NCBI GenBank assembly: GCA_030431255.1
Contig: JAUIJL010000001.1
Location: 1,116,001 to 1,180,000 of the forward strand
Length of the DNA: 64,000 bases
From: Thermoanaerobaculia bacterium
Lineage (GTDB): Bacteria; Acidobacteriota; Thermoanaerobaculia; Multivoradales; J023
Direction: 5' to 3'
Part shown: one piece after another, positions 1 through 64,000 of the stretch
Numbering within the stretch: the stretch's first letter is position 1
How the letters are laid out: each line of letters begins with the position of its first letter
Position numbers and translations under genes: made by a program
The notes under the pieces: generated by a model
Seen by the model: the letters and a program-made list of their open reading frames with translations, nothing else
Told to the model about the DNA's origin: nothing
The model's database searches: none

Positions 1-1
1 C

Positions 2-3000
2 ATATTCGGCTCGGAGAGCCCGCCTAGTGTCGAGGCCTTGATTCCTTCCGTCGATGAGAAGGGTAAACGGCGTCGCCGATCCGGCTCCATCACGGTCCTA
101 TTTGAGGGGAGAAAGGTCAAGCTTCCCGCGCGGGTCAACTCGTCCGGCCAAGTAGAGGTCGGGACCACAATTCCCTTGACGCCACCGGGCGGTGGAATCC
201 GTGGTGAGCTGATTATCGACGGAATGCCCACATCGTTCCTGGGCCGAGCGGTAGGCTCTCGGGAAGACGACGAAGGACGGCTCATCGCCCAAATCTTCGC
301 GCCCCACACCTCCCGGGTGAAGGTCACCAAATTCAAAATCTCCGACCAGAAACCCACAACGGGTTGCGTCAAGCTCAGGATCTCGACCATGCGGCAAAGG
401 TCCGCATACCCGATCCACACGGCGCCGACGATCTTGGATCCCGAAACCGGGACGCGGAAGACCATTACCTACCAAGAAGCCGTTTCTCGCCTTGCGGACA
501 TGGTCATGGCCCATCGCGCGGAGAAGCACCGGACCCTGCTCTATGGAAGCGGTCAGCTCGACTACTTCTCCATTTTTGCGATGCAAGAGGTTTTCCGCCT
601 TCTAGGCATCCGGAATATGACGGGCAATGCCGAGCATTGCTTGAATGCGGGCGCGGTGCACAATGAGATTCTGACCGGTCAAGAAGGGCCGTTCATCACC
701 CTCGACCAGGCCATGAGCGGTCACAATCGGGTTTTCTTGATGAACGGCTGGAACGGGATGATTACCCATCCTCCCGTCTACCGGGCCCTGACCCGCCGGG
801 AGCTGCTCGACGGATATTTGGTCGAGGTGATGGTGACCGAGACCGCCAAGGGGTTGGCTCAGAAAATGGGTGTCGACCGGATCATGCTGATCCGACCGCG
901 CTCCGACGCCCACATTGCTCTAGCGGTGGCCCATGAGATCATCAATCTCTATCCCCATGCGATCGACCAGCGTTTCGTGGAGCGTTTCGCCGACAACGAG
1001 AGCTTTCAACGCTTCCGTGCGCTGGCGGCCTCCGCTCAATTCGCTCCGGATCGCGTGGCGGAGCGGGTCGCGCCGGAACCAAAATACGAAAAAATCCTGC
1101 TGAAAGGCATTCGGATGTTGGCGGTCAAAATGGCCGATCCGGATACCGTGCCGATCATCATTCCTTCGGTGGGACTCTCCCAATCCAGCGGTGTCGTAGC
1201 CCATTGCATTTGGGGAAGCGTGCTCGCGTTGCTCGGGAAATACGGCCTCAAGGCTCCTGGTGAGCCGGCGGGGGGCGTGCTCCGGGTCCCGGGCCAGATC
1301 AACGCCGAGACCGAGGTTCAAGGGCTCAGCCGCAAATACTTCATGGGCCGGATTCCCTTGCAGCATTCCGCGGAAGCAGCCCGAAGAATGGGTCTGCCGG
1401 AGGATGCCTATCAGAGGGCTGAGGCCGACTTGCCGAGAACAGCCCTGGATTACTCGGAACCCACTCCTGGAGAAAAAGAGCTGTTCCTGTGCTTCGGCAC
1501 GCAATTCGAAGCCAACATGCCGAATCGTCGGCGGTGGATCGACAAGCTCAAGGATCCCCAGAACACGTTGGTGGTGGTGGACCCGATTCCGGATCCATGG
1601 TCGATCAAGAATGCACACTTGATCATCCCTTCCCCACCCCATCCAGCGACCACAAAGCTCTATCAGAACGGGGAATGGCGACTCTCGATCTCCATCCCAC
1701 AAAAGCAAGCAGCTCCGGAGACCCGATCGGACCCGACCATCATCTACGATTTGATGGCCGAGATCACGCGCCGCCTCGAAACGCAACCCGAGCTCGCCGC
1801 AGACAACCAGGACCTAATACCTCACCTGCAATCCGGGTATTTGAGGCAACGTTTCTGCTCACCCCAAGAAGGAGCCAACGGCAATAGTGGAGGCGGCCTG
1901 ACGCGGATCGATGGAGAGGTCAGCCGGGTTGAGCTGTGGGATCGGGTTCAAGCGTATCTACACGGCGGCAGTGGACCTCTCTACTGCAGTCTGGACCATG
2001 CAGACGGAAGACCCATCGAATGGCAGGAGCTGATCGACTCCGGATCCTTGATCTACGGTGGAGTCGGAGAAAATCGCTACCATCTCGACTACGACAATCC
2101 CAATGCGACTCCCTTCAGGGATATCTACCGAAATCCGGCGTCGTTCCGCTTTTTCTTACCCACCGAAGCGGACCTCGCCATCCCAGAGGGCATTATCTTC
2201 AACAGCGGCCGCTCATCGCTGACTGACGACCGTCAACGGATTCACTTCGCCACCAGCACCTTCAACTCCGGAAAAGCGACCCCCGTGGTCAAGATTCCCG
2301 ACGAGCACCCGCTCTACGTGCCGCCGGCCCTCGCCGATCGGTTGGGTTTGGTCAATGGACAAATGGCGAAGGTCACCGGTGCCAACAACGGGCACTCGAT
2401 CGAGCTGCCGGTAGTTATCAGTGATCGCGTCAAGGGTGACAGCGTCTACGTCAGCTTCCACCGATCCAAAGCTCAAGACGCCAGGGGCTTATACGTCAAC
2501 GACGTCACAGATCATGTGGCACGTTGCCCCTACTCGGCCCAGGTCCAGCTAAAGACTCCCAACGTCACCCTCTCCCGGGTAGAGGCTCGGGTCGCAGAGC
2601 CGGTCGTAGACCAGTTGCCGACTACTTCCGTCAAGCTGCCGCCGATTCCTGTGGGACCGGCCTTCCAGACGGAAAAGCGCGTCGACATGACGGTCTTGGA
2701 TACGGTGAAGAAGATTCCGCTGTGGAACGGTACCGATACGCCTCTCTACGTGACGGACATCTTCGAGGAGACGCACGACTCTTACACCTTCCGATTCCAG
2801 GGTGACCCTCTGTGTAGGTTCGCCTACAAACCGGGACAATTCTGCTCGTTGGTTCTGAATATCGACGGCAAGAAGGTGGTTCGCTCCTACTCCATCTCCT
2901 CGACCCCAACCCGTCCCTACCTACTGGAGCTGACGGTCAAGCGGGTTCCGGGAGGACTGGTTTCAAATTGGCTACCCGACAACGTCAAGGTCGGTGATCG

Positions 3001-3766
3001 GATTCAGATCAAGGGTCCCAAGGGTAGATTCCATCTGGAGCCGGGATCCATTCCCAAGAAGATCCTGTTTGTGGGTGCGGGCAGCGGCGTCACCCCGTTG
3101 ATGGCCATGTCCCGGTGGCTCTGCGATATTTCCGCGGATGTCGACATCAAGTTCTATTACTCGGTTCGAAGCTCGAAGGACATGATCTTCGGCAAAGAAA
3201 TCGAGATGATGACCGAGCGATACCGGCAGTTCACGCCTTGTGTGATCTCCACGACTCGGGGTAAGAACGAGCCTTGGACCGGTCTAACCGGCCGGATCAC
3301 CAAGCAGATGTTGGAGATCATCGCTCCGGATCTGCATGATCGACACATCTACATGTGTGGTCCAGAAGGCTTTATGGAGGCGGTCAAGGACATCCTCCGT
3401 GAGCTGAAATTCGATCTTGGTAATCTGCACTCCGAGAGCTTCGGCGGCACCCGTACAGCACAGGCAGAGCCGCCGCCGGTAGTTGTTGGCGATGCTCCAA
3501 AGGCTGCGATGTCGGTACAATTCGCTCGCGCGGGTAAGACACTGCCCACCGATGGAAGACTGCCGATTCTCGATCTCGCCGAAGAGGCCGATATCGATAT
3601 CGACTACGGTTGCCGATCCGGCAGCTGCGGCGATTGCAAAGTTAAGCTTCTCAGCGGCAAAGTTGATGCCGAAACCGATGAAGGTCTCACCGAAGAGGAA
3701 ATTTCTCAAGGATACTTCCTCTCCTGTGTCGCGTCACCGAAGGGAGATTGCACCATCGATGCATAG
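2..3766 (+). CDS. Mo-bisMGD oxidoreductase (probable nitrate reductase) fused to FAD/NAD reductase and [2Fe-2S] ferredoxin; 5' partial
   Basis: The frame is open to the left edge, so the N-terminus is missing; the first in-window start codon is a TTG at 38, and residues are numbered from it. Residues 10-110 are beta-rich after an Arg cluster and faintly PilZ-like. From about 142 to 860 it follows the molybdopterin oxidoreductase fold: Cys201 (EHCLNAG) sits where nitrate reductases place the Mo ligand, and the dinucleotide-binding domain contains HPLYVPPALADRLGL. An FNR module follows at about 900-1135 (RSYS for FAD, GAGSGVTPL for NAD, CGP). A plant-type ferredoxin ends the protein (Cys1192, 1197, 1200, 1230; C-x4-C-x2-C). 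NAD(P)H could therefore feed the Mo site within one chain. The [4Fe-4S] motif usually just before the Mo domain is not seen and may lie upstream. Nearby narK and globin genes favour nitrate as substrate, but other Mo substrates are possible. Confidence 0.85.
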   Translation: MFGSESPPSVEALIPSVDEKGKRRRRSGSITVLFEGRKVKLPARVNSSGQVEVGTTIPLTPPGGGIRGELIIDGMPTSFLGRAVGSREDDEGRLIAQIFAPHTSRVKVTKFKISDQKPTTGCVKLRISTMRQRSAYPIHTAPTILDPETGTRKTITYQEAVSRLADMVMAHRAEKHRTLLYGSGQLDYFSIFAMQEVFRLLGIRNMTGNAEHCLNAGAVHNEILTGQEGPFITLDQAMSGHNRVFLMNGWNGMITHPPVYRALTRRELLDGYLVEVMVTETAKGLAQKMGVDRIMLIRPRSDAHIALAVAHEIINLYPHAIDQRFVERFADNESFQRFRALAASAQFAPDRVAERVAPEPKYEKILLKGIRMLAVKMADPDTVPIIIPSVGLSQSSGVVAHCIWGSVLALLGKYGLKAPGEPAGGVLRVPGQINAETEVQGLSRKYFMGRIPLQHSAEAARRMGLPEDAYQRAEADLPRTALDYSEPTPGEKELFLCFGTQFEANMPNRRRWIDKLKDPQNTLVVVDPIPDPWSIKNAHLIIPSPPHPATTKLYQNGEWRLSISIPQKQAAPETRSDPTIIYDLMAEITRRLETQPELAADNQDLIPHLQSGYLRQRFCSPQEGANGNSGGGLTRIDGEVSRVELWDRVQAYLHGGSGPLYCSLDHADGRPIEWQELIDSGSLIYGGVGENRYHLDYDNPNATPFRDIYRNPASFRFFLPTEADLAIPEGIIFNSGRSSLTDDRQRIHFATSTFNSGKATPVVKIPDEHPLYVPPALADRLGLVNGQMAKVTGANNGHSIELPVVISDRVKGDSVYVSFHRSKAQDARGLYVNDVTDHVARCPYSAQVQLKTPNVTLSRVEARVAEPVVDQLPTTSVKLPPIPVGPAFQTEKRVDMTVLDTVKKIPLWNGTDTPLYVTDIFEETHDSYTFRFQGDPLCRFAYKPGQFCSLVLNIDGKKVVRSYSISSTPTRPYLLELTVKRVPGGLVSNWLPDNVKVGDRIQIKGPKGRFHLEPGSIPKKILFVGAGSGVTPLMAMSRWLCDISADVDIKFYYSVRSSKDMIFGKEIEMMTERYRQFTPCVISTTRGKNEPWTGLTGRITKQMLEIIAPDLHDRHIYMCGPEGFMEAVKDILRELKFDLGNLHSESFGGTRTAQAEPPPVVVGDAPKAAMSVQFARAGKTLPTDGRLPILDLAEEADIDIDYGCRSGSCGDCKVKLLSGKVDAETDEGLTEEEISQGYFLSCVASPKGDCTIDA

Positions 3767-3796
3767 GTTCAACTTGGTGAGGGAGGTGATCTGAGT

Positions 3797-3976
3797 GTGA
3801 GAATCGAAGATCCTTCGAGTCTCGCTCTCCAGCGCGACAGGAAGTCACCATTTGCAGGCCCAATAACGGCAAATGGATGCATTGAAATTGAGCTAGAACA
3901 GTTATCGCAAGAGGTTGAGGATGGCGCCCCGATCCGCCCCGACAGCCTATCGCGTGCTCAACAACTACAACGTTAG
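3797..3976 (+). CDS. small protein, 59 aa, unknown function
   Basis: This short frame starts with GTG and ends with TAG two bases before the next possible ATG (3979). It is preceded by GGAGGTGATC (3782-3791), an almost complete complement of the 16S rRNA 3' end and the strongest ribosome binding site in the island. It lies 30 bp after the Mo-reductase stop, so it probably belongs to the same transcript and may couple translation to the kinase gene. The peptide begins VRIEDPSSLALQRDRK and is hydrophilic and charged, with one Cys and no signal or membrane segment. I do not recognise a family. The alternative is that the strong site serves a leader or is a relic, because the codon bias is not decisive. 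Confidence 0.5.
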   Translation: MRIEDPSSLALQRDRKSPFAGPITANGCIEIELEQLSQEVEDGAPIRPDSLSRAQQLQR

Positions 3977-3987
3977 GGATGGCGTTC

Positions 3988-5727
3988 ATGAAGAAGTGGC
4001 AAGTTCTCCTGGTGGACGACGAGCAGGATGTTCACAGCATCACCGGCTTAATCTTGAAGAAAAAACGCTGGCGCAGGATCCCGTTCGAGCTGACGAGTGC
4101 CTACAGCCAGGCAGAGGCAATGGAGATCCTACAGAACCAGCGGGACTTCCACGTGGCCTTGGTCGATGTGGTGATGGAAAAGGACTCTTCGGGTCTCGAG
4201 CTTTGCGAATACATTCGTAAGCACTGCCCCAGCTCCATGCGCATCGTGCTCCGCACTGGACAACCCGGTCTCGCCCCCGAGGAGAACATCCTCAACGAAT
4301 ACGACATCGATTATTACTTGGCCAAGTCCGATGCGACTCCTGCCAAGCTTTACTCGGTGATCAGAGCATGTCTTCGCAGCTCGCAAGACATCTCGACCCT
4401 TTTGGCGTACGGCCAACAGCTACAAAGCTTTACCAAGACCCTCCAAGACGTCTCCAACGTCTCGGATCTTTTGGTCTTCATGCGCGAGGCGCTCAACTTC
4501 CTTGAGGCCAAGCACTCGACCCTGACCGTCTTCAACTACGACGTGTCCAACTTCCTGGAGTCATTCATCGCCGATGACGTGACGATGGAAACCGGTGAGC
4601 ACCTCGACTTCTTGAGGATCGGCAAGGCGATCGTCGAAGCGCATGAGAGAGACTTGGAGCTTCTGGAAGCCCACCCCGCCGCCGAGCTCGGATTGTCGGA
4701 TTCGTTCTTCGTGATTCCCTTCGAAGCGCAGGAAGAGCGCCAAGGTGAGAATGCGATGGCCGATGAGGACGCCGTCAAAGGTGGCTTGGCCTTCCGCATG
4801 GAGCCTGAGCTTCTGACAGAGAAAACGAAGGCCGATTTCTTGGCCGATGCGGTCCTCTTCATGGACAACTGGCGCATCGCTTATGCAACCGTCCGCCTTC
4901 GTGAGCGCCTGTCCCAAGAGCAATTGCTCCGCGACCAGATGTACTACGAGAGGATGGAGAGCATCGCCACCATGGTGACCGGTGTGGCTCACGAGCTGAA
5001 CACTCCCCTCGGTGTCGCGAAGACCGCCAGCAATATGGTGACGGAAATCGCCCGGAATCTCCTCGACGCTCCTCCTGAGGACGAAGAGGAATCCCAAGAG
5101 CTCGCGGACGATCTCGAGGACAGCTGTCAGCTCCTGGAGCGCAATCTGGATCGCGCCCAGACCTTGATCAAGAGCTTCAAGCAGCTTTCGTCGTCGCAGC
5201 TTTCCGACGAGAAGATTCAAATCGAGCTTGGAGAGCTGGTCAGCGATTGCCTGGAAACCATGCGTCCGGATCTAAAGAAGCATGGGATCACACCTGAGGT
5301 CCACCGCGAAGAGGATACGGATCTGACCTGGAACGGCTATCCGGGACACCTCAGCCAGGTGGTCATCAACCTGGTCCAGAACACGATTCGCTACGCCTAT
5401 CCGGAAGATAAGCGCGACGGATCTATCGATATCTTCTTGAAACGGCCGGATCCCGAAAGATTCGTCATCGAATACGTCGATTACGGAAAAGGTGTGGATC
5501 CCGAGATCCTACCGCGCCTATTCGATGCTTTCGTAACTTCGGGCAGAAGCCAAGGTGGCACCGGTCTCGGCATGGCGATTTCTCGAAACATCGTCGTCGA
5601 GATTCTCGGCGGCTCGATTACGTGTGACAGCTCTCCCGGAAAAGGTGCCAAATTCACCATCAACTTGCCTTCCGAGGTCAATGTCGACGCGAACGATATC
5701 CGTCGAATGGCCTTGAAGAAGATCTGA
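3988..5727 (+). CDS. REC-histidine kinase (receiver domain at N-terminus)
   Basis: A 579-residue cytoplasmic two-component protein with the receiver first. REC covers about 5-125 (acidic pair in LLVDDEQD, phospho-acceptor Asp60 in LVDVVM, Lys in YLAKSD). A GAF-like or helical middle (about 140-310) leads to HisKA with a normal H-box (His335 in TGVAHELNTPL) and an HATPase with N, G1 and G2 boxes (VINLVQNTIRYA, GTGLGMAISRN). The ATG at 3988 is preferred over 3979 because AGGGA lies about 8 bases upstream, although 3979 would couple to the small ORF. There is no membrane segment, so the input is likely received through REC or the middle domain. Co-transcription with nitrate reductase and truncated haemoglobin suggests control of nitrogen-oxide metabolism, but no DNA-binding partner is encoded beside it. 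Confidence 0.85.
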   Translation: MKKWQVLLVDDEQDVHSITGLILKKKRWRRIPFELTSAYSQAEAMEILQNQRDFHVALVDVVMEKDSSGLELCEYIRKHCPSSMRIVLRTGQPGLAPEENILNEYDIDYYLAKSDATPAKLYSVIRACLRSSQDISTLLAYGQQLQSFTKTLQDVSNVSDLLVFMREALNFLEAKHSTLTVFNYDVSNFLESFIADDVTMETGEHLDFLRIGKAIVEAHERDLELLEAHPAAELGLSDSFFVIPFEAQEERQGENAMADEDAVKGGLAFRMEPELLTEKTKADFLADAVLFMDNWRIAYATVRLRERLSQEQLLRDQMYYERMESIATMVTGVAHELNTPLGVAKTASNMVTEIARNLLDAPPEDEEESQELADDLEDSCQLLERNLDRAQTLIKSFKQLSSSQLSDEKIQIELGELVSDCLETMRPDLKKHGITPEVHREEDTDLTWNGYPGHLSQVVINLVQNTIRYAYPEDKRDGSIDIFLKRPDPERFVIEYVDYGKGVDPEILPRLFDAFVTSGRSQGGTGLGMAISRNIVVEILGGSITCDSSPGKGAKFTINLPSEVNVDANDIRRMALKKI

Positions 5728-5809
5728 TTCGGCAAGACTATGATTGAGCAGAAGAGCAAGACGAGGACCAACCTTCGGGCAAGCCGGCGTCACGCAGGAG
5801 GCGGCAAAA

Positions 5810-6169
5810 ATGAGTGACTCTCTCTTCGATAAGTACGGTGGCTTCTCCACCATCGGGGACGTTGTTCACAGCTTTTACGAAAAAATCATGGACACCGAGT
5901 CCCTAGAACACTATTTCTGGGACGTTGACATGAGCCGCCTGATGGCGCATCAGACCGACTTTCTGGCTATGGTGCTGGGGGGGCCTTCCAGCTATTCAGG
6001 CCGTTCCCTCAAGGAAGCACATCGGCATCTCAGGATCACCGAAGTGGACTTCCTGACGGTTGCAGAGCTCCTTGAGGAGGCCCTCGAGGAAGCCGGAATG
6101 GAAGATGAGGACGTTGAAATGGTGCTGGGAATCGTCGCTTCGACTAAGGGCGATATTGTTCAGGCCTGA
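5810..6169 (+). CDS. glbN: group 1 truncated haemoglobin (TrHbN-like)
   Basis: At 119 residues this matches the usual size of a 2-on-2 globin. Recognisable features are FYEKIM with a Tyr at B10 (Tyr23), the MSRLMAHQTDFLAMVLGGP helix E stretch with Gln48, and SLKEAHRHLRIT, whose His71 is the expected proximal haem ligand. The ATG at 5810 follows GCAGGAGG at 8 bases. TrHbN proteins typically oxidise NO to nitrate or protect respiration from NO. Placement between two histidine kinases downstream of a nitrate reductase fits detoxification of NO made from nitrite. The gap to the upstream kinase is 82 bp. Assignment to the family is firm; the NO dioxygenase role is inference from family and context. 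Confidence 0.88.
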   Translation: MSDSLFDKYGGFSTIGDVVHSFYEKIMDTESLEHYFWDVDMSRLMAHQTDFLAMVLGGPSSYSGRSLKEAHRHLRITEVDFLTVAELLEEALEEAGMEDEDVEMVLGIVASTKGDIVQA

Positions 6170-6239
6170 GTCCAGGAATCAACAAAAGCACCGATTTGAT
6201 AAGGTCTTTGTGCGAAAGCACTAGACAGGGGGAACGACG

Positions 6240-7370
6240 ATGGGCCGTATTGTTGGCTTCTTTAACTTCGATTACTTAGACAAGGTGGGGGCTGCGCTCT
6301 TCAATATGGAAGGGCAGCTGCTCAAATTCAACAAGAGCTTCAAGAAGTGGACGGGCTGCAAGAAAAGCTCATCAGTGTTGGAGCTCTTCCCCGAAATGTC
6401 CGGTGACCGCTTCGAGAAGGGCATCACCAAACGGGGACGTTTCAGCTACAAGACGACGATTCAGAATAAGCGAGGCGATGAGATCGATCTCACCCTCGCC
6501 TTCCGGAAGATCACCCGCCGCGGCGAAGACTACATCTTCGCCCAAGTGGACGATCGGACCCGAGAACGGGAAAAGGACGCGATCCTTCAACGCGCAACCC
6601 AGTTGCTCGAGAAGCGAAATCGCGAGCTGGATCGCGTCAACCGCGATCTGACCGAAGCCTACGATCAGCTCTTGCTGACCGGAAAGCTGATGGCTGTCGG
6701 CGAAATGGCCGCTAGCATGATTCTTGAAATGCGCCATCCGGTGCAGATGATGATGGCCAATGCTCAGCTTCTCGACGACTTCATTCGTGATCCGGAAGCG
6801 ACCGAGATGCTGCAGGACATCATCCAGTACTGCACACAGGTCAGCAAGATTCTCGAAGGGCTTCACAGTTATGCGGAAAAGAAAGAGCGAGATCTCGATC
6901 CGCACTCGGTCAAGGCCTTGCTCGACGACGCCTTCAAGCTCTGCCGTCGGCCGATCGAGAGCCAGCGCATCCGCCTCACGACACCTCTCGTGGACGAGAA
7001 CCTCAAGATCGCGTGCCGCCCCACGGAAATCAGCCAGGTGTTCATCAACTTGCTGAACAACGCCGCGGAAGCCGTCGGCGGAACCGATGGAGCGTGGATT
7101 CGAGTCGAGGTGGAGCAGAAAGACTCCAACTTGGAAATTGCTGTGGTCGATAGCGGCGAAGGTCTGCCGGAGTCCTTGGCTCAGAAAATCATGGAGCCCT
7201 TCTTCACGACCAAGGATGCGGGTGCCGGCAGTGGCACCGGTCTCGGCCTAACCATCTCCAAGAAAATCATGACCAGCCACCGTGGCAAGCTGACCCTCGA
7301 CACGGACAGCCCGAACACGCGTTTTGTCATGACCTTGCCGTTGGTTGAGGACTCCGACTCCGCCGAGTAG
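6240..7370 (+). CDS. PAS histidine kinase-like protein lacking the H-box histidine
   Basis: A soluble protein of 376 residues: PAS-like fold at about 10-105, coiled coil at 108-146, dimerisation helix from 148, HATPase at about 240-370. The ATP-binding part looks intact (VFINLLNNAAEAV; DSGEGLP; GSGTGLGLTISKKIM). The H-box aligns as GEMAASMILEMRHPV against the usual GELAAGVAHEINNPL, putting Leu162 in place of the phosphorylated His while the following Glu163 and Pro167 are kept. A His at 166 is three residues away and facing differently. It may be a pseudokinase or a partner that phosphorylates the neighbouring REC-kinase. AGGGGGA precedes the ATG. It ends the operon: a strong terminator follows 30 bp later. 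Confidence 0.85.
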   Translation: MGRIVGFFNFDYLDKVGAALFNMEGQLLKFNKSFKKWTGCKKSSSVLELFPEMSGDRFEKGITKRGRFSYKTTIQNKRGDEIDLTLAFRKITRRGEDYIFAQVDDRTREREKDAILQRATQLLEKRNRELDRVNRDLTEAYDQLLLTGKLMAVGEMAASMILEMRHPVQMMMANAQLLDDFIRDPEATEMLQDIIQYCTQVSKILEGLHSYAEKKERDLDPHSVKALLDDAFKLCRRPIESQRIRLTTPLVDENLKIACRPTEISQVFINLLNNAAEAVGGTDGAWIRVEVEQKDSNLEIAVVDSGEGLPESLAQKIMEPFFTTKDAGAGSGTGLGLTISKKIMTSHRGKLTLDTDSPNTRFVMTLPLVEDSDSAE

Positions 7371-7759
7371 ACCTAGGGTGGCTGCCCATTCCTCAAAGAC
7401 TCCTGCCGATCCATGCTGGTATCGGCAGGAGTTTTTTGCCTCTTCCCACTACCCCCTTGCCTCCGCATCCCCACTGCGGCGCTTGACTTCATCCCACAGG
7501 CTTGCTTCTCTTGATGCCGAACCCACAAATCGGCAAGCGCCCCATAGGCCTTTTCTTAGACAGCCGCAATCCTCCCGGAATATCCCGTGCTCGTGCTCGG
7601 AGCCGGCTGATGTCTTCTATAGGTTGATGGGTGCTGAGCACCTGCTCAAGCACCTCCCCCATGTCATCCGTTTGCGTTGCCAACCGCTCTTGAACACCCT
7701 TCCCTACTCGCAGGTCGGTGGATGAGGAGTCGGACTCGGCAGCCGCTCAAGGAGAAGAA
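7371..7759. other. intergenic region upstream of narK
   Basis: 389 bp without a convincing gene. It holds the terminator at 7400-7437 and an imperfect inverted repeat at 7630-7654 (GGTGCTGAGC, ACCT, GCTCAAGCACC; one bulged base, no T tract) that could be an operator or leader hairpin. I see no clear FNR-type TTGAT-N4-ATCAA box and no clean sigma-70 pair. Confidence 0.5.
7400..7437 (+). terminator. rho-independent terminator of the nitrate reductase operon
   Basis: A perfect 11-bp stem (CTCCTGCCGAT at 7400-7410 with ATCGGCAGGAG at 7421-7431), a 10-base loop and six T residues. It lies 30 bp after the PAS kinase stop and separates it from narK. Confidence 0.9.
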
Positions 7760-9319
7760 ATGCAAGCCCGTGAGCTAGTCGATTTCAAACAAGAACGAAT
7801 CCGGACGCTCCACTACACCTGGGTGGCGTTTTTCATCACTTTCGTCACTTGGTTCAACCTGGCCCCCCTGGCCACCACCATGATGAAAGACCTCGACTGG
7901 CTCGATCAAGGTGGGCTCAAGATCCTCTTGATCTGCAACGTCGCTCTGACGATTCCCGCCCGCGTGATCATCGGCGCCTTGTTGGATAGATACGGTCCAA
8001 AGCTCGTCTTCTCGGGGTTGTTGATCACCATGTCCTTGCCGTGTTTCGCCTTCGCGCTGGGCAACGATCTGATCACTTTGGTGATTTCCCGGCTATTGCT
8101 GAGCACGATTGGGGCCGGTTTCGTCATTGGTGTCCGCATGGTCTCCGAATGGTTCCCACCCAAGGACATCGGTTTGGCGGAAGGTTTCTATGCGGGCTGG
8201 GGCAATTTCGGTTCCGCAGCGGCAGCGATGGTTCTGCCGACCATCGCACTGAAGGTTTTCGGCGATGAAAACGGCTGGCGCTACTCGATCGCCCTCACCG
8301 GTTTAATCTGTCTTCTCTACGGTGTCATCTACTACCTTAAAGTCAACGACACTCCCGAAGGCAAGCTCTACTTGGGCTCGAAGCGAACGGAGCCCATTGA
8401 GGTCAGCAGCTACTTCGACATGGTCCTCCTGATCCTGTGGACGATTCCACTCTATGGAGCGCTCGGCGTTCTGGCTTGGAAGCTGCACGGAGTCGAATTC
8501 CTGGGTGATGGTGTCTACTACTCTGTGCTGGCCGTCTTGTTGGCACTCTATATTCGAGACGTTGTCAGGATATTGAGGCACAATGTTCCGCTGTTGAAGA
8601 ACAACCAAATTCCAGAGGACGATTTCTACTCCTTCAACTCGGTCGCGGCCCTAAACACCACTTATTTCGCGAATTTTGGCGCCGAGCTGGCCGTTATTTC
8701 GATGCTTCCGGCATTCTTCGAAAATACCTTCGAGATTTCAGCTGCTCAGGCCGGATTGGTCGCCTCGAGCTTCGCCTTCGTAAATCTGGTGGCGCGCCCC
8801 TTTGGTGGCTATTTGTCGGATATCTTCCAAAGTCGAAGGACCATCATCCTGATCTTCATGTTCGGCATTGCCGTCGGTTTCTTCGGCATGAGCCAAATCA
8901 ACTCTTCGTGGCCGTTGATCGCTGCGCTCGCCATCACCATGTCTTGCTCGGTTTTCGTTCAGGGTGCCGAAGGGGCTACTTTCGCCATCATCCCGCTGAT
9001 CAAGAAGAGAATGACCGGCAAAATTGCCGGCATGGTCGGAGCTTATGGAAACGTCGGCGCGGTGGTCTATCTCACCGTCTTTACCATGGTCGATACTCAG
9101 AAGTTTTTTCTGATTCTCGCGACCGGCTCGGCCATCAGCTTCATCTACTGCTTGATATTCCTTAAGGAGCCGGAGGGAGCTTTCGAGGAGGAATTTACCC
9201 TCTCGAGCCGAGACCAAATCCTGCTCTCCGAGCAGGAGCGGGAAATGCTGTCGGATATGTGGCGGGATCAGGTTGACGACGAGCCGGAAGGCTCAGGGGA
9301 AGGCCCAGATTCCAAATAG
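7760..9319 (+). CDS. narK: NarK-type nitrate/nitrite transporter (MFS)
   Basis: A 519-residue major facilitator protein with about 12 hydrophobic segments. Both nitrate signature motifs of the NNP family are visible: GWGNFGSAAAAMVLP in the N-terminal half and GAYGNVGAVVYLTVF in the C-terminal half. Conserved pore arginines are plausible in RVIIGALLDRYGP and RPFGGYLSD. The ATG at 7760 follows AAGGAG at 5 bases; a GTG 42 bases upstream (7718) is open but has no such site. It moves nitrate in and/or nitrite out across the inner membrane, which matches the upstream reductase. A hydrophilic acidic tail of about 45 residues follows the last membrane segment. Uptake versus antiport cannot be told from sequence. 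Confidence 0.93.
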   Translation: MQARELVDFKQERIRTLHYTWVAFFITFVTWFNLAPLATTMMKDLDWLDQGGLKILLICNVALTIPARVIIGALLDRYGPKLVFSGLLITMSLPCFAFALGNDLITLVISRLLLSTIGAGFVIGVRMVSEWFPPKDIGLAEGFYAGWGNFGSAAAAMVLPTIALKVFGDENGWRYSIALTGLICLLYGVIYYLKVNDTPEGKLYLGSKRTEPIEVSSYFDMVLLILWTIPLYGALGVLAWKLHGVEFLGDGVYYSVLAVLLALYIRDVVRILRHNVPLLKNNQIPEDDFYSFNSVAALNTTYFANFGAELAVISMLPAFFENTFEISAAQAGLVASSFAFVNLVARPFGGYLSDIFQSRRTIILIFMFGIAVGFFGMSQINSSWPLIAALAITMSCSVFVQGAEGATFAIIPLIKKRMTGKIAGMVGAYGNVGAVVYLTVFTMVDTQKFFLILATGSAISFIYCLIFLKEPEGAFEEEFTLSSRDQILLSEQEREMLSDMWRDQVDDEPEGSGEGPDSK

Positions 9320-9378
9320 CAAGCTTGAGCCGCCCATCGAGTGAGCGCTGCTCTCGCTCAAGTAGGCACATATGCAAA

Positions 9379-9414
9379 AGGAGCCGACCCTCTAGCAGGT
9401 TGGCTCCTTCTTAC
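9379..9414. terminator. hairpin between convergent narK and H-NOX genes
   Basis: AAGGAGCCGACC (9379-9390) pairs with GGTTGGCTCCTT (9399-9410), one G-T pair, 8-base loop. The T run is short on the plus strand (CTT) and AAAA flanks the other side, so it could end transcription from both directions. Confidence 0.6.
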
Positions 9415-9470
9415 GAATAGACGGTGGAATCGCCCCTCAACAACAGGCTACGGCTACACGGACAAACGAA

Positions 9471-10115
9471 TCAAAGATTGTCTGCCCCGCTCGGGTCCGC
9501 TTCTGCCCAGATATCTTCTTCGTCCTCATGCTGCGGCGGGCTCGAGGTTGGTGCAGGGGCGACGTCCCCCTCTTTTTTCAGAGACACCCAAATCTTGCAG
9601 CTGCTGTCACCTCGGTGCATGCAAGTTTCTTCAACGATCTCGATCGGCTCGTTGTAATGGTTGGCAACCCCGAGCGCAATTCCTTGCGCGACCCGGCAAA
9701 GCTTCCGCTCTGAACGATAGTCGATCACGATTTCGCGATCGGTCAAGCGATTACATACCAGCTTAGGTGGGCTGGCTTTGCGATTTCTGGCCCGGACCAC
9801 CTGATGAATGGTCTCTTCCACGTTTTCAATAAAGTCGAGGGTCTTCCAAGAAGGATCAATCAACGGCTTATAGGCCGTAAATAGGTCCTTACCGACGAAG
9901 GTGCCGTATTCCTTCAGCACTTGATCGATCGACATGCCGGTCATATTCGAAACCCCGACCACGATTCGCATCATGTCCTCGTCGGGGTAATAGAGACCGT
10001 TCATATAGCTATCTTTCGAGCCCAAACCCACTTTTCCGAGGACCTCGATCCACGCCGACTCGCTCAGCTCCTGAATCACGAATTGCTTCAGCTCTGTGAA
10101 GAAAAAACCGAGCAT
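9471..10115 (-). CDS. H-NOX (HNOB) haem nitric-oxide sensor protein
   Basis: A 214-residue stand-alone H-NOX. The fold-defining residues are visible: proximal His104 in ETIHQVVR and the YxSxR haem-propionate motif Tyr133-Arg-Ser135-Glu-Arg137. By spacing, the position that is Tyr140 in O2-binding Thermoanaerobacter H-NOX is Val142 here, which predicts NO selectivity. A V4R-like CMHRGDSSCKIW stretch follows, then an acidic Pro/Glu-rich tail from about 185. Bacterial H-NOX proteins normally signal to a histidine kinase or diguanylate cyclase next door. Here the gene directly before it (16 bp) is a roadblock protein and the operon also has ParA, so the partner is unusual. No membrane segment. 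Confidence 0.9.
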   Translation of the reverse strand: MLGFFFTELKQFVIQELSESAWIEVLGKVGLGSKDSYMNGLYYPDEDMMRIVVGVSNMTGMSIDQVLKEYGTFVGKDLFTAYKPLIDPSWKTLDFIENVEETIHQVVRARNRKASPPKLVCNRLTDREIVIDYRSERKLCRVAQGIALGVANHYNEPIEIVEETCMHRGDSSCKIWVSLKKEGDVAPAPTSSPPQHEDEEDIWAEADPSGADNL

Positions 10116-10131
10116 CGCCTTCCCTTTCCGA

Positions 10132-10506
10132 TCAATCGCCCACGACGTTCAGAAGCACCGACTCGTACTTCTTCATGATCGCCCGGGCCAATCCGAGATT
10201 TCCTTTGCGGGTGATTGCCAGCACGTGGCAATACTGAGCGCCGAGCATGCGAATGAGAATGTTGAGGGTCGAGGTGGTAATCAGAATATCTTCCGTCGAA
10301 TTTGCGCCGAGCCCCAAAAGGTCCAAAGCCCTTTTATTGAGCTTGACCACCTCCGCATAACAAGCGGAGGCTACGGACGCGTCGAAGTCCAAATCTACGG
10401 TCGCTCCACCAATTGAGAGCCCACTTTCGACATTGACCAAATCGGTCGACACGAACTCGGGAACCTCGTCCCGAAATCTGTCCATTTCTTGCTGCAGTGA
10501 ATTCAT
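10132..10506 (-). CDS. roadblock/LC7-domain protein (first, H-NOX-adjacent)
   Basis: 124 residues forming essentially one roadblock/LC7 (MglB-like) domain: a short helical start, VNVESGLSIGGATVDLDF, a long central helix, then DILITTSTLNILIRMLG and the closing strand and helix HVLAITRKGNLGLARAI. Such domains dimerise and usually act as GAPs or scaffolds for small Ras-like GTPases. No mglA-type GTPase is found in this window; a ParA ATPase is in the operon instead. The gap to the downstream H-NOX is 16 bp, implying co-translation. Family assignment rests on overall pattern, without catalytic residues to check. Confidence 0.75.
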   Translation of the reverse strand: MNSLQQEMDRFRDEVPEFVSTDLVNVESGLSIGGATVDLDFDASVASACYAEVVKLNKRALDLLGLGANSTEDILITTSTLNILIRMLGAQYCHVLAITRKGNLGLARAIMKKYESVLLNVVGD

Positions 10507-10598
10507 CTCAGGTGGGCCTCAAGCCGTTAAGCATTCTTCGCGATAGGGGCGTCGGATCATGGGTTGCAGGATGCAGCACTGGCAACACTTCTCAGCTC

Positions 10599-11297
10599 CT
10601 AACCCACCGCCGCGAATACGCTGGAAAGCGAATCCTGGAAGCTTTGGGTCAGGTTGCGGTGCAGCGGAGACCCCACCGTGAAACCTAAGGCATGCGGACC
10701 GAGTCGGGTGTCTGCTTGTACCACATGGAGCACCCGCTCATCGTCCAAGTCGATCGCGATCGACCCCTCGCTTCTCGTCCCCAAGCTGTCCGGAATGCGA
10801 TCCTTTAGATTTAGAAAGTAGGCGGAGAGCGCCACGAGATTGGGATCAGAATCCCTTTCCATCAGCACCAAACCCTCTTCATCCACGATGAAAAGCCCTT
10901 TGCAAGCCGTACAAGTCTCAACCCATGCCATATAGGCTTCCAGCCTTCGGTCGAGTCGGTCGGACTCCAGCTTAAGAGGGGGATGCTTGGGGGCCTCGTG
11001 CTGCTGGGGGCCGGCCAAGGAGCCACCGTTTCCGTTCGGGGGTTTCCCGGGAACCGAATCCCGCTCGGCCTTCGCCGGCAAGGATGGAGCCGGCTGGGCT
11101 TCGGAAAGTCCTGAGGCAGACGTCATCGCGGGCGTTGCGGTAGCGGTATTGTTTGCGCGTGGCGCTGAGCCCAAACGCGTACCCGGAAGCCAGATCGGGC
11201 TTCGCCGACTGGACGCAGAGGTCGAAGGGTCGAAACCCGCTCGATTCAAGGCCGCTGAAAAGGCTGAGGGATCAATCCAGGAGAGGGATTGGCTCAT
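10599..11297 (-). CDS. roadblock-like protein with disordered N-terminal linker
   Basis: 232 residues in two parts. Residues 1-110 are Ser/Ala/Pro-rich and probably disordered. Residues 115-230 look like a second roadblock-type domain (CKGLFIVDEEGLVLMERD, NLKDRIPDSLGTRSEGSIAIDLDD, then strand-helix RLGPHALGFTVGSPL). The ATG lies 26 bases inside the end of parA and has GGAGGAG four bases upstream, a sign of tight coupling to ParA. The first 20 residues (MSQSLSWIDPSAFSAAL) form a short conserved-looking amphipathic segment that could be a docking peptide for ParA. The domain call is by pattern only and is weaker than for its neighbour. Confidence 0.65.
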   Translation of the reverse strand: MSQSLSWIDPSAFSAALNRAGFDPSTSASSRRSPIWLPGTRLGSAPRANNTATATPAMTSASGLSEAQPAPSLPAKAERDSVPGKPPNGNGGSLAGPQQHEAPKHPPLKLESDRLDRRLEAYMAWVETCTACKGLFIVDEEGLVLMERDSDPNLVALSAYFLNLKDRIPDSLGTRSEGSIAIDLDDERVLHVVQADTRLGPHALGFTVGSPLHRNLTQSFQDSLSSVFAAVG

Positions 11298-12105
11298 CCT
11301 GCTCCTCCATTCTTATCAAACCGATTCGGCGCTCTACCTCGTGGGCGATCAAGTCGAAGACCGACGCTACCCGGGGAGGATGTCGACTCAACAAGCCGAC
11401 GGGCACGCCGTGAAGGCTAGCCCTCAAGAACGCACTATCCCTCGGTACATTGGCGTTGAGAATCAAATCTTGGGGAATGAGACTCCAGCTTTCTTCAGCA
11501 ACCGATACCGAGGTGGTGTCTTCCGCTGCCAACATGGTCAGCAGGAAGCCGGCAATCTCCACTTTACACCCTTGCTGGCGAAGGTGCCCTAGAACGTCGA
11601 GGATCTGGGTGACGGACCGGAGCGCCAGGGGCTCCGATTGGAGAGGCAGCAGCACGTAGTCGCAGGACCGCAGGACCGCCAGAGTCGGGCCGTACGTTCC
11701 CCCTGCGGTGTCGAGGATGATGACTTCGAATTGCTCGGCTGCGTTGGCTAAGAACGCGTTCAAAGCGTCTTGCTCGAAGATGTCGCCACCCGATCCGAGC
11801 TCGAGGGGCGTACGGCTGCCGAAAGTAAGAATGTTGAGCTCGGGCAACCTCGTTTTCAGCACCGCTTGTTCGAGGGCAACTTGCCCGTCTAAGCAGTCCA
11901 CCAGCCCCGCATCACCAGATTTGGCTTGGCGCTGCAAGGAAAAGCCTATCGCCCCTTGGGGGTCCGCGTCGACGATCAGGGTCTTCCACCCCCGCTTGGC
12001 CAGAGCGTACCCCAGGTTTAGAGAGGTTGTGGTTTTACCGACCCCTCCCTTTTGGCTGGCAACTGCGAGAATAACTCCCCGGTCTGGCTTCTCATCCGTC
12101 AACAT
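11272..12105 (-). CDS. ParA/Soj-family ATPase
   Basis: 277 residues from ATG 12105 (a TTG at 12120 is also open). Deviant Walker A KGGVGKTTT with the signature first Lys, switch I region DADPQGAIGF, Walker B IILDTAGG and a C-terminal membrane/DNA-surface helix. It lacks a ParB partner and an N-terminal HTH, so it is not a standard chromosome partition gene; orphan ParA proteins position protein cargo such as chemoreceptor clusters or cell-division regulators. Here the stop overlaps the start of a roadblock protein, and the next genes are a second roadblock and H-NOX, suggesting that ParA distributes or switches this complex. A palindromic site sits 45 bp upstream. Confidence 0.9.
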   Translation of the reverse strand: MLTDEKPDRGVILAVASQKGGVGKTTTSLNLGYALAKRGWKTLIVDADPQGAIGFSLQRQAKSGDAGLVDCLDGQVALEQAVLKTRLPELNILTFGSRTPLELGSGGDIFEQDALNAFLANAAEQFEVIILDTAGGTYGPTLAVLRSCDYVLLPLQSEPLALRSVTQILDVLGHLRQQGCKVEIAGFLLTMLAAEDTTSVSVAEESWSLIPQDLILNANVPRDSAFLRASLHGVPVGLLSRHPPRVASVFDLIAHEVERRIGLIRMEEQDEPIPLLD

Positions 12106-12133
12106 GTCGGGCTCAATCAATGCGTTATTTCAA

Positions 12134-12166
12134 GATTGCAAGACGTCTGAGCACTATAGTGCAATC
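12134..12166. promoter_or_regulatory. nested palindrome upstream of parA, putative operator
   Basis: A perfect 12-bp palindrome GCACTATAGTGC (12151-12162) is nested in a wider inverted repeat GATTGCA (12134-12140) / TGCAATC (12160-12166). It lies 29-61 bp before the parA ATG, on the minus-strand side, where a repressor site or a parS-like site would be expected. Only one copy was noticed. Confidence 0.5.
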
Positions 12167-12251
12167 TCGTTTATCCAACAAGGGTCGACCTTTACGGCCT
12201 GAGGTAAGCGAGGCTGGCCAGTTAAAAAGCAGAGAAATATGAGCGAACTAA

Positions 12252-13076
12252 TCAGCCAACCTGAGCTCTGTCCTGTTTCGGAGGCGACAACAACAGGGTC
12301 GCGTTGTTCAGGTTGGCGCCTTGGAAAATGGCTCCTTCGAGGCGGGCATCCTCACAATGTGCGCCGGAAAGGTTGGCTTGGGTGAAGTCGGCAGACCGCA
12401 AATCGGCTTCTTCCAGGTAAGCAGCTCGGAGATTTGCACCGCTCAAATTCGTCCCGACCAAGGACGCACGTCTGAGATTGGATAGGGTAAGCCTCGCGCC
12501 GCTAAGGTCAGCTCCCGAGAGATCGGCGCCCTGAAGCTCGGCGGTCCTCAGGTTGGCCTTTTGGAGATTAGCGTCGGTCAAATTCGCACCTTGGAGGTCG
12601 CCCCCCCAAAGATCCGCGCCTGACAAATCCGCACCGCGGATGTGAGCGGACCGTAAGCAAGCTCCCCGCAACCGGGCCTTGCCGAATAGGGTCAATCCCA
12701 GATAGGCGGAAGACAGCTCCGCCGACTCCAGATTGGCAGCCGATAGGTCTGAGCCTTCTAGAAAGGCTCCCGTCAGCCGGGCGCGGCGCATCACCGCTCC
12801 CGCGAGTATTGCCCCTCCCAGGTAGCTCGAGCACAAGCTGGCCTCGGATAGGTCGGCCTCTGTAAAGTCGACGTCCTGCAGATCGCATCCGCTCAGCTCC
12901 GCCCCGGTGAGCTTGCAACCTTGAAAATTGAATCCCGAAAGATCCCGACCGGCGAAGTCGACCGAGGATAGATCCGGAGTATGTTCCGGCGTTTGCCGCC
13001 GCCACTCATTCCAAGCCTGGGCGCCCTTTTCTAGAACGTTCCATTCTGTAGATTCAGGTTTGAGACTGTGTGTCAT
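12252..13076 (-). CDS. pentapeptide-repeat protein A
   Basis: 274 residues, of which about 35-265 are consecutive A(D/N)LxX pentapeptides forming a right-handed beta helix. The N-terminal cap reads GAQAWNEWRRQ followed by PDLSSVDF and RDLSGFNF, nearly the same as in the pentapeptide protein at 15091. No signal peptide or membrane segment. It is on the same strand as parA with a 146-bp gap that contains the palindrome, so it may be a separate transcript or the head of the operon. Qnr-like gyrase protection is not suggested: no loops typical of Qnr and the cap differs. The role is unknown; a scaffold for the adjacent ParA/roadblock/H-NOX proteins is possible. Confidence 0.85.
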   Translation of the reverse strand: MTHSLKPESTEWNVLEKGAQAWNEWRRQTPEHTPDLSSVDFAGRDLSGFNFQGCKLTGAELSGCDLQDVDFTEADLSEASLCSSYLGGAILAGAVMRRARLTGAFLEGSDLSAANLESAELSSAYLGLTLFGKARLRGACLRSAHIRGADLSGADLWGGDLQGANLTDANLQKANLRTAELQGADLSGADLSGARLTLSNLRRASLVGTNLSGANLRAAYLEEADLRSADFTQANLSGAHCEDARLEGAIFQGANLNNATLLLSPPKQDRAQVG

Positions 13077-13541
13077 ATATCTTGATGAAGAGCGTAAGAA
13101 TTCGTATTTGGGTTCCGGCCATTCATTTCCGGCCTCGAAAATCGTAGAAGATGCGCCTTACGATTCACATTTCGACCGAGCGAAACGCCTGCGCAATCCT
13201 CTTCGCCTGCCGGGGTCGAGCTTACCTGATCCGGGGCCCGCTTGGTCCAATAGATTCGCCGCAAATGCTGATAGACTCAGTCTTCAGAGGATTGGCTACT
13301 GAATCCGCCTCCAAGGGCTTCCCGCGGGGAAACACGATCGATATCGGTCGTTGTGCTAATCTAAGATGAAGTTTGAGCATCCAGGGGAGAGAGTAAGTGG
13401 ACAGAGCTTCGAGCGGAGCATTTTCAGCGGAGATTTACGGTTGAGCTCGAGCTTCGTTTTGAGCAGGGGATCCATGTTCTCTTCGGTCGGGCTGTCCAAC
13501 GAACCTGGTTGCGGTTATCTCCCTTGCTGGAGACCGACACC
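13077..13541. other. divergent intergenic region
   Basis: 465 bp between the divergent pentapeptide A and REC-PATAN genes. It must hold both promoters, but I see no clear consensus. A 59-codon frame (13366-13545) overlaps the start of the regulator as ATGA, yet has no ribosome binding site, and I do not call it. Confidence 0.5.
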
Positions 13542-15017
13542 ATGAGCACGATCCTGATTGCCGACGACAATCCCGATATTCTGACTTTGGTCGGAGAGAC
13601 GCTTCGAGCAGCCGGCCATCAAGTGGTGCAAACCGTAAATCCTTCCCGGGTCACCTCCCTGCTCGACGCGAGCACGGTTGATGCCGCGGTGCTGGATGTG
13701 GTGATGCCGATCAGTGGCTTGGACCTGCTGAAAGAGATTCGCGCGCAGCCTCGCTGGAAAAACCTGCCCGTGTTGTTGCTCTCTGGTTTAGGTGATACCC
13801 AGGATCGAGTCCGCGGAATCCGAGAAGGGGCAGACGACTATCTGGCCAAGCCCTTTGAGCCCGCCGAGCTGGTCGCCAGGGTCGAAAGGCTGATTGCCCG
13901 CCGAGACAGTGAGCCGGGCCTTTCGGGGAACTTAGAAGACTTCGCGCCTGGAGACGTGACTCAGAATCTCGCTCAGGGCGGAAAGACCGGTTGCCTACGC
14001 ATTTCCAGCGACAATCGTCTGGTTGAGGCCCATTTCGTGCGTGGCAAGATCGTCAGCGCCGAGGCTGGTGCGCTCTCCGGTGACGAAGCTTTGCTTTCAC
14101 TGCTTACGCTCGAGCAAGGGCATTTCGCCTTCGAAGCATCGTCCGAAGAAGAAGCCGAGAGCCACGCCGGCAGAGGACCTTTGGAGCTGAACAGCATTCT
14201 GTTGGAGGCCGCTTGGCTGGAGGACGAGCTCAAGCGTCGTCGACCGACCTTGGCCCAAGATAACCCGACCCTCCGGGTCGTCGGTCCAAAACCGTCTCAG
14301 TTGGATGAGGATTTCGAGAGCCTGCCGATCGACGAGATTTACGGCCACATCATCAGTCATCCGAATACCGGTGTCTCAGAGCTTATCGACCTACAAACGA
14401 CCTCCCCTTCTCGCGTTCTTTTGGCCGTGGCCATTCTCCTGGAGCAAGGCTCGCTCGAGGGACGTGAGCGAGATCCGTCTGCAGTGACACCGAGGAGGGT
14501 CCACAAGGATCCCCTCGGAGAGCTGTTGGCGGTTTGCCGGGACCGGGGTATGTCGACCACCATCTACCTTCTGATTCTCTTCCAACAGGAGGCTTGGAAG
14601 GAGCTTCTCGGCCTGATCAAATCGATCCCTGACGAGCTGCTGGCGAGCGAGCGCCACCAGCTGCTGGATGAGCTGATCATGCGGGGTAGCGGCACGGTAC
14701 GCCTTGCGCACGAGGAAGGGGTGGTGGTGCTGAATCTCAAGCCGTTGCGAGGAGATCGGCTTCAAGGAGCGGCGCTCTTGTCGTTGGCGGCAGGAGTGGT
14801 GCTGTGGCTCGCCGGAGACGTTCCGGATTCCTTGGATCAATACATCGAGAAGCTCGAGGAAGCCCAAGGCGGATCCCAGGGTTTGCTCTTGACCTCGAAT
14901 CCGGACTGCGGTGAACGGCTTCGAGCTGCCATCGAAGGTCAGAAATACTGGAAGGTATCTACGGACCCCGTCAGCAACATTTCCGTTCTGGTTGACTTAC
15001 TCATCGACTCCCCGTGA
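13542..15017 (+). CDS. response regulator with PATAN (DUF4388) domain
   Basis: 491 residues from the ATG at 13542, which has GGAGA 7 bases upstream (an ATG-less extension to 13509 is open). REC at 1-120 (LIADDNPD, phospho-Asp in AVLDVVMP, Lys in YLAKPF). A PATAN/DUF4388 domain follows at about 130-215 (QGGKTGCLRI, HFVRGKIVSAEAG), then a winged-helix-like segment (SELIDLQTTSPSRVLLAV). The last 160 residues are alpha/beta and end in strands such as VVLWLAGD and GLLLTSN; they recall the back half of a small GTPase but have no P-loop. PATAN regulators often work with roadblock/GTPase polarity or motility modules, and the ParA/roadblock genes lie divergently. No output enzyme is present. Confidence 0.85.
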   Translation: MSTILIADDNPDILTLVGETLRAAGHQVVQTVNPSRVTSLLDASTVDAAVLDVVMPISGLDLLKEIRAQPRWKNLPVLLLSGLGDTQDRVRGIREGADDYLAKPFEPAELVARVERLIARRDSEPGLSGNLEDFAPGDVTQNLAQGGKTGCLRISSDNRLVEAHFVRGKIVSAEAGALSGDEALLSLLTLEQGHFAFEASSEEEAESHAGRGPLELNSILLEAAWLEDELKRRRPTLAQDNPTLRVVGPKPSQLDEDFESLPIDEIYGHIISHPNTGVSELIDLQTTSPSRVLLAVAILLEQGSLEGRERDPSAVTPRRVHKDPLGELLAVCRDRGMSTTIYLLILFQQEAWKELLGLIKSIPDELLASERHQLLDELIMRGSGTVRLAHEEGVVVLNLKPLRGDRLQGAALLSLAAGVVLWLAGDVPDSLDQYIEKLEEAQGGSQGLLLTSNPDCGERLRAAIEGQKYWKVSTDPVSNISVLVDLLIDSP

Positions 15018-15090
15018 AAGAGCACTATTTACCCATTGCCAGGGTTCGATACGATCAACCCGAGCTGCACAACTATCCGGAAAGATATCT

Positions 15091-15645
15091 ATGGACAATC
15101 AAGAGTCGCGTCGGATTCTGATCGAGCAAGGTGTCGAGCCTTGGAATACGTGGCGAGTCGGTGAGCCCACGGTCGCCCCAGATTTGTCGGAGGTCGACCT
15201 GAAGGAGCGCGATCTTACCGGTGTAAATTTCTGGAGCGCCAACCTCAGCAAGGCCACTCTCGACAATGCGACCCTCGATGCCGCGACCTTGCTTAGGGCG
15301 ACCCTGCGAGGCGCCAGTCTCAAAGGGGCGAGCCTAAGGCAAGCAGACCTCCTCGGAGCCGATTTGACCGGAGCCGACTTGGAAGGTGCCGACCTGGAGG
15401 GAGCGGTGCTGATGGGCGCGACCCTACAGGATGCGAATCTGAAAAACGCCAATTTGGCGGGCGCCAATTTACGGGGCGCGAGCCTGCGGGGGGTTCAGGC
15501 CCAAGGGGCGAATCTAGAAAACGTGCGTTTACCTTTGGTGCGGCTCGGCGAAGCCAATTTCGAGCAGGCCCGAATTCGTGGTCTCGAAATCCACCCCGCA
15601 CAAGCACAAGCGCTGGCTAAGGCTTTGGGGGTTACCGTACTGTAA
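15091..15645 (+). CDS. pentapeptide-repeat protein B
   Basis: 184 residues: cap GVEPWNTWRVGE-PTVAPDLSEVDL, then about 20 pentapeptides (ADLTGADLEGADLEGAVL and similar) and a 25-residue non-repeat tail (HPAQAQALAKALGV). The cap matches pentapeptide protein A position by position (W-N-x-W-R, PDLSxVD, RDLxGxNF), so the two are diverged paralogues placed on both sides of the regulator. It lies 73 bp after the REC-PATAN gene and is probably co-transcribed. GGAAAG is a modest ribosome binding site. Function unknown. Confidence 0.85.
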   Translation: MDNQESRRILIEQGVEPWNTWRVGEPTVAPDLSEVDLKERDLTGVNFWSANLSKATLDNATLDAATLLRATLRGASLKGASLRQADLLGADLTGADLEGADLEGAVLMGATLQDANLKNANLAGANLRGASLRGVQAQGANLENVRLPLVRLGEANFEQARIRGLEIHPAQAQALAKALGVTVL

Positions 15646-15856
15646 AACCCTCCTCTTCCCGGCCCTTGTGTCGCTGGCCTCTTAAAGACCTTGGGTCGCC
15701 GGCCCCGAGGAGAGATCTCCCCCCTACCACTGTGATTGCCTCTGTGGGAATCTCTCCCATGATCGACTGTCCTGAAACTAATGCCCCTAAGGTTCCTTGG
15801 GGCCAGAACTACTCAGGGCCATAGCTCAGGGCCATAGGTCTCCATAGATGGAGCGC

Positions 15857-16366
15857 TCACCACATTTCTTCGCGGAGCTGAGCGACCCAAGTTCTGATGC
15901 GTTGCTCGATCAGCTCCTCGCTATCGTGGCGTTCGAAAGCGAGGCCGACGAAATTGGTCCCTTCGTCCACCAACCCTTGGGATTCTTCGAATTGATAGGA
16001 CTCAGTCGGCCATTTGCCGATGAGCTCCGCGCCAAGGGCTTCGAATCGACGCCACAGAATGCCCATGGCATCTTGAAAGTGCTCCGGATATCGCTTGGCG
16101 TCCCCGCTGCCGAAAAATGCGACCTTTCGGCCTTCGAAACTATGGCCCTCCAGCTCTTCGAAACGCTCCGCCCAATCCGATTGGAGCTGACCGTGATTCC
16201 AGGTCGGAACGCCGATCACAAGGACGTGGTAGTCCAACAAGCGATTGACCGGGGTTGAGTGGACGTCCCGCGGTAGCTCCGCAGAGCCTTCGAAGGCGTC
16301 ATAGATTTTGTAGGCTAGCTCTTCGGTGTATCCAGTTGTGCTTCCAAAAACAATTCCTAAGGACAT
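15857..16366 (-). CDS. fld: flavodoxin
   Basis: 169 residues, the normal long-chain flavodoxin length. The FMN phosphate loop GSTTGYTEELA begins at residue 8, a Trp lies in the VPTWNHGQLQSDW loop that stacks on the flavin, and KVAFFGSGD and the long final helix complete the fold. It is an acidic one- or two-electron carrier, usually serving nitrogenase, radical enzymes or reductases. It starts 24 bp after the stop of the kinase-ferredoxin-globin gene on the same strand, so the two are probably one transcript. That placement makes it a candidate electron donor for the kinase's iron-sulfur or haem domain, or for nitrate reductase. GGGAG is 9 bases before the ATG. Confidence 0.92.
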   Translation of the reverse strand: MSLGIVFGSTTGYTEELAYKIYDAFEGSAELPRDVHSTPVNRLLDYHVLVIGVPTWNHGQLQSDWAERFEELEGHSFEGRKVAFFGSGDAKRYPEHFQDAMGILWRRFEALGAELIGKWPTESYQFEESQGLVDEGTNFVGLAFERHDSEELIEQRIRTWVAQLREEMW

Positions 16367-16390
16367 ATGAGGGTCTCCCAGATGCAGCGT

Positions 16391-19117
16391 TTAGGTGTCC
16401 CCAAGCATCATATTCACCATCTGCGTATAGAAATCTGACCAGGCTTGACGGGCCTCAAAAGTCAGCTCGACGCCAGTCACTCGTTCGAGAGTCGTCAAGA
16501 GGGCCTGACCGACGATGCCGTAATGGCTTCGTTCGACTCCATAGTGAACGTGTCGCTCCCCCATCTCCCGAAGCTGCGGACCCATTTGCTCCAGCCGATC
16601 GAGACCGTTGACGATCATGCTCATGAAAGCGACAAACTTCTGCCCCTGTGCCTCCATATCCGTGTCCGCAAACATCTCCCGGGTGGCCGGCTCAAACTCA
16701 AAAATGGTGTCGTAGAAGACTTTGGCGGCCTCATCACCGTAGGACGACAGCCTTTCGAAGGAATTCTGAACCAGAAATACGGGATCCGGGTTTTCCAGGT
16801 CGTAGATCTCGTAGAGCGAAGCGCTGCGGCCACCGAAGGGCTCTTCCGGGAAGATATCGCCGATATCCACCTCGTCCTCGATGATATTGATCAGCTCTTC
16901 GGTGGCCAGAATCGTGGTTCCGACCGCGGCATTGTGGGCGCCGACGGCATCTGCCAAACCTGCGGCTTCACCGATTCCAAGCAAGTGACGCTTGGAAGGA
17001 TTGCCGAATTGTCCAACCACCATGCGCCCGAAGTGAAGGCCGATACCGAGTTGGAGCTCGGTTGTGAAGTAAGTGGAGGCGTAGCGGTTGAAACCGCGCA
17101 TTCTTTCCGCGATGCGCAGCGCGGCACGGATCGCCGCCAAGCATTTCTCGTCGGCGGAGCCGCCGTCTAAGCCGAAGAATGCCCTGAATCCCGTGCCGGT
17201 GTAATTCTGAATCCGACCTTTGTAGATGCCCACCAGCATCCCCATCTGGGTGAGGAAGCGATGCAGAAGATGAATTTGATCGTACGGCGGAGCCTTTGTC
17301 GCGAAATTGTCGAAGTCCAAGATCTCACACGACAAAATCGCCAGTGTGGCTTCCTGGGCCGGCAGGGTCTGGGCGTGCTCATCGAGCAGCAGCCCGATGT
17401 CTTGGGAATCCCTGACCAGCCGCTCCACCGCCACATTGCCGACGATTCGAGTCTGACAAGCCAAGCGAATTTCATCTTCCCAGCCCAGCCGCTCAGCGAG
17501 CTTCGCTTCCCGAGGTTTGCGCGGCAGGACGTTTTCCAGGCCGTTCAGCACCCGGATGCGGCAGGTAGAGCACCTGGCTCGGCCTCCACACTCGTTGTAG
17601 ATCTCGATGTCGTTGTCGACCGCTAGATCGAGGATCGACTTCCTGCGGTTCTTGAGCTCAAGGGGTTTTTCCACCCCACCCTCGAGGCGAAACATCACGG
17701 AGAGGGCCGGCCCTTCACCGGTCTCCGTCATCGTCGCCCGGCTGATGGTGATCGACGGCTCGGTCTCCGAGGTCACCGATGGATCCCGAAGAATCGGTCG
17801 GCTCACCGCGTCCGGCGGCAATGGCGGAGGAGTAGCTACAGGCGGCGCGGGCTCGAATGCCCTGAAGTCATTAGGTGAACCGGGCTGAGCTCTCGGCGGT
17901 TGGGCCGAAACCGGTGGCACGGGCGGAATCTTCGGAATTTGTTGGTGCTCGGCCACCGGGTTTTGTTGGTGATCGATCATCGGGCCGGGCTCGATCATGG
18001 TGATCGACGGTGAGCCGCTCTCAGTGGTCAGCCCCCCCGAGGTCATGGAGTCCCAATTCTCAACTGGGCTATCGGCGCTTTCCGTGACCCAACCGGGTGA
18101 AACAGCTGCCCTGGCGTCCCGGGGATCGACGGGTTTGAGATCTGCGCCCGAATCCGACGATTCATCTCTGAATCTCGATGACGAGCCGAATCCACTTTCG
18201 TTCTGGCCCCTTAAGAAACCACCTGTTGCCATTCCGGATTGGGACGCTCGATCCATATCGACCCCGGAGACGGACCCCTCCTCCATCGCGTCCAGCGCCG
18301 ACATCACTTCGAGCGCGCTGTGGGGTCGATCCTCGGGATCTTTTTCCATCAGATGATCGACGATATCTGAGAACTGCGGCAAAACCTCCGGGCGAAGGTC
18401 CTTGACCGGTCGCTGCTGGAGCGTACAAATCCGGGTGAGCGTTTGGACTTTGTTGTCGCTGTGGAAGGGAGAAACGCCGGTCAAAGATTCGTAGAGCAGC
18501 GTGCCCAATGAGAAGAGATCCGATCGATGATCGACGGACTCACCTACCGCCTGCTCGGGAGACATGGCCGAAACGGTTCCGATCAACCGCCCTTCAATGG
18601 TCAGCGCGGGCTCGTTGTCGTTGGTGCCGACGTGTTTGGCGAGACCGAAATCAAGAATTTTGACCTGATCCCCGGCGGTCAACATGATGTTGTCGGGCTT
18701 CAGGTCCCGGTGCACGATACCGGCGGCGTGGGCGATCGCCAATCCGCTCAAGATCTGACGGGCGATTTTCTGGGTTCGCCACGGGGGCAGCGGGCCGCGC
18801 ATCAAAAGTCGCTTGAGGGACTGTCCGTCGACCAGCTCCATGACCAGCCAATCACCCTCCGAGGTTTCGACCCAATCGTAAACCTGGACGATCGTCGGAT
18901 GATTCAGCCGAGCTACGGATCGGGCTTCACGCCTGAATCTCTCCCTCGCGCTGGTGCTCGAGGTGTCCGCTCGTATGTGTTTGAGGGCCACTGGACGGTC
19001 CAACCGTTGGTCGAAACCGCGGTAGACCTTACCCATGCCGCCGGCGCCGATCTCCTCACCAACACCGTAGGGTCCGATTTTTTCTGGAGGCGGGTTGTTC
19101 TTTGTCAGCAAAGCCAC
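16391..19117 (-). CDS. Ser/Thr kinase - [2Fe-2S] - degenerate cyclase - globin fusion
   Basis: 908 residues with four modules and no membrane segment. Kinase 14-280 appears active: GAGGMGKVY, Lys46, HRDLKPDN with Asp138, DFG Asp156. A Pro/Ser-rich linker runs to about 470. The ferredoxin domain (472-570) has Cys510, 516, 519 and 554 (C-x5-C-x2-C, adrenodoxin-like). A class III cyclase fold (590-770) has lost both metal aspartates: Glu598 at the first position and Thr642 in GTGFRAFFG at the second; the usual Asn and Arg are Gly and Asp in GEAAGLADAV. The C-terminal globin (780-908) is Vgb/flavohaemoglobin-like, with Tyr802 at B10 (VFYDTIF) and His856 as proximal ligand (ERHVHYG). It should bind O2 or NO and control the kinase. 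It is followed by flavodoxin. Confidence 0.9.
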   Translation of the reverse strand: MALLTKNNPPPEKIGPYGVGEEIGAGGMGKVYRGFDQRLDRPVALKHIRADTSSTSARERFRREARSVARLNHPTIVQVYDWVETSEGDWLVMELVDGQSLKRLLMRGPLPPWRTQKIARQILSGLAIAHAAGIVHRDLKPDNIMLTAGDQVKILDFGLAKHVGTNDNEPALTIEGRLIGTVSAMSPEQAVGESVDHRSDLFSLGTLLYESLTGVSPFHSDNKVQTLTRICTLQQRPVKDLRPEVLPQFSDIVDHLMEKDPEDRPHSALEVMSALDAMEEGSVSGVDMDRASQSGMATGGFLRGQNESGFGSSSRFRDESSDSGADLKPVDPRDARAAVSPGWVTESADSPVENWDSMTSGGLTTESGSPSITMIEPGPMIDHQQNPVAEHQQIPKIPPVPPVSAQPPRAQPGSPNDFRAFEPAPPVATPPPLPPDAVSRPILRDPSVTSETEPSITISRATMTETGEGPALSVMFRLEGGVEKPLELKNRRKSILDLAVDNDIEIYNECGGRARCSTCRIRVLNGLENVLPRKPREAKLAERLGWEDEIRLACQTRIVGNVAVERLVRDSQDIGLLLDEHAQTLPAQEATLAILSCEILDFDNFATKAPPYDQIHLLHRFLTQMGMLVGIYKGRIQNYTGTGFRAFFGLDGGSADEKCLAAIRAALRIAERMRGFNRYASTYFTTELQLGIGLHFGRMVVGQFGNPSKRHLLGIGEAAGLADAVGAHNAAVGTTILATEELINIIEDEVDIGDIFPEEPFGGRSASLYEIYDLENPDPVFLVQNSFERLSSYGDEAAKVFYDTIFEFEPATREMFADTDMEAQGQKFVAFMSMIVNGLDRLEQMGPQLREMGERHVHYGVERSHYGIVGQALLTTLERVTGVELTFEARQAWSDFYTQMVNMMLGDT

Positions 19118-19293
19118 GATGTTGCCAGTCTAGTCAAGCGCCAAAGGTCAAGGCAAGGGATTTCGTGCACCAACATCGACGATAAACCCCTTTCGTTACA
19201 GCTGAAACCGCAAAATGGACGCCGTCGCAAACAGCCCGATTCGGCATCTTCATTCCTATCGTTCCCGAGCTCGTTCCGACTGAGCTCATCGTC

Positions 19294-20370
19294 TTACAGG
19301 CCCGCTTCGGAGCTATCGACGTCGTCGAACGAGTCGGGCTCCTCGTCGTCCCCGACATCGTCGTCTGGATCCGACAGGTCGTCTCCCTCGTCGTCTAGGA
19401 AGTCGGAGCCATCGCCGTCAGTGAAGCCACCGTCGGAGTCACTGTCGGATTCACCGTCGGAGTCACTGTCGCCGGCATCTGTGGAGGCTTCGGAGGTGTC
19501 TTCCTCGTCCACCAAGGCCAGTGGCGTTGCGGGCTCCTCCTCGTCATCCTCATCGGTCAGAGGCGTCTCGCCTTGGTTGAATTGAACATCGAAAGAGACG
19601 ACTGGGTTGGTGAACCCACCTTCGCCATGGACACTCAGATCTTGTTGGGTGACGGGATAGCTGAATTCCGTGGATGCGCCCGGAGGCAAGGACGAGAGCC
19701 GGACCCTCGCCCGACGAAGAATATGCCGATCCGGCACTTGGGCTCCGGTTTCCTCGTCGACGGCTACGATGTCCAGATGCACAGACACCTGCTCAGCTAC
19801 ATATGAAGCGCGATTCTCAATCACGCCAGTCACCATGTAGACGGGATCCTCACCAAAAGAATCATAGCTCCAGTCCACTACCACGACATCGCCTTGGACC
19901 GCGATCACGCCTGCGGTTGCCAACCCACCGGCGGCCCCCTCGCCGTCCTCATCGTCCGCGGAAGCAGAGGCGTCAGTGCGCTGGCCTAAAGTTTCGTTGG
20001 TGATTACCAAGACCGCTTCGCGATCTTGAGGAGCGGCGGGCTTCGATGCGTTTCGTCGAGCGGCGGCCACGGCGCGAGTCGCCTCTCGGCTGGCCTCCAG
20101 ATCGACCTCTGACAAGCGGAGAGCGGAGAATGTGCCGTTCGGCAGCTCGAAGACGACCTGACGTCCCCGAACTTCCCATGCACCGCGGGTTTCCACTTGA
20201 GTCCCTTCCTGGGTCACCAGGACGTCGGCGAGCAGAGGCGAGCCGAGCATCAGCGAGCACAGAAGGCCCAAAGCAAAACGCCTACCGAGACCAAGTGTAG
20301 GCCGACTCGGCCGAGATGCGGCTCCGGTCTCCTGCTCAAGACCATCCCTTTTGTCGCTCTGAGAAATCAT
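19294..20370 (-). CDS. secreted FxLYD-like protein with acidic tail
   Basis: 358 residues. A basic region and hydrophobic stretch (RRFALGLLCSLMLGSPLLA, about 30-48) form a signal peptide or anchor after a longer than usual leader, so translation may start later. Residues 50-90 are a small beta domain; 165-260 resemble the FxLYD extracellular fold (YMVTGVIENRASYVAEQVSVHL, SSLPPGASTEFSYPV). The last 80 residues are almost entirely Asp, Ser, Glu and Gly. The protein is predicted exported and the tail may bind cations such as Ca2+. It lies 176 bp upstream of the kinase-globin gene on the same strand, without proof of co-transcription. No enzymatic motif is visible. Confidence 0.75.
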   Translation of the reverse strand: MISQSDKRDGLEQETGAASRPSRPTLGLGRRFALGLLCSLMLGSPLLADVLVTQEGTQVETRGAWEVRGRQVVFELPNGTFSALRLSEVDLEASREATRAVAAARRNASKPAAPQDREAVLVITNETLGQRTDASASADDEDGEGAAGGLATAGVIAVQGDVVVVDWSYDSFGEDPVYMVTGVIENRASYVAEQVSVHLDIVAVDEETGAQVPDRHILRRARVRLSSLPPGASTEFSYPVTQQDLSVHGEGGFTNPVVSFDVQFNQGETPLTDEDDEEEPATPLALVDEEDTSEASTDAGDSDSDGESDSDSDGGFTDGDGSDFLDDEGDDLSDPDDDVGDDEEPDSFDDVDSSEAGL

Positions 20371-20471
20371 CGTTTATCTCCTTAGGCACAACCCCACCGA
20401 AACGCCGATCCATGATTCGAATCGGTCCGAGGTCCCTCTCCAACAAGATCGAGCGTCGACATCTTATCTTG

Positions 20472-22973
20472 TCACGTCCGAAAATCGCCGATTGGGGGCT
20501 CATTCGTTTCCGACAACGCGAGGCGGACTTCCCACAGCAACTCTTGCATCTCATAGGGTTTGGCGACGAAGCCGGACACTCGACAGCCCTGAAAACGTTT
20601 CATGGTCTCGTTGCGGCTGTAGCCGCTCGACAATAAGACTTTCACCTCGGGATCGAGCTTCTGGATCGCCCTCAAGGCCTGCTCTCCGTCCATGTGCGGC
20701 ATGGTGAGGTCCAAAAGGATGAGGTCGATGGAATCCCCGAGCTTGCGATAGGTCTCCACCGCTTCCAAACCGTCTTCGGCGGTCAAGACCTCGAATCCAA
20801 ATTCTTCCAAAACTTGTTGCGCCAAAATCCGAACCGGCGCTTCATCGTCCACGACCAGCACGGTTCCGGTGGCGGAGGTATGACCCAAAAGCTCAATTTC
20901 CTGGGTGGGTGCATGGTCACTCGACCCAGAAGCCGGAAGGAAGATTCTGATGGAGGTCCCTTCGCCCACTCGTGTGTCGACCTCAATCCCGCCCTGATGC
21001 CCGCGGACGATGCCGGAGACCGCGGCCAACCCCAATCCCCTGCCCGCAAAGCGAGAGCTGTAGAAGGGCTCGAACATCTTGGCTTCGATCTCCGCTGTGA
21101 TGCCGGCACCGGTATCGGACACCTCGATCATCACGTATTCCCCAGGGGTCAGGCCCGCCCCATGGCGAAATCCATCGAGCCGTTCTTGGTCGAGCTCGAC
21201 GGTTTTCGCGCTGAGCTGCACCTCGCCGTCCCCCTCCTCGAGGGCCTCCGATGCGTTGGTGATCAAATTGACGATGACCTGTTGGAGCTGACCCCGATCT
21301 CCCATCACCGCGGGCAAGTCGAATTGGAAGCGAAAGTCGAGCTGCGCCCGCTTCGACACCGAGGTCCTCAGCAGCTCGGCCATCTCCGCCACCAAATCGC
21401 CGATGCGCACGGGCTCCACCAGGAAGCGACCACTGCCCGAATAGGCGTGGAGCTGCTGGGTGATGTCGGCCAACCGCTGGCCGGCGTTGCGGATTTCCTG
21501 GATGCTGCCCCGGAGCGGAAAATCCCGGGGCACCAACTCTTCCATTAACCCGGCGTGACCGAGGATCGCGGTCAGCAAATTGTTGAAGTCATGGGCAATC
21601 CCGCCGGTCAGGGCACCGAGGCTCTCCAGTCGTTGGGCCTCTTGAAGTTGCTCGGCCAAGCGACGCCGTTCTTCGTCTTCGACTTTGCGTTGGCTGATGT
21701 CCCTGACCACGGCCACCAGGTGCCAGCTGCCGAGGTGTTTGACCGACGACATGGACAGCTCCACCGGCAGCTCGCTGCCGTCCTTGCGGCGCACCGTGAG
21801 CTCTCGGGTTTGCCCCAGACCCGGGCCCTCACCGGTCTCCAACGCCTCGCTGAAGGCCTGATCGAGCATAGAAAGGAATCGGTCGGGAACCACCATGCGA
21901 AGAATCGGCTTGCCCAGAAGCTCCTCACGATCGATCCCGAGCATCGCTTCCGCGGCACCATTCATGTAGGACGTCCGCCCTCGATGGTCCACCATCAAAA
22001 TGCCGTCGCGGGCCGACTCACTGATTCGCCGCAGCTTCTCCTCGCTGCCTTGGGTCTGCTCATTGGCCCTTTCCAGAGCAGCTGTTCGCTCCGCGACTCT
22101 CGACTCCAGCTCCTCGTTGCTACGTTCCAAAACCTCCAAGGCCATCTGAAGGTCGGCGTTGGATTCTTCCAGCTGATGATTGACCTGCTGAAGCTCCTCC
22201 AACTTTTCCAGCAGCACCTGCCGCGTTTGGCTACGGGTCAGGAGTGAGAGCTTGCGCTCGTCGAGGATCTCCGGGGGGAAGAGCCGGACGACCGCCGGAA
22301 AGGTGGAGAGACCCAGGTAGTCCTCGGCGACATCCATGTATTGCTGCTCAAAAAGGCTTCGTGCAACACCGGCGCCGAGCAGGTCCTTGAGTCGGTCGTA
22401 GAGGTCGTGTCCCAGGCGGCCCAACAACGTCGCCCAACCTTCCCGGGTTGGAGTGAGCTCTACGGAGTCGGAGTCGGCACCTTGGGAAGCCCCCTTTGCC
22501 GAAGACTCGGAGTCTCTTTCGAGACGGTCCAACCATCCGGCGACGGCTTTGAGGGATGGATGAGCCCGTTCGCCCAACAAGGCCAATGACCGCTCGAGCA
22601 GAGGCCTGAGGAATTCTCCGCAGAGCATGACCTCCTGCCGGTCTTCGGAGGCGAATACCAAGGCAAAGCGGGGGTCTTGGAGGAGATTCGGATAGTCGCT
22701 CTGAACCTGAGCGCGCAACGCACCGACATCGACCGGTTTGGGATCGATCTGAGTCAGATAGTGCTCGAGGAGCAAATAGAGCCCCGGCAGGCTCACCCGA
22801 CGTTCCTCGGACGAGCCTCGCCGAAAACGTGCCACCCGTTCGTGAACGGAAGTCAACAAATAATCGTCGGAGGCGCCGGCAACGAGGCGCTCCACTAAGT
22901 CGAGGGTTTCGTCGGTGATCTGGTCGGTTTGATGGGCGGATCCCGACCGAAGAACAGGTCCCAGAGGGCTCAT
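20472..22973 (-). CDS. hybrid sensor histidine kinase (PAS-HisKA-HATPase-REC)
   Basis: 833 residues from the ATG at 22973, which has GGGAG 7 bases upstream; an in-frame ATG 84 bases earlier lacks one. The N-terminal 230 residues are a helical globin-sized region I do not recognise. A coiled coil (VLLEKLEELQQVNHQLEE) leads to a PAS domain (DGILMVDHRGRTSYMNGAA), then HisKA with the H-box GGIAHDFNNLLTAILGH, HATPase (NLITNASEAL; GRGLGLAAVSGIV) and a C-terminal receiver (VVDDEAPV, phospho-Asp in ILLDLTMPHMDG, Lys in VAKPY). HDFNN kinases of this type often feed diffusible regulators. There is no membrane segment, so sensing is cytoplasmic. Confidence 0.9.
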   Translation of the reverse strand: MSPLGPVLRSGSAHQTDQITDETLDLVERLVAGASDDYLLTSVHERVARFRRGSSEERRVSLPGLYLLLEHYLTQIDPKPVDVGALRAQVQSDYPNLLQDPRFALVFASEDRQEVMLCGEFLRPLLERSLALLGERAHPSLKAVAGWLDRLERDSESSAKGASQGADSDSVELTPTREGWATLLGRLGHDLYDRLKDLLGAGVARSLFEQQYMDVAEDYLGLSTFPAVVRLFPPEILDERKLSLLTRSQTRQVLLEKLEELQQVNHQLEESNADLQMALEVLERSNEELESRVAERTAALERANEQTQGSEEKLRRISESARDGILMVDHRGRTSYMNGAAEAMLGIDREELLGKPILRMVVPDRFLSMLDQAFSEALETGEGPGLGQTRELTVRRKDGSELPVELSMSSVKHLGSWHLVAVVRDISQRKVEDEERRRLAEQLQEAQRLESLGALTGGIAHDFNNLLTAILGHAGLMEELVPRDFPLRGSIQEIRNAGQRLADITQQLHAYSGSGRFLVEPVRIGDLVAEMAELLRTSVSKRAQLDFRFQFDLPAVMGDRGQLQQVIVNLITNASEALEEGDGEVQLSAKTVELDQERLDGFRHGAGLTPGEYVMIEVSDTGAGITAEIEAKMFEPFYSSRFAGRGLGLAAVSGIVRGHQGGIEVDTRVGEGTSIRIFLPASGSSDHAPTQEIELLGHTSATGTVLVVDDEAPVRILAQQVLEEFGFEVLTAEDGLEAVETYRKLGDSIDLILLDLTMPHMDGEQALRAIQKLDPEVKVLLSSGYSRNETMKRFQGCRVSGFVAKPYEMQELLWEVRLALSETNEPPIGDFRT

Positions 22974-23192
22974 ACAGCAGCTCCCGCGTGCGGGAAAGTG
23001 AGAACGGAGACCGTATGTTAGCAGAGTGGGCTCAACAGCCTGTGGCAAAAGTCTCACCGCGCTGCGAGCGCGCCTTTTCCGCCGACTCTTCGTTGGAAAA
23101 CTTCGACGATTCCGAATTGCCTGCGGTTTTCACGCCTCGATTCGGCGAAAGATTCGCAGCTCTCGCCAGCGGCAGACTTCCGCCACAGGCCG

Positions 23193-24347
23193 TTAAAGTA
23201 TCTTCCGCACCATATCCGCGGTCAGCACCAGCCGGCTACCTCCGGATTCCTTCTCCTTCAAATGTCCGCCCCGGTCGGGCTCGAACTCGAAGGGATTCAC
23301 CAGCTCGCCGAAAATAGGCCGCAGAGCCCGGGCCCCCGTTCGGGTGTCCCTTTGCGCCTCTTCCGCGATCAATGCCGCCGCTAGATCTTCGATCTCGAGG
23401 TCGATGCCCATCACCTTGAAATAGCGCTGCGATCGCAAATATGGCGAATCGTAGGATTGCAACAGAATGGCCTTCAGGGTGTCCACGTTCAGGTCCGCCA
23501 ACAACACGTTGTTCTCGAACCGCGCCATGAATTGGGGCACCATGCCGAAGTCGAAGAGATCCTTGGGCTTGAGGAAGTCCGACAAGATGAACACCGTCTC
23601 CATCTTGACTTTGCCGTCCGCGGTCCGCAGAGTTCGGGTCTTCAGCTTCTCGCCGGATCCCGGTTTGAGCACGCGGTTGTACACCTGATCGTAGAGGCCC
23701 TCGAACGCGCCACCACAGATGAACATCATCTTGCCGGTGTCGATGCTCAAATTGACCCTCTTCTCCTCGCCGTCCACCCAAGCGTAGGAGGGGAAGACGA
23801 GCTGCTCCCCTTCCATCAAGGTCAGCAAGCCCTGTTGGAGCACTACGCCGATGGCGTTGGCTTTCCCGGCCACCACCGCGGACATCTTGTCGATTTCATC
23901 GATACAGATGGTGGCTCGCTCAATGGCTTCTCGGAGCTCTTCCGGTGTGGGTTTGGCCGAGCACATGGCCCTTGCCCGTTGCTCGACGGCCTGGAAAAGC
24001 CGCTCGGGCTGGAATTCCATTCGCTCGACGTCTACCAAGAGGTTGGCGTTGATGATCGTGACCGCCTTGAAAGCCTCAAACTCGGGAACCTCGTTATACA
24101 GACGTTGAATGTTGTTCATGATGGTCGTCTTACCGGTGCCGGAATTACCGATCATGAGCAAATTACCGGGAACCTTGCCGGTCACGTGTTTGTAGATCGC
24201 CACCGAAACGAAACGAAGCGCGCGCCCTTGTCCCAAGACTCCACGCCGGAGCTCGTTGTAAATCTCCGGGGGTTTGATGGTGCTCAGGGGGCGACGCCCG
24301 TCGGTTGACGTCTCCGATTCGGCCAAGGGTTCCGCGGTTGTGGTCAT
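23193..24347 (-). CDS. ClpX-like AAA+ ATPase without zinc-binding domain or ClpP loop
   Basis: 384 residues. Walker A GNSGTGKT, Walker B CIDEIDKM and sensor-2 TGARALRPIF align with ClpX throughout, including CGGAF-GL and FGMVPQFMAR. Three ClpX hallmarks are missing: the N-terminal C4 zinc domain, the GYVG pore loop (replaced around MEFQPERLF), and the IGF docking loop, where ClpX GSGIGFGA reads GSGEKLKT. It therefore probably unfolds or remodels a substrate without ClpP. Of the paired ATGs at 24350 and 24347 the second has GGAG at 5 bases. The downstream hybrid kinase starts 219 bp away on the same strand. True ClpX is expected elsewhere in the genome. Confidence 0.85.
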   Translation of the reverse strand: MTTTAEPLAESETSTDGRRPLSTIKPPEIYNELRRGVLGQGRALRFVSVAIYKHVTGKVPGNLLMIGNSGTGKTTIMNNIQRLYNEVPEFEAFKAVTIINANLLVDVERMEFQPERLFQAVEQRARAMCSAKPTPEELREAIERATICIDEIDKMSAVVAGKANAIGVVLQQGLLTLMEGEQLVFPSYAWVDGEEKRVNLSIDTGKMMFICGGAFEGLYDQVYNRVLKPGSGEKLKTRTLRTADGKVKMETVFILSDFLKPKDLFDFGMVPQFMARFENNVLLADLNVDTLKAILLQSYDSPYLRSQRYFKVMGIDLEIEDLAAALIAEEAQRDTRTGARALRPIFGELVNPFEFEPDRGGHLKEKESGGSRLVLTADMVRKIL

Positions 24348-24628
24348 CATGACTCCAGTCGATCCAGTCCATCGGCGGCCTCGGGGGCATACCGAGTATT
24401 TTCGTCTTCCAGGGGCCTCGATTTCGGCACGAACGGCCCGCCTACGAATTGCATACGGCCCCATGGCGAATCGCGTTTATGATCGCATTGATCATCAGGC
24501 TCCTCCAATAGTTCCGCGCCGATTTCGCCAGAAGCCGTGGCGTCCCAACGAGAAGAGCCGAATCTGCTAATCTCTGCCTACCGTATTTGAAGAGTCTGAG
24601 ATGTTCATCACAGAAAGGCAATCCCGCG

Positions 24629-25345
24629 ATGAGTCGGCTGTTGAAGACGTCCCTTATCCCAGGTCGCACACCCATGGCGGTGGCCGTCGGATGCTGTCTG
24701 CTCCTCTCCTTCGTCGGATCCCCGATTTTTTCCGCGGAATGGAGCCTGAACGGCCGCTTGGTGCTGGAAGAAAAAAATAAGGATCGGACAAAGATAGAGT
24801 CCCGTTTTTCAGTGCTGTACTTCGTTCCGGACGCGGATGTGGACGTGGAGCCGATTGAGGATGCTCAGACCATCACGATGGCCAGAAAACAATTTCAGCC
24901 GAGAATCCTCACGGTGACCCAGGGCACCACCGTAGAATTTCCCAACGACGACACCATCCTGCACAATGTATTTTCCCTTTCGGGCAAGAATCGCTTCGAC
25001 CTCGGGCTCTATCGACGCGGTGACTCGAAGAAAACGACGCTCGATCACCCTGGAATCGTCCAGATCTTCTGCAATGTCCACCACTCCATGGTCGCCTATA
25101 TTCTGGTTCTCGACACGCCGTTCTTTGCCACGCCCGGCCGCGATGGACGATTCAATCTGCCCGGTCTACCCGGAAAGGGCAAGCTGGTGGCCTGGCACGA
25201 GCGAGCCGAGCCCCTCACCCTCGAAATCACGCCGACCACGGACTTGGTCACAGTCCGCCTCGACATCACCAAGCCTCGGGTGCCTCCCCACCGCAATAAA
25301 TTCGGCAAGCCCTATGCTCGAAAACGTCGTGGAAGGGCCTATTGA
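24629..25345 (+). CDS. exported cupredoxin-domain protein
   Basis: 238 residues with a signal peptide (MAVAVGCCLLLSFVGSPIFSA). Residues about 75-150 are a plastocyanin-like domain: FPNDDTILHNVFS supplies one His, and IFCNVHHSMVAYILV supplies Cys, His and Met, giving type 1 copper ligands His-Cys-His-Met. A C-terminal carboxypeptidase-regulatory-like beta fold (GRFNLPGLPGKGKLVAWHE) and a basic tail (KPYARKRRGRAY) follow. The protein is periplasmic and resembles methylamine-utilisation-type cupredoxins. It is 67 bp upstream of the membrane sensor-kinase gene and probably co-transcribed; it could carry electrons or sense copper for it. The ATG at 24629 is chosen over an upstream TTG. Confidence 0.85.
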   Translation: MSRLLKTSLIPGRTPMAVAVGCCLLLSFVGSPIFSAEWSLNGRLVLEEKNKDRTKIESRFSVLYFVPDADVDVEPIEDAQTITMARKQFQPRILTVTQGTTVEFPNDDTILHNVFSLSGKNRFDLGLYRRGDSKKTTLDHPGIVQIFCNVHHSMVAYILVLDTPFFATPGRDGRFNLPGLPGKGKLVAWHERAEPLTLEITPTTDLVTVRLDITKPRVPPHRNKFGKPYARKRRGRAY

Positions 25346-25412
25346 GCGATGCTGCCCTCCGAACGCTCGCACCCCCCACTGCTAGACACTTTCGACTGAG
25401 CGATTCCAATCT

Positions 25413-28031
25413 ATGTCAAACAGATCTTCCTGGATTTTCCGACTCCCCATCGGCCTTCAAGTTTTCTTATTGACCACGGTTTTGGTCATCACCGCTGTCG
25501 GCGGCTCGGTGCTCACGACCCTCGTTCTGGGGAATAGGGTCGCCAATCAAGCGGTCCGCGAGAACCTGGAACGGTCGGCGGCCGTGCAATCCGACTTTGC
25601 CGATTTCCAGCTCGATCAGCTGGAGCTGCGGGCCTGGACGGTCTCCAACGATCCCAATTTCATCGCTTATATGGTGGAGTCCATCGCCAATCAGGACCCC
25701 GCCTCCCTCAACGACCAGCTCGACGAGCGCCAGCGGGATCTCGGTTTTGATTTCGCCATCGTGCTCGACCCCCAAGGTCAGTCCATCGCTCGGACGGATT
25801 CCTTCAGCGATGGCGACGATCTTTCCAAGAACCCACTGTTCCTCGATGCACAGGCGAATAACAGCTACTACAGCGCGGGCATTTGGGCCCGGGAGGACGG
25901 GTTGCTCTTTTCCTCGGTATTCGTACCGCTCTTGAGCGGCGGGATTCTCGAAGGCTTTCTGCTGCTCGCCTACCAGATTGAAGACACCATGGCCCTCAAC
26001 TTGCGCCAGATGACGGCGGCCGAGGTGATTTTTCTCGTCGAGCCCTCGGTGGCCGGTCAGCCGATGATTCCCGCGGCCACAACCCTCGACTCGGCGGAGT
26101 CGGAAGAGCTGATCCAATGGTTGACTGAGAATCCGGCCATTGACGGAACCGCGGAAGTCCGGCTCGGGAGCCGCTCATACCTCGCCTCGGCACGCCCCAT
26201 TTCGGACGCCACAGGCCGAGAAGTCGGCACCGTCCTAAACCTCGGCTCATTGGACGATGCTCTCGAGCCGTTTCGCCGGATTGCGCGAATCCTTGCCATT
26301 GTCGGTATCGGAGCCGTCTTGCTCGCCCTGCCGATTTCATTCTTTTTGCCGCGGAAGCTCCTAGAGCCTATTCGGCGTTTGGCCAAGGCCACGGAGGCCG
26401 CGGCCCGGGGAGATCTGGATCAGACAATTTCCGATATCGACCGCGAGGACGAGCTCGGTCGTATGGCCGAGGCGTTCAACGCCTTGCTCACCGAGCTGAG
26501 AGAAACCCGCGATATGCAGGTCTATCTGCAGGAGCTGAACCGCAATCTTCCCGACCAAGAGCGGAGCAACCGCGAGGCCACTCCGACCCGAGCTCTCAGA
26601 TCGACTTTGGTCGGGGTAGAGCTCCACAGATACTCGACGATTGAGGAGACGGAAGAAGCAGATCCGCGCGAGACTTTGGAGAAGCTGTCCCGGGACCTTC
26701 GCCGTTTGTCGCGGGTGATCGTGGCCCACAGCGGTCATATTGAGACCTCGTCGGGCCATCGCATGATCGCTGTTTTCGAGGGTGAGCGTCATCCGGAAAG
26801 GGCCCTGGCCGCCGCCGCCGAGCTAGCGACCATCGCCCGCGCATTTCCCCTCGCCGCGGTGGTCGCCGGCGGACGCACCATCACGGGCACCACGACTTGG
26901 CATCAAAAACCGGCTCCGACGTTGACCGGTGCGCCGGTGGAAGAGCTGGAAGAGCTCTTGCGTGCGGCTCGACCTGGGACCCTGCTGCTGACGAAGAGCG
27001 CCTTTATCCAGGTCGCCGAGCTGCTCCACGGTCTGAACGTCCACCCCCAGAAGCACGACGCCTCTTGGGCCAAGAGCTCGGTCTACTCCATCGGCCCGGA
27101 GCAAGTCGCTCGGCTCTCGGTACCCGAGGCCAGGGCGACCATGGACATCACCAGCAACGTCGGCACTGCCACCGGTGGGATCGGCCGCGCCACCCTGACC
27201 AATATCGGGCCGGGCAATATGCTCGGCAATCGATTCGAGATTCTCTCCGAGCTGGGAGCGGGCGGCATGGGCGTGGTCTTCAAAGCCAGGGACCAAGAGC
27301 TCAATGAGCTGGTGGCCCTGAAAATGCTCAAGCACGACGCATTCGCGGGCGACACCAAAGGGTTGGAGAACCTCAAGGGCGAGCTGAAGATGGCCCGCAA
27401 AATCAGCCATCCCAACGTGCTCCGTACCTTCGACTTCGGGGACGCCGACGGATTCCCATTCATCTCCATGGAATTCGTGCGCGGTGTCACCCTCAAGGAT
27501 TTGCTCGAGCAAAGTGGTCGACTTCCGCTTTCCGCGGGTCTGCACATGGCCCGGCAGCTCTGCCGCGGATTGGAAGCCGCCCACGGACAATCGGTGCTGC
27601 ATCGGGATATCAAACCCGAGAATATGATCATCGAGCCCACCGGCAACGTGAAGCTGATGGACTTCGGCATCGCTCAGCCGATTCGCCGCCGCAAGGGAGA
27701 CGAAACCAGCGACGGGCCCATTGTCGGAACTCCGTTCTACTTAGCGCCCGAGCAGCTCGAAGGCAAAGAACCGGACGTGCGAGCCGACATTTACGCCTGT
27801 GGTGTGGTGCTCTATGAGATCTTCACCGGCTCTCTGCCGTTTGCCGGGGGCAAGAATCTCATGCAGATCATCAGCCAGAAGATGAATGAGGATCCGGCAC
27901 CTCCCAGCACCAGGGCCGAAATTCCACCCGGGTTGGAAAAGATCATCATGCGCTGCCTGGAGCGGGATCGCGAGCAACGATTCGCCACGGTGACGGATTT
28001 GCTACAAGCCCTCGAAAACTTGCGGGGCTGA
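25413..28031 (+). CDS. membrane sensor with HAMP, degenerate cyclase fold and C-terminal Ser/Thr kinase
   Basis: 872 residues. TM1 (12-40), a periplasmic Cache-like sensor (45-285), TM2 (about 288-312), HAMP (315-370), a class III cyclase-like fold (395-560) and a Hanks kinase (about 605-868). The kinase has GAGGMGVVF, VALK, HRDIKPEN, DFG and LAPEQ, so it should be active. The cyclase fold has Glu in VGVELHRYS and His in SSGHRMIAVFEG at the two metal positions, so it cannot cyclise nucleotide by the known mechanism. The order sensor-then-kinase is the reverse of PknB-type receptors. Signal from the periplasm should pass through HAMP and the pseudo-cyclase to the kinase. The gap to ddl (convergent) is 6 bp. 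Confidence 0.9.
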   Translation: MSNRSSWIFRLPIGLQVFLLTTVLVITAVGGSVLTTLVLGNRVANQAVRENLERSAAVQSDFADFQLDQLELRAWTVSNDPNFIAYMVESIANQDPASLNDQLDERQRDLGFDFAIVLDPQGQSIARTDSFSDGDDLSKNPLFLDAQANNSYYSAGIWAREDGLLFSSVFVPLLSGGILEGFLLLAYQIEDTMALNLRQMTAAEVIFLVEPSVAGQPMIPAATTLDSAESEELIQWLTENPAIDGTAEVRLGSRSYLASARPISDATGREVGTVLNLGSLDDALEPFRRIARILAIVGIGAVLLALPISFFLPRKLLEPIRRLAKATEAAARGDLDQTISDIDREDELGRMAEAFNALLTELRETRDMQVYLQELNRNLPDQERSNREATPTRALRSTLVGVELHRYSTIEETEEADPRETLEKLSRDLRRLSRVIVAHSGHIETSSGHRMIAVFEGERHPERALAAAAELATIARAFPLAAVVAGGRTITGTTTWHQKPAPTLTGAPVEELEELLRAARPGTLLLTKSAFIQVAELLHGLNVHPQKHDASWAKSSVYSIGPEQVARLSVPEARATMDITSNVGTATGGIGRATLTNIGPGNMLGNRFEILSELGAGGMGVVFKARDQELNELVALKMLKHDAFAGDTKGLENLKGELKMARKISHPNVLRTFDFGDADGFPFISMEFVRGVTLKDLLEQSGRLPLSAGLHMARQLCRGLEAAHGQSVLHRDIKPENMIIEPTGNVKLMDFGIAQPIRRRKGDETSDGPIVGTPFYLAPEQLEGKEPDVRADIYACGVVLYEIFTGSLPFAGGKNLMQIISQKMNEDPAPPSTRAEIPPGLEKIIMRCLERDREQRFATVTDLLQALENLRG

Positions 28032-28037
28032 GGGCGG

Positions 28038-29114
28038 CTAGCCCTCCAGGGATCGAATCCACTCCTTGATGCCGGCGTCGAGACCGGCGCGGTCCGCATG
28101 GCGTTTGCGTGCCACTTCCACCAGTCGATCCACCAGCTCAGGGGTTCTCAGCCCCGCCTGTTCCCACAATTTCGGATACATGGAAATGGCCGTGAATCCC
28201 GGAAGGGTGTTGATTTCGTTGATGTACAGGCCTTGCTCGTCCAAGAGGAAGTCGACCCGCGCCATTCCCCAGCCACCGACCGCTTCCACCGCCGCCACGG
28301 ACAGCTCTTGGATTCGCGCCTCCACGCCTTCCGGCAGCTCGGCTCGGTGCACCAGTTGCGCCCCGTCCTCGATGTATTTGTCGGCGTAGTCGTAAAAGGC
28401 TTTGCCGGGCACGATCTCTCCCACCCCGGAGGCCTGGAGCCGACCGTAGCCCAACACCGCGCACTCCAGCTCGCGCCCTTCGATACCCTTCTCCACCAGC
28501 AGGCGATCATCGAAGCGTAAGCCGTGCTCCAGGGCCGGCAGCATGGATTCTCGGTCCAGGACCTTGGAGACGCCGACACTGGATCCACCAATCGCCGGCT
28601 TGACGAAACACGGAAACCCAAGCCGCTCAAGGCGTCCGAGCACTTCGTCTCGGGCCCTTTGGACCTCGCGACCGGTGACGATCTCGTAGTCCACAACGCT
28701 CAGACCCGCCTGGGCCAGCACTTGCTTCGCCAGAATCTTGTCCATGCACACCGCCGACGAAGCCACCCCGGTACCGACGTAGGGAAGGTCCGCCATTTCC
28801 AACAACCCTTGAAGGGTCCCGTCCTCGCCCCAAGTACCGTGCACGATCGGGAAGACCGCGTCCACCTCCACCCGCAATAAGTGGCGGAGGGTGGCTACTA
28901 CCCGTTCCCCCCTGGGCGGGATCGCATCCAGCTCTCCCCTGAGGGCTTGCGCTCCCACATCCAGGTGCACCCAGCACCCGTCCTGTGCGATGCCCATGGG
29001 CACCACTCCATATCCCGCATCTCGAAGCGCTTTCGCCACCGTTCGGGCCGAAACTACGGACACCCGGTGCTCGACGCTTCGACCTCCGAAGATCACTCCA
29101 ATATTTGTCGTCAT
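28038..29114 (-). CDS. ddl: D-alanine--D-alanine ligase
   Basis: 358 residues of an ATP-grasp ligase that joins two D-Ala for peptidoglycan. Visible signatures are GGRSVEHRVSVVSA near the start, the HGTWGEDGTLQGLLE nucleotide/substrate loop, PCFVKPAIGGSSVGV, and the metal site MARVDFLLDEQGLYINEINTLPGF. Length is typical for DdlA. It lies 84 bp after radA on the same strand and is not in a mur/fts cluster. The C-terminus meets the convergent kinase gene within 6 bp. Confidence 0.96.
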   Translation of the reverse strand: MTTNIGVIFGGRSVEHRVSVVSARTVAKALRDAGYGVVPMGIAQDGCWVHLDVGAQALRGELDAIPPRGERVVATLRHLLRVEVDAVFPIVHGTWGEDGTLQGLLEMADLPYVGTGVASSAVCMDKILAKQVLAQAGLSVVDYEIVTGREVQRARDEVLGRLERLGFPCFVKPAIGGSSVGVSKVLDRESMLPALEHGLRFDDRLLVEKGIEGRELECAVLGYGRLQASGVGEIVPGKAFYDYADKYIEDGAQLVHRAELPEGVEARIQELSVAAVEAVGGWGMARVDFLLDEQGLYINEINTLPGFTAISMYPKLWEQAGLRTPELVDRLVEVARKRHADRAGLDAGIKEWIRSLEG

Positions 29115-29198
29115 GGGCAGACCCTATCAATGGCTAGTGGCGGGATCGAGGCAGAAGATGGCAATTTTGGGGACCTTTTCATCGAGGGCTTGCGCTGG

Positions 29199-30578
29199 TC
29201 ACGACACCGAGAGCAGCACGCTGCCGAGATCCTCCAGCTCCGTCACTTCTAAGACCTCTAGGTCCCTGGGGACTTGAACCCGATCCAAAGTCGGGCATAC
29301 GACTCTGCGAAATCCCAATTGCGAGATCTCTCGCAACCGAGCTTGGGATCGAGACACGGGGCGGACCTCCCCCAAAAGGCCCACCTCGCCGAAGAATGCG
29401 GTAGACGTGGGCAGAGGACGCTCCCGTTCAGCGGACCAGATCGCCGCCGCCAGGGCCAGATCCACGGCGGGCTCCTTCACCGTCAATCCTCCCACCACGT
29501 TCAAGAAGAGGTCGCGATCCGCCAGCGACAGCCCGCCGAACCGGTCCAACACCGCCACCAGCAGCGTGATGCGGTGGGAGTCCAATCCGACGCCCATTCG
29601 TCGCGGTGCCGGAAAGCTGGTGGGATGCACCAAGGCCTGAAGCTCCACCAACAACGGACGTGTGCCGTGCAGGCTGGCCAAAACGGCGGATCCGGGTCGG
29701 TGCTCTCGGCGCATCGATAAGAGGACTCTCGAAGGGTCTCGAACCTGTGCCAAACCCGAGTCGTGCATCTCGAACATGGCGACCTCACCCGTGGGTCCGA
29801 AGCGATTCTTTTGGGCCCGAACGATCCTGAGCTCCGAGCTGCCCTCACCCTCACCTTCGAAGGTCAGCACCGTATCCACTAGATGCTCCAGGGACTTTGG
29901 ACCCGCGATGCCTCCGTCTTTGGTCACATGGCCGACCAAAAAAAGAGAGATGCGATGGGCTTTGCAATGGTCCACCAGCTGATCCGCGCAATGTCTCACT
30001 TGCCCCATGGAGCCGGGCGGGCCGTCGTGGTCCGCGCTGCGGACGGCTTGGATGGAATCCACCAGCACGACGTCCGGGCGGTCCCCGGCTAGGCCCACCA
30101 GCACCGAATCCAGGCTCGTCTCTCCCGCCACCAGGAGGGGGCTGCCACCGAGGCCCAAACGCTCGGCTCGAAGGCGCAGCTGCTGCGCCGACTCTTCCGC
30201 GCTGACGTACAGCACTTTGGAGCCGGACGACGCCATGGCACTACCCATCTGCAAGAGCAACGTTGATTTTCCGATGCCGGGCTCTCCCGCGAGAAGGGCC
30301 GCCGCTCCGGAGACCACTCCGCCACCGAGCACTCGGTCGACCAAGTCCAAACCCGACGAAAAGCGCAGGATCCGGTCGTCCTCGGACACCTCGGACAAAG
30401 GGGAGATCATGGGTGAGGGCGCCGACTTGCGCCCGACCGTCGAACGGCTTCCGGTGGGTCTCGTGGGAGCCTGTTCTTCCAACGTGCCCCATTCCTGGCA
30501 ATCCGGGCAACGGCCCAACCATTTGGTGGACTGAAAACCGCAGCTCTTACAGATATGAAGGGATTGTGATTTCGCCAA
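29199..30578 (-). CDS. radA: DNA repair protein RadA
   Basis: 459 residues. N-terminal C4 zinc finger (CKSCGFQSTKWLGRCPDC), RecA-like ATPase (Walker A GEPGIGKSTLL; DSIQAV), the family-specific KNRFG motif (RAQKNRFGPTGEV) and a Lon-like C-terminal domain (DLALAAAIWSAERERPLP). RadA is a DnaB-type branch-migration helicase for recombination intermediates. It starts 18 bp after dnaB, so replication and repair helicases are co-transcribed. Confidence 0.97.
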   Translation of the reverse strand: MAKSQSLHICKSCGFQSTKWLGRCPDCQEWGTLEEQAPTRPTGSRSTVGRKSAPSPMISPLSEVSEDDRILRFSSGLDLVDRVLGGGVVSGAAALLAGEPGIGKSTLLLQMGSAMASSGSKVLYVSAEESAQQLRLRAERLGLGGSPLLVAGETSLDSVLVGLAGDRPDVVLVDSIQAVRSADHDGPPGSMGQVRHCADQLVDHCKAHRISLFLVGHVTKDGGIAGPKSLEHLVDTVLTFEGEGEGSSELRIVRAQKNRFGPTGEVAMFEMHDSGLAQVRDPSRVLLSMRREHRPGSAVLASLHGTRPLLVELQALVHPTSFPAPRRMGVGLDSHRITLLVAVLDRFGGLSLADRDLFLNVVGGLTVKEPAVDLALAAAIWSAERERPLPTSTAFFGEVGLLGEVRPVSRSQARLREISQLGFRRVVCPTLDRVQVPRDLEVLEVTELEDLGSVLLSVS

Positions 30579-30596
30579 GATCCGCTCCGGCGACGG

Positions 30597-32081
30597 TCAG
30601 AATGCCGGCATCTCACCGGCCCCACCCGCAGGACCGGACGGACCTGGACGGTCCCCGTGGGTCCGATCCAGGTTTTTGAAGCTGGTGATCTCACCAATGA
30701 AGACCAGATCCACGGTTCCGGTTTGTCCGTTTCTGTGCTTCGCCACAATCAGCTCCGCCAAACCTTTCACCTCGGGATCGTCTTTGTTGTAGATTTCATC
30801 TCGGTAGACGAAACACACCATGTCTGCGTCTTGCTCGATCGACCCGGACTCGCGGAGGTCGGAAAGCTGCGGACGGTGATCCCCCGCGCGACGCTCCGTT
30901 TGCCGCGAGAGCTGGGACAACGCCACCACCGGAATCTCCAATTCCTTGGCCAACTGCTTCAGGCCACGGCTGATGTAGGCGATTTCCAATTGCCGGCTCT
31001 CGAATCGGCCGCCTGCCTGCATCAATTGCAAATAATCGATGATCAGCAAGCCGAGATCCTTCTCCGCTTTCAAGCGGCGAGCCTTGGAGGCGATCTCCGC
31101 CAGCGAAGGATTGGGTGAATCGTCGATGTAGATCGGCGCATCCCGAGCTTCCCGGACCGTATCGTAGAGCTGCGACCACTGACCTTCGGAGAGCTGTCCC
31201 GTGCGCAGCAGACCGAAAGGCAGGCTCGCCTCAGAAGCCAGAATCCTCTGCGCCAGCTCCGTATCGCCCATTTCCAGGGAGAACACACCCACGGTCCGCC
31301 TCTCGCGGATGGCGACGTGCTGAGCGACATTGATGGCAAAGCTGGTTTTTCCCATGCCGGGACGTCCCGCGATGATGATCAGGTTGCCGGCCACCAATCC
31401 CTGGGTCATGCGGTCCCAATCGTAATATCCGGTCGGCACGCCGATCATGCCGCCCTCGGCGCGTTCCTCGAGGCTGACGATGGTCTCCTCGAAGACCTCA
31501 CCCAACACGGAGAATCCGCGTTTCATGGCCTGCTGGCCGAGCCCCAGCACCGACCTCTCGGCCTCGGCGAGCACGTCGGTCGCTTCCATGCCGGCTTCGA
31601 AACAGTCGACGATGGTTTTCTGGCTCGCTTCGATCAGCTGGCGGCGGATCGATCGTTCCTTGACGATCTCAACGTAGGTCTCCACCCTTCCGAGATCCGG
31701 CAGATCTAAATCGAGACCCGAAAGGTAGGCCATACCGCCCACCGCCTCGAAGGCGTTTTTCAGCTCGAGCCGACCTTGGAGGGTGCGCAAATCGATCTCG
31801 GAGCCGTTCTCCTGCAGCTCGAGCATCGACTGATAAATGAGCTGGTGACGTTCGAGGTAGAAATCCTCGGGGATGAGCCGCCCGGTCACCGTCGGCAGCA
31901 CATGGGGAGCCAAGAGCACGGCCCCGAGCACCGCCCTTTCGGACTCCTCACTACTGGGTAGCGATCGTTGGAAGGGGCTCAGGCCTTCGCTTTCACCGCC
32001 GGCTCCGCCGGCGAATCGACCGCTTCCCGGACCACCGCGGCCGCCTTGCTTACGGAAACCCGAGTTTTTCTTCTGTTCCAT
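30597..32081 (-). CDS. dnaB: replicative DNA helicase DnaB
   Basis: 494 residues. A Gly-rich leader (about 35 residues) precedes the helical N-terminal DnaG-binding domain (PSSEESERAVLGAVLL). The RecA-like core has GRPGMGKTSFAINVAQH, FSLEMGDTELAQRIL, LLIIDYLQLM and the LSQLSRQTERR arginine-finger region. A 23-residue tail (DRPGPSGPAGGAGEMPAF region) is not typical. It loads at oriC and unwinds the fork. It sits in a minus-strand run TPR - lipoprotein - dnaB - radA - ddl. Confidence 0.97.
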   Translation of the reverse strand: MEQKKNSGFRKQGGRGGPGSGRFAGGAGGESEGLSPFQRSLPSSEESERAVLGAVLLAPHVLPTVTGRLIPEDFYLERHQLIYQSMLELQENGSEIDLRTLQGRLELKNAFEAVGGMAYLSGLDLDLPDLGRVETYVEIVKERSIRRQLIEASQKTIVDCFEAGMEATDVLAEAERSVLGLGQQAMKRGFSVLGEVFEETIVSLEERAEGGMIGVPTGYYDWDRMTQGLVAGNLIIIAGRPGMGKTSFAINVAQHVAIRERRTVGVFSLEMGDTELAQRILASEASLPFGLLRTGQLSEGQWSQLYDTVREARDAPIYIDDSPNPSLAEIASKARRLKAEKDLGLLIIDYLQLMQAGGRFESRQLEIAYISRGLKQLAKELEIPVVALSQLSRQTERRAGDHRPQLSDLRESGSIEQDADMVCFVYRDEIYNKDDPEVKGLAELIVAKHRNGQTGTVDLVFIGEITSFKNLDRTHGDRPGPSGPAGGAGEMPAF

Positions 32082-32092
32082 GAGGCTACCCT

Positions 32093-32126
32093 ATGACACT
32101 AGACGCCGGATGACACTAGACGCCGG
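32093..32126. repeat. 17-bp perfect tandem duplication in dnaB leader
   Basis: ATGACACTAGACGCCGG occurs twice with no spacer, 12-45 bp upstream of the dnaB start. It looks like a recent slippage duplication in the lipoprotein-dnaB spacer. Confidence 0.9.
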
Positions 32127-32148
32127 GACCCAAATCGACGCTGGGAAC

Positions 32149-32910
32149 CTAAGGTGCCGAGCTGGACAGCTGCGCGCCACAAGCGCCTTCGCGATAGGTG
32201 CCAGGCACTTCGAGGGGCCGGAGGGGTGTCTCGAGAGGCTCTCGAATTTGCTCGGTCCAACGCACTTGTTGACCACCACGACGATCGGAAAACACATGCT
32301 GCTCTTCGACCTTACGCCACCAAGCAACGGGCTCGCCACCCTCCAACATGCTCCACCAGCTCAGCTCGCCCTCGTTGTTGCCCTGGGCATTCCAGGTCCG
32401 TCCCTTGGCGTCTCGATAGGAGATCTTCCCTTCTCCTTCCAGCAGCTCCGACGCTGGAATCTCCGGCAACCGGCCGAGCATCAGATTGGGTAAGGAAACC
32501 AACGGAAGGCGAGCAATCGGAACAAATTCTTGCTCGCTGGCGGCATAGACCCGGCAGAACAGCTTCTTGCGGTGATCCAGCCAAACCGCCCGATCACCGG
32601 GCTCCACGGAGAGGCTCCACACCCGACGTCCCAGGCTATCCGCCGCGTCCATCCGATAGTGATTCCTTCCGGCAAGATAGAGGGTCAGCCGCAGACCCAC
32701 ATTCCCTTCGGGTCCGTCGTATTGAAGTCGATAAAGTCGCTGCGATGGGAACGACGATTCCGGAAGCTGCCACACGGGTTCCGTCGTCGGCGCGGCCCGA
32801 AAGATCTGGCGCGCTTTTTCGCCGGTGGACGCGCAGCCCGTCATCGCCGGCAATGGAATCAGGGCGATGAGACACCACAGCATTTGTTGGGATCGACGAC
32901 CCTTAGACAT
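32149..32910 (-). CDS. LolB-like outer-membrane lipoprotein
   Basis: 253 residues from the ATG at 32910, which has AGGGA close upstream and gives a sensible lipoprotein signal (QQMLWCLIALIPLPAMTGC, acylated Cys). An upstream GTG at 32967 overlaps the TPR gene stop but would put 19 extra residues before the signal. The mature part (RLYRLQYDGPEGNVGLRLTL, DSLGRRVWSLSV) is beta-rich, as in LolB/DUF4292 lipoproteins that receive or carry lipoproteins. The gene follows a TPR protein and precedes dnaB. Specific LolB function is uncertain. Confidence 0.7.
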   Translation of the reverse strand: MSKGRRSQQMLWCLIALIPLPAMTGCASTGEKARQIFRAAPTTEPVWQLPESSFPSQRLYRLQYDGPEGNVGLRLTLYLAGRNHYRMDAADSLGRRVWSLSVEPGDRAVWLDHRKKLFCRVYAASEQEFVPIARLPLVSLPNLMLGRLPEIPASELLEGEGKISYRDAKGRTWNAQGNNEGELSWWSMLEGGEPVAWWRKVEEQHVFSDRRGGQQVRWTEQIREPLETPLRPLEVPGTYREGACGAQLSSSAP

Positions 32911-32963
32911 GAAATCCCTGATCCATCCCGGTGCTTTCGACCACCGAGAGCTTTGGTGTTTGC

Positions 32964-35399
32964 TCACGATCCCGGCAAGACCCCGGACGGCGAGATCTCG
33001 TCTCCCTCTCGATGATCACCGGTCTTGAGATCCTCCATCCTATCCCTTACGCCTTGAGCTTCTTGCTCGTCCGGATCTAAAACCAGAGCCCTTTCGTAGG
33101 CCACCAGAGCGGGCTCGGTCTGATTGAGCTTGGAATAGACGTCTCCGAGGTGAACGAAGACCGTCGGGTCCGACGGCTCGAGCCGGGATGCCCATTCCAG
33201 ATGAAAGCGGGCGTCTTCGTATTTGCCCAGCTTGAAATAGACCCAACCCAAAGAGTCGACATAAGCGCCATTGTCCGGATCCTGGGAGACGGCCTTGCGG
33301 ACCATCTCCAAGGCGCGTTCCAGATGCTCGCCTTGCTCAGCCCATAAATAGCCCAAATAGTTGAGGGTCGGCGCGTGATCCGGCTCCTGCTGCAACAAGC
33401 GTAGGAAAGTCTCCACAGCCAAGTCCGCCTGACCGGCTCTCTCCTGGGCAGCACCGAGCGCGAATAGAACCCGCGTATTTTCCGGGGAATCCTGGGCCAA
33501 TCGGGTCAGCAGCTCGGCTGCTTGCCCGTAGGCTTCATGGCGCTGAAACAGCTGGGAGGCAAAGAAGAGATCGTCGGAGCCGGCATCGGCGGCAAGGGAC
33601 CGGATCTCGGCCAGGGCTTCGTCTTCTCGATCCCCGGCGAAGAGCAGCTCGACCTTCTTCGCCAGTAGCTGCCGGGGATCCAACACCTCGGACTCCGCTT
33701 CCAATAGGGCCAAGGCCTCCTCAGCTCGACCCAACGCGGCGAGGGCATCCATGCGCACCGCCCGCGCGGCGGAGCGCAGGCCCGCTTCCGCAGAGCTCAT
33801 CAGCTCGTCGGTCAAACGCAACACCGCGGGCCAATTCTCCGCCTCGGATTCGATCATCGCCTGACGCAGCACGACCGCCTGGGACAGCTCCGCGGATCCT
33901 TCTTCGGCCAATTGCTCAGCTGTGTCTTCCAACACTGCTGCTGCCCGCTCCGGTTGACGCAGAGCTTCCAATATTTCGGCGCGCCCTTGGGCTGCTACGG
34001 CTCGCGTTCGCGCATCGCCGCCCTGCTCGAGCGCGGTCAGCGTCCTTAGAGCCTCCTCATGGAGGCCCGCTCGGTCCTGGGCCCCGGCGATCGCCAACGC
34101 CAGCTGGATCGACGCCTTTCCCTCGGCGGTCGCGGCTTCTCTTTGCAGGATAGCGACGGCTTGATCGAGCTCGCCGACCCGCTCGTAGAGGCGGCTGAGC
34201 AGCATGGCGTCCTGCATCCGCCGCTCCGGATCCGAAGCGTTCTCCGTCACCGGAGCGAAGACTTGAATCGCTTCTCGATATTGCAGCAATGCGGAAAGGA
34301 CAGCGGTCCTCAATCGACGGTGGCCATCGGTCAATGTCACCGGAGAGCGCGAAGTCGCAGATTCCGAAGCCATGTGCTCGTCCAACACTCGCAAGGCGTC
34401 TTCATGGCGACCGGCGAGGTGATATTCGCGAGCCAGCAACTGGCGCACCCTGGCCCCGCCCAACCAATCGTCGCTCGGGGCCTTTTCCAGGACTTCCACG
34501 GCTTTGGAGTGATCACCGCGCTCGGAAAGCAGCTCCGCCAGGCGGACCCGATGCTCGGAGCTTTCCGGCTCCAGCTTGATCAGGGTTTCGAGGGCCTTCT
34601 CCGCGTCTTCGGATTTGCCCGTGCCCAAAAGAGCCTCGACCAACATGCTTTGCAGGACCCGATTGGAAGCGTGAAATCTGGCGGCCTCGGTCAGCACCTC
34701 TACCGCCTTTTCCCCTTCCCGATTCCACAGGTAGATCTGGCCGAGCGCGCTCAGGGTCGCCGGATCCTCCGGCTGTTTCTCCCGCAGCAGCTCGTACGCC
34801 CCCTGGGCCAAGGCCAGCGACGCCGGCCGCTCTCCGGCCAATCGCATGTGGGTTTGGGCGTAAAGGGACAAGACGTCCACGTTGTCGGCGGCCAGCTCGC
34901 GAGCCTTCTCGATGTGCTCCAGCGCCGCCTCTAGATAGCCCACCTGCTGCTGGCGGGTCCTCGAGATCTGAGACAAATAGCTGTTCAGCTTCGCGATCTC
35001 AATCCATCCGTAGGGGTCTTCGGGGGCCAGCTCGACGGCCTTTGCGTAGGCCGCGAGGGCGCGATCGAAGTCGGAGCTGTCCGCGAGCCATTTGCCGAGC
35101 GCGAATTGATAAGCCGCCTCGAGCTGCTGCTCCTGGGGAGCGGATTCTGTTGGATTGGCGGGAGTGGCGACGGTCGCCGGATCGGCGACTTGACGGTCGG
35201 CAACGGAATCGTCGGCCAACATAGCGGGCGTAATGACAGCGCACAGCAGCCCCCCCAGTGCGAGGAGCTGAAAATCCGGCCGTTTTGGAGAGTCGGTGCT
35301 CCGGGGCGGTGCCTCGGGGAGCCCTCGGGCTCGCCGGCAAATCGATGTCTTCGAAATCACAGGATTTGGGATCACAGGCTTTAGAATCAAAGGTCTCAC
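32964..35399 (-). CDS. exported TPR-repeat protein
   Basis: About 811 residues. The start is uncertain: a GTG at 35399 has AAGGAG ten bases upstream; a TTG at 35498 is also open. A hydrophobic signal (LLALGGLLCAVITPAML) is followed by some 18 TPR units from about residue 100 to the end (for example ALAAYAKAVELAPEDPYGW and LNYLGYLWAEQGEHLERAL). TPR superhelices bind protein partners; here in the periplasm. It is adjacent to the LolB-like lipoprotein, and such TPR-lipoprotein pairs are common in envelope assembly. No catalytic domain. Confidence 0.85.
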   Translation of the reverse strand: MRPLILKPVIPNPVISKTSICRRARGLPEAPPRSTDSPKRPDFQLLALGGLLCAVITPAMLADDSVADRQVADPATVATPANPTESAPQEQQLEAAYQFALGKWLADSSDFDRALAAYAKAVELAPEDPYGWIEIAKLNSYLSQISRTRQQQVGYLEAALEHIEKARELAADNVDVLSLYAQTHMRLAGERPASLALAQGAYELLREKQPEDPATLSALGQIYLWNREGEKAVEVLTEAARFHASNRVLQSMLVEALLGTGKSEDAEKALETLIKLEPESSEHRVRLAELLSERGDHSKAVEVLEKAPSDDWLGGARVRQLLAREYHLAGRHEDALRVLDEHMASESATSRSPVTLTDGHRRLRTAVLSALLQYREAIQVFAPVTENASDPERRMQDAMLLSRLYERVGELDQAVAILQREAATAEGKASIQLALAIAGAQDRAGLHEEALRTLTALEQGGDARTRAVAAQGRAEILEALRQPERAAAVLEDTAEQLAEEGSAELSQAVVLRQAMIESEAENWPAVLRLTDELMSSAEAGLRSAARAVRMDALAALGRAEEALALLEAESEVLDPRQLLAKKVELLFAGDREDEALAEIRSLAADAGSDDLFFASQLFQRHEAYGQAAELLTRLAQDSPENTRVLFALGAAQERAGQADLAVETFLRLLQQEPDHAPTLNYLGYLWAEQGEHLERALEMVRKAVSQDPDNGAYVDSLGWVYFKLGKYEDARFHLEWASRLEPSDPTVFVHLGDVYSKLNQTEPALVAYERALVLDPDEQEAQGVRDRMEDLKTGDHREGDEISPSGVLPGS

Positions 35400-35678
35400 A
35401 GAAAGAAGACTCCTTCTCAAACGCAGAATACCAGCGCACCTTCCCCTATTCAACACTGTGACTCCCGGGCGGGGATACCCGACAAATCGACTCTGCAACG
35501 GTGTCTTTACAGCTCGCTACGCCCACGCTATCATCTTGAATTACTGTACGTTACGCCTCAGCGGGTTGTCGCGGAGCAGGTCATCTGCCCCCATCGGATC
35601 TTCGGCTAAAGCCGGAGAGGCTGGTTTCGCCGCGCCCACCCTTCAGGGATTTCATACGTAGACGGGACGAAATACGAT

Positions 35679-36962
35679 TTGGCTGGATACGCAAACGGAA
35701 CCAAAAAGTTGGGGCAGCTCCTTGTGGAAAGGGGCTGGATCACTGGCGAGCAGCTGATTCGCGCGATCCAAAGCCAACGCATGGTGGGTGGGCGAATTGG
35801 AACGTGCCTGCTGGAAATGGATGTGCTGACGGAGGAACGCTTGCTCGATGCTCTTTCCGAGCAGCTGCGGGTGCCCGCGGCCGGCATCGACATGCTTCGC
35901 GGGATCGACGACGGCACTTTGGAGCTGGTGCCTGCCAAGGTCGCCCATCGATGCCGGGCGGTCCCCTTCTTCTCCAATCGGGACCAAGTGAAGGTGGCGA
36001 CCCTCGAAGTGCACAACCTGAGCCATTTGGACGAGCTCAAATTCTGCACCAACAAGCAGGTCGTGCCTCACATCGCCAACGAGGTGAGGATCTTCGAGGC
36101 CCTGGAGAAGTACTACGGGGTCGAGCTTCCTCGCCGCTATGGCCATCTCCTGGATCGACTGAATCGATCCCGTTACCTCTGGGATGAAAGTGCCAAAGTC
36201 CTATTCGGTGCTGAAGAAGGTGGAATGGTTTGGACCAACCCCGAGGATGTCTTCGAAATTCCCGGGCTGATCACTGCCGCGAGCTCCAGGCGGCCCACTC
36301 CAGTGGCAGTCTCCACCGCTCCGGCCAGGCCGGCCGAATCCGCCATCGTCGGTCCGCCCGAATCCCCGCCGCCCCGGACGACCGCGCCTCAGCCGGCCGC
36401 GCCCCGGACGACCGCGCCTCAGCCGGCCGCGCCTCAGCCGGCCACGCCTCAAAAGGCCGCTGCCCTTCTCAACCTCGAGCTGGCGGATCAGCTTTTCGGT
36501 CAGGCTGAGAGTCAGCACCAAATCGCGGAAATTCTTCTTGGCTACGCTCGGCAGGTTTTTGATCGTGCGATCATCTTCAAGGTGACGCCGAAAGAGATCG
36601 GAGGTTGGAAATTCTCGGCCGGCGATATAGATGCCGGCAAGTTTGCCGATCTCTCGATCAGCACCGAGATTCCTTCCCTATTTTTTGATCTAAGGAAAGG
36701 AGAGCCCTTCTTTCAGGGAGCTGTGCCGTCGATGCCCCCCCATCTCGCGATTGCCGAGACGTGGGGTGGCCGTTTGCCCAAAAGCGCCTTCTTGATGCCG
36801 ATCAGCGTGCGCGGCCGAATGGTCTGCGTGCTCTACGGTGATCGCCGCGACGAGGGGGTCGATGGACTTGAAACCACTTCATTTCAACGCCTGGCGGACA
36901 AGGCAGCCATGGCGTTCGAGCTTTTTATTCTGAGGCGGAAGATCTCGTCGATCAAAGCCTGA
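35679..36962 (+). CDS. MshEN (GspE N-terminal) - GAF-like protein
   Basis: 427 residues from a TTG. Residues 8-150 match the type II secretion ATPase N-domain/MshEN pattern (LGQLLVERGWITGEQLIRAI; RIGTCLLEMDVLTEERLLDAL), which in several proteins binds c-di-GMP. A Pro/Ala/Thr linker (220-265) is made from a duplicated PQPAAP unit. Residues 270-425 look like a GAF-type sensor (FDRAIIFKV, FLMPISVRGRMVCVLYGDR). No ATPase follows, so this is not a secretion motor but a stand-alone regulator. It is divergent from the TPR gene and 70 bp upstream of HU. Confidence 0.75.
   Translation: MAGYANGTKKLGQLLVERGWITGEQLIRAIQSQRMVGGRIGTCLLEMDVLTEERLLDALSEQLRVPAAGIDMLRGIDDGTLELVPAKVAHRCRAVPFFSNRDQVKVATLEVHNLSHLDELKFCTNKQVVPHIANEVRIFEALEKYYGVELPRRYGHLLDRLNRSRYLWDESAKVLFGAEEGGMVWTNPEDVFEIPGLITAASSRRPTPVAVSTAPARPAESAIVGPPESPPPRTTAPQPAAPRTTAPQPAAPQPATPQKAAALLNLELADQLFGQAESQHQIAEILLGYARQVFDRAIIFKVTPKEIGGWKFSAGDIDAGKFADLSISTEIPSLFFDLRKGEPFFQGAVPSMPPHLAIAETWGGRLPKSAFLMPISVRGRMVCVLYGDRRDEGVDGLETTSFQRLADKAAMAFELFILRRKISSIKA
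36380..36455 (+). repeat. in-frame repeats in linker of MshEN protein
   Basis: A roughly 30-bp unit containing CGGACGACCGCGCCTCAGCC is present twice, followed by a shorter CGCCTCAGCCGGCC copy. It encodes the Pro/Ala linker and is prone to length change. Confidence 0.75.
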
Positions 36963-37032
36963 AACGGTAAGCAGACAGATCGGGACGGAGAGCGTTCACA
37001 ATAGCTTCGACCCTGCGCTTAAGGTGAGGAAG

Positions 37033-37317
37033 ATGATCAAAGCGGATATCGTCGATCGAGTGTCAGAGGTGGCGGATGTACCTCGCACCAAGGCGGCATT
37101 GGCCGTGGATACGATTTTTGGCGCTATGAAAGCGGCGCTGAGGGATGGAAAACGCATCGAGCTCAGAGGCTTTGGAGTCTTCCAAGTCCGAGATCGCAAG
37201 AGAGGTGTCGGCAGAAACCCAAAGACGGGTGTGGAAGTCGCCATCACCCCGGGCAAGACGGTGCGTTTCAAGCCGGGCAAAGATCTCCGAGACCTGAGCT
37301 TGGAAGAGGCGGATTAG
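37033..37317 (+). CDS. hup: HU/IHF-family DNA-binding protein
   Basis: 94 residues, the normal size. MIKADIVDRVSEVADVPRTK helix start, GFGVFQVRDRKRGVGRNPKTG beta arm with the Arg-Asn-Pro tip that intercalates DNA, and KTVRFKPGKDL C-terminus. Dimeric nucleoid protein that bends DNA. The ATG at 37033 follows AAGGTGAGG. HU cannot be told from IHF by sequence alone. Confidence 0.95.
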   Translation: MIKADIVDRVSEVADVPRTKAALAVDTIFGAMKAALRDGKRIELRGFGVFQVRDRKRGVGRNPKTGVEVAITPGKTVRFKPGKDLRDLSLEEAD

Positions 37318-37346
37318 CCGAAGCCCTCCCCCCCCTCGGGTCCGGG

Positions 37347-37805
37347 TTACGACAGCACTTTTCCCTCTCTGACGTCGAGCACGAAGGTCACCGGGCCGTC
37401 GTTGGTCAGAGTGACTTGCATGTCGGCGCCGAAACGTCCTCCGGCCACCTCGACCCCCTTATCGGCCAAGCTCTGCATCAAAGCCCCGACCAGCGGCTCG
37501 GCCAGGCTCGGGGGTGCGGAGCCGTCGAATGAAGGGCGTCGTCCTTTCCTCAGGCTGGCCGCCAGGGTGAATTGAGAGACCACCAGGAAAGCTCCCCCCA
37601 CCTGGCGGATATCGAGATTCATCTTGCCTTGTGGGTCGCTGAACAACCGCAGGGCGGCCAGCTTATCGGCCATGACCTCAACTTCGCGATTTGAGTCGCC
37701 GTGCTCCGCCGCCACCAGGATCAGAAGCCCCTGGTCGATGGCCCCAACGACTTCCTCCCCAACCAAAACCGCGGCTTTTTTCACTCTCTGCAGAATTGCC
37801 CGCAT
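37347..37805 (-). CDS. dtd: D-aminoacyl-tRNA deacylase
   Basis: 152 residues, typical length. Signature motifs VSQFTLAAS and TNDGPVTFVLD (the Gly-Pro that reads D-chirality) are present. It removes D-amino acids mis-charged on tRNA. Convergent with HU and divergent from ssb. Confidence 0.95.
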   Translation of the reverse strand: MRAILQRVKKAAVLVGEEVVGAIDQGLLILVAAEHGDSNREVEVMADKLAALRLFSDPQGKMNLDIRQVGGAFLVVSQFTLAASLRKGRRPSFDGSAPPSLAEPLVGALMQSLADKGVEVAGGRFGADMQVTLTNDGPVTFVLDVREGKVLS

Positions 37806-37947
37806 TTTTTACGTCCAAGCTTAAATGAAGCCCTGAGCTCCGCCCATTTGAAGCGCGGAGGGCCGGGGCAAATATCGAACCGCCACCGACTTTCCGAGCC
37901 GGTCGACGGCAGGTATCATAGCGGCTCGAAAACATTTGGAGATTTTC

Positions 37948-38484
37948 ATGGTCAACAAAGTGATCCTTATCGGCAACCTAGGCCGCGACCCCGAGGTCCG
38001 CTCGACACCGTCCGGCCAGACCGTCGCGTCCTTTTCGCTCGCAACCAACCGCAAGTGGCGTGATCGGGACGGAAATCGTCAGGAACAAACCGAGTGGCAC
38101 TCGATTGTGTGCTGGGGGCGTCAAGCGGAGATCGCAGGTCAATATCTGACCCGTGGCAAGCAAATCTACGTCGAAGGTCGCCTACAAACCTCGTCGTGGG
38201 AAGACCGCCAAACCGGCGAGAAGAAATACCGCACCGAGGTGATCTGCGACAACTTCCAGATGCTCGGCGGCCGTGACGGCGGCGGAGGTGGTGGCGGAGG
38301 CTACGGCGGAGGTGGTGGCGGAGGCTACGGAGGGGGTTACTCCGGTGGTGGTGGCGGCGGCGGTTATTCCGGTGGTGGCGGCGGAGGCGGCAACCAGGGC
38401 GGCGGCGGTCCGGACCAAGGCGGCGGCCCAGCCGGGGGCGGCGACTTCGGCCCCGAGCCCGAGGATGACGACATCCCGTTCTGA
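37948..38484 (+). CDS. ssb: single-stranded DNA-binding protein
   Basis: 178 residues: OB fold ([36 protein letters not shown]), a very Gly-rich linker (112-165) and the acidic tip EPEDDDIPF that recruits partner proteins. GGAG lies 6 bases before the ATG at 37948. The linker DNA is a run of GGC/GGT/GGA codons and is low-complexity. Confidence 0.97.
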
Positions 38485-38532
38485 CCACGAGCACCGCGCC
38501 GGTAGTCCTCGGTGGTTCTGTTGAGGATTTTT

Positions 38533-38581
38533 GGGCTCCGGCGTTCGGCTGTTTCGGAGCCCGGTGATCTACCGGGCTCCG
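38533..38581. terminator. competing hairpins between convergent ssb and M50 genes
   Basis: CGGAGCCCGGT (38555-38565) pairs perfectly with ACCGGGCTCCG (38571-38581); its first half can alternatively pair with GGGCTCCG at 38533-38540. There is no T tract after it on either side, so termination is only plausible. Confidence 0.5.
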
Positions 38582-38612
38582 ATGCCTTTCACCGAGCCCC
38601 ATGCAGATCAGA

Positions 38613-39323
38613 TCAAGCGTAGCCGACCTCCGGATAGAGCAGATTCACCGCCACCAAGAGGATCGGCCAGAATATCTCTCCGAAGAGCTTCCAAGCAATC
38701 AACAAGCCCAGCAGGCCAAATCCCGGTTGGTGGACGAATTCACGGAATTTCTCACCCGCGGAATCGCTCAACAGCAGGGGTAATACGGAGGCTCCGTCCA
38801 GCGGTGGAAACGGGATCAAGTTGAAGGCGAACAGTAGTAGGTTCAACGTGAACATGACCGATAGAAGCGCCGCCGCTCCTTCCCAGGGTCCCTGGGCCGT
38901 GGCCTCTGCCACATGGGCGAATTGGATCGAGCTTGGGGCGGTGAAATGCCCCATCATCATGCCGACGCGGATCCCCACGCCCGACAAGATCACGATCAGA
39001 AGGTTCGACACCGGTCCGGCCAAAGCCATCCAGCCGGCTCTCCTTGGATGCCGGGCCGCCCAATGGGGGTCATAGGGTGCGCTCGCCCAACCCATCATCC
39101 AACCCGCCAGACCGTAGCTCAGAAGAGGCACCAGCACCGTTCCGAAAGGCTCTCGGGCGATGTGGGGCAACGGGTTGAGGGTCACTTGACCTCCCTGATA
39201 GGCCGTCGGATCCCCCAGCTTGAGGGCCGCATAGGCGTGGGCAGCCTCATGGGCCGTGACCGAAAATAGGAAAACGGCGAACCAAATCAATCCCATGGCT
39301 AAGGCTTCGGAGGTCATTTCCAT
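38613..39323 (-). CDS. site-2 protease family (M50) membrane metalloprotease
   Basis: 236 residues with about six hydrophobic segments. Zinc motif HEAAHAY in the first membrane region and NLIPFPPLDG for the third ligand. Regulated intramembrane proteolysis family, short form without PDZ or CBS. The ATG at 39323 is chosen; further upstream codons would overlap the divergent epimerase gene. Substrate unknown. Confidence 0.88.
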   Translation of the reverse strand: MEMTSEALAMGLIWFAVFLFSVTAHEAAHAYAALKLGDPTAYQGGQVTLNPLPHIAREPFGTVLVPLLSYGLAGWMMGWASAPYDPHWAARHPRRAGWMALAGPVSNLLIVILSGVGIRVGMMMGHFTAPSSIQFAHVAEATAQGPWEGAAALLSVMFTLNLLLFAFNLIPFPPLDGASVLPLLLSDSAGEKFREFVHQPGFGLLGLLIAWKLFGEIFWPILLVAVNLLYPEVGYA

Positions 39324-39411
39324 GGCCCGAATGATTCCAACAAACTCGGCGGAGAGCAACCATTCCTCTTCTGCTCCTGCCCCTCTTGATCGATATGTGG
39401 AGCTATCGTCC

Positions 39412-40374
39412 ATGACCCAAGATGCACCATCGAGCCCCGACACCCAGCCGACGGCTGAGATCTCCAACTCCCTCTCGGGCAAATCCGTGTTGATCACCGG
39501 TGGTACGGGGTTTATCGGTCGACATTTGATCGCCCGTCTCGTGCGAGCCGGCGCGGTGGCTCACGCTACTACCCGACGGGCGGATACCGCACCGCTCGAT
39601 CAGAGGGTCACCTGGCATCGGGTCGATCTCGCGGATCGCGAAGCGGTGAAGGTTCTCTTCGAATCTGCGCGCCCCGAGGTCGTGCTGCATCTAGCCAGCC
39701 ACGTGGCCGGCTCACGGGACATCAGCTTGGTGGCACCTACGCTCCGGGACAATCTCTGCTCCACCGTGCATCTCATGGAAGCGGCCGTTCAACATGGTTG
39801 CCCTCGATTCGTGCAGGTCGGGTCTTTGGAAGAGCCCGAGGCCTTCGACGAGCCACCCTCCTCTCCTTATGCTGCGGCAAAATTCGCCGCTACGACATAC
39901 GCTAGCCTTTTCCACCATCTCTACGGCCTACCCGTGGTCACTGCCAGGGTGTTCATGGTCTACGGCCCCGGGCCCCAGGACGAGAAGAAGCTCGTACCCT
40001 ATGTCATCCGCGCTCTGCTCAACGGCGAGTCGCCGAGCTTCTCGAGCGGTACCCGTCCGGTGGATTGGATCTATGTCGGCGATGTCGCCGAGGGTCTGGA
40101 CCGTCTCGCCACCACACCCGGTTTGGAGGGAAAGCGAGTGGACCTGGGGACCGGAGAGCTGCACACCGTGCGCCAAATGGTTGAGCGGCTTTTCTATGGC
40201 GTCGGCTCCAGCGAGAGCCCCAAATTCGGTGGGCGAGGAGATCGCCCCTCCGAGCAAATCCGCAAAGCGGATGTCTCACGCACCCGGAACCTATTGGGCT
40301 GGGCGCCGAGCACTACCCTCGATCGCGGCATCGAGCAGACCGTCGATTGGTTTCGCCGAATCCCCTCAAGCTGA
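39412..40374 (+). CDS. NAD-dependent epimerase/dehydratase (SDR)
   Basis: 320 residues. Rossmann motif GGTGFIGRHL, and Tyr-x3-Lys in SPYAAAKFAAT with an upstream Ser in VGSLE. The extended SDR fold usually acts on nucleotide sugars (epimerase, 4,6-dehydratase or reductase). No sugar-biosynthesis neighbours are present, so substrate cannot be named. The ATG at 39412 follows GGAG at 8 bases. Confidence 0.88.
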   Translation: MTQDAPSSPDTQPTAEISNSLSGKSVLITGGTGFIGRHLIARLVRAGAVAHATTRRADTAPLDQRVTWHRVDLADREAVKVLFESARPEVVLHLASHVAGSRDISLVAPTLRDNLCSTVHLMEAAVQHGCPRFVQVGSLEEPEAFDEPPSSPYAAAKFAATTYASLFHHLYGLPVVTARVFMVYGPGPQDEKKLVPYVIRALLNGESPSFSSGTRPVDWIYVGDVAEGLDRLATTPGLEGKRVDLGTGELHTVRQMVERLFYGVGSSESPKFGGRGDRPSEQIRKADVSRTRNLLGWAPSTTLDRGIEQTVDWFRRIPSS

Positions 40375-40448
40375 ATTCGAACGGCACTGAATAGGGAGAT
40401 TGCAATTCCGAGATATTGCGTTTAAGATTTTGATGAGGCAAAAAACCA

Positions 40449-41399
40449 ATGAAGAATCAATCAAAAAACATCTCGTCTCGAATTTTTCTTATCCCCGCCC
40501 TCCTGTTGCTCGGGGCTTGCGAGCCGAGCCCGGAGGCGCCGAAGAAGACCGGTCCGCTCCAAGTGGTCGCCACCACGGGCATGATTGCCGATATCGCGGC
40601 TCGGATCGCGGGCGAATGGGCCGAGGTCGAAGGGTTGATGGGGCCGGGCGTGGACCCGCACCTCTACAAAGCCGGTGAGAGCGACGTCCGCAAGCTCACG
40701 GACGCGGATCTCGTGCTCTACAACGGCCTCTACCTGGAAGGAAAGATGGGCGACATCCTGGTGCGAATGGCCAGGCATCGACCGGTCGTCGCCGTGTCGG
40801 AGGCCATTCCTCAAGACTTGCTGCGGGAGCCTCCGGAGCTGCAGGGACACTATGATCCGCACATTTGGTTCGACGTCTCCATGTGGATCCGCACCCTCGA
40901 GCCGATCACCCAGGCGCTTTCCGAGGTGGCCCCGGAGCACGAGGAGGCCTTTCGAGCCAACGCCGACGTCCTGCGCGGGGAGCTCGAAGCCCTGGATGCC
41001 TGGGCCGGCGACCGAGTCTTGGAGCTGCCGCCGGAACGCCGGGTCTTGATCACCGCCCATGACGCATTCGGCTATTTCGGTGACCGCTACGGCATGGAGG
41101 TGATCGGCATTCAGGGAATCAGCACCCTGGCGGAAGCCGGCCTGCAAGATGTCGAGCGCGTGGTCGACTTGGTGGTTGAACGGAACATTCCGGCGCTATT
41201 TGTCGAGTCGAGCGTTCCCCGCCGCACCATCGAGGCGGTGCAAGCGGCCTGCGCTTCCAGGGGCCACGAGGTGACCATCGGCGGCGAGCTGTTCAGCGAC
41301 GCCATGGGGGCGGCGGGCACTCCGGAGGGTACCTATCAGGGCATGGTTCGGCACAATGTGAATACCATCGTCGGCTCTTTGGCGGGGGAATCTCGATGA
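40449..41399 (+). CDS. metal ABC transporter substrate-binding lipoprotein
   Basis: 316 residues. Lipobox LLLLGAC, then a cluster A-I (TroA/ZnuA) binding protein with the metal ligands His in VDPHLYK, His in YDPHIWF, Glu in FVESSVP and Asp in LFSDAMG. There is no His-rich loop, favouring Mn or Fe over Zn. First gene of a four-gene operon: its stop overlaps the ATPase start by 4 bases (ATGA). Confidence 0.94.
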
Positions 41400-42253
41400 A
41401 TTCTGAAGTGGCTGAGGCGGTGTCGACCGGACCTGGCGGGAGAGAGCGGGAGCCGGCCGTGGAAGTCCACGACTTGACGGTCGCCTACCACACCCAACCG
41501 GTCTTATGGGACGTAGACCTGGTGCTGCCCGAAGGTGAGCTGATCGCTATCGTCGGGCCCAACGGCGCCGGCAAATCCACTTTTCTCAAAACCATTCTCG
41601 GCTTGATCGACCCGATCACCGGCTGGGTCAAGATCTGTGGCGCGGGGTATCGCCGTCGTCGATCTTGGGTCGCCTATGTTCCACAACGGGAAAGCGTCGA
41701 TTGGGACTTCCCCACCAGCGCCGTGGACGTGGTCACCATGGGCATTTACGGTCGATTGGGCTGGTTCCGTCGACCTCGTAAACACGATCGTGAGCTGGCC
41801 CTCGAATGCCTCGACAAGGTGGGCATCGCCGATCTCGCCGATCGACAGATCAGCCAATTATCCGGCGGTCAGCAGCAGAGAGTCTTCCTGGCACGGGCCT
41901 TGGCCCAACAAGCCCAGATCTACTTCATGGACGAGCCCTTCGCCGGTGTCGACGCGACCACCGAACGAGCCATCCTGAGCTTGCTGCAGGAGCTTCGTAA
42001 CCAAGGCAAAACGGTCGTCGCCGTGCATCACGATCTGCACACCGTAGCCGAATATTTCGACCATGTGGTGCTGTTGAATATGCGCCTTGTGGCCGCGGGG
42101 CCGATCCGCGAAACGTTCACCGAAGAGAATTTGCAACGCACCTACGGCGGCAAGCTGACGGTGCTCACCCAGGCGACCGAAGACCTGCTGCGGGCCCGAG
42201 CCGGTGACCCGAGCCTGCAACAGCCCACCGGGCCGCCGCCGGGGCAAAGCTGA
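41396..42253 (+). CDS. metal ABC transporter ATP-binding protein
   Basis: 285 residues. Walker [10 protein letters not shown], signature LSGGQQQR, Walker [10 protein letters not shown]-loop VAVHHD. Energises the Mn/Zn/Fe importer. Starts within the substrate-binding gene and is 3 bp from the first permease. Confidence 0.96.
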
Positions 42254-42256
42254 GCC

Positions 42257-43561
42257 ATGCTCGGGTTGGAGCTTTCGTTCACCGCCCGCAATGTCCTTTT
42301 GGGCGCCACCCTTCTTGGTGTGGTCGGCGGGGTCATGGGCTGTTTCGCCTTCCTGCGGCGTCAATCCCTGCTCGGCGACGCCTTGGCGCACGCTGCCCTG
42401 CCCGGTGTTTGTGTCGGTTTTCTGCTGACCCAATCGAAAAGCCCTCTTCCCCTCTTCGCCGGGGCCTTGGTCGCCGGCCTGCTGGGCTCGCTGGTGATCC
42501 TCTTGGTCGTCCGTTTCTCCAGGCTGAAAGAAGACACGGCCATCGGCATGGTGCTGAGCGTTTTCTTCGGCATCGGCATTGTCCTGCTGACTTACATTCA
42601 GAAATTGCCTTTGGGCAATCAAAGCGGTCTCGACAAATATCTCTTCGGCCAAGCCGCAACGTTGATGCCCCGCGACTTGGCCGTGATGGCGGTGCTGGGC
42701 CTGTTGGTGATTTCGACCATTGTGCTTTTTTTCAAGGAATTCAAGATTCTGTGCTTCGACCCGGAATTCGGCGCCAGCTTGGGCTTTCCCATGCGCCGCC
42801 TCGAGGTCCTGCTGACCCTGCTGCTGGTGATTGTGGTCGTGGTAGGTCTGCAGACGGTTGGGGTCATCCTGATCGTGGCCGCCCTGGTCATGCCCGCTGC
42901 TTCAGCCCGTCAATGGACGGAGAGCCTGGCCGTGATGCTTTGGCTCGCGGGGCTGCTCGGTGGTGCCGCCGGTGCTGCAGGAGCGATGATTTCAGCGACC
43001 GTGGAGCGACTGCCCACGGGGCCGGTCATCGTGTTGATCTCGAGCAGCCTCTTGGTGCTCTCCCTGCTCCTGGCACCCGGTCGAGGTCTGCTTTGGTCAT
43101 TCATCAAAGATCGACGTCTGGTTCACCGTATTCAGCGCGAAAACCTGCTGAAGGATCTTTACGTCATCGGTGAGCGTGCCGAAGGCGGATCGTGGTCCGG
43201 ATGGGAGCAGCCCGTTCCCTGGCCGATGTTGATGGGAGTTCGCGGGCAATCCAGCCCGCAGCTCTCCCGGGTCGCTCGACGATGTCGTCGTCGGAACCTT
43301 TTGTCGAGGGAGAAGGACGGAGTCCGCTTGACCGAAGACGGCCTGCGGGCCGCCCGTGGCATCGTGCGGAAACACCGTCTCTGGGAGCTTTACCTGACCC
43401 GGAGACTGGAGCTGGCCGCCGACCACGTGCACCGCGACGCCGACGCCATGGAGCACACCCTCACGGACGACGCGGTGGCTTTTCTGGAAGAGAAGCTCGG
43501 ATTTCCGACCCTCGACCCCCATGGTCAGCCGATTCCGGCTCTGGAGGAGGCAAGTCGATGA
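42257..43561 (+). CDS. metal ABC permease fused to DtxR/MntR-type repressor domain
   Basis: 434 residues. The first 280 are an ABC-3 permease with about eight or nine membrane segments (SLLGDALAHAALPGV; GVILIVAALVMPAA). After RENLLKDLYVIGE comes a cytoplasmic DtxR-like part: winged helix (LSRVARRCRRRNLL, GVRLTEDGLRAARGIVRKHRLWE) and dimerisation/metal region (ELAADHVHRDADAMEHTLTD). The fusion could sense metal at the transporter itself. The stop overlaps the next start by ATGA. Confidence 0.9.
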   Translation: MLGLELSFTARNVLLGATLLGVVGGVMGCFAFLRRQSLLGDALAHAALPGVCVGFLLTQSKSPLPLFAGALVAGLLGSLVILLVVRFSRLKEDTAIGMVLSVFFGIGIVLLTYIQKLPLGNQSGLDKYLFGQAATLMPRDLAVMAVLGLLVISTIVLFFKEFKILCFDPEFGASLGFPMRRLEVLLTLLLVIVVVVGLQTVGVILIVAALVMPAASARQWTESLAVMLWLAGLLGGAAGAAGAMISATVERLPTGPVIVLISSSLLVLSLLLAPGRGLLWSFIKDRRLVHRIQRENLLKDLYVIGERAEGGSWSGWEQPVPWPMLMGVRGQSSPQLSRVARRCRRRNLLSREKDGVRLTEDGLRAARGIVRKHRLWELYLTRRLELAADHVHRDADAMEHTLTDDAVAFLEEKLGFPTLDPHGQPIPALEEASR

Positions 43562-44703
43562 GCTCCACTTTGGTGATTCTTCTTGTCGGAGGCTGCGTCG
43601 CTGCCTCCTGCGCCTTGCTCGGCTGTTTTCTCGTCTTGCGCAAGATGGCCTTGATGGGCGACGCCATCAGCCACGCGGTCTTGCCCGGCATCGTCATCGC
43701 TTTTTTGTTGGCCGGTGATCGCAGCACCCTGCCGATGGTGCTCGGAGCCTCGGTCTTGGGCGTCATCACCGTCTTCCTGGTGGAAATCGGCACCCGCTCG
43801 CGCCGGCTGCAAGAAGACGCTTCGATCGGGGTGGTCTTTCCGGCCCTCTTCTCCATCGGCGTCATCTTGATCAGCCGTTATGCGGGTCAAGTGGACCTGG
43901 ACCTCGAATGCGTGCTTTACGGCGAAATCGCTTACACCCCACTCGACCTTCTGTATTGGGGCGATCGGGTCCTCGGACCGAGGGCTCTGTGGATCAACGG
44001 ATCGATTTTGATCGCGGTTGCGGCTTTCCTCTTCGCCTTCTACAAAGAGCTCAAGATTTCGACCTTTGATCCCGCCTTGGCCGCGGCCCTCGGTTTTTCT
44101 CCCGTGCTTTTGCACTATCTGTTGATGACCATGCTTTCGATCACCATCGTCGGGGCTTTCGAGTCGGTCGGCGCGATTCTGGTCGTCGCCATGTTGGTGG
44201 TGCCTGCTGCCACAGCCTATTTGCTCACCGAGCGCTTGGCGACGATGTTGGCCTTGTCGACCGCCTTGGGGGTGGCATCCTCCACGGTGGGATACTTCCT
44301 CGCTCGTGTGCTGGACGCCTCCATCGCCGGCTCGATGGCGGTCGTGGCCGGGATTTTCTTCGCGACCGCGTTCCTCTTCTCCCCGAGCCACGGCCTCGTC
44401 GCCAAAGCCGCCCGGCACCGACGCCTGGGCCTCGGCATGGCGGAGCAGCTCTTGATGCTCCATATCGGCCAAAGCTCCGAGCCGAGATCCGGCCAAGTGA
44501 GCAGGGGCTGCGAGATCGACACCCTGGAAAGGCGCTTCAATTGGCGTCCGAGCAAATTACAGAAAGTGGCGAAGCGGTTAGAGCGTCAGGGCTGGCTCGA
44601 TCGGGTCCAGGAGGGTCGGCTCATGCTGACCGCCGCGGGTGCCGAAGCCTTGGAAAGAACCGGCCAGGCTCCGCTCACCCATGCCCTACAGGCCGAAGAC
44701 TGA
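43558..44703 (+). CDS. metal ABC permease with C-terminal winged-helix domain
   Basis: 381 residues. ABC-3 permease core (MALMGDAISHAVLPGI; VGAILVVAMLVVPAA), then a shorter cytoplasmic tail with a winged helix (CEIDTLERRFNWRPSKLQKV, GRLMLTAAGAEALERTG) lacking the metal/dimerisation part of the previous gene. GGAGGAGG precedes the ATG. The two permeases probably pair with both tails facing the ATPase. Last gene of the importer operon. Confidence 0.9.
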   Translation: MSSTLVILLVGGCVAASCALLGCFLVLRKMALMGDAISHAVLPGIVIAFLLAGDRSTLPMVLGASVLGVITVFLVEIGTRSRRLQEDASIGVVFPALFSIGVILISRYAGQVDLDLECVLYGEIAYTPLDLLYWGDRVLGPRALWINGSILIAVAAFLFAFYKELKISTFDPALAAALGFSPVLLHYLLMTMLSITIVGAFESVGAILVVAMLVVPAATAYLLTERLATMLALSTALGVASSTVGYFLARVLDASIAGSMAVVAGIFFATAFLFSPSHGLVAKAARHRRLGLGMAEQLLMLHIGQSSEPRSGQVSRGCEIDTLERRFNWRPSKLQKVAKRLERQGWLDRVQEGRLMLTAAGAEALERTGQAPLTHALQAED

Positions 44704-44742
44704 ATATCGCCGAAGGCTGAGATATCGCCGAAGACCAGTGAC

Positions 44743-46101
44743 TCAGTCCAAATCCGATAACCAATCTTCGGTCAGCACTTTGGGATTGACCGCCGAGATC
44801 TTCTGGCGGGTCGCGGTCACCCCGGTGGGGTGCCCGGATCGCTCATAACACCGCTGCAAATGCATCAAATTGAAGAGCTTGAACCTCGAACGCTCCAACC
44901 CCCAATAGAGGCTGAGACCGTCAGCCCGCTTGAAGAGCTCGCAAGCTTCCGGCCACTCTCCCTGGGCGTAAAGACGGACCCCACGAGAATGGAAAAGGAG
45001 GGCCTCCAAATAGGAGCGACGACCCTGAAAGCCGGCGCTCTCCTTGGCCGAGATGAATCCCTCGATCGCCGCTTCCATGGCGTCGGCCGCTTGAAAGTCG
45101 TCGCCGAGCACCGCCAGCCGATAGGCCAGGAGGTCGAAGCCACCTCGTTTCTCGAGACAACCCCCTTGGAAAAGCTCCTGGGAGGCCCCTTCCACATCAC
45201 CACCGACATAGGCACTCCAGGCCCGGGTGGCGCAAAACACCCCCCACTCGTCGAGATAGCTACAAGTATCGAGGGATTCCATCCGCCGAAGGGTTGCGTC
45301 CGCTTGCTGCCACTTGCCCCACATGAAGTACAGCCGTTGGAGATGGTGCACCGCCATGCAGTAGTCGGCTTTCACCTCAAGGGCATGTTGAAAGCTACGC
45401 TCGGCATCTTCGTATTGGCCCAACACAGCCTGTAGCTGACCGATGGAATCATGGGGCGCCGCTTGGTCCGGGGCGATGTATCGGAAGGTTTGAAAGCTCT
45501 CGTCCGCGAGCTCGAATTGACCTTGGGCCATGGCGATCAAACCCAACCGGCTCTGGGCTTGAACCCAATTGGGATGTCGAGAGATTAATCGTCGATAGCA
45601 GACCTCGGCCTCGTCCCACTGCTGGCGCTCCCATCGGTCGTTGCACAGCACTGAAAGGGCGTGGGGATCGCTGTTTTCTTCTCCCAGCTGGGCCAGATAT
45701 CTTTCGAGCACCGCCTCCGCTTCCGCGGGCCGTCCCCCGTGGCGATGGGTCCAATATTCGATCAGGAATTGCTCCCGAGGATTCAGCTGATCTTTGGGGA
45801 ATTCCTCCAGCTCTCGCCAGAACCGCTCCCGCTCACTATCGTCACCGGCGTAGAGCTGAGCCAGCTGAAGCTTGGCGATCGGCATGTCCGGATCCAGCTC
45901 CAAAGCCCGCTCAAAGTGGACCACGGCATCGTTCCAATATTGCCGGGCCAAATCGTCGAGACCGGCCTCCAGCTCCTCCAAAGCCTCCGGGGACCTGCCG
46001 GTCCACTCCGGCTCTCCATGTCGGCTCTGCACCAGCCACAAGAAAACCGGCAGCAGCAAAGCCGCCAAGCCGAGCGCGAACCACATCCACTGACGGGTCA
46101 T
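44743..46101 (-). CDS. membrane-anchored TPR protein
   Basis: 452 residues: one N-terminal membrane helix (MWFALGLAALLLPVFLWLV) and about ten TPR units (AVVHFERALELDPDMPIAKL; AERSFQHALEVKADYCMAV). Signal-anchor topology puts the repeats outside the cytoplasm. It ends 39 bp from the metal-permease stop (convergent) and lies 38 bp after the SpoIIE phosphatase, probably in that transcript. Partner unknown. Confidence 0.85.
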   Translation of the reverse strand: MTRQWMWFALGLAALLLPVFLWLVQSRHGEPEWTGRSPEALEELEAGLDDLARQYWNDAVVHFERALELDPDMPIAKLQLAQLYAGDDSERERFWRELEEFPKDQLNPREQFLIEYWTHRHGGRPAEAEAVLERYLAQLGEENSDPHALSVLCNDRWERQQWDEAEVCYRRLISRHPNWVQAQSRLGLIAMAQGQFELADESFQTFRYIAPDQAAPHDSIGQLQAVLGQYEDAERSFQHALEVKADYCMAVHHLQRLYFMWGKWQQADATLRRMESLDTCSYLDEWGVFCATRAWSAYVGGDVEGASQELFQGGCLEKRGGFDLLAYRLAVLGDDFQAADAMEAAIEGFISAKESAGFQGRRSYLEALLFHSRGVRLYAQGEWPEACELFKRADGLSLYWGLERSRFKLFNLMHLQRCYERSGHPTGVTATRQKISAVNPKVLTEDWLSDLD

Positions 46102-46139
46102 CGAATCAAATTCCTAAACCGAGTCATCCACACCTCCGG

Positions 46140-48746
46140 TTACTCTTCTCGCTTTACGTCGACGGGCTCCGATGGTTCCGGGTCTGGGGCGGCTTGCCCA
46201 CTTTCCGAGCTTCGGCCGATAGCCAGAAGGGTCACGTCGTCATAGAGCAGACCGCCCCTGGTGAAGGCCTTGACCGCCGCCAGCACCTGGCTGACCAGAT
46301 CGTCGGGGTCCAAAGTAACGGTAGACGCCACCACGTCCTCGAGCCGCTCCTCGCCGAAAAACTCGCCTTCGGGTGAACGGGCATCGGTCACGCCATCGGA
46401 ATAGGCCAACAGCAGCTCTCCCGGCTTCAGCCCGATGCTGAGCGGGGCGTACTCCCCTTTGGGCAGGGCGCCGAGCGGCACTCGATGCTCGGGCAACGGC
46501 AGCTCTTCCACGGTTCCGTCGAGGCGACGCAGCAGTGGTGGCGGTTGTCCGGCCACCAAGTAATCCAGACTGTCTCCATTGCCGGCGAAGTATCCGAGGG
46601 CCACGAAGCTGCGTTTTCCCAATCCGTAAAGGCGTTTGTTGGCCAAGGCGAAGAGACGTTCCGGCGGCAATTCCTCCATGGCCATGGCCAAGGTGTAGAG
46701 GGCCTCGTGGGCCGCCATCATCATCATCGCTCCGGACACGGATTTGCCGGACACATCGCCGTAGATGACGGCATCGCCGCCGGCGCCCACCGGCAGCTGA
46801 GCGAAGAAGTCGCCACCCACCAACCGCGCGGGCAAGCAGCGGGCCGACACCGTCCATTGATCCCCGATCCGAACCGCTTGGGGAAGCAGCTGGGCCTGGA
46901 TGGTGGCCGCAATTTCCATTTCTCGCTCGAGCTCGGCTTTTTGAGTCCGTTCCTCCAGCAGGAGACCGGTTTCCAACGCCATAGCCGCCTGGGAAAGCAG
47001 CCGCTCGAGCAGCACCAGCTCTTCGTCTTCCAAGGGCGCACGCCCCGGGCGGTCCGACAATAGGACCAATCCGATGTGGCGACGACGTGATGCGAGATCC
47101 GCCACCGCCTCTACCCCTTCGCGGGCGAGATCCTCCACCAATTGAGCGACCTCTGGCGATCTCAGGGGCAATGAGCCCATTTGGTCGAGACGGCGGACGC
47201 CACGGCGTTTGGCTAGATACCGTTGCAGCTCGGGCAGCACCGGGAGGCGGATCGGTAGCTCCTCGGGCCCCGCAATGCGCTCCAATCTGGCTCGCCGGAG
47301 CATGTAGAGCCCGGCAAAACGAAATCCCAAAATTCGCGGCAACCGGTCCACCAGCTCCCCAACCGCCCCTTGAAGATCCGACCGGCCCATCATCGCCTCG
47401 CCCAAATCCTCCATGGCCTGCTCGAGGTGGGAGCGGCCGGCGAAAAAGGAGCGGTCGATCAGCTGCTGAACCCGTTTGCGGACCGGGTCGAAAAGCAGCA
47501 CGATGGCGAGCGCCAAGATGATCGGAAAATATCCGGAGGACACCAGCTTGCTGCTGCTGAACATCGAGTTGAACGCGGCGATAGTGCCCGCGTAGAGACC
47601 CGTCAAAAGGGCGGTGGACACCGTGTAGAGCAAGCTCCTGCGCAGAATGATCCGGATATCCAGCAGTTGGAAGCGAACGATGGCGTAAGTAAACGTAATG
47701 GGCACCAACGCCAAGGGAATGAGGCCGAACATCAAGAAAGCCCGGCTGTTGGGCTGACCGCCGACGAAAAGGCTCGAAACGGCAAACGGCAGCAGACCGA
47801 AAACCGAGCCCGCCAACACCAACGCCACCCCACGGCGCTCGCGGGCACCCAACAACCGTCGGCCATTGGCTCCCAACGCCATTAATCCCAAGAAAAGTGA
47901 GATCCCCAACAACCACCAGCTGAGCTGAGGCGCGTCACTGAACCAGCGTTCTCCGCGCTTGGCGCCGGAAAACCACCAACCCAAGGCAAAGAGGACCGGG
48001 GTGGTGAAATAGAGCAATGGCCACCCTTTGCGGAAGAGCCAGACCAGAGGCCTTCCACGGCCTTCCTCGCTCAAGCTCTCGATCCAAGCCGGCCGAGGGA
48101 AGAGGACATAGAAGTGCAAAAAGGCCGGGGGCAACAACACCAGGGCTAAGGTGCCTAGACCGAGGATCCAAGAGTCCACCCCGGAATAGGACGCCGGCCG
48201 TAGCCGGCAGACCAAAAAGACCTGAAAAAGGCAGCTCAGCAGGAAAAAGACCTGACTGGCGAGAAGACCCGGCTGTCGCACCAGCACAAAGAGCCCGACG
48301 AAGAAGAAAGCGAAACCAAGGGCGCAAATGTAGAAGTAGATGCCGTCCCCGATTTGCCGCCGACCGAGCTTGACGTCGACTTCCAGCGCTCGACCGTCGG
48401 CTTTGATCAGGTAGGGCACGTGGTCCCCGATGCGGTAGCGGGACAGCAGCTTGGCGGCGTGGGCCTCGTCTCTCAACGCCGTCCGGCCGATGCCCATGAT
48501 GCGGTTGCCCGCCTCGATTCCCGCTAAATCGGCACCGGAGCCCGGCACCACCTCTCGGACCCGGAGGTCGTCGGAGGCAATTTTGTAGAGCACCACTCCG
48601 TCGTACGGCCGGGGCACGAACATGTCCGCGATCGAGAGCCCCGCTACGCCAAAGCACAGCAGCCCGAAGATCAGCAGCAAAGGCAGCAGATTGGCCCTGC
48701 GCTTCGAAGCAGGGTTTGTCGCTGATGCTCGGGTTCGGGGCGGCAA
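46140..48746 (-). CDS. PDZ - 7TM - GAF - SpoIIE (PP2C) phosphatase
   Basis: 868 residues. TM1 (20-42), a periplasmic PDZ-like domain (PGSGADLAGIEAGNRIMGIG), six or seven further membrane segments (140-430), a GAF domain (about 450-610), coiled coil, and a C-terminal PPM phosphatase. Metal residues are in LVGGDFFAQ, IYGDVSGKSVSGAM, YSDGVTD and YDDVTLL. RsbU-like enzymes dephosphorylate anti-anti-sigma factors, or here possibly kinase substrates. No STAS or anti-sigma gene is adjacent. Sits 33 bp after the AMP-binding gene. Confidence 0.9.
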   Translation of the reverse strand: MPPRTRASATNPASKRRANLLPLLLIFGLLCFGVAGLSIADMFVPRPYDGVVLYKIASDDLRVREVVPGSGADLAGIEAGNRIMGIGRTALRDEAHAAKLLSRYRIGDHVPYLIKADGRALEVDVKLGRRQIGDGIYFYICALGFAFFFVGLFVLVRQPGLLASQVFFLLSCLFQVFLVCRLRPASYSGVDSWILGLGTLALVLLPPAFLHFYVLFPRPAWIESLSEEGRGRPLVWLFRKGWPLLYFTTPVLFALGWWFSGAKRGERWFSDAPQLSWWLLGISLFLGLMALGANGRRLLGARERRGVALVLAGSVFGLLPFAVSSLFVGGQPNSRAFLMFGLIPLALVPITFTYAIVRFQLLDIRIILRRSLLYTVSTALLTGLYAGTIAAFNSMFSSSKLVSSGYFPIILALAIVLLFDPVRKRVQQLIDRSFFAGRSHLEQAMEDLGEAMMGRSDLQGAVGELVDRLPRILGFRFAGLYMLRRARLERIAGPEELPIRLPVLPELQRYLAKRRGVRRLDQMGSLPLRSPEVAQLVEDLAREGVEAVADLASRRRHIGLVLLSDRPGRAPLEDEELVLLERLLSQAAMALETGLLLEERTQKAELEREMEIAATIQAQLLPQAVRIGDQWTVSARCLPARLVGGDFFAQLPVGAGGDAVIYGDVSGKSVSGAMMMMAAHEALYTLAMAMEELPPERLFALANKRLYGLGKRSFVALGYFAGNGDSLDYLVAGQPPPLLRRLDGTVEELPLPEHRVPLGALPKGEYAPLSIGLKPGELLLAYSDGVTDARSPEGEFFGEERLEDVVASTVTLDPDDLVSQVLAAVKAFTRGGLLYDDVTLLAIGRSSESGQAAPDPEPSEPVDVKREE

Positions 48747-48779
48747 GCTTAGATTCCTCTCTTCTCGGTCCCGGAGGGC

Positions 48780-50234
48780 TCAGGTACCGGTTCCAGCCGT
48801 TTCTTCGGCCGGGCTTTCGGCGGCGCTCCATGAGCCCAATTGTTTTCGCAGCGCCGCTCGATCTAATTTACCTCTCGCGTTGACCGGAAATTCGTCCAGG
48901 CGATGACATTCCCTAGGACGGAGCCGGGAAGGGATAGGTTTCAAATTCACCGGCCATTGCTCGGCCACCAGGAAGGCGACCACTCGATCTCCTCGCATGG
49001 GATCGGCGAGGCCGATCACCGCGGCGTCGACCACCTCGGGTAGTTTCCGTAATGCCGCCTCGACCTCGGCCGCGGATACCTTCCGGCCTCCGATATTCAA
49101 ACGATCGGCCGCTCGACCGGTCAATCGCAACCTGCCTTCGGCCGTCCACTCGCCTAAATCTCCGGTCTCTACTTTGCTAGTCGCCGATTCGGCTGAAGAT
49201 CTCGGGGCAGCGTCGTGCCATCTGGCGAGTAAATTCGCTCTGGAGCTGACGCCGACCTCGCCCCCTGGGCCCAAAGACACGGTAACCCCCGGCAACGGGA
49301 ATCCGACGGTCTCCCGAGCCGCGGGATCGTCCGGCCGAGTCTCGAAACAGATCCCGCCGGTCTCCGAGGATCCGTAGAAATTGTGCACCGGCACTCCGGA
49401 CGCCCGGCGAAAGTCCTCGGAGAATGAGGCGGGCAGAACGCCTCCCGCGCAGATGACCCGCCGCAAACGCGGCAACGCAGGCCATCTGCTTTGCCCTAAA
49501 GCCCTCACCAGCGGGGGAACCAAGAGGAGAACGCTTGCTTGGGTTTCGTGCAGCGCGCGAAGGATCTCATGGGGAAAAATTCGCGGCTCGAGAATCAATG
49601 GCGTGCCGAGCAAGGCTAGGGAGAGCGCTCCGTTGTCGAAGCCGTAAGAATGGGTCATGGGAATGATCAAGAGCACTCGGTCTTCTCGACCGATCTCCAT
49701 GCCCCGGCCGATCTGCTCGACCCCGACGATCAGCTCTCGCTCGGAAAAACAGGCGCCGGCCGGCTCTCCCGTCGAGCCGGACGTCAGCTTGACAATGTCG
49801 GTCCCGACCGGAGGACGTCGGGCGACGACCCCATCCAACAGCTCAACGGCGACCTCCCGCTTGTCGCGGTCTCGGGTGCCGCTAATTGAGCAGCCGGCGG
49901 CCCGACGATGAACCAGATGACGAATCCCCATTCGTCGGCACAGGTCCCGCTTCTCCTCCACCGATTGAGCCGCGTCCATTAGGACGGTGGGCAGACCCGA
50001 AGCTCGAGCCGCGAAGAACCACTGGCAGAACACTGAATTGTCCACCGACAAAGCCACCGGGCCTTCAAGACCCGCGAGCTGCCCAACAGCATCTTCGATG
50101 CGTGAAATGAGATCGCTGAAGCTCAGGGTCTCGGCGGCTCCTCGATCGAGGATCGCCAGATCGTCGGGGGTTTGCTCGCCCCGTGCCAGGAGTCGCTGAA
50201 AAATCTTGGATCGATAGGAAACAGAGCTGCTCAA
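48780..50234 (-). CDS. AMP-dependent synthetase/ligase
   Basis: 484 residues of the ANL superfamily. P-loop variant LTSGSTGEPAG (Ala instead of the usual Lys after Pro), A5 motif NFYGSSETGG, A8-like RLTGRAADRLNIGGRKVS and A10 Lys in NARGKLDR. It should activate an acid as acyl-AMP, most likely for CoA or a carrier protein; the pocket cannot be read. The C-terminal tail (WSAAESPAEETAGTGT) is atypical. First gene of the run with the phosphatase and TPR protein. Confidence 0.87.
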   Translation of the reverse strand: MSSSVSYRSKIFQRLLARGEQTPDDLAILDRGAAETLSFSDLISRIEDAVGQLAGLEGPVALSVDNSVFCQWFFAARASGLPTVLMDAAQSVEEKRDLCRRMGIRHLVHRRAAGCSISGTRDRDKREVAVELLDGVVARRPPVGTDIVKLTSGSTGEPAGACFSERELIVGVEQIGRGMEIGREDRVLLIIPMTHSYGFDNGALSLALLGTPLILEPRIFPHEILRALHETQASVLLLVPPLVRALGQSRWPALPRLRRVICAGGVLPASFSEDFRRASGVPVHNFYGSSETGGICFETRPDDPAARETVGFPLPGVTVSLGPGGEVGVSSRANLLARWHDAAPRSSAESATSKVETGDLGEWTAEGRLRLTGRAADRLNIGGRKVSAAEVEAALRKLPEVVDAAVIGLADPMRGDRVVAFLVAEQWPVNLKPIPSRLRPRECHRLDEFPVNARGKLDRAALRKQLGSWSAAESPAEETAGTGT

Positions 50235-50370
50235 CTTGATGTCCCGAATCTCTGAGTGTCCCGAATATCATTGCCCGGAGAGCACTTCCGGCGACGCGAT
50301 GTCGAGGCCGAGAAAGTGGCGAAGCCAACCCTAGCACGCTACGGCTGTTATACTTACCGGAGTGAGGCGC

Positions 50371-51435
50371 ATGAACCTTCTTCCCCCGTTTGGCCGTGAT
50401 CTGCTTCGCGGCATCCTGGCCTTCGTTTTCCCGATCTTCTTACGGATTTCCGTCACGGGGTTTCTCGCCACCGGCATGCTCGTGGCCGCCGTTCTTGCGA
50501 CGGTAACCCCGGTCAGCGCGAGCGGGTCGGAGGCACCTGATCCAGCCGACGGTCAATGGGCGGCGGCCACGATGGCGTTGCTTCACCACCAAAAAGACAC
50601 TTGTGACGTGCTCGCGGTGAGGGTTCTCGACCATTGGCGCACACTACCCACCGTGGAAGCTACAGAGAACGACGAAGAGCGCATTCGCGAATATGTGCTG
50701 GCGGCACAGATTTCGGATCTGGCGGCGAGCCGCCGCGCGGGCGATCTCGTCGATCGATTCCTACCCGGGGTGCGGGCCGAAACCAACGCCGAAACCTCGG
50801 CTTCCCTGCGTCGCCTGCACGACCTGATCACGGAGCTCTGCGACGGGGTCGCCCTGCCCGTGGCTCCCAAGGAGCGCTTCGAAGAAAAGATCACTGAGAT
50901 TCTGGATCGCATTGAGGTCGAGCAGGCGGAGCTCGGACGTTTGTTGGTGGTGCCCACCGAGGTCGAGCAAGCGGCTCTCGAGCCCTACTTGCTGCCGATT
51001 CAAATCGCCGGTATCGAAGCCGAAGGCGAATACCTGGCCTACCTGGAGTCGCTCCGCCCGAAAGAGCGAGAGCCGACGATCCAGGAACGCATGGCGGCCT
51101 GGCATCGAGCGATCTACACTCCGGCGGTGACCCCGGCGAAGAAAGCATTCGGTACCTATCTCTCTGCTCGCCAAAAGAAGGACGCGCGGGGCATGGCCAG
51201 AGCGTGTCGCGAAATCTCGTCGACGGTATCTGTGCTACTGCGCTCGGACGAAGCGTTCGAATCGCCCGACCCACGACTGTCCGACCCACTTCGACGGATC
51301 TATGTCGCCATGCGCCAGATGAGCAGAGAATGCTCCGCCGGTCGCGCCAGGGAGATCGAAAGGCGATTCACGGAGCTGCAAGCCAAGCTTCAAGATGCCG
51401 GAAAACAAATGGCGCGATATCGCTTGAGCCCATAG
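50371..51435 (+). CDS. exported protein of unknown function
   Basis: 354 residues with a signal peptide (ISVTGFLATGMLVAAVLA) and an all-helical, charged mature region containing four or five Cys. No family recognised. The ATG at 50371 has GGAG 8 bases upstream. It is divergent from the AMP-binding gene (136 bp). Confidence 0.75.
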   Translation: MNLLPPFGRDLLRGILAFVFPIFLRISVTGFLATGMLVAAVLATVTPVSASGSEAPDPADGQWAAATMALLHHQKDTCDVLAVRVLDHWRTLPTVEATENDEERIREYVLAAQISDLAASRRAGDLVDRFLPGVRAETNAETSASLRRLHDLITELCDGVALPVAPKERFEEKITEILDRIEVEQAELGRLLVVPTEVEQAALEPYLLPIQIAGIEAEGEYLAYLESLRPKEREPTIQERMAAWHRAIYTPAVTPAKKAFGTYLSARQKKDARGMARACREISSTVSVLLRSDEAFESPDPRLSDPLRRIYVAMRQMSRECSAGRAREIERRFTELQAKLQDAGKQMARYRLSP

Positions 51436-51443
51436 TCTTCCTT

Positions 51444-51502
51444 GAGCCCACAGCCCGCAGTGAGCCCACCTCACCTAGAGCCCACAGCCCGCAGTGAGCC
51501 CA
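51444..51502. repeat. 25-bp direct repeat, two copies
   Basis: The repeat runs from GAGCCCACAG to GTGAGCCCA and is identical at 51444-51468 and 51478-51502 with a 9-bp spacer; partial GAGCCCA copies flank it. It lies between convergent genes. Confidence 0.9.
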
Positions 51503-51521
51503 AATCCGCGCTTGGGACGCT

Positions 51522-51869
51522 TTAAGCTTCCATGGCGGCGTCCAAGCTTTCGGCGGTGATCGCCGAATGGCTGGCATGCCATTCGACCTGCCCCTTCTTC
51601 AGCAACAGCGCTTGGGGAGATTCGTGGCGAACGCCGCTCACTTCCGCCACCCTATTCGACAGGTCCCGGCGTCGTTGGATTTGAATCACAACGAACGACT
51701 CATGCTCGCTATCCGCTCGTTGGTCGAGAAAACGCTCGAATTGTCTTAGGCCTGCGCTGGAAATCGGACACGTCAAACTGTGCTTGAAAATGATGATGCT
51801 TTGACTCTCGGGGGCGGAAAAGAGCCCGTCCAGATCTTCTTGGGAGTCGAGAATTTCGTAGGAAGCCAT
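51522..51869 (-). CDS. ytxJ: YtxJ-type monothiol bacilliredoxin
   Basis: 115 residues with a thioredoxin-like fold. The active site is HSLTCPIS (single Cys, TCPIS), as in Bacillus YtxJ/BrxC; length matches. Such proteins remove bacillithiol from mixed disulfides, so the organism may use bacillithiol, but no bsh gene is in the window. Convergent with the exported protein. ATG at 51869 preferred over 51875. Confidence 0.85.
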   Translation of the reverse strand: MASYEILDSQEDLDGLFSAPESQSIIIFKHSLTCPISSAGLRQFERFLDQRADSEHESFVVIQIQRRRDLSNRVAEVSGVRHESPQALLLKKGQVEWHASHSAITAESLDAAMEA

Positions 51870-52276
51870 GATCAAAGGTCTCCGCTGGCTGTGCTCGGGT
51901 CAGGTCGTGATGGACCTGGCTCGGTGGGATCTTGGTCGACCGACCCAAAGCTTCTTCAGCCAATGAATGATCGACTCAGGACGGTCGGCTACGGTGATCG
52001 CGCGGGTTGTCGGCACCTGGCCGCGATATGTGCAAAGCATATCGCTCCGCGACCCTCCATACGAGCCGACGCGACAATCGGTCGGCTCGTACGGCCGAGG
52101 CGGTCGTCTCCACAGGTGCGCGTCGACATGGTAAATTCTCGCCACCCGGCGTTCTGCGCCGATCCACGCTCTGTCGATATCCAAGCCTGTCGACCCAAGC
52201 TCTGACGATATGCAGAGCATCTCGGCGCAGCTCAAGCTACCCCAGCTTCATTTTTCACGTCTCCGGAGAGCCCCGA
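51870..52276. other. structured intergenic region
   Basis: 407 bp without a convincing gene. Hairpins: CGATATG/CATATCG (52024-52044, 7-bp stem) and TACGAGCCGAC/GTCGGCTCGTA (52060-52091, perfect 11-bp stem, 10-base loop). A CGATATGCAGAGCAT stretch at 52206-52220 resembles the first hairpin. It could be a small RNA or an RNA leader for the lipoprotein-peptidase operon. Confidence 0.5.
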
Positions 52277-53026
52277 ATGAGCTTCGAAAAAATCTCAGTG
52301 TCTCCTGATCGCGCCCCTTCAAGGTGGTTGCGCGATCCGCAGAATCTCCAATTCCGTCCGTCCATACCGTGCCTCCTGGTGGCCGCCGTGCTGCTTCTAC
52401 CCTCCATCGGCTGCTCGGGTGAGACCGCCCCGGCTCCGGGGGACAGCGCTCCCGCGGAAAGCACCGAGCCCCAGGCACAGGGTCAAGACGGCGCCTCCCA
52501 AGGCGGTGATACTTCCGGAATGGCTCCCGTGACCTCGCGCAGCGCGGCGGTGGATTCGGACCCGAGCGCCGAGACCATCCAAGCCCCGGGCGCGATCTTC
52601 ACCATGCCGTCGGATTGGGTGCAGCAGACCCCCAGCTCCAGCATGCGCCTGGCTCAAGCGGAAGTTCCCGGGCCCGCCGGAAACGGCACCTTGACCGTCT
52701 TCTTTTTCGGCCCGGGGGGCGGTGGTCCCATCGATGACAACCTCAACCGATGGGTCGGCCAAATGGAGCTCGCCGCCGGCTCAGAACCTTCCCGCGAAAC
52801 CTTTGAGGTCGGCGCCTATAAGGTCACGTGGACCCAAGTCCACGGCACGCTGAAGTCGGGCACCATGGGTGGCCCTGCCGAAGCTCAGCCCGACTACAGC
52901 CTCTTGGGTGCGGTCGTGGAAGGTAACCAGGGCCCCTGGTTCTTCAAGATCATCGGCCCGGGGGCCACTCTCGACGCCCAGAAAGAGGCCTTCTTGAACA
53001 TGCTCAGGAGTGTTCGCACCCCATGA
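52277..53026 (+). CDS. lipoprotein of unknown function
   Basis: 249 residues. Signal and lipobox LLLPSIGC; a low-complexity Ala/Ser/Glu linker (50-95), then a PsbP/DcrB-like alpha-beta domain (IFTMPSDWVQQTP, NLNRWVGQMELAAG, GPWFFKIIGPGATLDAQKEAF). GGAGAG precedes the ATG at 52277. Its stop overlaps the peptidase start by 4 bases, so they are translationally coupled. Confidence 0.8.
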   Translation: MSFEKISVSPDRAPSRWLRDPQNLQFRPSIPCLLVAAVLLLPSIGCSGETAPAPGDSAPAESTEPQAQGQDGASQGGDTSGMAPVTSRSAAVDSDPSAETIQAPGAIFTMPSDWVQQTPSSSMRLAQAEVPGPAGNGTLTVFFFGPGGGGPIDDNLNRWVGQMELAAGSEPSRETFEVGAYKVTWTQVHGTLKSGTMGGPAEAQPDYSLLGAVVEGNQGPWFFKIIGPGATLDAQKEAFLNMLRSVRTP

Positions 53027-55497
53027 GCCGCCGAAGTCGTCTCTCAGCCTTGAGCATTGCCGCTCTGACCCTGCTGATCGCCCAAAGCTCGATCGGCTCG
53101 GAGCCGATCAGCCTGGAGCTGATCATGTCCAATCCGGCCTGGATCGGTGCCACGCCCGAGAATCCTTATTGGTCCATCGACGGTAAATCGATCTACTTCG
53201 AGGAGCCGAGGGCTGAGGACGACTTCAACGATTTGTTACGCCTGTCGCTGCAAGATCCGGAAGGGGAGCCTCTACGGATCGACGGAGCCGATTGGGGCAC
53301 GATCGATGTGCCCCAAAGGGACTTTTCAGAGGATCGCCGACGAGCGGTCTTCGAGCGTAGTGGCGATCTGTTCATCCGCTCTGTGGACGGAGAGCTGACC
53401 CAGCTGACCCGGACCAGCGCCCGGGAATCTCGCCCCTCGTTTCTGAACGGCGATCAGAGCATCGTTTTTCGACGGGACGACCAATTTTTCGTAAGGGACT
53501 TGAAATCCGGTCTCGAGCACCAACCCGTCGAGCTCAGGGCCCAGGACGATCCGGACGATGACGAAGAGCCTGACGACTTCCTGAGCCTGCAGCAAAGTCG
53601 CCTCTTTGAGGTCGTGCGCGATCACAAAGGGAGAAAGGACCGCCGGGAAGCGCGAGACGAGGCTCGTCGAGAAGCGGATCCCACTGCCCCGCCGAAGCCG
53701 ATCTATCTCGGCGAAGGAACCACCGTGTTGAACGGCGAGCTGTCGCCGAACGGCCGGTTTTTGGTTTTGCTGACGACCCCCTCCGAGCCCGCAGAGGGCC
53801 GTGGCGACCACATGCCGAGCTTCGTCAGCGCCGACGGCTATGTGGAAGTGCGCGATGTCCGGCCGAAGGTCGGCACTATTCCCGAGCCGGATCAAGCCTT
53901 GATGATGGTCGACGTCCTGGGCGCCGAAGCACGCCCGATCGAACTATCGGTGCTCCCGGGCATTGCCGAGGATCCCCTCGCGGACTTGAAGGAGGTCCAA
54001 AAAGAGAGCCGGAAAGACGACGACGGAGCTTCCGATGCCGCGGACTCCGATGTCGCCCAATCCGACGACAGCTCGGCGGCGTCTGACGAAAAGGAGCCCC
54101 GCTCGGTCGAAATCGAGGTCCTGCGTTGGAGCCCCTCCGGCGAACGGCTCGCGGTGCAAGCCCACAGCTACGACAACAAGGATCGCTGGATCGCCATCAC
54201 CGATGGCGGTGGTGAGCTCAAGCCCGTCCATCACCTTCACCTCGACAGCTGGATCAATTGGAGCTACAACGAGCTGGGTTGGTTGGACGACAACCGCCTG
54301 TGGTTTCTTTCAGAGGAAAGCGGCTGGTCTCAGCTCTACCTTTATCAGGTGGATTCGGGCAAGACTCAGCGGCTGAGCCGAGGCGACGCCGTGGTGTCGA
54401 ATCCCACACCTTCGCCGGATCATCGGTTTATCTACTTCACGGCGAATCCAGAGCATCCCGGCCGATACGACACGTTCCGGGTCGACGTAGCGACCGGAGA
54501 TATCGAGCAGGTGTCGAGCCTGGGAGGGCGCACGACGTTTGAGCTGTCCCCCACCGGGCAGCATCTCTTGCTGACGCACTCCTCGCTGCTTCAGCCCGAT
54601 GAGCTGTACCTAGCGGCCGTCGGCGCCGACCAAGGATCCACGAGCCCCGAGCCGCGCCGTTTGACCCACACCGTCAGCGAGCAGTTTGCGGCCATCGATT
54701 GGGTGGAGCCGCAGATTGTGGAGGTGCCTTCCAGCCACCACGATCGCCCCATCTACTCTCGGTTCTATGCCTCCCGCCATCCCGACCGGCTGCGTGGCGA
54801 AGACGGTAAGGTGCCGGCGGTGGTCTTCGTCCACGGCGCGGGATATTTGCAGAACTCCCACAAAGGCTTTTCCGGCTATTTCCGCGAATTCATGTTCCAC
54901 ACTTGGCTCTCCGAGCACGGGTACCATGTGCTCGACATGGATTATCGGGCCTCCGCGGGTTACGGCGTGGAGTGGCGCACGGCCATCTATCGCCAAATGG
55001 GCACGCCCGAGCTGGAGGATCTCGAGGACGGAGTGGCCTGGTTGGTGGCCAATCACGATGTCGACGTCGAGCGTGCCGGAGTGTACGGCGGTAGCTACGG
55101 CGGCTTCATGACCATGATGGCGTTATTCAAAGCGCCCGAGCTCTTCGCCGCCGGCGCGGCTCTGCGCCCGGTCACCGACTGGGCCCACTACAACCACCCC
55201 TACACCTCGAATATCCTCAACACACCGGACGTAGACCCGGAAGCCTACGCTAGAAGCTCGCCGATCGAATTCGCCGACGGGCTCCAGAATCACCTGCTCA
55301 TTTGCGCTCCGATGCTCGACGACAACGTTTTCTTCCAAGATACGGTTCGACTGACCCAGCGCTTCATTGAGCTGGGACAGACAAACTTCGAGGTGGCTCT
55401 CTATCCCGTGGAGCCCCACGGATTTCGGCGTCCCTCCAGCTGGCTCGATGAGTATCGGCGAATCTTCCGCCTCTTCGAGCAGAAACTGGCACCGTAA
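53023..55497 (+). CDS. S9-family (prolyl oligopeptidase/DPP-IV-like) secreted peptidase
   Basis: 824 residues. Signal peptide (LSALSIAALTLLIAQSS), a beta-propeller of about 560 residues and a C-terminal alpha/beta hydrolase. Catalytic Ser in YGGSYGGF, Asp in PMLDDNVFF, His in VEPHGFRR. An acidic insertion (KDDDGASDAADSDVAQSDD) interrupts one propeller blade. It is periplasmic or outer-membrane associated. Coupled to the upstream lipoprotein. Confidence 0.93.
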   Translation: MSRRSRLSALSIAALTLLIAQSSIGSEPISLELIMSNPAWIGATPENPYWSIDGKSIYFEEPRAEDDFNDLLRLSLQDPEGEPLRIDGADWGTIDVPQRDFSEDRRRAVFERSGDLFIRSVDGELTQLTRTSARESRPSFLNGDQSIVFRRDDQFFVRDLKSGLEHQPVELRAQDDPDDDEEPDDFLSLQQSRLFEVVRDHKGRKDRREARDEARREADPTAPPKPIYLGEGTTVLNGELSPNGRFLVLLTTPSEPAEGRGDHMPSFVSADGYVEVRDVRPKVGTIPEPDQALMMVDVLGAEARPIELSVLPGIAEDPLADLKEVQKESRKDDDGASDAADSDVAQSDDSSAASDEKEPRSVEIEVLRWSPSGERLAVQAHSYDNKDRWIAITDGGGELKPVHHLHLDSWINWSYNELGWLDDNRLWFLSEESGWSQLYLYQVDSGKTQRLSRGDAVVSNPTPSPDHRFIYFTANPEHPGRYDTFRVDVATGDIEQVSSLGGRTTFELSPTGQHLLLTHSSLLQPDELYLAAVGADQGSTSPEPRRLTHTVSEQFAAIDWVEPQIVEVPSSHHDRPIYSRFYASRHPDRLRGEDGKVPAVVFVHGAGYLQNSHKGFSGYFREFMFHTWLSEHGYHVLDMDYRASAGYGVEWRTAIYRQMGTPELEDLEDGVAWLVANHDVDVERAGVYGGSYGGFMTMMALFKAPELFAAGAALRPVTDWAHYNHPYTSNILNTPDVDPEAYARSSPIEFADGLQNHLLICAPMLDDNVFFQDTVRLTQRFIELGQTNFEVALYPVEPHGFRRPSSWLDEYRRIFRLFEQKLAP

Positions 55498-55804
55498 ATC
55501 CGTTTAAGCGAACGCTTTTGCCATGAAATCTGGTAATATTGGGGGGCATGTCAGTCAACCGACTTTTCTCCGCGACGAAGCGCCCCGAGCTATCGGGTCT
55601 GCCCCAGATGCTCCTCACCGATGCCTCGGTATGAGCCGTGCGCGGCTGGTTTGCTGCAAACCCCTGAAATCTCTTGTTTCCCGGGTTTCTTGAGGCATGT
55701 CGAAAAGAATTTCCCCAAACCAGCTTCGACTCCGGTGATGTTCCGGATCGACATAAACCACCCTAGAACAGCTTTCCTCGGAATCGTCCGGGGGGGAGGT
55801 CCCC
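55498..55804 (+). promoter_or_regulatory. infC leader with extended -10 promoter
   Basis: 307 bp. TGGTAATAT at 55531-55539 matches an extended -10 (TGnTAnnnT) and would give a leader of about 260 nt. A 28-codon frame (55548-55634) lies in it, with a G-run before its ATG. Strong Shine-Dalgarno GGGGGGAGGT at 55791-55800 leads to the ATT start. No L20-type pseudoknot was identified by eye. Confidence 0.5.
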
Positions 55805-56368
55805 ATTCGTAGTCGTAGATTCGTGCGACCTGTGCGGCCCAATGCCAACGAGCCGCGCATCAACCACCGCATTCGTAAAAGTCCCGTACGTCTAATCGAT
55901 GCCGACGGTACCCAAGTGGGTATCGTGCCGGTCGAAGACGCGCGGAAACGTGCCAAGGAACAGGGTTTGGATCTCGTCGAGGTCGGAGCCAGCGCCGAGC
56001 CGCCGGTCGTTAAGATCATGGATTGGGGCAAGGCCAAATTCGATCGCGAGAAGAAGGCCCGCGAAGCCAAGAAAAAGAGCGTCACGATTGAGATCAAGGA
56101 AGTCAAATTTCGTCCCACCATCGACGATCACGACTTCGACATCAAGCTCAACCGGGCGATCAAATTCCTTGAGAAGGGCAAGAAGGTCAAGGTGACCGTC
56201 TTCTTCCGCTATCGACAGCTCCGTCGTCCGGAGCTCGGCGTTCAGATTCTGGACAAGGTGACCCAATCGACAACCGAGGTCGCCTCTGTGGAAAGCCGGT
56301 CCAGACTGGAAGGGCGACAGATGACGATGATCCTGGCGCCGCTCAACCAGCCCGTAGCACAAGCCTGA
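55805..56368 (+). CDS. infC: translation initiation factor IF-3, ATT start codon
   Basis: 187 residues. N-domain (NEPRINHRIRKSPVRLIDAD, VEVGASAEPPVVKIMDWGK), basic linker (KAREAKKK) and C-domain (EVKFRPTIDDHDFDIKL; SRLEGRQMTMILAP). The ATT at 55805 is 5 bases from GGAGG and in frame; the usual-type GTG at 55823 has no such site. ATT/AUU starts are a known infC feature by which IF-3 represses its own translation. rpmI and rplT do not follow: a terminator comes at once. Confidence 0.93.
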   Translation: MRSRRFVRPVRPNANEPRINHRIRKSPVRLIDADGTQVGIVPVEDARKRAKEQGLDLVEVGASAEPPVVKIMDWGKAKFDREKKAREAKKKSVTIEIKEVKFRPTIDDHDFDIKLNRAIKFLEKGKKVKVTVFFRYRQLRRPELGVQILDKVTQSTTEVASVESRSRLEGRQMTMILAPLNQPVAQA

Positions 56369-56398
56369 CGAATCGCGAGGAGCGTGGTGGATCCGCGA

Positions 56399-56425
56399 AA
56401 AAGACCCGGTCATTCCGGGTCTTTT
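56399..56425 (+). terminator. rho-independent terminator of infC
   Basis: GACCCGG (56403-56409) pairs with CCGGGTC (56415-56421), loop of 5, flanked by A5 and T5, so it can act in both directions with convergent tatD. Confidence 0.9.
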
Positions 56426-56478
56426 TCGTGAGACGTCTCACTCCGTTCGCGAGCCGCTAGCTCTCTGCTACCACTTGC

Positions 56479-57288
56479 TCAAGTGGATTCGGAGCGAGCC
56501 TTCGGAGAAGCCTTGGGAAAAAGTCGATAGAAATTCTCGGTGGTCAGGGCCGAAGCTTCCAAGGGGCTCAAACCGAGCTCCGCGGCAACCCGCTCGACCA
56601 CTTCCACCACAAAGCCGGGCTCGTTCTTCTTGCCACGGTGAGGCACAGGGGCCAGATAGGGGCTGTCGGTTTCCACGAGCAGCCTGTCCTTCCCCACCAG
56701 CGGCAAGACCTCGCGCACGTTATCCGCTCGCTTGAAGGTCACCATGCCGGAAAATCCCAGATAGGCGCCGCGCGACAACACAGCTTCCGCCATCGGCTTT
56801 CCACCGGCGAAGGAGTGGAAGTCCGCCACCAGCGATTCGAATTCCGGATCCGAGTAGATCTCGGTCATCAGCTCATTCGAGTCTCGATTGTGCACGATGA
56901 CCGGCATGTCCAGCTCCATGGCCAAACGCCACTGCTCCTTCATCACCTGCTCTTGCAGTGCTCGAGGGGCATGGTCATAGTAGAAGTCGAGCCCGCACTC
57001 GCCGATTGCGACCACTTTGGGATCGGCGGCTAGGTCTCGAAGCCTTTCCGAGTCACCGTCTTGCCAAGTCTCCGCTTCGTGGGGATGCACGCCCAGCGAA
57101 CACCAGACATCGTCATGTCGATGGCATAGATCGAGCAGAAAGTCTGCGTTGGAAAGGCGGATACCCGGAGCTAAAAAACCGACGACACCACGCTCTCGGG
57201 CGCGGTCGAGGGCCGGCTCGAGGTCCTCGGGCGCCAAGGACTGAAGGTGGCAGTGGGAATCTACGACCCCCAACGGCTGATTCACCAT
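56479..57288 (-). CDS. tatD: TatD-family metal-dependent hydrolase
   Basis: 269 residues. HxH in DSHCHL, Glu in IGECGLDFYYD, His in IVHNRD, His in FHSFAG and Asp in ETDSPYLAP give the two-metal site. TatD proteins are 3'-5' DNases or D-Tyr-tRNA-like hydrolases. The ATG begins one base after the metG stop; metG-tatD adjacency is common. Confidence 0.93.
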   Translation of the reverse strand: MVNQPLGVVDSHCHLQSLAPEDLEPALDRARERGVVGFLAPGIRLSNADFLLDLCHRHDDVWCSLGVHPHEAETWQDGDSERLRDLAADPKVVAIGECGLDFYYDHAPRALQEQVMKEQWRLAMELDMPVIVHNRDSNELMTEIYSDPEFESLVADFHSFAGGKPMAEAVLSRGAYLGFSGMVTFKRADNVREVLPLVGKDRLLVETDSPYLAPVPHRGKKNEPGFVVEVVERVAAELGLSPLEASALTTENFYRLFPKASPKARSEST

Positions 57289-57289
57289 T

Positions 57290-59257
57290 TCACTTCACCC
57301 GCGTTCCGGCGGGAACCTCCGACTCCGGGCTGAGCAACACCGGCTTTCCGTCGGCGGTCGCCGCCAACACCATGCCGTTGGACTCGACTCCCATCAATTT
57401 CGCCGGTTTGAGATTGGCCACCACAATGACCTGGCGACCCATCAGGGCCTCCGGCTCGTAAGCCTTGCCCAATCCGGCCACCACGGTGCGCTCGGAGCTT
57501 TCTCCGGCATCCACGGAAAGCTTCAGCAGCTTGTCGGATTTGGGCACCCTCTCGGCAGTTTGGATGGTGGCGACCTTAAGCATCACACCAAAGAAATCAT
57601 CGATCGAGATAAGCCCTTCCGCCGACGAAGCTTGCGTTTTGCCCTTCCCACTCCTCTTTTCTTTGTTCTCGGCAGCCGCGGGCGCTTTTGCGTCCTTTGC
57701 CTCTTTCTTGGCTTCGGCCCCTTTCAGATACTCCTTCTTGTCGATGCGCGGAAAGAGCGGCTCCACGGCCCCGAGGGTTTTGCCGGTTCCCAAGCCACCC
57801 CAAGACAAGGCTCCTTCGGTGAAGGTCTCGGGCACATCGGCGCCGATCGACTCCAGAATTTTGGGAGCTTTCTCGGGCAAAATCGGCAACAGGGCGGTCG
57901 CGACCAGCCGTAGCGCCTCCAAACCGGCCCAGAGCACTTCCGCAACCTCCCCTTTCTGGGATTCGTCCTTGAGCTTTTTCCACGGCTCGTTGCGCACCAA
58001 GAATTGGCTGATCTCCTGGTTCAACTTAGACAAGCTGCGCAGGGCTTCGTGGAAGCTGAAGACCTCCATGTGGCCCCGATATTCCGCCATCGCCTGTTCC
58101 GCTTCCGCTTTTAGGCCGTCGCCCTTTGCCGGCGGCAAGGCGCCGTCGAAAGCTCTGCGAGACAGGGTCACCAAACGGCTGAGGGTGTTGCCGATGTCGT
58201 TGGCCAGATCGCTGTTGTAGCGCTCGATAAAGGCTTCGTCCGAAAATCCTGCGTCCTGTCCGAAGGCCATATCCCGCAGCACGTAATAACGCAGCGCCTC
58301 GTGGCCGAAGTCCTGTAGCAGATAGTCGGGTCGGACCACGTTGCCGATGGATTTCGACATCTTCAAATTGTCGCGTAACCACCAGCCGTGGGCCCACACA
58401 GTCGTCGGTAGCGGCAGCTCCGCCGACAACAGAAACGCCGGCCAAAAGACGGCGTGAAAACGCAGAATGTCCTTGCCCACGAAGTGGATGCGGGCGCCGT
58501 CACCCTGCCAAAAATCGCGATAGAGCTGGTCGGAGTCGGAGCCGTAACCGAGGGCGCTGATGTAGTTGGTGAGGGCATCGAGCCAAACGTAGATGGTGTG
58601 GCCTTCAAACCCCGGCAACGGAATGCCCCAATCGACGGTGGTCCTCGAGACCGAAAGGTCTTTCAGCCCCTGGGCGACAAATTGTTTGACCTCGTTGAGC
58701 CGACTTTCCGGTCGCACGAATTCCGGGTGGGCCTCGTAATGGGCGAGCAAGGCGTCTTGGTATTTCGACAATCGAAAAAAGACGTTTTCCTCACTTTGGC
58801 GATCACACGGAGTTTCGTGGATCGGGCAGCGGTCCCCCTCGAGCAGCTCCTTGTCGGTGTAGAAGGTTTCGCAGCGCACGCAGTAGAAACCCTCGTGGCG
58901 ATCGACGTAGAGATCTCCTTTTTCCGCGATACGCGCGACGATCTTCTCCACTCCCGCCCAATGCCTCGGCTCAGTGGTTCGGATGAAATCGTCGTGGGTC
59001 ATCTCCAGCTGCTGCCACAGCTGGTGATAACGCTCGACCACCCGATCCGCCAAAGCGATCGGCTCGATGCCTTGCTCGGCGGCGGTCTTCTGAATCTTCT
59101 GCCCGTGCTCGTCCGTGCCGGTCAGGAAATAGACGTCGTCCCCCTCTAGCCTGCGATAGCGGGCCACTGTGTCCGCGACCAGGGTGGAATAGATATGGCC
59201 GATATGGGGTAAGTCGTTGACGTAATAAATCGGTGTGGTGATGTAGGTCTTGCTCAT
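57290..59257 (-). CDS. metG: methionyl-tRNA synthetase with C-terminal tRNA-binding domain
   Basis: 655 residues. HIGH-like HIGHIY, KMSKS in LKMSKSIGNVV, zinc knuckle CVRC...CPIHETPC, and after a Lys/Ala-rich linker (515-545) a Trbp111/EMAP domain (MLKVATIQTAERVPKSDKLL). Charges initiator and elongator tRNA-Met. Confidence 0.97.
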   Translation of the reverse strand: MSKTYITTPIYYVNDLPHIGHIYSTLVADTVARYRRLEGDDVYFLTGTDEHGQKIQKTAAEQGIEPIALADRVVERYHQLWQQLEMTHDDFIRTTEPRHWAGVEKIVARIAEKGDLYVDRHEGFYCVRCETFYTDKELLEGDRCPIHETPCDRQSEENVFFRLSKYQDALLAHYEAHPEFVRPESRLNEVKQFVAQGLKDLSVSRTTVDWGIPLPGFEGHTIYVWLDALTNYISALGYGSDSDQLYRDFWQGDGARIHFVGKDILRFHAVFWPAFLLSAELPLPTTVWAHGWWLRDNLKMSKSIGNVVRPDYLLQDFGHEALRYYVLRDMAFGQDAGFSDEAFIERYNSDLANDIGNTLSRLVTLSRRAFDGALPPAKGDGLKAEAEQAMAEYRGHMEVFSFHEALRSLSKLNQEISQFLVRNEPWKKLKDESQKGEVAEVLWAGLEALRLVATALLPILPEKAPKILESIGADVPETFTEGALSWGGLGTGKTLGAVEPLFPRIDKKEYLKGAEAKKEAKDAKAPAAAENKEKRSGKGKTQASSAEGLISIDDFFGVMLKVATIQTAERVPKSDKLLKLSVDAGESSERTVVAGLGKAYEPEALMGRQVIVVANLKPAKLMGVESNGMVLAATADGKPVLLSPESEVPAGTRVK

Positions 59258-59298
59258 GACTGGATTCCTCGGCCTTCGCTACACTTTCCAAAGGCCGT

Positions 59299-60219
59299 TC
59301 AATTGACTCGCAGGTCGTCCACGGAAAAAACAAATTGGCCCAAGCAGAAGGCGCATTCGAGAATCGCCTCTCCCTGCTCGTTGCCGACACTTTCCAGGTC
59401 CTCGGCGGGCAGCGCCAACAATCGCTTGAGCAGGACCTCTCGGCTACAGGAGCACTGGTACCGGAGATCATGCGCTTCGAGGTCCTGGGGCTCCAGACCG
59501 AATAGGGCCGCTGCCAAGAGCTGGTCAGCCCCCCCTTCCTGGAGCAGGGACCCAATGTCCTTGAGGTCGGCCAAGTTTTTCTCTAGGGCCGTCAAGCTCT
59601 CTTCGGACGCTCCTGGCAGCGCTTCTACCAACAACCCACCTGCGGCGACGATTCCCGTCGGCGCAGGCTTGGTGGTCAACAGAGCGGCCGAACGGACCTG
59701 CTGGCTTTGGTGAAGAAAGTGCACCAGATCCTCGCCGATTTCTCCGGATGCCAGCTCGGTTTGGCTGATCCAGGGCTCGGGCCGACGCTCGCTCTCTTGG
59801 CTGACTCGGAAGAGCCCCTTTCCCACCGCGGCGCCGACATCGAGGGCTCGGCCGTCGACCCCGGGGAATCGCAGGTGCTCCAAAATCGCACGCATATTTC
59901 CGCTGCTGTCGACTTCCGCTTGAATCTTGCCCAGGGGGCCGTCCCCCAAAACGTCGACCCGCAGACGGCCCGGGTATTTGGTGCTGAACCGCAGCAGCAA
60001 AGCCGCGGCAGCCATGGATCGGCCGAGGGCAATGGCCGCCACGGGGGACGGATCGAGCCGACGGCGTAAGCTTTCTACGGGACGGGTGATATCGGCTACC
60101 GCCCACCGCAAGTCGCCGTTGCCGGCCACTCCGAGACGAAGCCGGCCGACGGCATCTTCATCGGCTGAGGCGTAAAGAGGCTCTAAGTTTTCTTGCATCT
60201 TGCTCGAGACCGTTCTCAT
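59299..60219 (-). CDS. hslO: Hsp33 redox-regulated chaperone
   Basis: 306 residues from ATG 60219 (60198 also possible). C-terminal zinc site with CxC in YQCSCSREV and CxxC in LECAFC; oxidation releases zinc and switches on holdase activity. GKGLFRVSQ and GGLLVEALPGA are family features. 41 bp upstream of metG. Confidence 0.94.
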   Translation of the reverse strand: MRTVSSKMQENLEPLYASADEDAVGRLRLGVAGNGDLRWAVADITRPVESLRRRLDPSPVAAIALGRSMAAAALLLRFSTKYPGRLRVDVLGDGPLGKIQAEVDSSGNMRAILEHLRFPGVDGRALDVGAAVGKGLFRVSQESERRPEPWISQTELASGEIGEDLVHFLHQSQQVRSAALLTTKPAPTGIVAAGGLLVEALPGASEESLTALEKNLADLKDIGSLLQEGGADQLLAAALFGLEPQDLEAHDLRYQCSCSREVLLKRLLALPAEDLESVGNEQGEAILECAFCLGQFVFSVDDLRVN

Positions 60220-60298
60220 ATGCGGACCGCGAGGACCATCACGGTGGATCTGACTTGGGTAGGTTCCTGGATCGAAGAACCTCGATCCGGCGCCAAAG

Positions 60299-61105
60299 CT
60301 ACCACGCCCCGCGCTGCTTGAGGGAGACCCAGCTGCCATGATTGCCCACAATGAGATGGTCCATCAGCCGCACACCCATCAGCTCGCAGGCCTGGGCCAT
60401 GCGGAAGGTGAAGTCGAGATCCTCCTGGCTCGGCCCGGGATCCCCGCTGGGGTGGGTATGAAACAACAGCAAACCCGCGGCCCCGACCAACAGCGCCTCC
60501 CGCAGGATGGCCCTCGGCTCCACGGCGGCTCGGGTCAAGGTGCCCCGAAAGATCTCCGATTCGTCGATCAGGTGATTGCGCATATCCACGAATAGGGCTC
60601 CCATGACCTCTTGGTCGAATTTGCCGTAGCGAAGGTAGAGGTAGCGGGCCACGGACTCCGGGCGATCCATCACGCTTTGATGGCTCAAGCTCGCCCGGGT
60701 CAACCGGCGGCTGAGCTCCACCGCCGCCATAATCGAAGCGGCCTTGGCCGGTCCCAAGCCATACCGCCGCATGCGACGGATATCGGTCCACAGGAGACCG
60801 CCGATCCCCCCATGCTCGTGGATCAGCTCGGCGGCCATCGCGATCGCGGATTGCCCCGGCTTGCCGGTCCGCAACAAGACGGCAACCAGCTCTTCGTCGG
60901 CCAAAGCCCCCTCTCCGAGCTTGAGCATCCGCTCCCTGGGACGTTGGCTCTTCGGTCGCGAGGTGATCGGCAGCTCGATCATCGACTCGGGAGCCGATGC
61001 GGAGGATTTCGCAGCCGATTTAGTCCTCGATCCCTTCCGAGCCCAGGCCGAGGGCTCGCCACCTTCGGTGCTCAACGAGTTGTTCGCCATCACGGCTTTC
61101 TTCAT
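60299..61105 (-). CDS. radC: RadC-family JAB domain protein
   Basis: 268 residues from the ATG at 61105, which has GAGGAG 6 bases upstream. Helix-hairpin-helix (RRYGLGPAKAASI) then a JAB/MPN domain with the metal motif HTHPSGDPGPSQED and upstream Glu in ESEIFRGTL. Despite the name, a DNA-repair role is doubtful. 79 bp before hslO. Confidence 0.94.
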   Translation of the reverse strand: MKKAVMANNSLSTEGGEPSAWARKGSRTKSAAKSSASAPESMIELPITSRPKSQRPRERMLKLGEGALADEELVAVLLRTGKPGQSAIAMAAELIHEHGGIGGLLWTDIRRMRRYGLGPAKAASIMAAVELSRRLTRASLSHQSVMDRPESVARYLYLRYGKFDQEVMGALFVDMRNHLIDESEIFRGTLTRAAVEPRAILREALLVGAAGLLLFHTHPSGDPGPSQEDLDFTFRMAQACELMGVRLMDHLIVGNHGSWVSLKQRGAW

Positions 61106-61286
61106 CACAGTCTCCTCATGTTCAGAGCTTAAGCGCCCATTGAATGTGAAACCCCGCGAGTAGGGTCTCCTAAGAGACTTGGACGGAAAAACGTCTCGCA
61201 AATCTGCAAGTCGGACAAATTTTTCGGCAGATGCTTCCGATATGTGTCCTCAACCGCCCCTTTCGGCTCACCTGAGTCGGCCTAAC

Positions 61287-61343
61287 GAGCCGGCGCCTGA
61301 GTCGCTCAGTGAGTCGGCGCCTGAGTCGCTCAATGAGTCGGCG
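61287..61343. repeat. 24-bp tandem repeat, 2.4 copies
   Basis: Units GAG(C/T)CGGCGCCTGAGTCGCT at 61287-61310 and 61311-61334 and a partial third to 61343, in the divergent spacer between radC and the agmatinase-family gene (61106-61399). Nothing else is seen in that spacer. Confidence 0.9.
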
Positions 61344-61399
61344 ATTTTGACGTTCAGGGGATCTTTCCTCCAAAACTCCGACCTGCTACCCTCCCGCCC

Positions 61400-62305
61400 A
61401 TGAATTCACAGAATCCAAGCTTCCTAGGCCTCGACGCTGAGCAACCTGAGCCCGCTGCCGCCCGGGCGGTCATTTTGCCCCTGCCGTTCGAGCGTACGGT
61501 CTCCTACGGTAAAGGCACCGCCGACGGCCCCAGAGCGCTGCTCGACGCCTCCGCCTACGTCGAGCTCTACGATGAAGAGCTGCGGACCGAGGACCATAGC
61601 CGCCAAATCCACACCGCGGAGCCCTTCGACCCCGCCGCGGACCTCGAGCTCTCCGAGGCTATGGCCGAGATCCAAGACCATGCCCGTGAATGGATGCAGT
61701 CGGGAAAATTCCTGGTCTCCATCGGAGGCGAGCACAGCTTGACCTACCCGTTGGTGGCGGCGGCACAAGAGGTCTTTTCGGGCCCGATGGGGGTGGTGCA
61801 ATTCGACGCCCACGCGGATTTGCGGGACGAATACGAGGGAACGCGCTTCAGTCACGCGGCGGTGATGCGACGAATTGTCGACGACCTGTCCCTGCCGACC
61901 CTGGCCGTGGGCATTCGCTCTCTTTCCGGCCCAGAGGCGAAGCTTGTCCAAGACCGCGGGCTTCCGGTGATTTGGAGCCACGAATGGCACGAGGACGCAC
62001 GCTCGGGATCCCTGGAACGATTCGCGGCCTACCTAGATCAGCTGCCGGAGCAGATTTACCTGACCTTTGACTTGGATTTCCTCGATCCGTCGCTGCTGCC
62101 GGGCACCGGCACCCCGGAGCCCGGCGGAGGGGAGTGGCACCCCACCATGGCGGCCCTGCGCTATCTCTTCGAGCATAAGACCGTGGTCGCCATGGATGTC
62201 GTGGAGCTCGCCCCCGAGCCCGACCGAACCGTCAGCGACTTTGTCGCGGCAAAGCTGGTCTACAAGTCCCTGGGCTATCGCCTGGGTCTCTCCCCCAAGG
62301 GCTGA
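61400..62305 (+). CDS. speB: agmatinase/arginase-family ureohydrolase
   Basis: 301 residues. Mn ligands: His in GGEHSLT, DAHAD in VVQFDAHADLRDE, DLDFLDP in TFDLDFLDPSLLPG. The SpeB-like N-terminus and the PGTGTPEPGG loop favour agmatine over arginine, giving putrescine and urea. Substrate is inferred; guanidinobutyrase is an alternative. Confidence 0.88.
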   Translation: MNSQNPSFLGLDAEQPEPAAARAVILPLPFERTVSYGKGTADGPRALLDASAYVELYDEELRTEDHSRQIHTAEPFDPAADLELSEAMAEIQDHAREWMQSGKFLVSIGGEHSLTYPLVAAAQEVFSGPMGVVQFDAHADLRDEYEGTRFSHAAVMRRIVDDLSLPTLAVGIRSLSGPEAKLVQDRGLPVIWSHEWHEDARSGSLERFAAYLDQLPEQIYLTFDLDFLDPSLLPGTGTPEPGGGEWHPTMAALRYLFEHKTVVAMDVVELAPEPDRTVSDFVAAKLVYKSLGYRLGLSPKG

Positions 62306-62549
62306 AGCTCGACCGCTGCCGGTGAAATACTCGGGTCACCGCGATTTCCATGGGCTCTCCGTGAAATACATGGGCAGGCTCGACCATGCAAAGGTGTAAC
62401 GTTGCGCTCGGCTAAATCACCAACACCTGAGCACCGGAATCACATCCGCGTGTATTTCCCCATGAACGAGAGCCATGTTCCAACCTTTGCAGTGCGCCCA
62501 AACCCCGTTGATGCTAGACTCTCCGCATTCATCACGACTGCGACGGCCC

Positions 62550-64000
62550 ATGGATAGGATCGGTAAATACGAAGTCCTCGATCGAATCGGCTCAGGTGGC
62601 TTCGCCACCGTCTTTAAGGGTTACGATCCTTTTATCAAGCGGCCGGTTGCGATCAAGGTCTGCAACACACGGGACCAAGAGTCCAGGCAGAGGTTCTTTC
62701 GCGAAGCTGAGATCGCCGGAGCCCTCGAGCACCGAAACATCACCACGGTGTTCGACTTCGGCATGCACGAGGAAAACCCGTACCTGGTGGAGGAGTACCT
62801 GCCGGGTGAGGATCTAGCCCACCTGATTCGTCGCCACGAGCCCAACGATCTCGGTATCCGTTTGGACTATCTGGCACAAATCGCCGGGGGCCTCGAATAC
62901 GCCCATCAAAAGGGTGTCATCCACCGCGACATCAAACCTTCGAACGTCCGAGTTCTGGAATCCGGGCGATGCAAGATCATGGATTTCGGTACCGCCAAGC
63001 TGGCCGATGTCGAAAGCCATTTGACCCAGGCTGGAATGACCCTGGGCACCGTCGCCTATTTGTCCCCGGAACGCCTTCTGGGTCGGGAAACCCGAATCAA
63101 CGCCGATATTTTTTCCTACGGCGTGCTGGCTTACGAGCTGCTCTCTTTCCGGCGGCCGTTCGGCGGACGAAATATTCCTCACCTCATCGACCAAGTCCTC
63201 AACGCGTCTCCTATCTCCCTGCTCGACGCTTGGCCCGACTGCCCGCCGAAGCTTTCCGAGATCGTGCATCGATGCCTGCACAAAGATCCCCAGGAGCGCT
63301 ACGCCACCTGCACGGAGGTGCTCACGGATCTCGAGGAAGTGATCATCGAGGTCAACGGCGGCGTGCGTCCCGGTTTGTTTTCCGAGCAAAGCTCGACGAT
63401 CACCCTGCCCCAACCGAATTTGCAAGTCTCCGGCTTGCTCGAACGGGCACGGCAGCTGCACGCCCGCGGCAAGATCGACCGAGCCCTCGTCATGCTCGAA
63501 GAAGTCCTCGAAATGGCGCCCGACAACCTCGAAGCCCAACAGCTTTCGCAGGCTTGTCGCGCGACGGCGGAAGCCGCCGCCGGGGAATCCCAAGTGGATC
63601 CGTCTCTGGTCACCTCGACCAGCAAACATCTTCTTTCCTGGGAAGGCCCGGAAGAGCGTCGGGCGCGAAAGAAGGGCGAAGCGGTCGCTTCCATCGAGAG
63701 CTACATCGAGGCCGGCCAGCTGGTGGCGGCCTTGGAAGCGATCAAATTCGCCACCACCCTCTTCGGACCCATCGAGGATGCGCCGGGTTTGATGCGGCGG
63801 ACCTTGGCCCGAGCTCGTGAGCAAGTCTCCGAGGTCAAGGGCGAGGCTCTGCGCGCGGCCCGCGGAATCGTCGACCAAATGATTCAGCTGAGGCAGAAGG
63901 GCCTATTGCAAATGGAGCTGGCAGAGGCATTGGCCCATCGGGCTCAACAGCTGGACAGCGAGGATCTCGCCTCCCGCGACATCTTGGCCATGGTCCGCGC
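62550..64000 (+). CDS. Ser/Thr protein kinase with helical-repeat C-terminus; 3' partial
   Basis: 483 codons to the window edge, still open. The kinase domain starts at residue 7 (IGSGGFATVFKG, VAIK, HRDIKPSN, DFGTAK, LSPER) and ends near 270. From about 295 there are TPR-like helices (LLERARQLHARGKIDRALV; LEEVLEMAPDNLEAQQL). It may continue into further repeats or a membrane anchor. The ATG at 62550 is the first in frame with the kinase; the ribosome binding site is weak. Confidence 0.92.
   Translation, partial: MDRIGKYEVLDRIGSGGFATVFKGYDPFIKRPVAIKVCNTRDQESRQRFFREAEIAGALEHRNITTVFDFGMHEENPYLVEEYLPGEDLAHLIRRHEPNDLGIRLDYLAQIAGGLEYAHQKGVIHRDIKPSNVRVLESGRCKIMDFGTAKLADVESHLTQAGMTLGTVAYLSPERLLGRETRINADIFSYGVLAYELLSFRRPFGGRNIPHLIDQVLNASPISLLDAWPDCPPKLSEIVHRCLHKDPQERYATCTEVLTDLEEVIIEVNGGVRPGLFSEQSSTITLPQPNLQVSGLLERARQLHARGKIDRALVMLEEVLEMAPDNLEAQQLSQACRATAEAAAGESQVDPSLVTSTSKHLLSWEGPEERRARKKGEAVASIESYIEAGQLVAALEAIKFATTLFGPIEDAPGLMRRTLARAREQVSEVKGEALRAARGIVDQMIQLRQKGLLQMELAEALAHRAQQLDSEDLASRDILAMVR

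Follow-up and report, generated by a model that had tools for sequence, protein, structure and literature searches.

The known outputs of H-NOX sensors are kinases, c-di-GMP enzymes and chemoreceptors, while roadblock proteins are known mainly together with Ras-like GTPases. In facultative anaerobes, the H-NOX partners characterized so far are either histidine kinases or enzymes of the diguanylate cyclase/phosphodiesterase type (PMC8738867), and H-NOX is also found joined to chemoreceptor domains (PMC9814294). The 64-kb stretch of DNA analyzed here (the window) similarly encodes a stand-alone H-NOX which, judged by its sequence, is possibly of the NO type and may serve as a sensor subunit, but its neighbor is a roadblock protein. 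This protein, termed RB2, is predicted to share the fold of MglB, and PATAN domains near MglB homologues are already on record (PMC4316618, in part). However, unlike in the MglA-MglB system, there is no MglA-like open reading frame in the window, the NTPase beside the roadblock proteins is of the ParA type, and a haem sensor is added. In ParABS, McdAB, ParC and PpfA, a ParA-type ATPase likewise adjoins a partner that has a linker and a conserved peptide at its N-terminus, and partner proteins of ParA/MinD systems are said to act via a positively charged, disordered N-terminus (PMC10241942, in part). In contrast to these systems, the folded part of the partner in the window appears roadblock- or GAF-like, the operon has a haem sensor, and no cargo was recognized.

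Sister operons contain an ODP-family protein, as does Treponema with its di-iron oxygen sensor, which is genetically coupled to a chemoreceptor homologue (PMC7666581, in part), whereas the sister-operon ODP, a putative gas binder, is coupled to roadblock, REC/PATAN and ParA proteins. TRAPPC3, V4R and H-NOX have been reported to be structurally similar (PMC10933270, in part). The similarity of H-NOX to TRAPPC3/V4R recalls the TRAPP core (Bet3/TRAPPC3 plus longin subunits), as an analogy only; there is no GTPase here, and a complex is hypothetical. The preliminary description of the locus regarded the combination as a candidate for an undescribed system, in line with which we found no account of H-NOX, roadblock and ParA together in open-licence papers; the excerpt of PMC10933270, which treats both H-NOX and roadblock, revealed no such operon. 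The sequence suggests an undescribed link of gas sensing with cell organization. If true, NO sensing would gain another output and ParA a partner of a new type, a gas could set the state of an intracellular organizer, and the inputs to 'orphan' ParA ATPases would become a testable question with four small, apparently soluble proteins.

Gene layout and predicted products

In the list of open reading frames of the window, the four genes are arranged on the minus strand in the order parA, rb1, rb2, hnoX. The first encodes a P-loop ATPase (11272-12105 with an ATG start or 11272-12120 with a TTG start) which, by its KGGxGKT Walker A motif, its match to Pfam AAA_31 (1.6e-27) and its placement in a tree, is a member of the ParA/MinD ATPases. 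The ATG start is the better fit to the start in locus L015, and the end of the unit given earlier, 12166, does not lie in the reading frame of ParA. The coordinates confirmed both the 26-nt overlap of parA and rb1 (11272-11297, minus strand, with a GGAGG ahead of the rb1 start) and the 16-nt gap between rb2 (10132-10506, minus strand) and hnoX (9471-10115, minus strand). Thus, order, strand, overlap and gap of the supposedly tightly packed genes hold, but rb1 (10599-11297, minus strand) and rb2 are 92 nt apart and hence more loosely joined. Scans for promoters (1 found, 1.2 expected) and for terminators remained at chance level. A foreign base composition of the operon was dismissed, as its GC3 of 0.65-0.69 compares with 0.68-0.71 in four other window genes and 0.64 in a pentapeptide gene.

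Within the window, hnoX is flanked by rb2 and a converging NarK gene, and no histidine kinase or GGDEF/EAL gene lies directly beside it; the closest histidine kinase (6240-7370) is encoded on the opposite strand 2.1 kb away. A Ras-like GTPase had been stated to be absent, and a missed one could be dismissed, as the best MglA-like match over the 64 kb had an E-value of 0.41; across 39 scanned loci, no MglA-like GTPase was found within 4.5 kb at E<1e-4, although one encoded in another part of the genome might serve as a partner.

The sensor matches Pfam HNOB with an E-value of 1.5e-32 (113.2 bits versus a cut-off of 25.5), and residues H104, Y133, S135 and R137 are invariant among 13 aligned H-NOX sequences. 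Following the YRSER motif (Y133-S135-R137), a valine, Val142, occupies the R+5 position, which we take to be that of the distal tyrosine of the O2-binding H-NOX type. The match and the alignment bear out His104, the YxSxR motif and the valine as previously described.

At E<=1, the roadblock models of Pfam and NCBIfam matched neither RB2 nor RB1, and neither protein is named by those databases. The structural model of RB2 (pLDDT 88) aligned to Myxococcus xanthus MglB with a TM score of 0.87 (E-value 1.8e-9), according to which RB2 has an MglB-like roadblock fold. It is also the best-conserved member of the operon, with 71-81% identity to its counterparts in three other operons. RB1 consists of a conserved N-terminal peptide, which includes the motif SLSWIDP, a disordered linker and a C-terminal domain, and is the likely partner of ParA. 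Its model is weak (mean pLDDT 60; ten-residue blocks at 61-89 from residue 101, except 151-160 and the final block). With this model, the top Foldseek rows were Rag/MglB-type chains (E-values 1.3e-4 to 1e-3), while VIA-align placed roadblock/Rag and GAF domains level (Z 10-11.5). Of the two roadblock/LC7 proteins initially proposed, RB2 is therefore well supported by its model, whereas the RB1 domain may be roadblock- or GAF-like.

Conservation of the gene order and the ParA clade

Within the Acidobacteriota, the order parA-rb1-rb2-hnoX was also found in three other genomes from two families (L015, L010 and L011). A chance neighborhood was dismissed, as the order is kept across other genera and both families. 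The co-occurrence anticipated in relatives thus exists, but the halves ParA-RB1 and RB2-H-NOX also occur apart, and the full operon is rare, having been seen in four genomes including that of the window. A genome of the same genus (G001) has a divergent H-NOX only, ParA matches at the generic level only, and no RB2 match. H-NOX matches occur in 24 of 396 genomes; eight of these have RB2 next to H-NOX, and no RB2 match at E<=0.001 was found in the remaining 16. Among nine sampled genomes holding a close RB2, eight have the RB2-H-NOX pair, with closeness defined by a cut at 1e-20 that was placed post hoc between the neighboring values of 9e-23 and 7e-14. The RB1 profile identified seven places in six of the 396 genomes, two of them weakly (1e-4 and 7e-4), and these places include a second parA-rb1-roadblock operon in the genome of the window (L120).

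In the tree, the window ParA and 22 other rows are separated from 16 generic ParA rows by a branch with values of 95/95. A profile built from eight of its 17 matches recognized at least 17 such proteins (212-411 bits) in at least 16 of the 396 genomes, these numbers being lower bounds from scoring the best few candidates per genome; the next score drops to 194. When the 17 loci plus L015 and L010 were scanned at E<1e-4, RB1-type genes were found in 16 of the 19, roadblock genes in 15, ODP genes in six and H-NOX genes in four; RB1-type frames in L156, L161 and L162 (1e-4, 1.4e-4 and 4e-3) were counted as misses. REC/PATAN-type genes were found in 14 of the 19 loci; they are given this broader name as the PATAN profile includes the receiver domain and also matches other receiver proteins, two of them in the window. 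Wherever a sensor-like gene was recognized beside the clade, it encodes an H-NOX or an ODP-family protein. H-NOX is thus only one among the proteins that accompany the clade; that others stand in its place beside ParA is, like the parts, their order, conservation and overlap, apparent from the sequences.

For comparison, we used 20 of the 21 next-ranked ParA matches inspected down to G304 (G318 was left out, and a few similar scorers further down, such as G339, were not taken). Four of these loci (L163, L164, L168 and L182) fell on the side of the clade in the tree and have neighbors of the RB1, roadblock, ODP or REC/PATAN type; among the remaining 16, one locus, L175, shows a single REC/PATAN hit at a distance of 2.7 kb. 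Considering loci that trained no neighbor profile, RB1-type or roadblock neighbors occur at seven of nine clade-side loci versus none of 16 generic ones (Fisher p 7e-5). The window ParA is no orphan, as it falls in a clade in which parA overlaps with a gene of the RB1 type: the RB1 start lies within the end of parA in all 18 loci examined (L162 left out), and the overlap is 26 nt in the window, L015, L010, L011, L121 and L099, which represent at least two classes. Since the first residues of RB1 are encoded inside this overlap, the conservation of its peptide may be partly forced.

A possible roadblock-ParA module and its alternatives

We put at about one half the probability that a sensor-roadblock complex controls the ParA-type ATPase via RB1, forming a gas-responsive roadblock-ParA module. 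In this module, NO bound at the haem would change the shape of H-NOX, which would dock onto a dimer of RB2; RB2 would pair with the folded domain of RB1, the flexibly linked N-terminal peptide of which would contact ParA as partner N-termini do in ParA/MinD systems. This contact may set ATP hydrolysis and, with it, where or whether ParA stays bound, so that the state of the sensor would determine where anything carried on the RB1/RB2/PATAN side is placed or which state it adopts. NO binding, all protein contacts and the control of the ATPase are what we infer. Counting against the module, the peptide of the window RB1 has just a slightly basic character, with a net charge of +1 for its 39 residues (+5 in L010, +7 in L011), and that of L099 is acidic (-5); moreover, RB2-H-NOX occurs elsewhere without the clade ParA, the operon is rare, and the RB1 model fits two folds about equally.

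Alternatively, ParA might be a nucleotide switch rather than a positioner, with RB1/RB2 activating hydrolysis as MglB does and ParA-ATP binding an effector, e.g. a transcription factor or a pilus or polarity component. The fit of the RB2 model to MglB is consistent with such a switch, as are the distant RB2 paralogues that adjoin MglA-like GTPases in the same genome, the frequent response-regulator partners, and the fact that no cargo gene common to the H-NOX operons was seen next to them. On the other hand, the clade has retained ParA-type sequences along with a partner whose N-terminal peptide is conserved, as has been described for the layout of positioning systems, and we consider a switch possible but doubtful.

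It is unlikely that ParA-RB1 and RB2-H-NOX are two separate units, adjacent by history, with H-NOX acting via RB2 on a kinase or GTPase elsewhere. In other families, RB2-H-NOX pairs do occur without the clade ParA, with RB2 joined to REC-PATAN and with genes for a histidine kinase and a sigma-54-type regulator adjoining, and ParA-RB1 is found without RB2-H-NOX in L121 and L120. However, two families have kept the four genes joined in this order, ODP operons contain the same types of parts, and a roadblock gene accompanies ParA in most clade loci (15/19).

Very unlikely, although compatible with the other readings, is a redox or zinc switch in place of an NO switch: C140, C165 and C173 align with cysteines of solved H-NOX chains, as in zinc-binding H-NOX, and Vibrio cholerae H-NOX has been described to sense redox state without heme, through a zinc site (PMC8738867, in part), but the orthologues in L010 and L011 have lost C140 and C165 while keeping the axial histidine.

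Exchangeable sensors and the REC-PATAN protein

Extending the roadblock-ParA module, it might be speculated that a roadblock scaffold generally couples exchangeable gas-binding metalloproteins to a ParA-type ATPase; H-NOX and roadblock would then be the bacterial equivalent of the TRAPP core, with ParA in place of a Ras GTPase as the target. The sensors would be haem H-NOX, di-iron ODP and perhaps a Cys-rich protein of unknown fold, and dissolved NO or O2 would directly reset ParA-driven organization. This generalization is tentative: the ODP-family proteins of the sister operons match Pfam ODP at 5e-69 and 5e-56, but the profile also matches in 12 of 14 ordinary control genomes and exceeds its cut-off in nine, so that belonging to the family is by itself no proof of a gas sensor, which lowers the odds of the generalization. 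The H-NOX profile showed no kinship to a 421-aa protein at L120 or a 159-aa protein at L099; the former matches V4R with an E-value of 0.098, the latter gave no V4R match, and the name 'V4R-like' for both is a guess. The V4R match of the window H-NOX itself is sub-threshold (28.2 versus 31 bits).

A response regulator of 502 aa with REC and PATAN (DUF4388, 7.8e-16) domains is encoded at 13509-15017 on the plus strand; it is only a possible member of the system, because it is divergently oriented and a pentapeptide-repeat gene lies in between. DUF4388 exceeds the Pfam cut-off in this protein, L121 and L011 and is just below it in L122; it was not found in the L120 protein. At least 42 relatives were matched in genome G000 (150 of 176 candidates scored), among them one other full-length relative. 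With proteins encoded near the ODP/ParA operons L103 and L104, the window protein shares about 32% identity across 436-471 residues.

The four-gene operon and its relatives

Within the window, which lies on contig C15 of a 10.2-Mb genome (G000), the open reading frames for ParA (11272-12120; an alternative ATG at 12105 agrees better with L015, the corresponding locus of genome G002), RB1 (10599-11297), RB2 (10132-10506) and H-NOX (9471-10115) follow one another on the minus strand. The ORF coordinates reproduce exactly the 26-nt overlap between parA and the adjoining roadblock gene and the 16-nt gap between rb2 and hnoX given in the preliminary description; the RB1 and RB2 frames are 92 nt apart. 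The H-NOX protein scores 113.2 bits against the HNOB profile (cut-off 25.5), is the sole HNOB match found in its genome at E<=0.001, and can be aligned through its residues 1-182 to H-NOX chains of solved structure (4u9b, 3.5e-21; 2kii, 6.1e-21). The residues on which its assignment as an NO-type haem sensor had been based are recovered in the alignment as His104, Y133-S135-R137 and Val142. ParA matches the AAA_31 and ParA profiles as well as solved ParA-family chains. The assignment of two roadblock proteins stands for RB2, which received no name in the Pfam search and whose predicted structure (pLDDT 88.4, pTM 0.81) resembles M. xanthus MglB with a TM score of 0.87. RB1 is predicted to consist of an N-terminal peptide, in which LSWIDP is invariant among five aligned sequences, a linker modelled with low confidence and, C-terminally, a domain for which Rag/MglB folds are nearest in Foldseek and GAF domains tie in a second aligner; it is termed roadblock-like here with reserve.

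The four-gene unit is rare. H-NOX matches occur in 7 of 98 relatives, the window's own genome counted, and in 24 of the 396 sampled genomes of the phylum. The conserved neighbourhood that had been proposed as worth seeking in relatives recurs in the same order in G002, from the same family, and in G012 and G020, from another family of the same taxonomic order; it is absent from the same-genus genome G001. Across these operons RB2 is the most similar to its window counterpart (71-81% identity), followed by ParA (48-66%), H-NOX (39-60%) and RB1 (35-49%). An N-terminal DUF4388/PATAN domain is present on RB2 of G012 (4.7e-11), and the same stretch, 86% identical, on that of G020.

In each of the 18 loci checked (L162 was left out), the last stretch of parA contains an in-frame ATG, GTG or TTG for RB1, an arrangement that favours translational coupling of the two genes. 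Through the overlap, the ParA C-terminus and some of the conserved N-terminus of RB1 share coding DNA. It measures 26 nt in all four H-NOX operons (the window, L015, L010 and L011) and in L099 and L121, 14 nt in L161, and mostly 29-35 nt in the remaining loci. More than one RB1 start is possible in L099, L104, L120, L122, L156 and L158, and a GGAG-like stretch precedes many RB1 starts.

Partners of RB2 and of ParA

RB2 has matches in 30 of 396 genomes, nine of them with values below 1e-20. In eight of these nine (G000, G012, G101, G141, G431, G312, G116 and G288) an H-NOX gene adjoins RB2; in the ninth, G211, H-NOX is not adjacent. In the six H-NOX-adjacent genomes outside the window's order, RB2 sits at the C-terminal end of a single REC-PATAN-RB2 open frame, next to which lie genes for a histidine kinase and for another regulator (neighbour sequences were read for L083 and L088), and ParA matches there are at generic level only. 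Some RB2-H-NOX loci hold copies of RB2 or H-NOX in tandem, as seen for either or both genes in L083, L084 and L085, from small genomes of about 1.9 Mb. Remoter RB2-like genes adjoin MglA-like GTPase genes in G000, where three such pairs are present (L090, L091 and L092), G012 and G010; in G440 the distance to such a gene is about 2 kb. A tree places the MglA-linked roadblocks together in a single group (100/99) and is weakly compatible with a single origin of the H-NOX-linked ones (60/83).

A ParA profile yielded at least 17 matches of 212-411 bits, 8 of which had been used to build it, in at least 16 of 396 genomes, the next score being 194 bits and below; an RB1 profile built from five sequences matched seven places in six of the 396, two of them weakly. 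The 17 ParA matches together with L015 and L010 were scanned over 4.5 kb on each side with RB1, roadblock, REC/PATAN, ODP, H-NOX and MglA profiles (E<1e-4). Among these 19 loci, an RB1-type gene was found in 16, a roadblock gene in 15, a REC/PATAN-type gene in 14, ODP in six, H-NOX in four and MglA in none. As many of the loci had trained the neighbour profiles, a fairer comparison was limited to the nine clade-side loci that had contributed to no neighbour profile; seven of these have an RB1-type or roadblock neighbour, compared to none of the 16 loci with a generic ParA (Fisher p 7e-5). In a tree, a branch with 95/95 support divides the 23 rows of the clade side from the 16 generic ones, and the window ParA belongs to a group of seven (100/99), the others coming from the remaining three H-NOX operons and from L120, L099 and L121. 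L120 (G000:C42, 9166-13893) is a second parA-rb1-roadblock operon within the window's own genome, encoding ParA (9166-9993), RB1 (9953-10675) and a roadblock-like protein (10672-11250). Next come a 421-aa Cys-rich protein, whose match to V4R is weak (E 0.098), and a protein of weak REC/PATAN/TPR resemblance. Apart from this 421-aa protein, a possible candidate, no sensor was recognised at clade loci lacking both H-NOX and ODP.

Operons with ODP

ODP, confirmed by Pfam in L122 (5.3e-69) and L103 (4.7e-56), is the commonest of the recognised sensor-like genes in the 19-locus scan, and operons of roadblock, ODP, REC/PATAN, ParA and RB1-type genes span five families of the phylum. Their gene order varies among L122, L154, L158, L160, L103 and L104. 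Since ordinary genomes taken as controls match the family profile in 12 of 14 cases, nine of them over the cut-off, ODP alone is insufficient to call a gas sensor. A possible further member in the window is a 502-aa REC-DUF4388 protein encoded divergently from the ParA operon (13509-15017, plus strand), which shows about 32% identity, across 436-471 residues, with proteins encoded close to the ODP/ParA operons L103 and L104 and has at least one further full-length relative in G000. Pentapeptide-repeat proteins are encoded on both sides of it (12252-13076, minus; 14911-15645, plus).

Possible mechanism and surroundings

The simplest reading is that a signal would pass from the sensor through the roadblock pair to ParA: H-NOX would take up NO and act on the roadblock pair, which in turn would, by protein contacts, control the ParA ATPase, and ParA might either position something or work as a switch. 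No common cargo gene was seen next to the H-NOX operons; CheW proteins or T2SSE-family ATPases, with 6 and 10 matches in G000, could act downstream of ParA. In ParA/MinD partners, a charged disordered N-terminus is described to contact the ATPase while the remainder binds cargo (PMC10241942). RB1 has the same layout, although its peptide carries only a mild positive charge in the window and is acidic in L099. According to published descriptions, roadblock/longin proteins form dimeric platforms, which frequently bind small GTPases (PMC10933270), and the superfamily has been predicted to regulate NTPases, PATAN near MglB homologues being already recorded (PMC4316618). The characterised H-NOX partners described in PMC8738867 are kinases or c-di-GMP enzymes. 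Among the open-licence papers that our searches listed, we found no account of the ParA-roadblock-H-NOX combination, and we regard the ParA-roadblock-sensor combination as akin to known ParA-partner systems and roadblock-NTPase modules.

A fusion of Ser/Thr kinase, ferredoxin, cyclase-like and globin parts is encoded at 16391-19117 (minus) in the window and at 4636-6999 (minus) in L015. The L015 gene is oriented divergently from the ParA operon, some 300 nt upstream of it. On the other side, a plus-strand cluster (38-9319) converges on hnoX and encodes a flavin reductase/ferredoxin fusion resembling nitrate reductase, a response-regulator/kinase protein, a truncated globin, a histidine kinase and a NarK-type transporter. 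In G002 too, NarK (70% identity; L015, 16453-18021) is encoded about 6.5 kb from hnoX.
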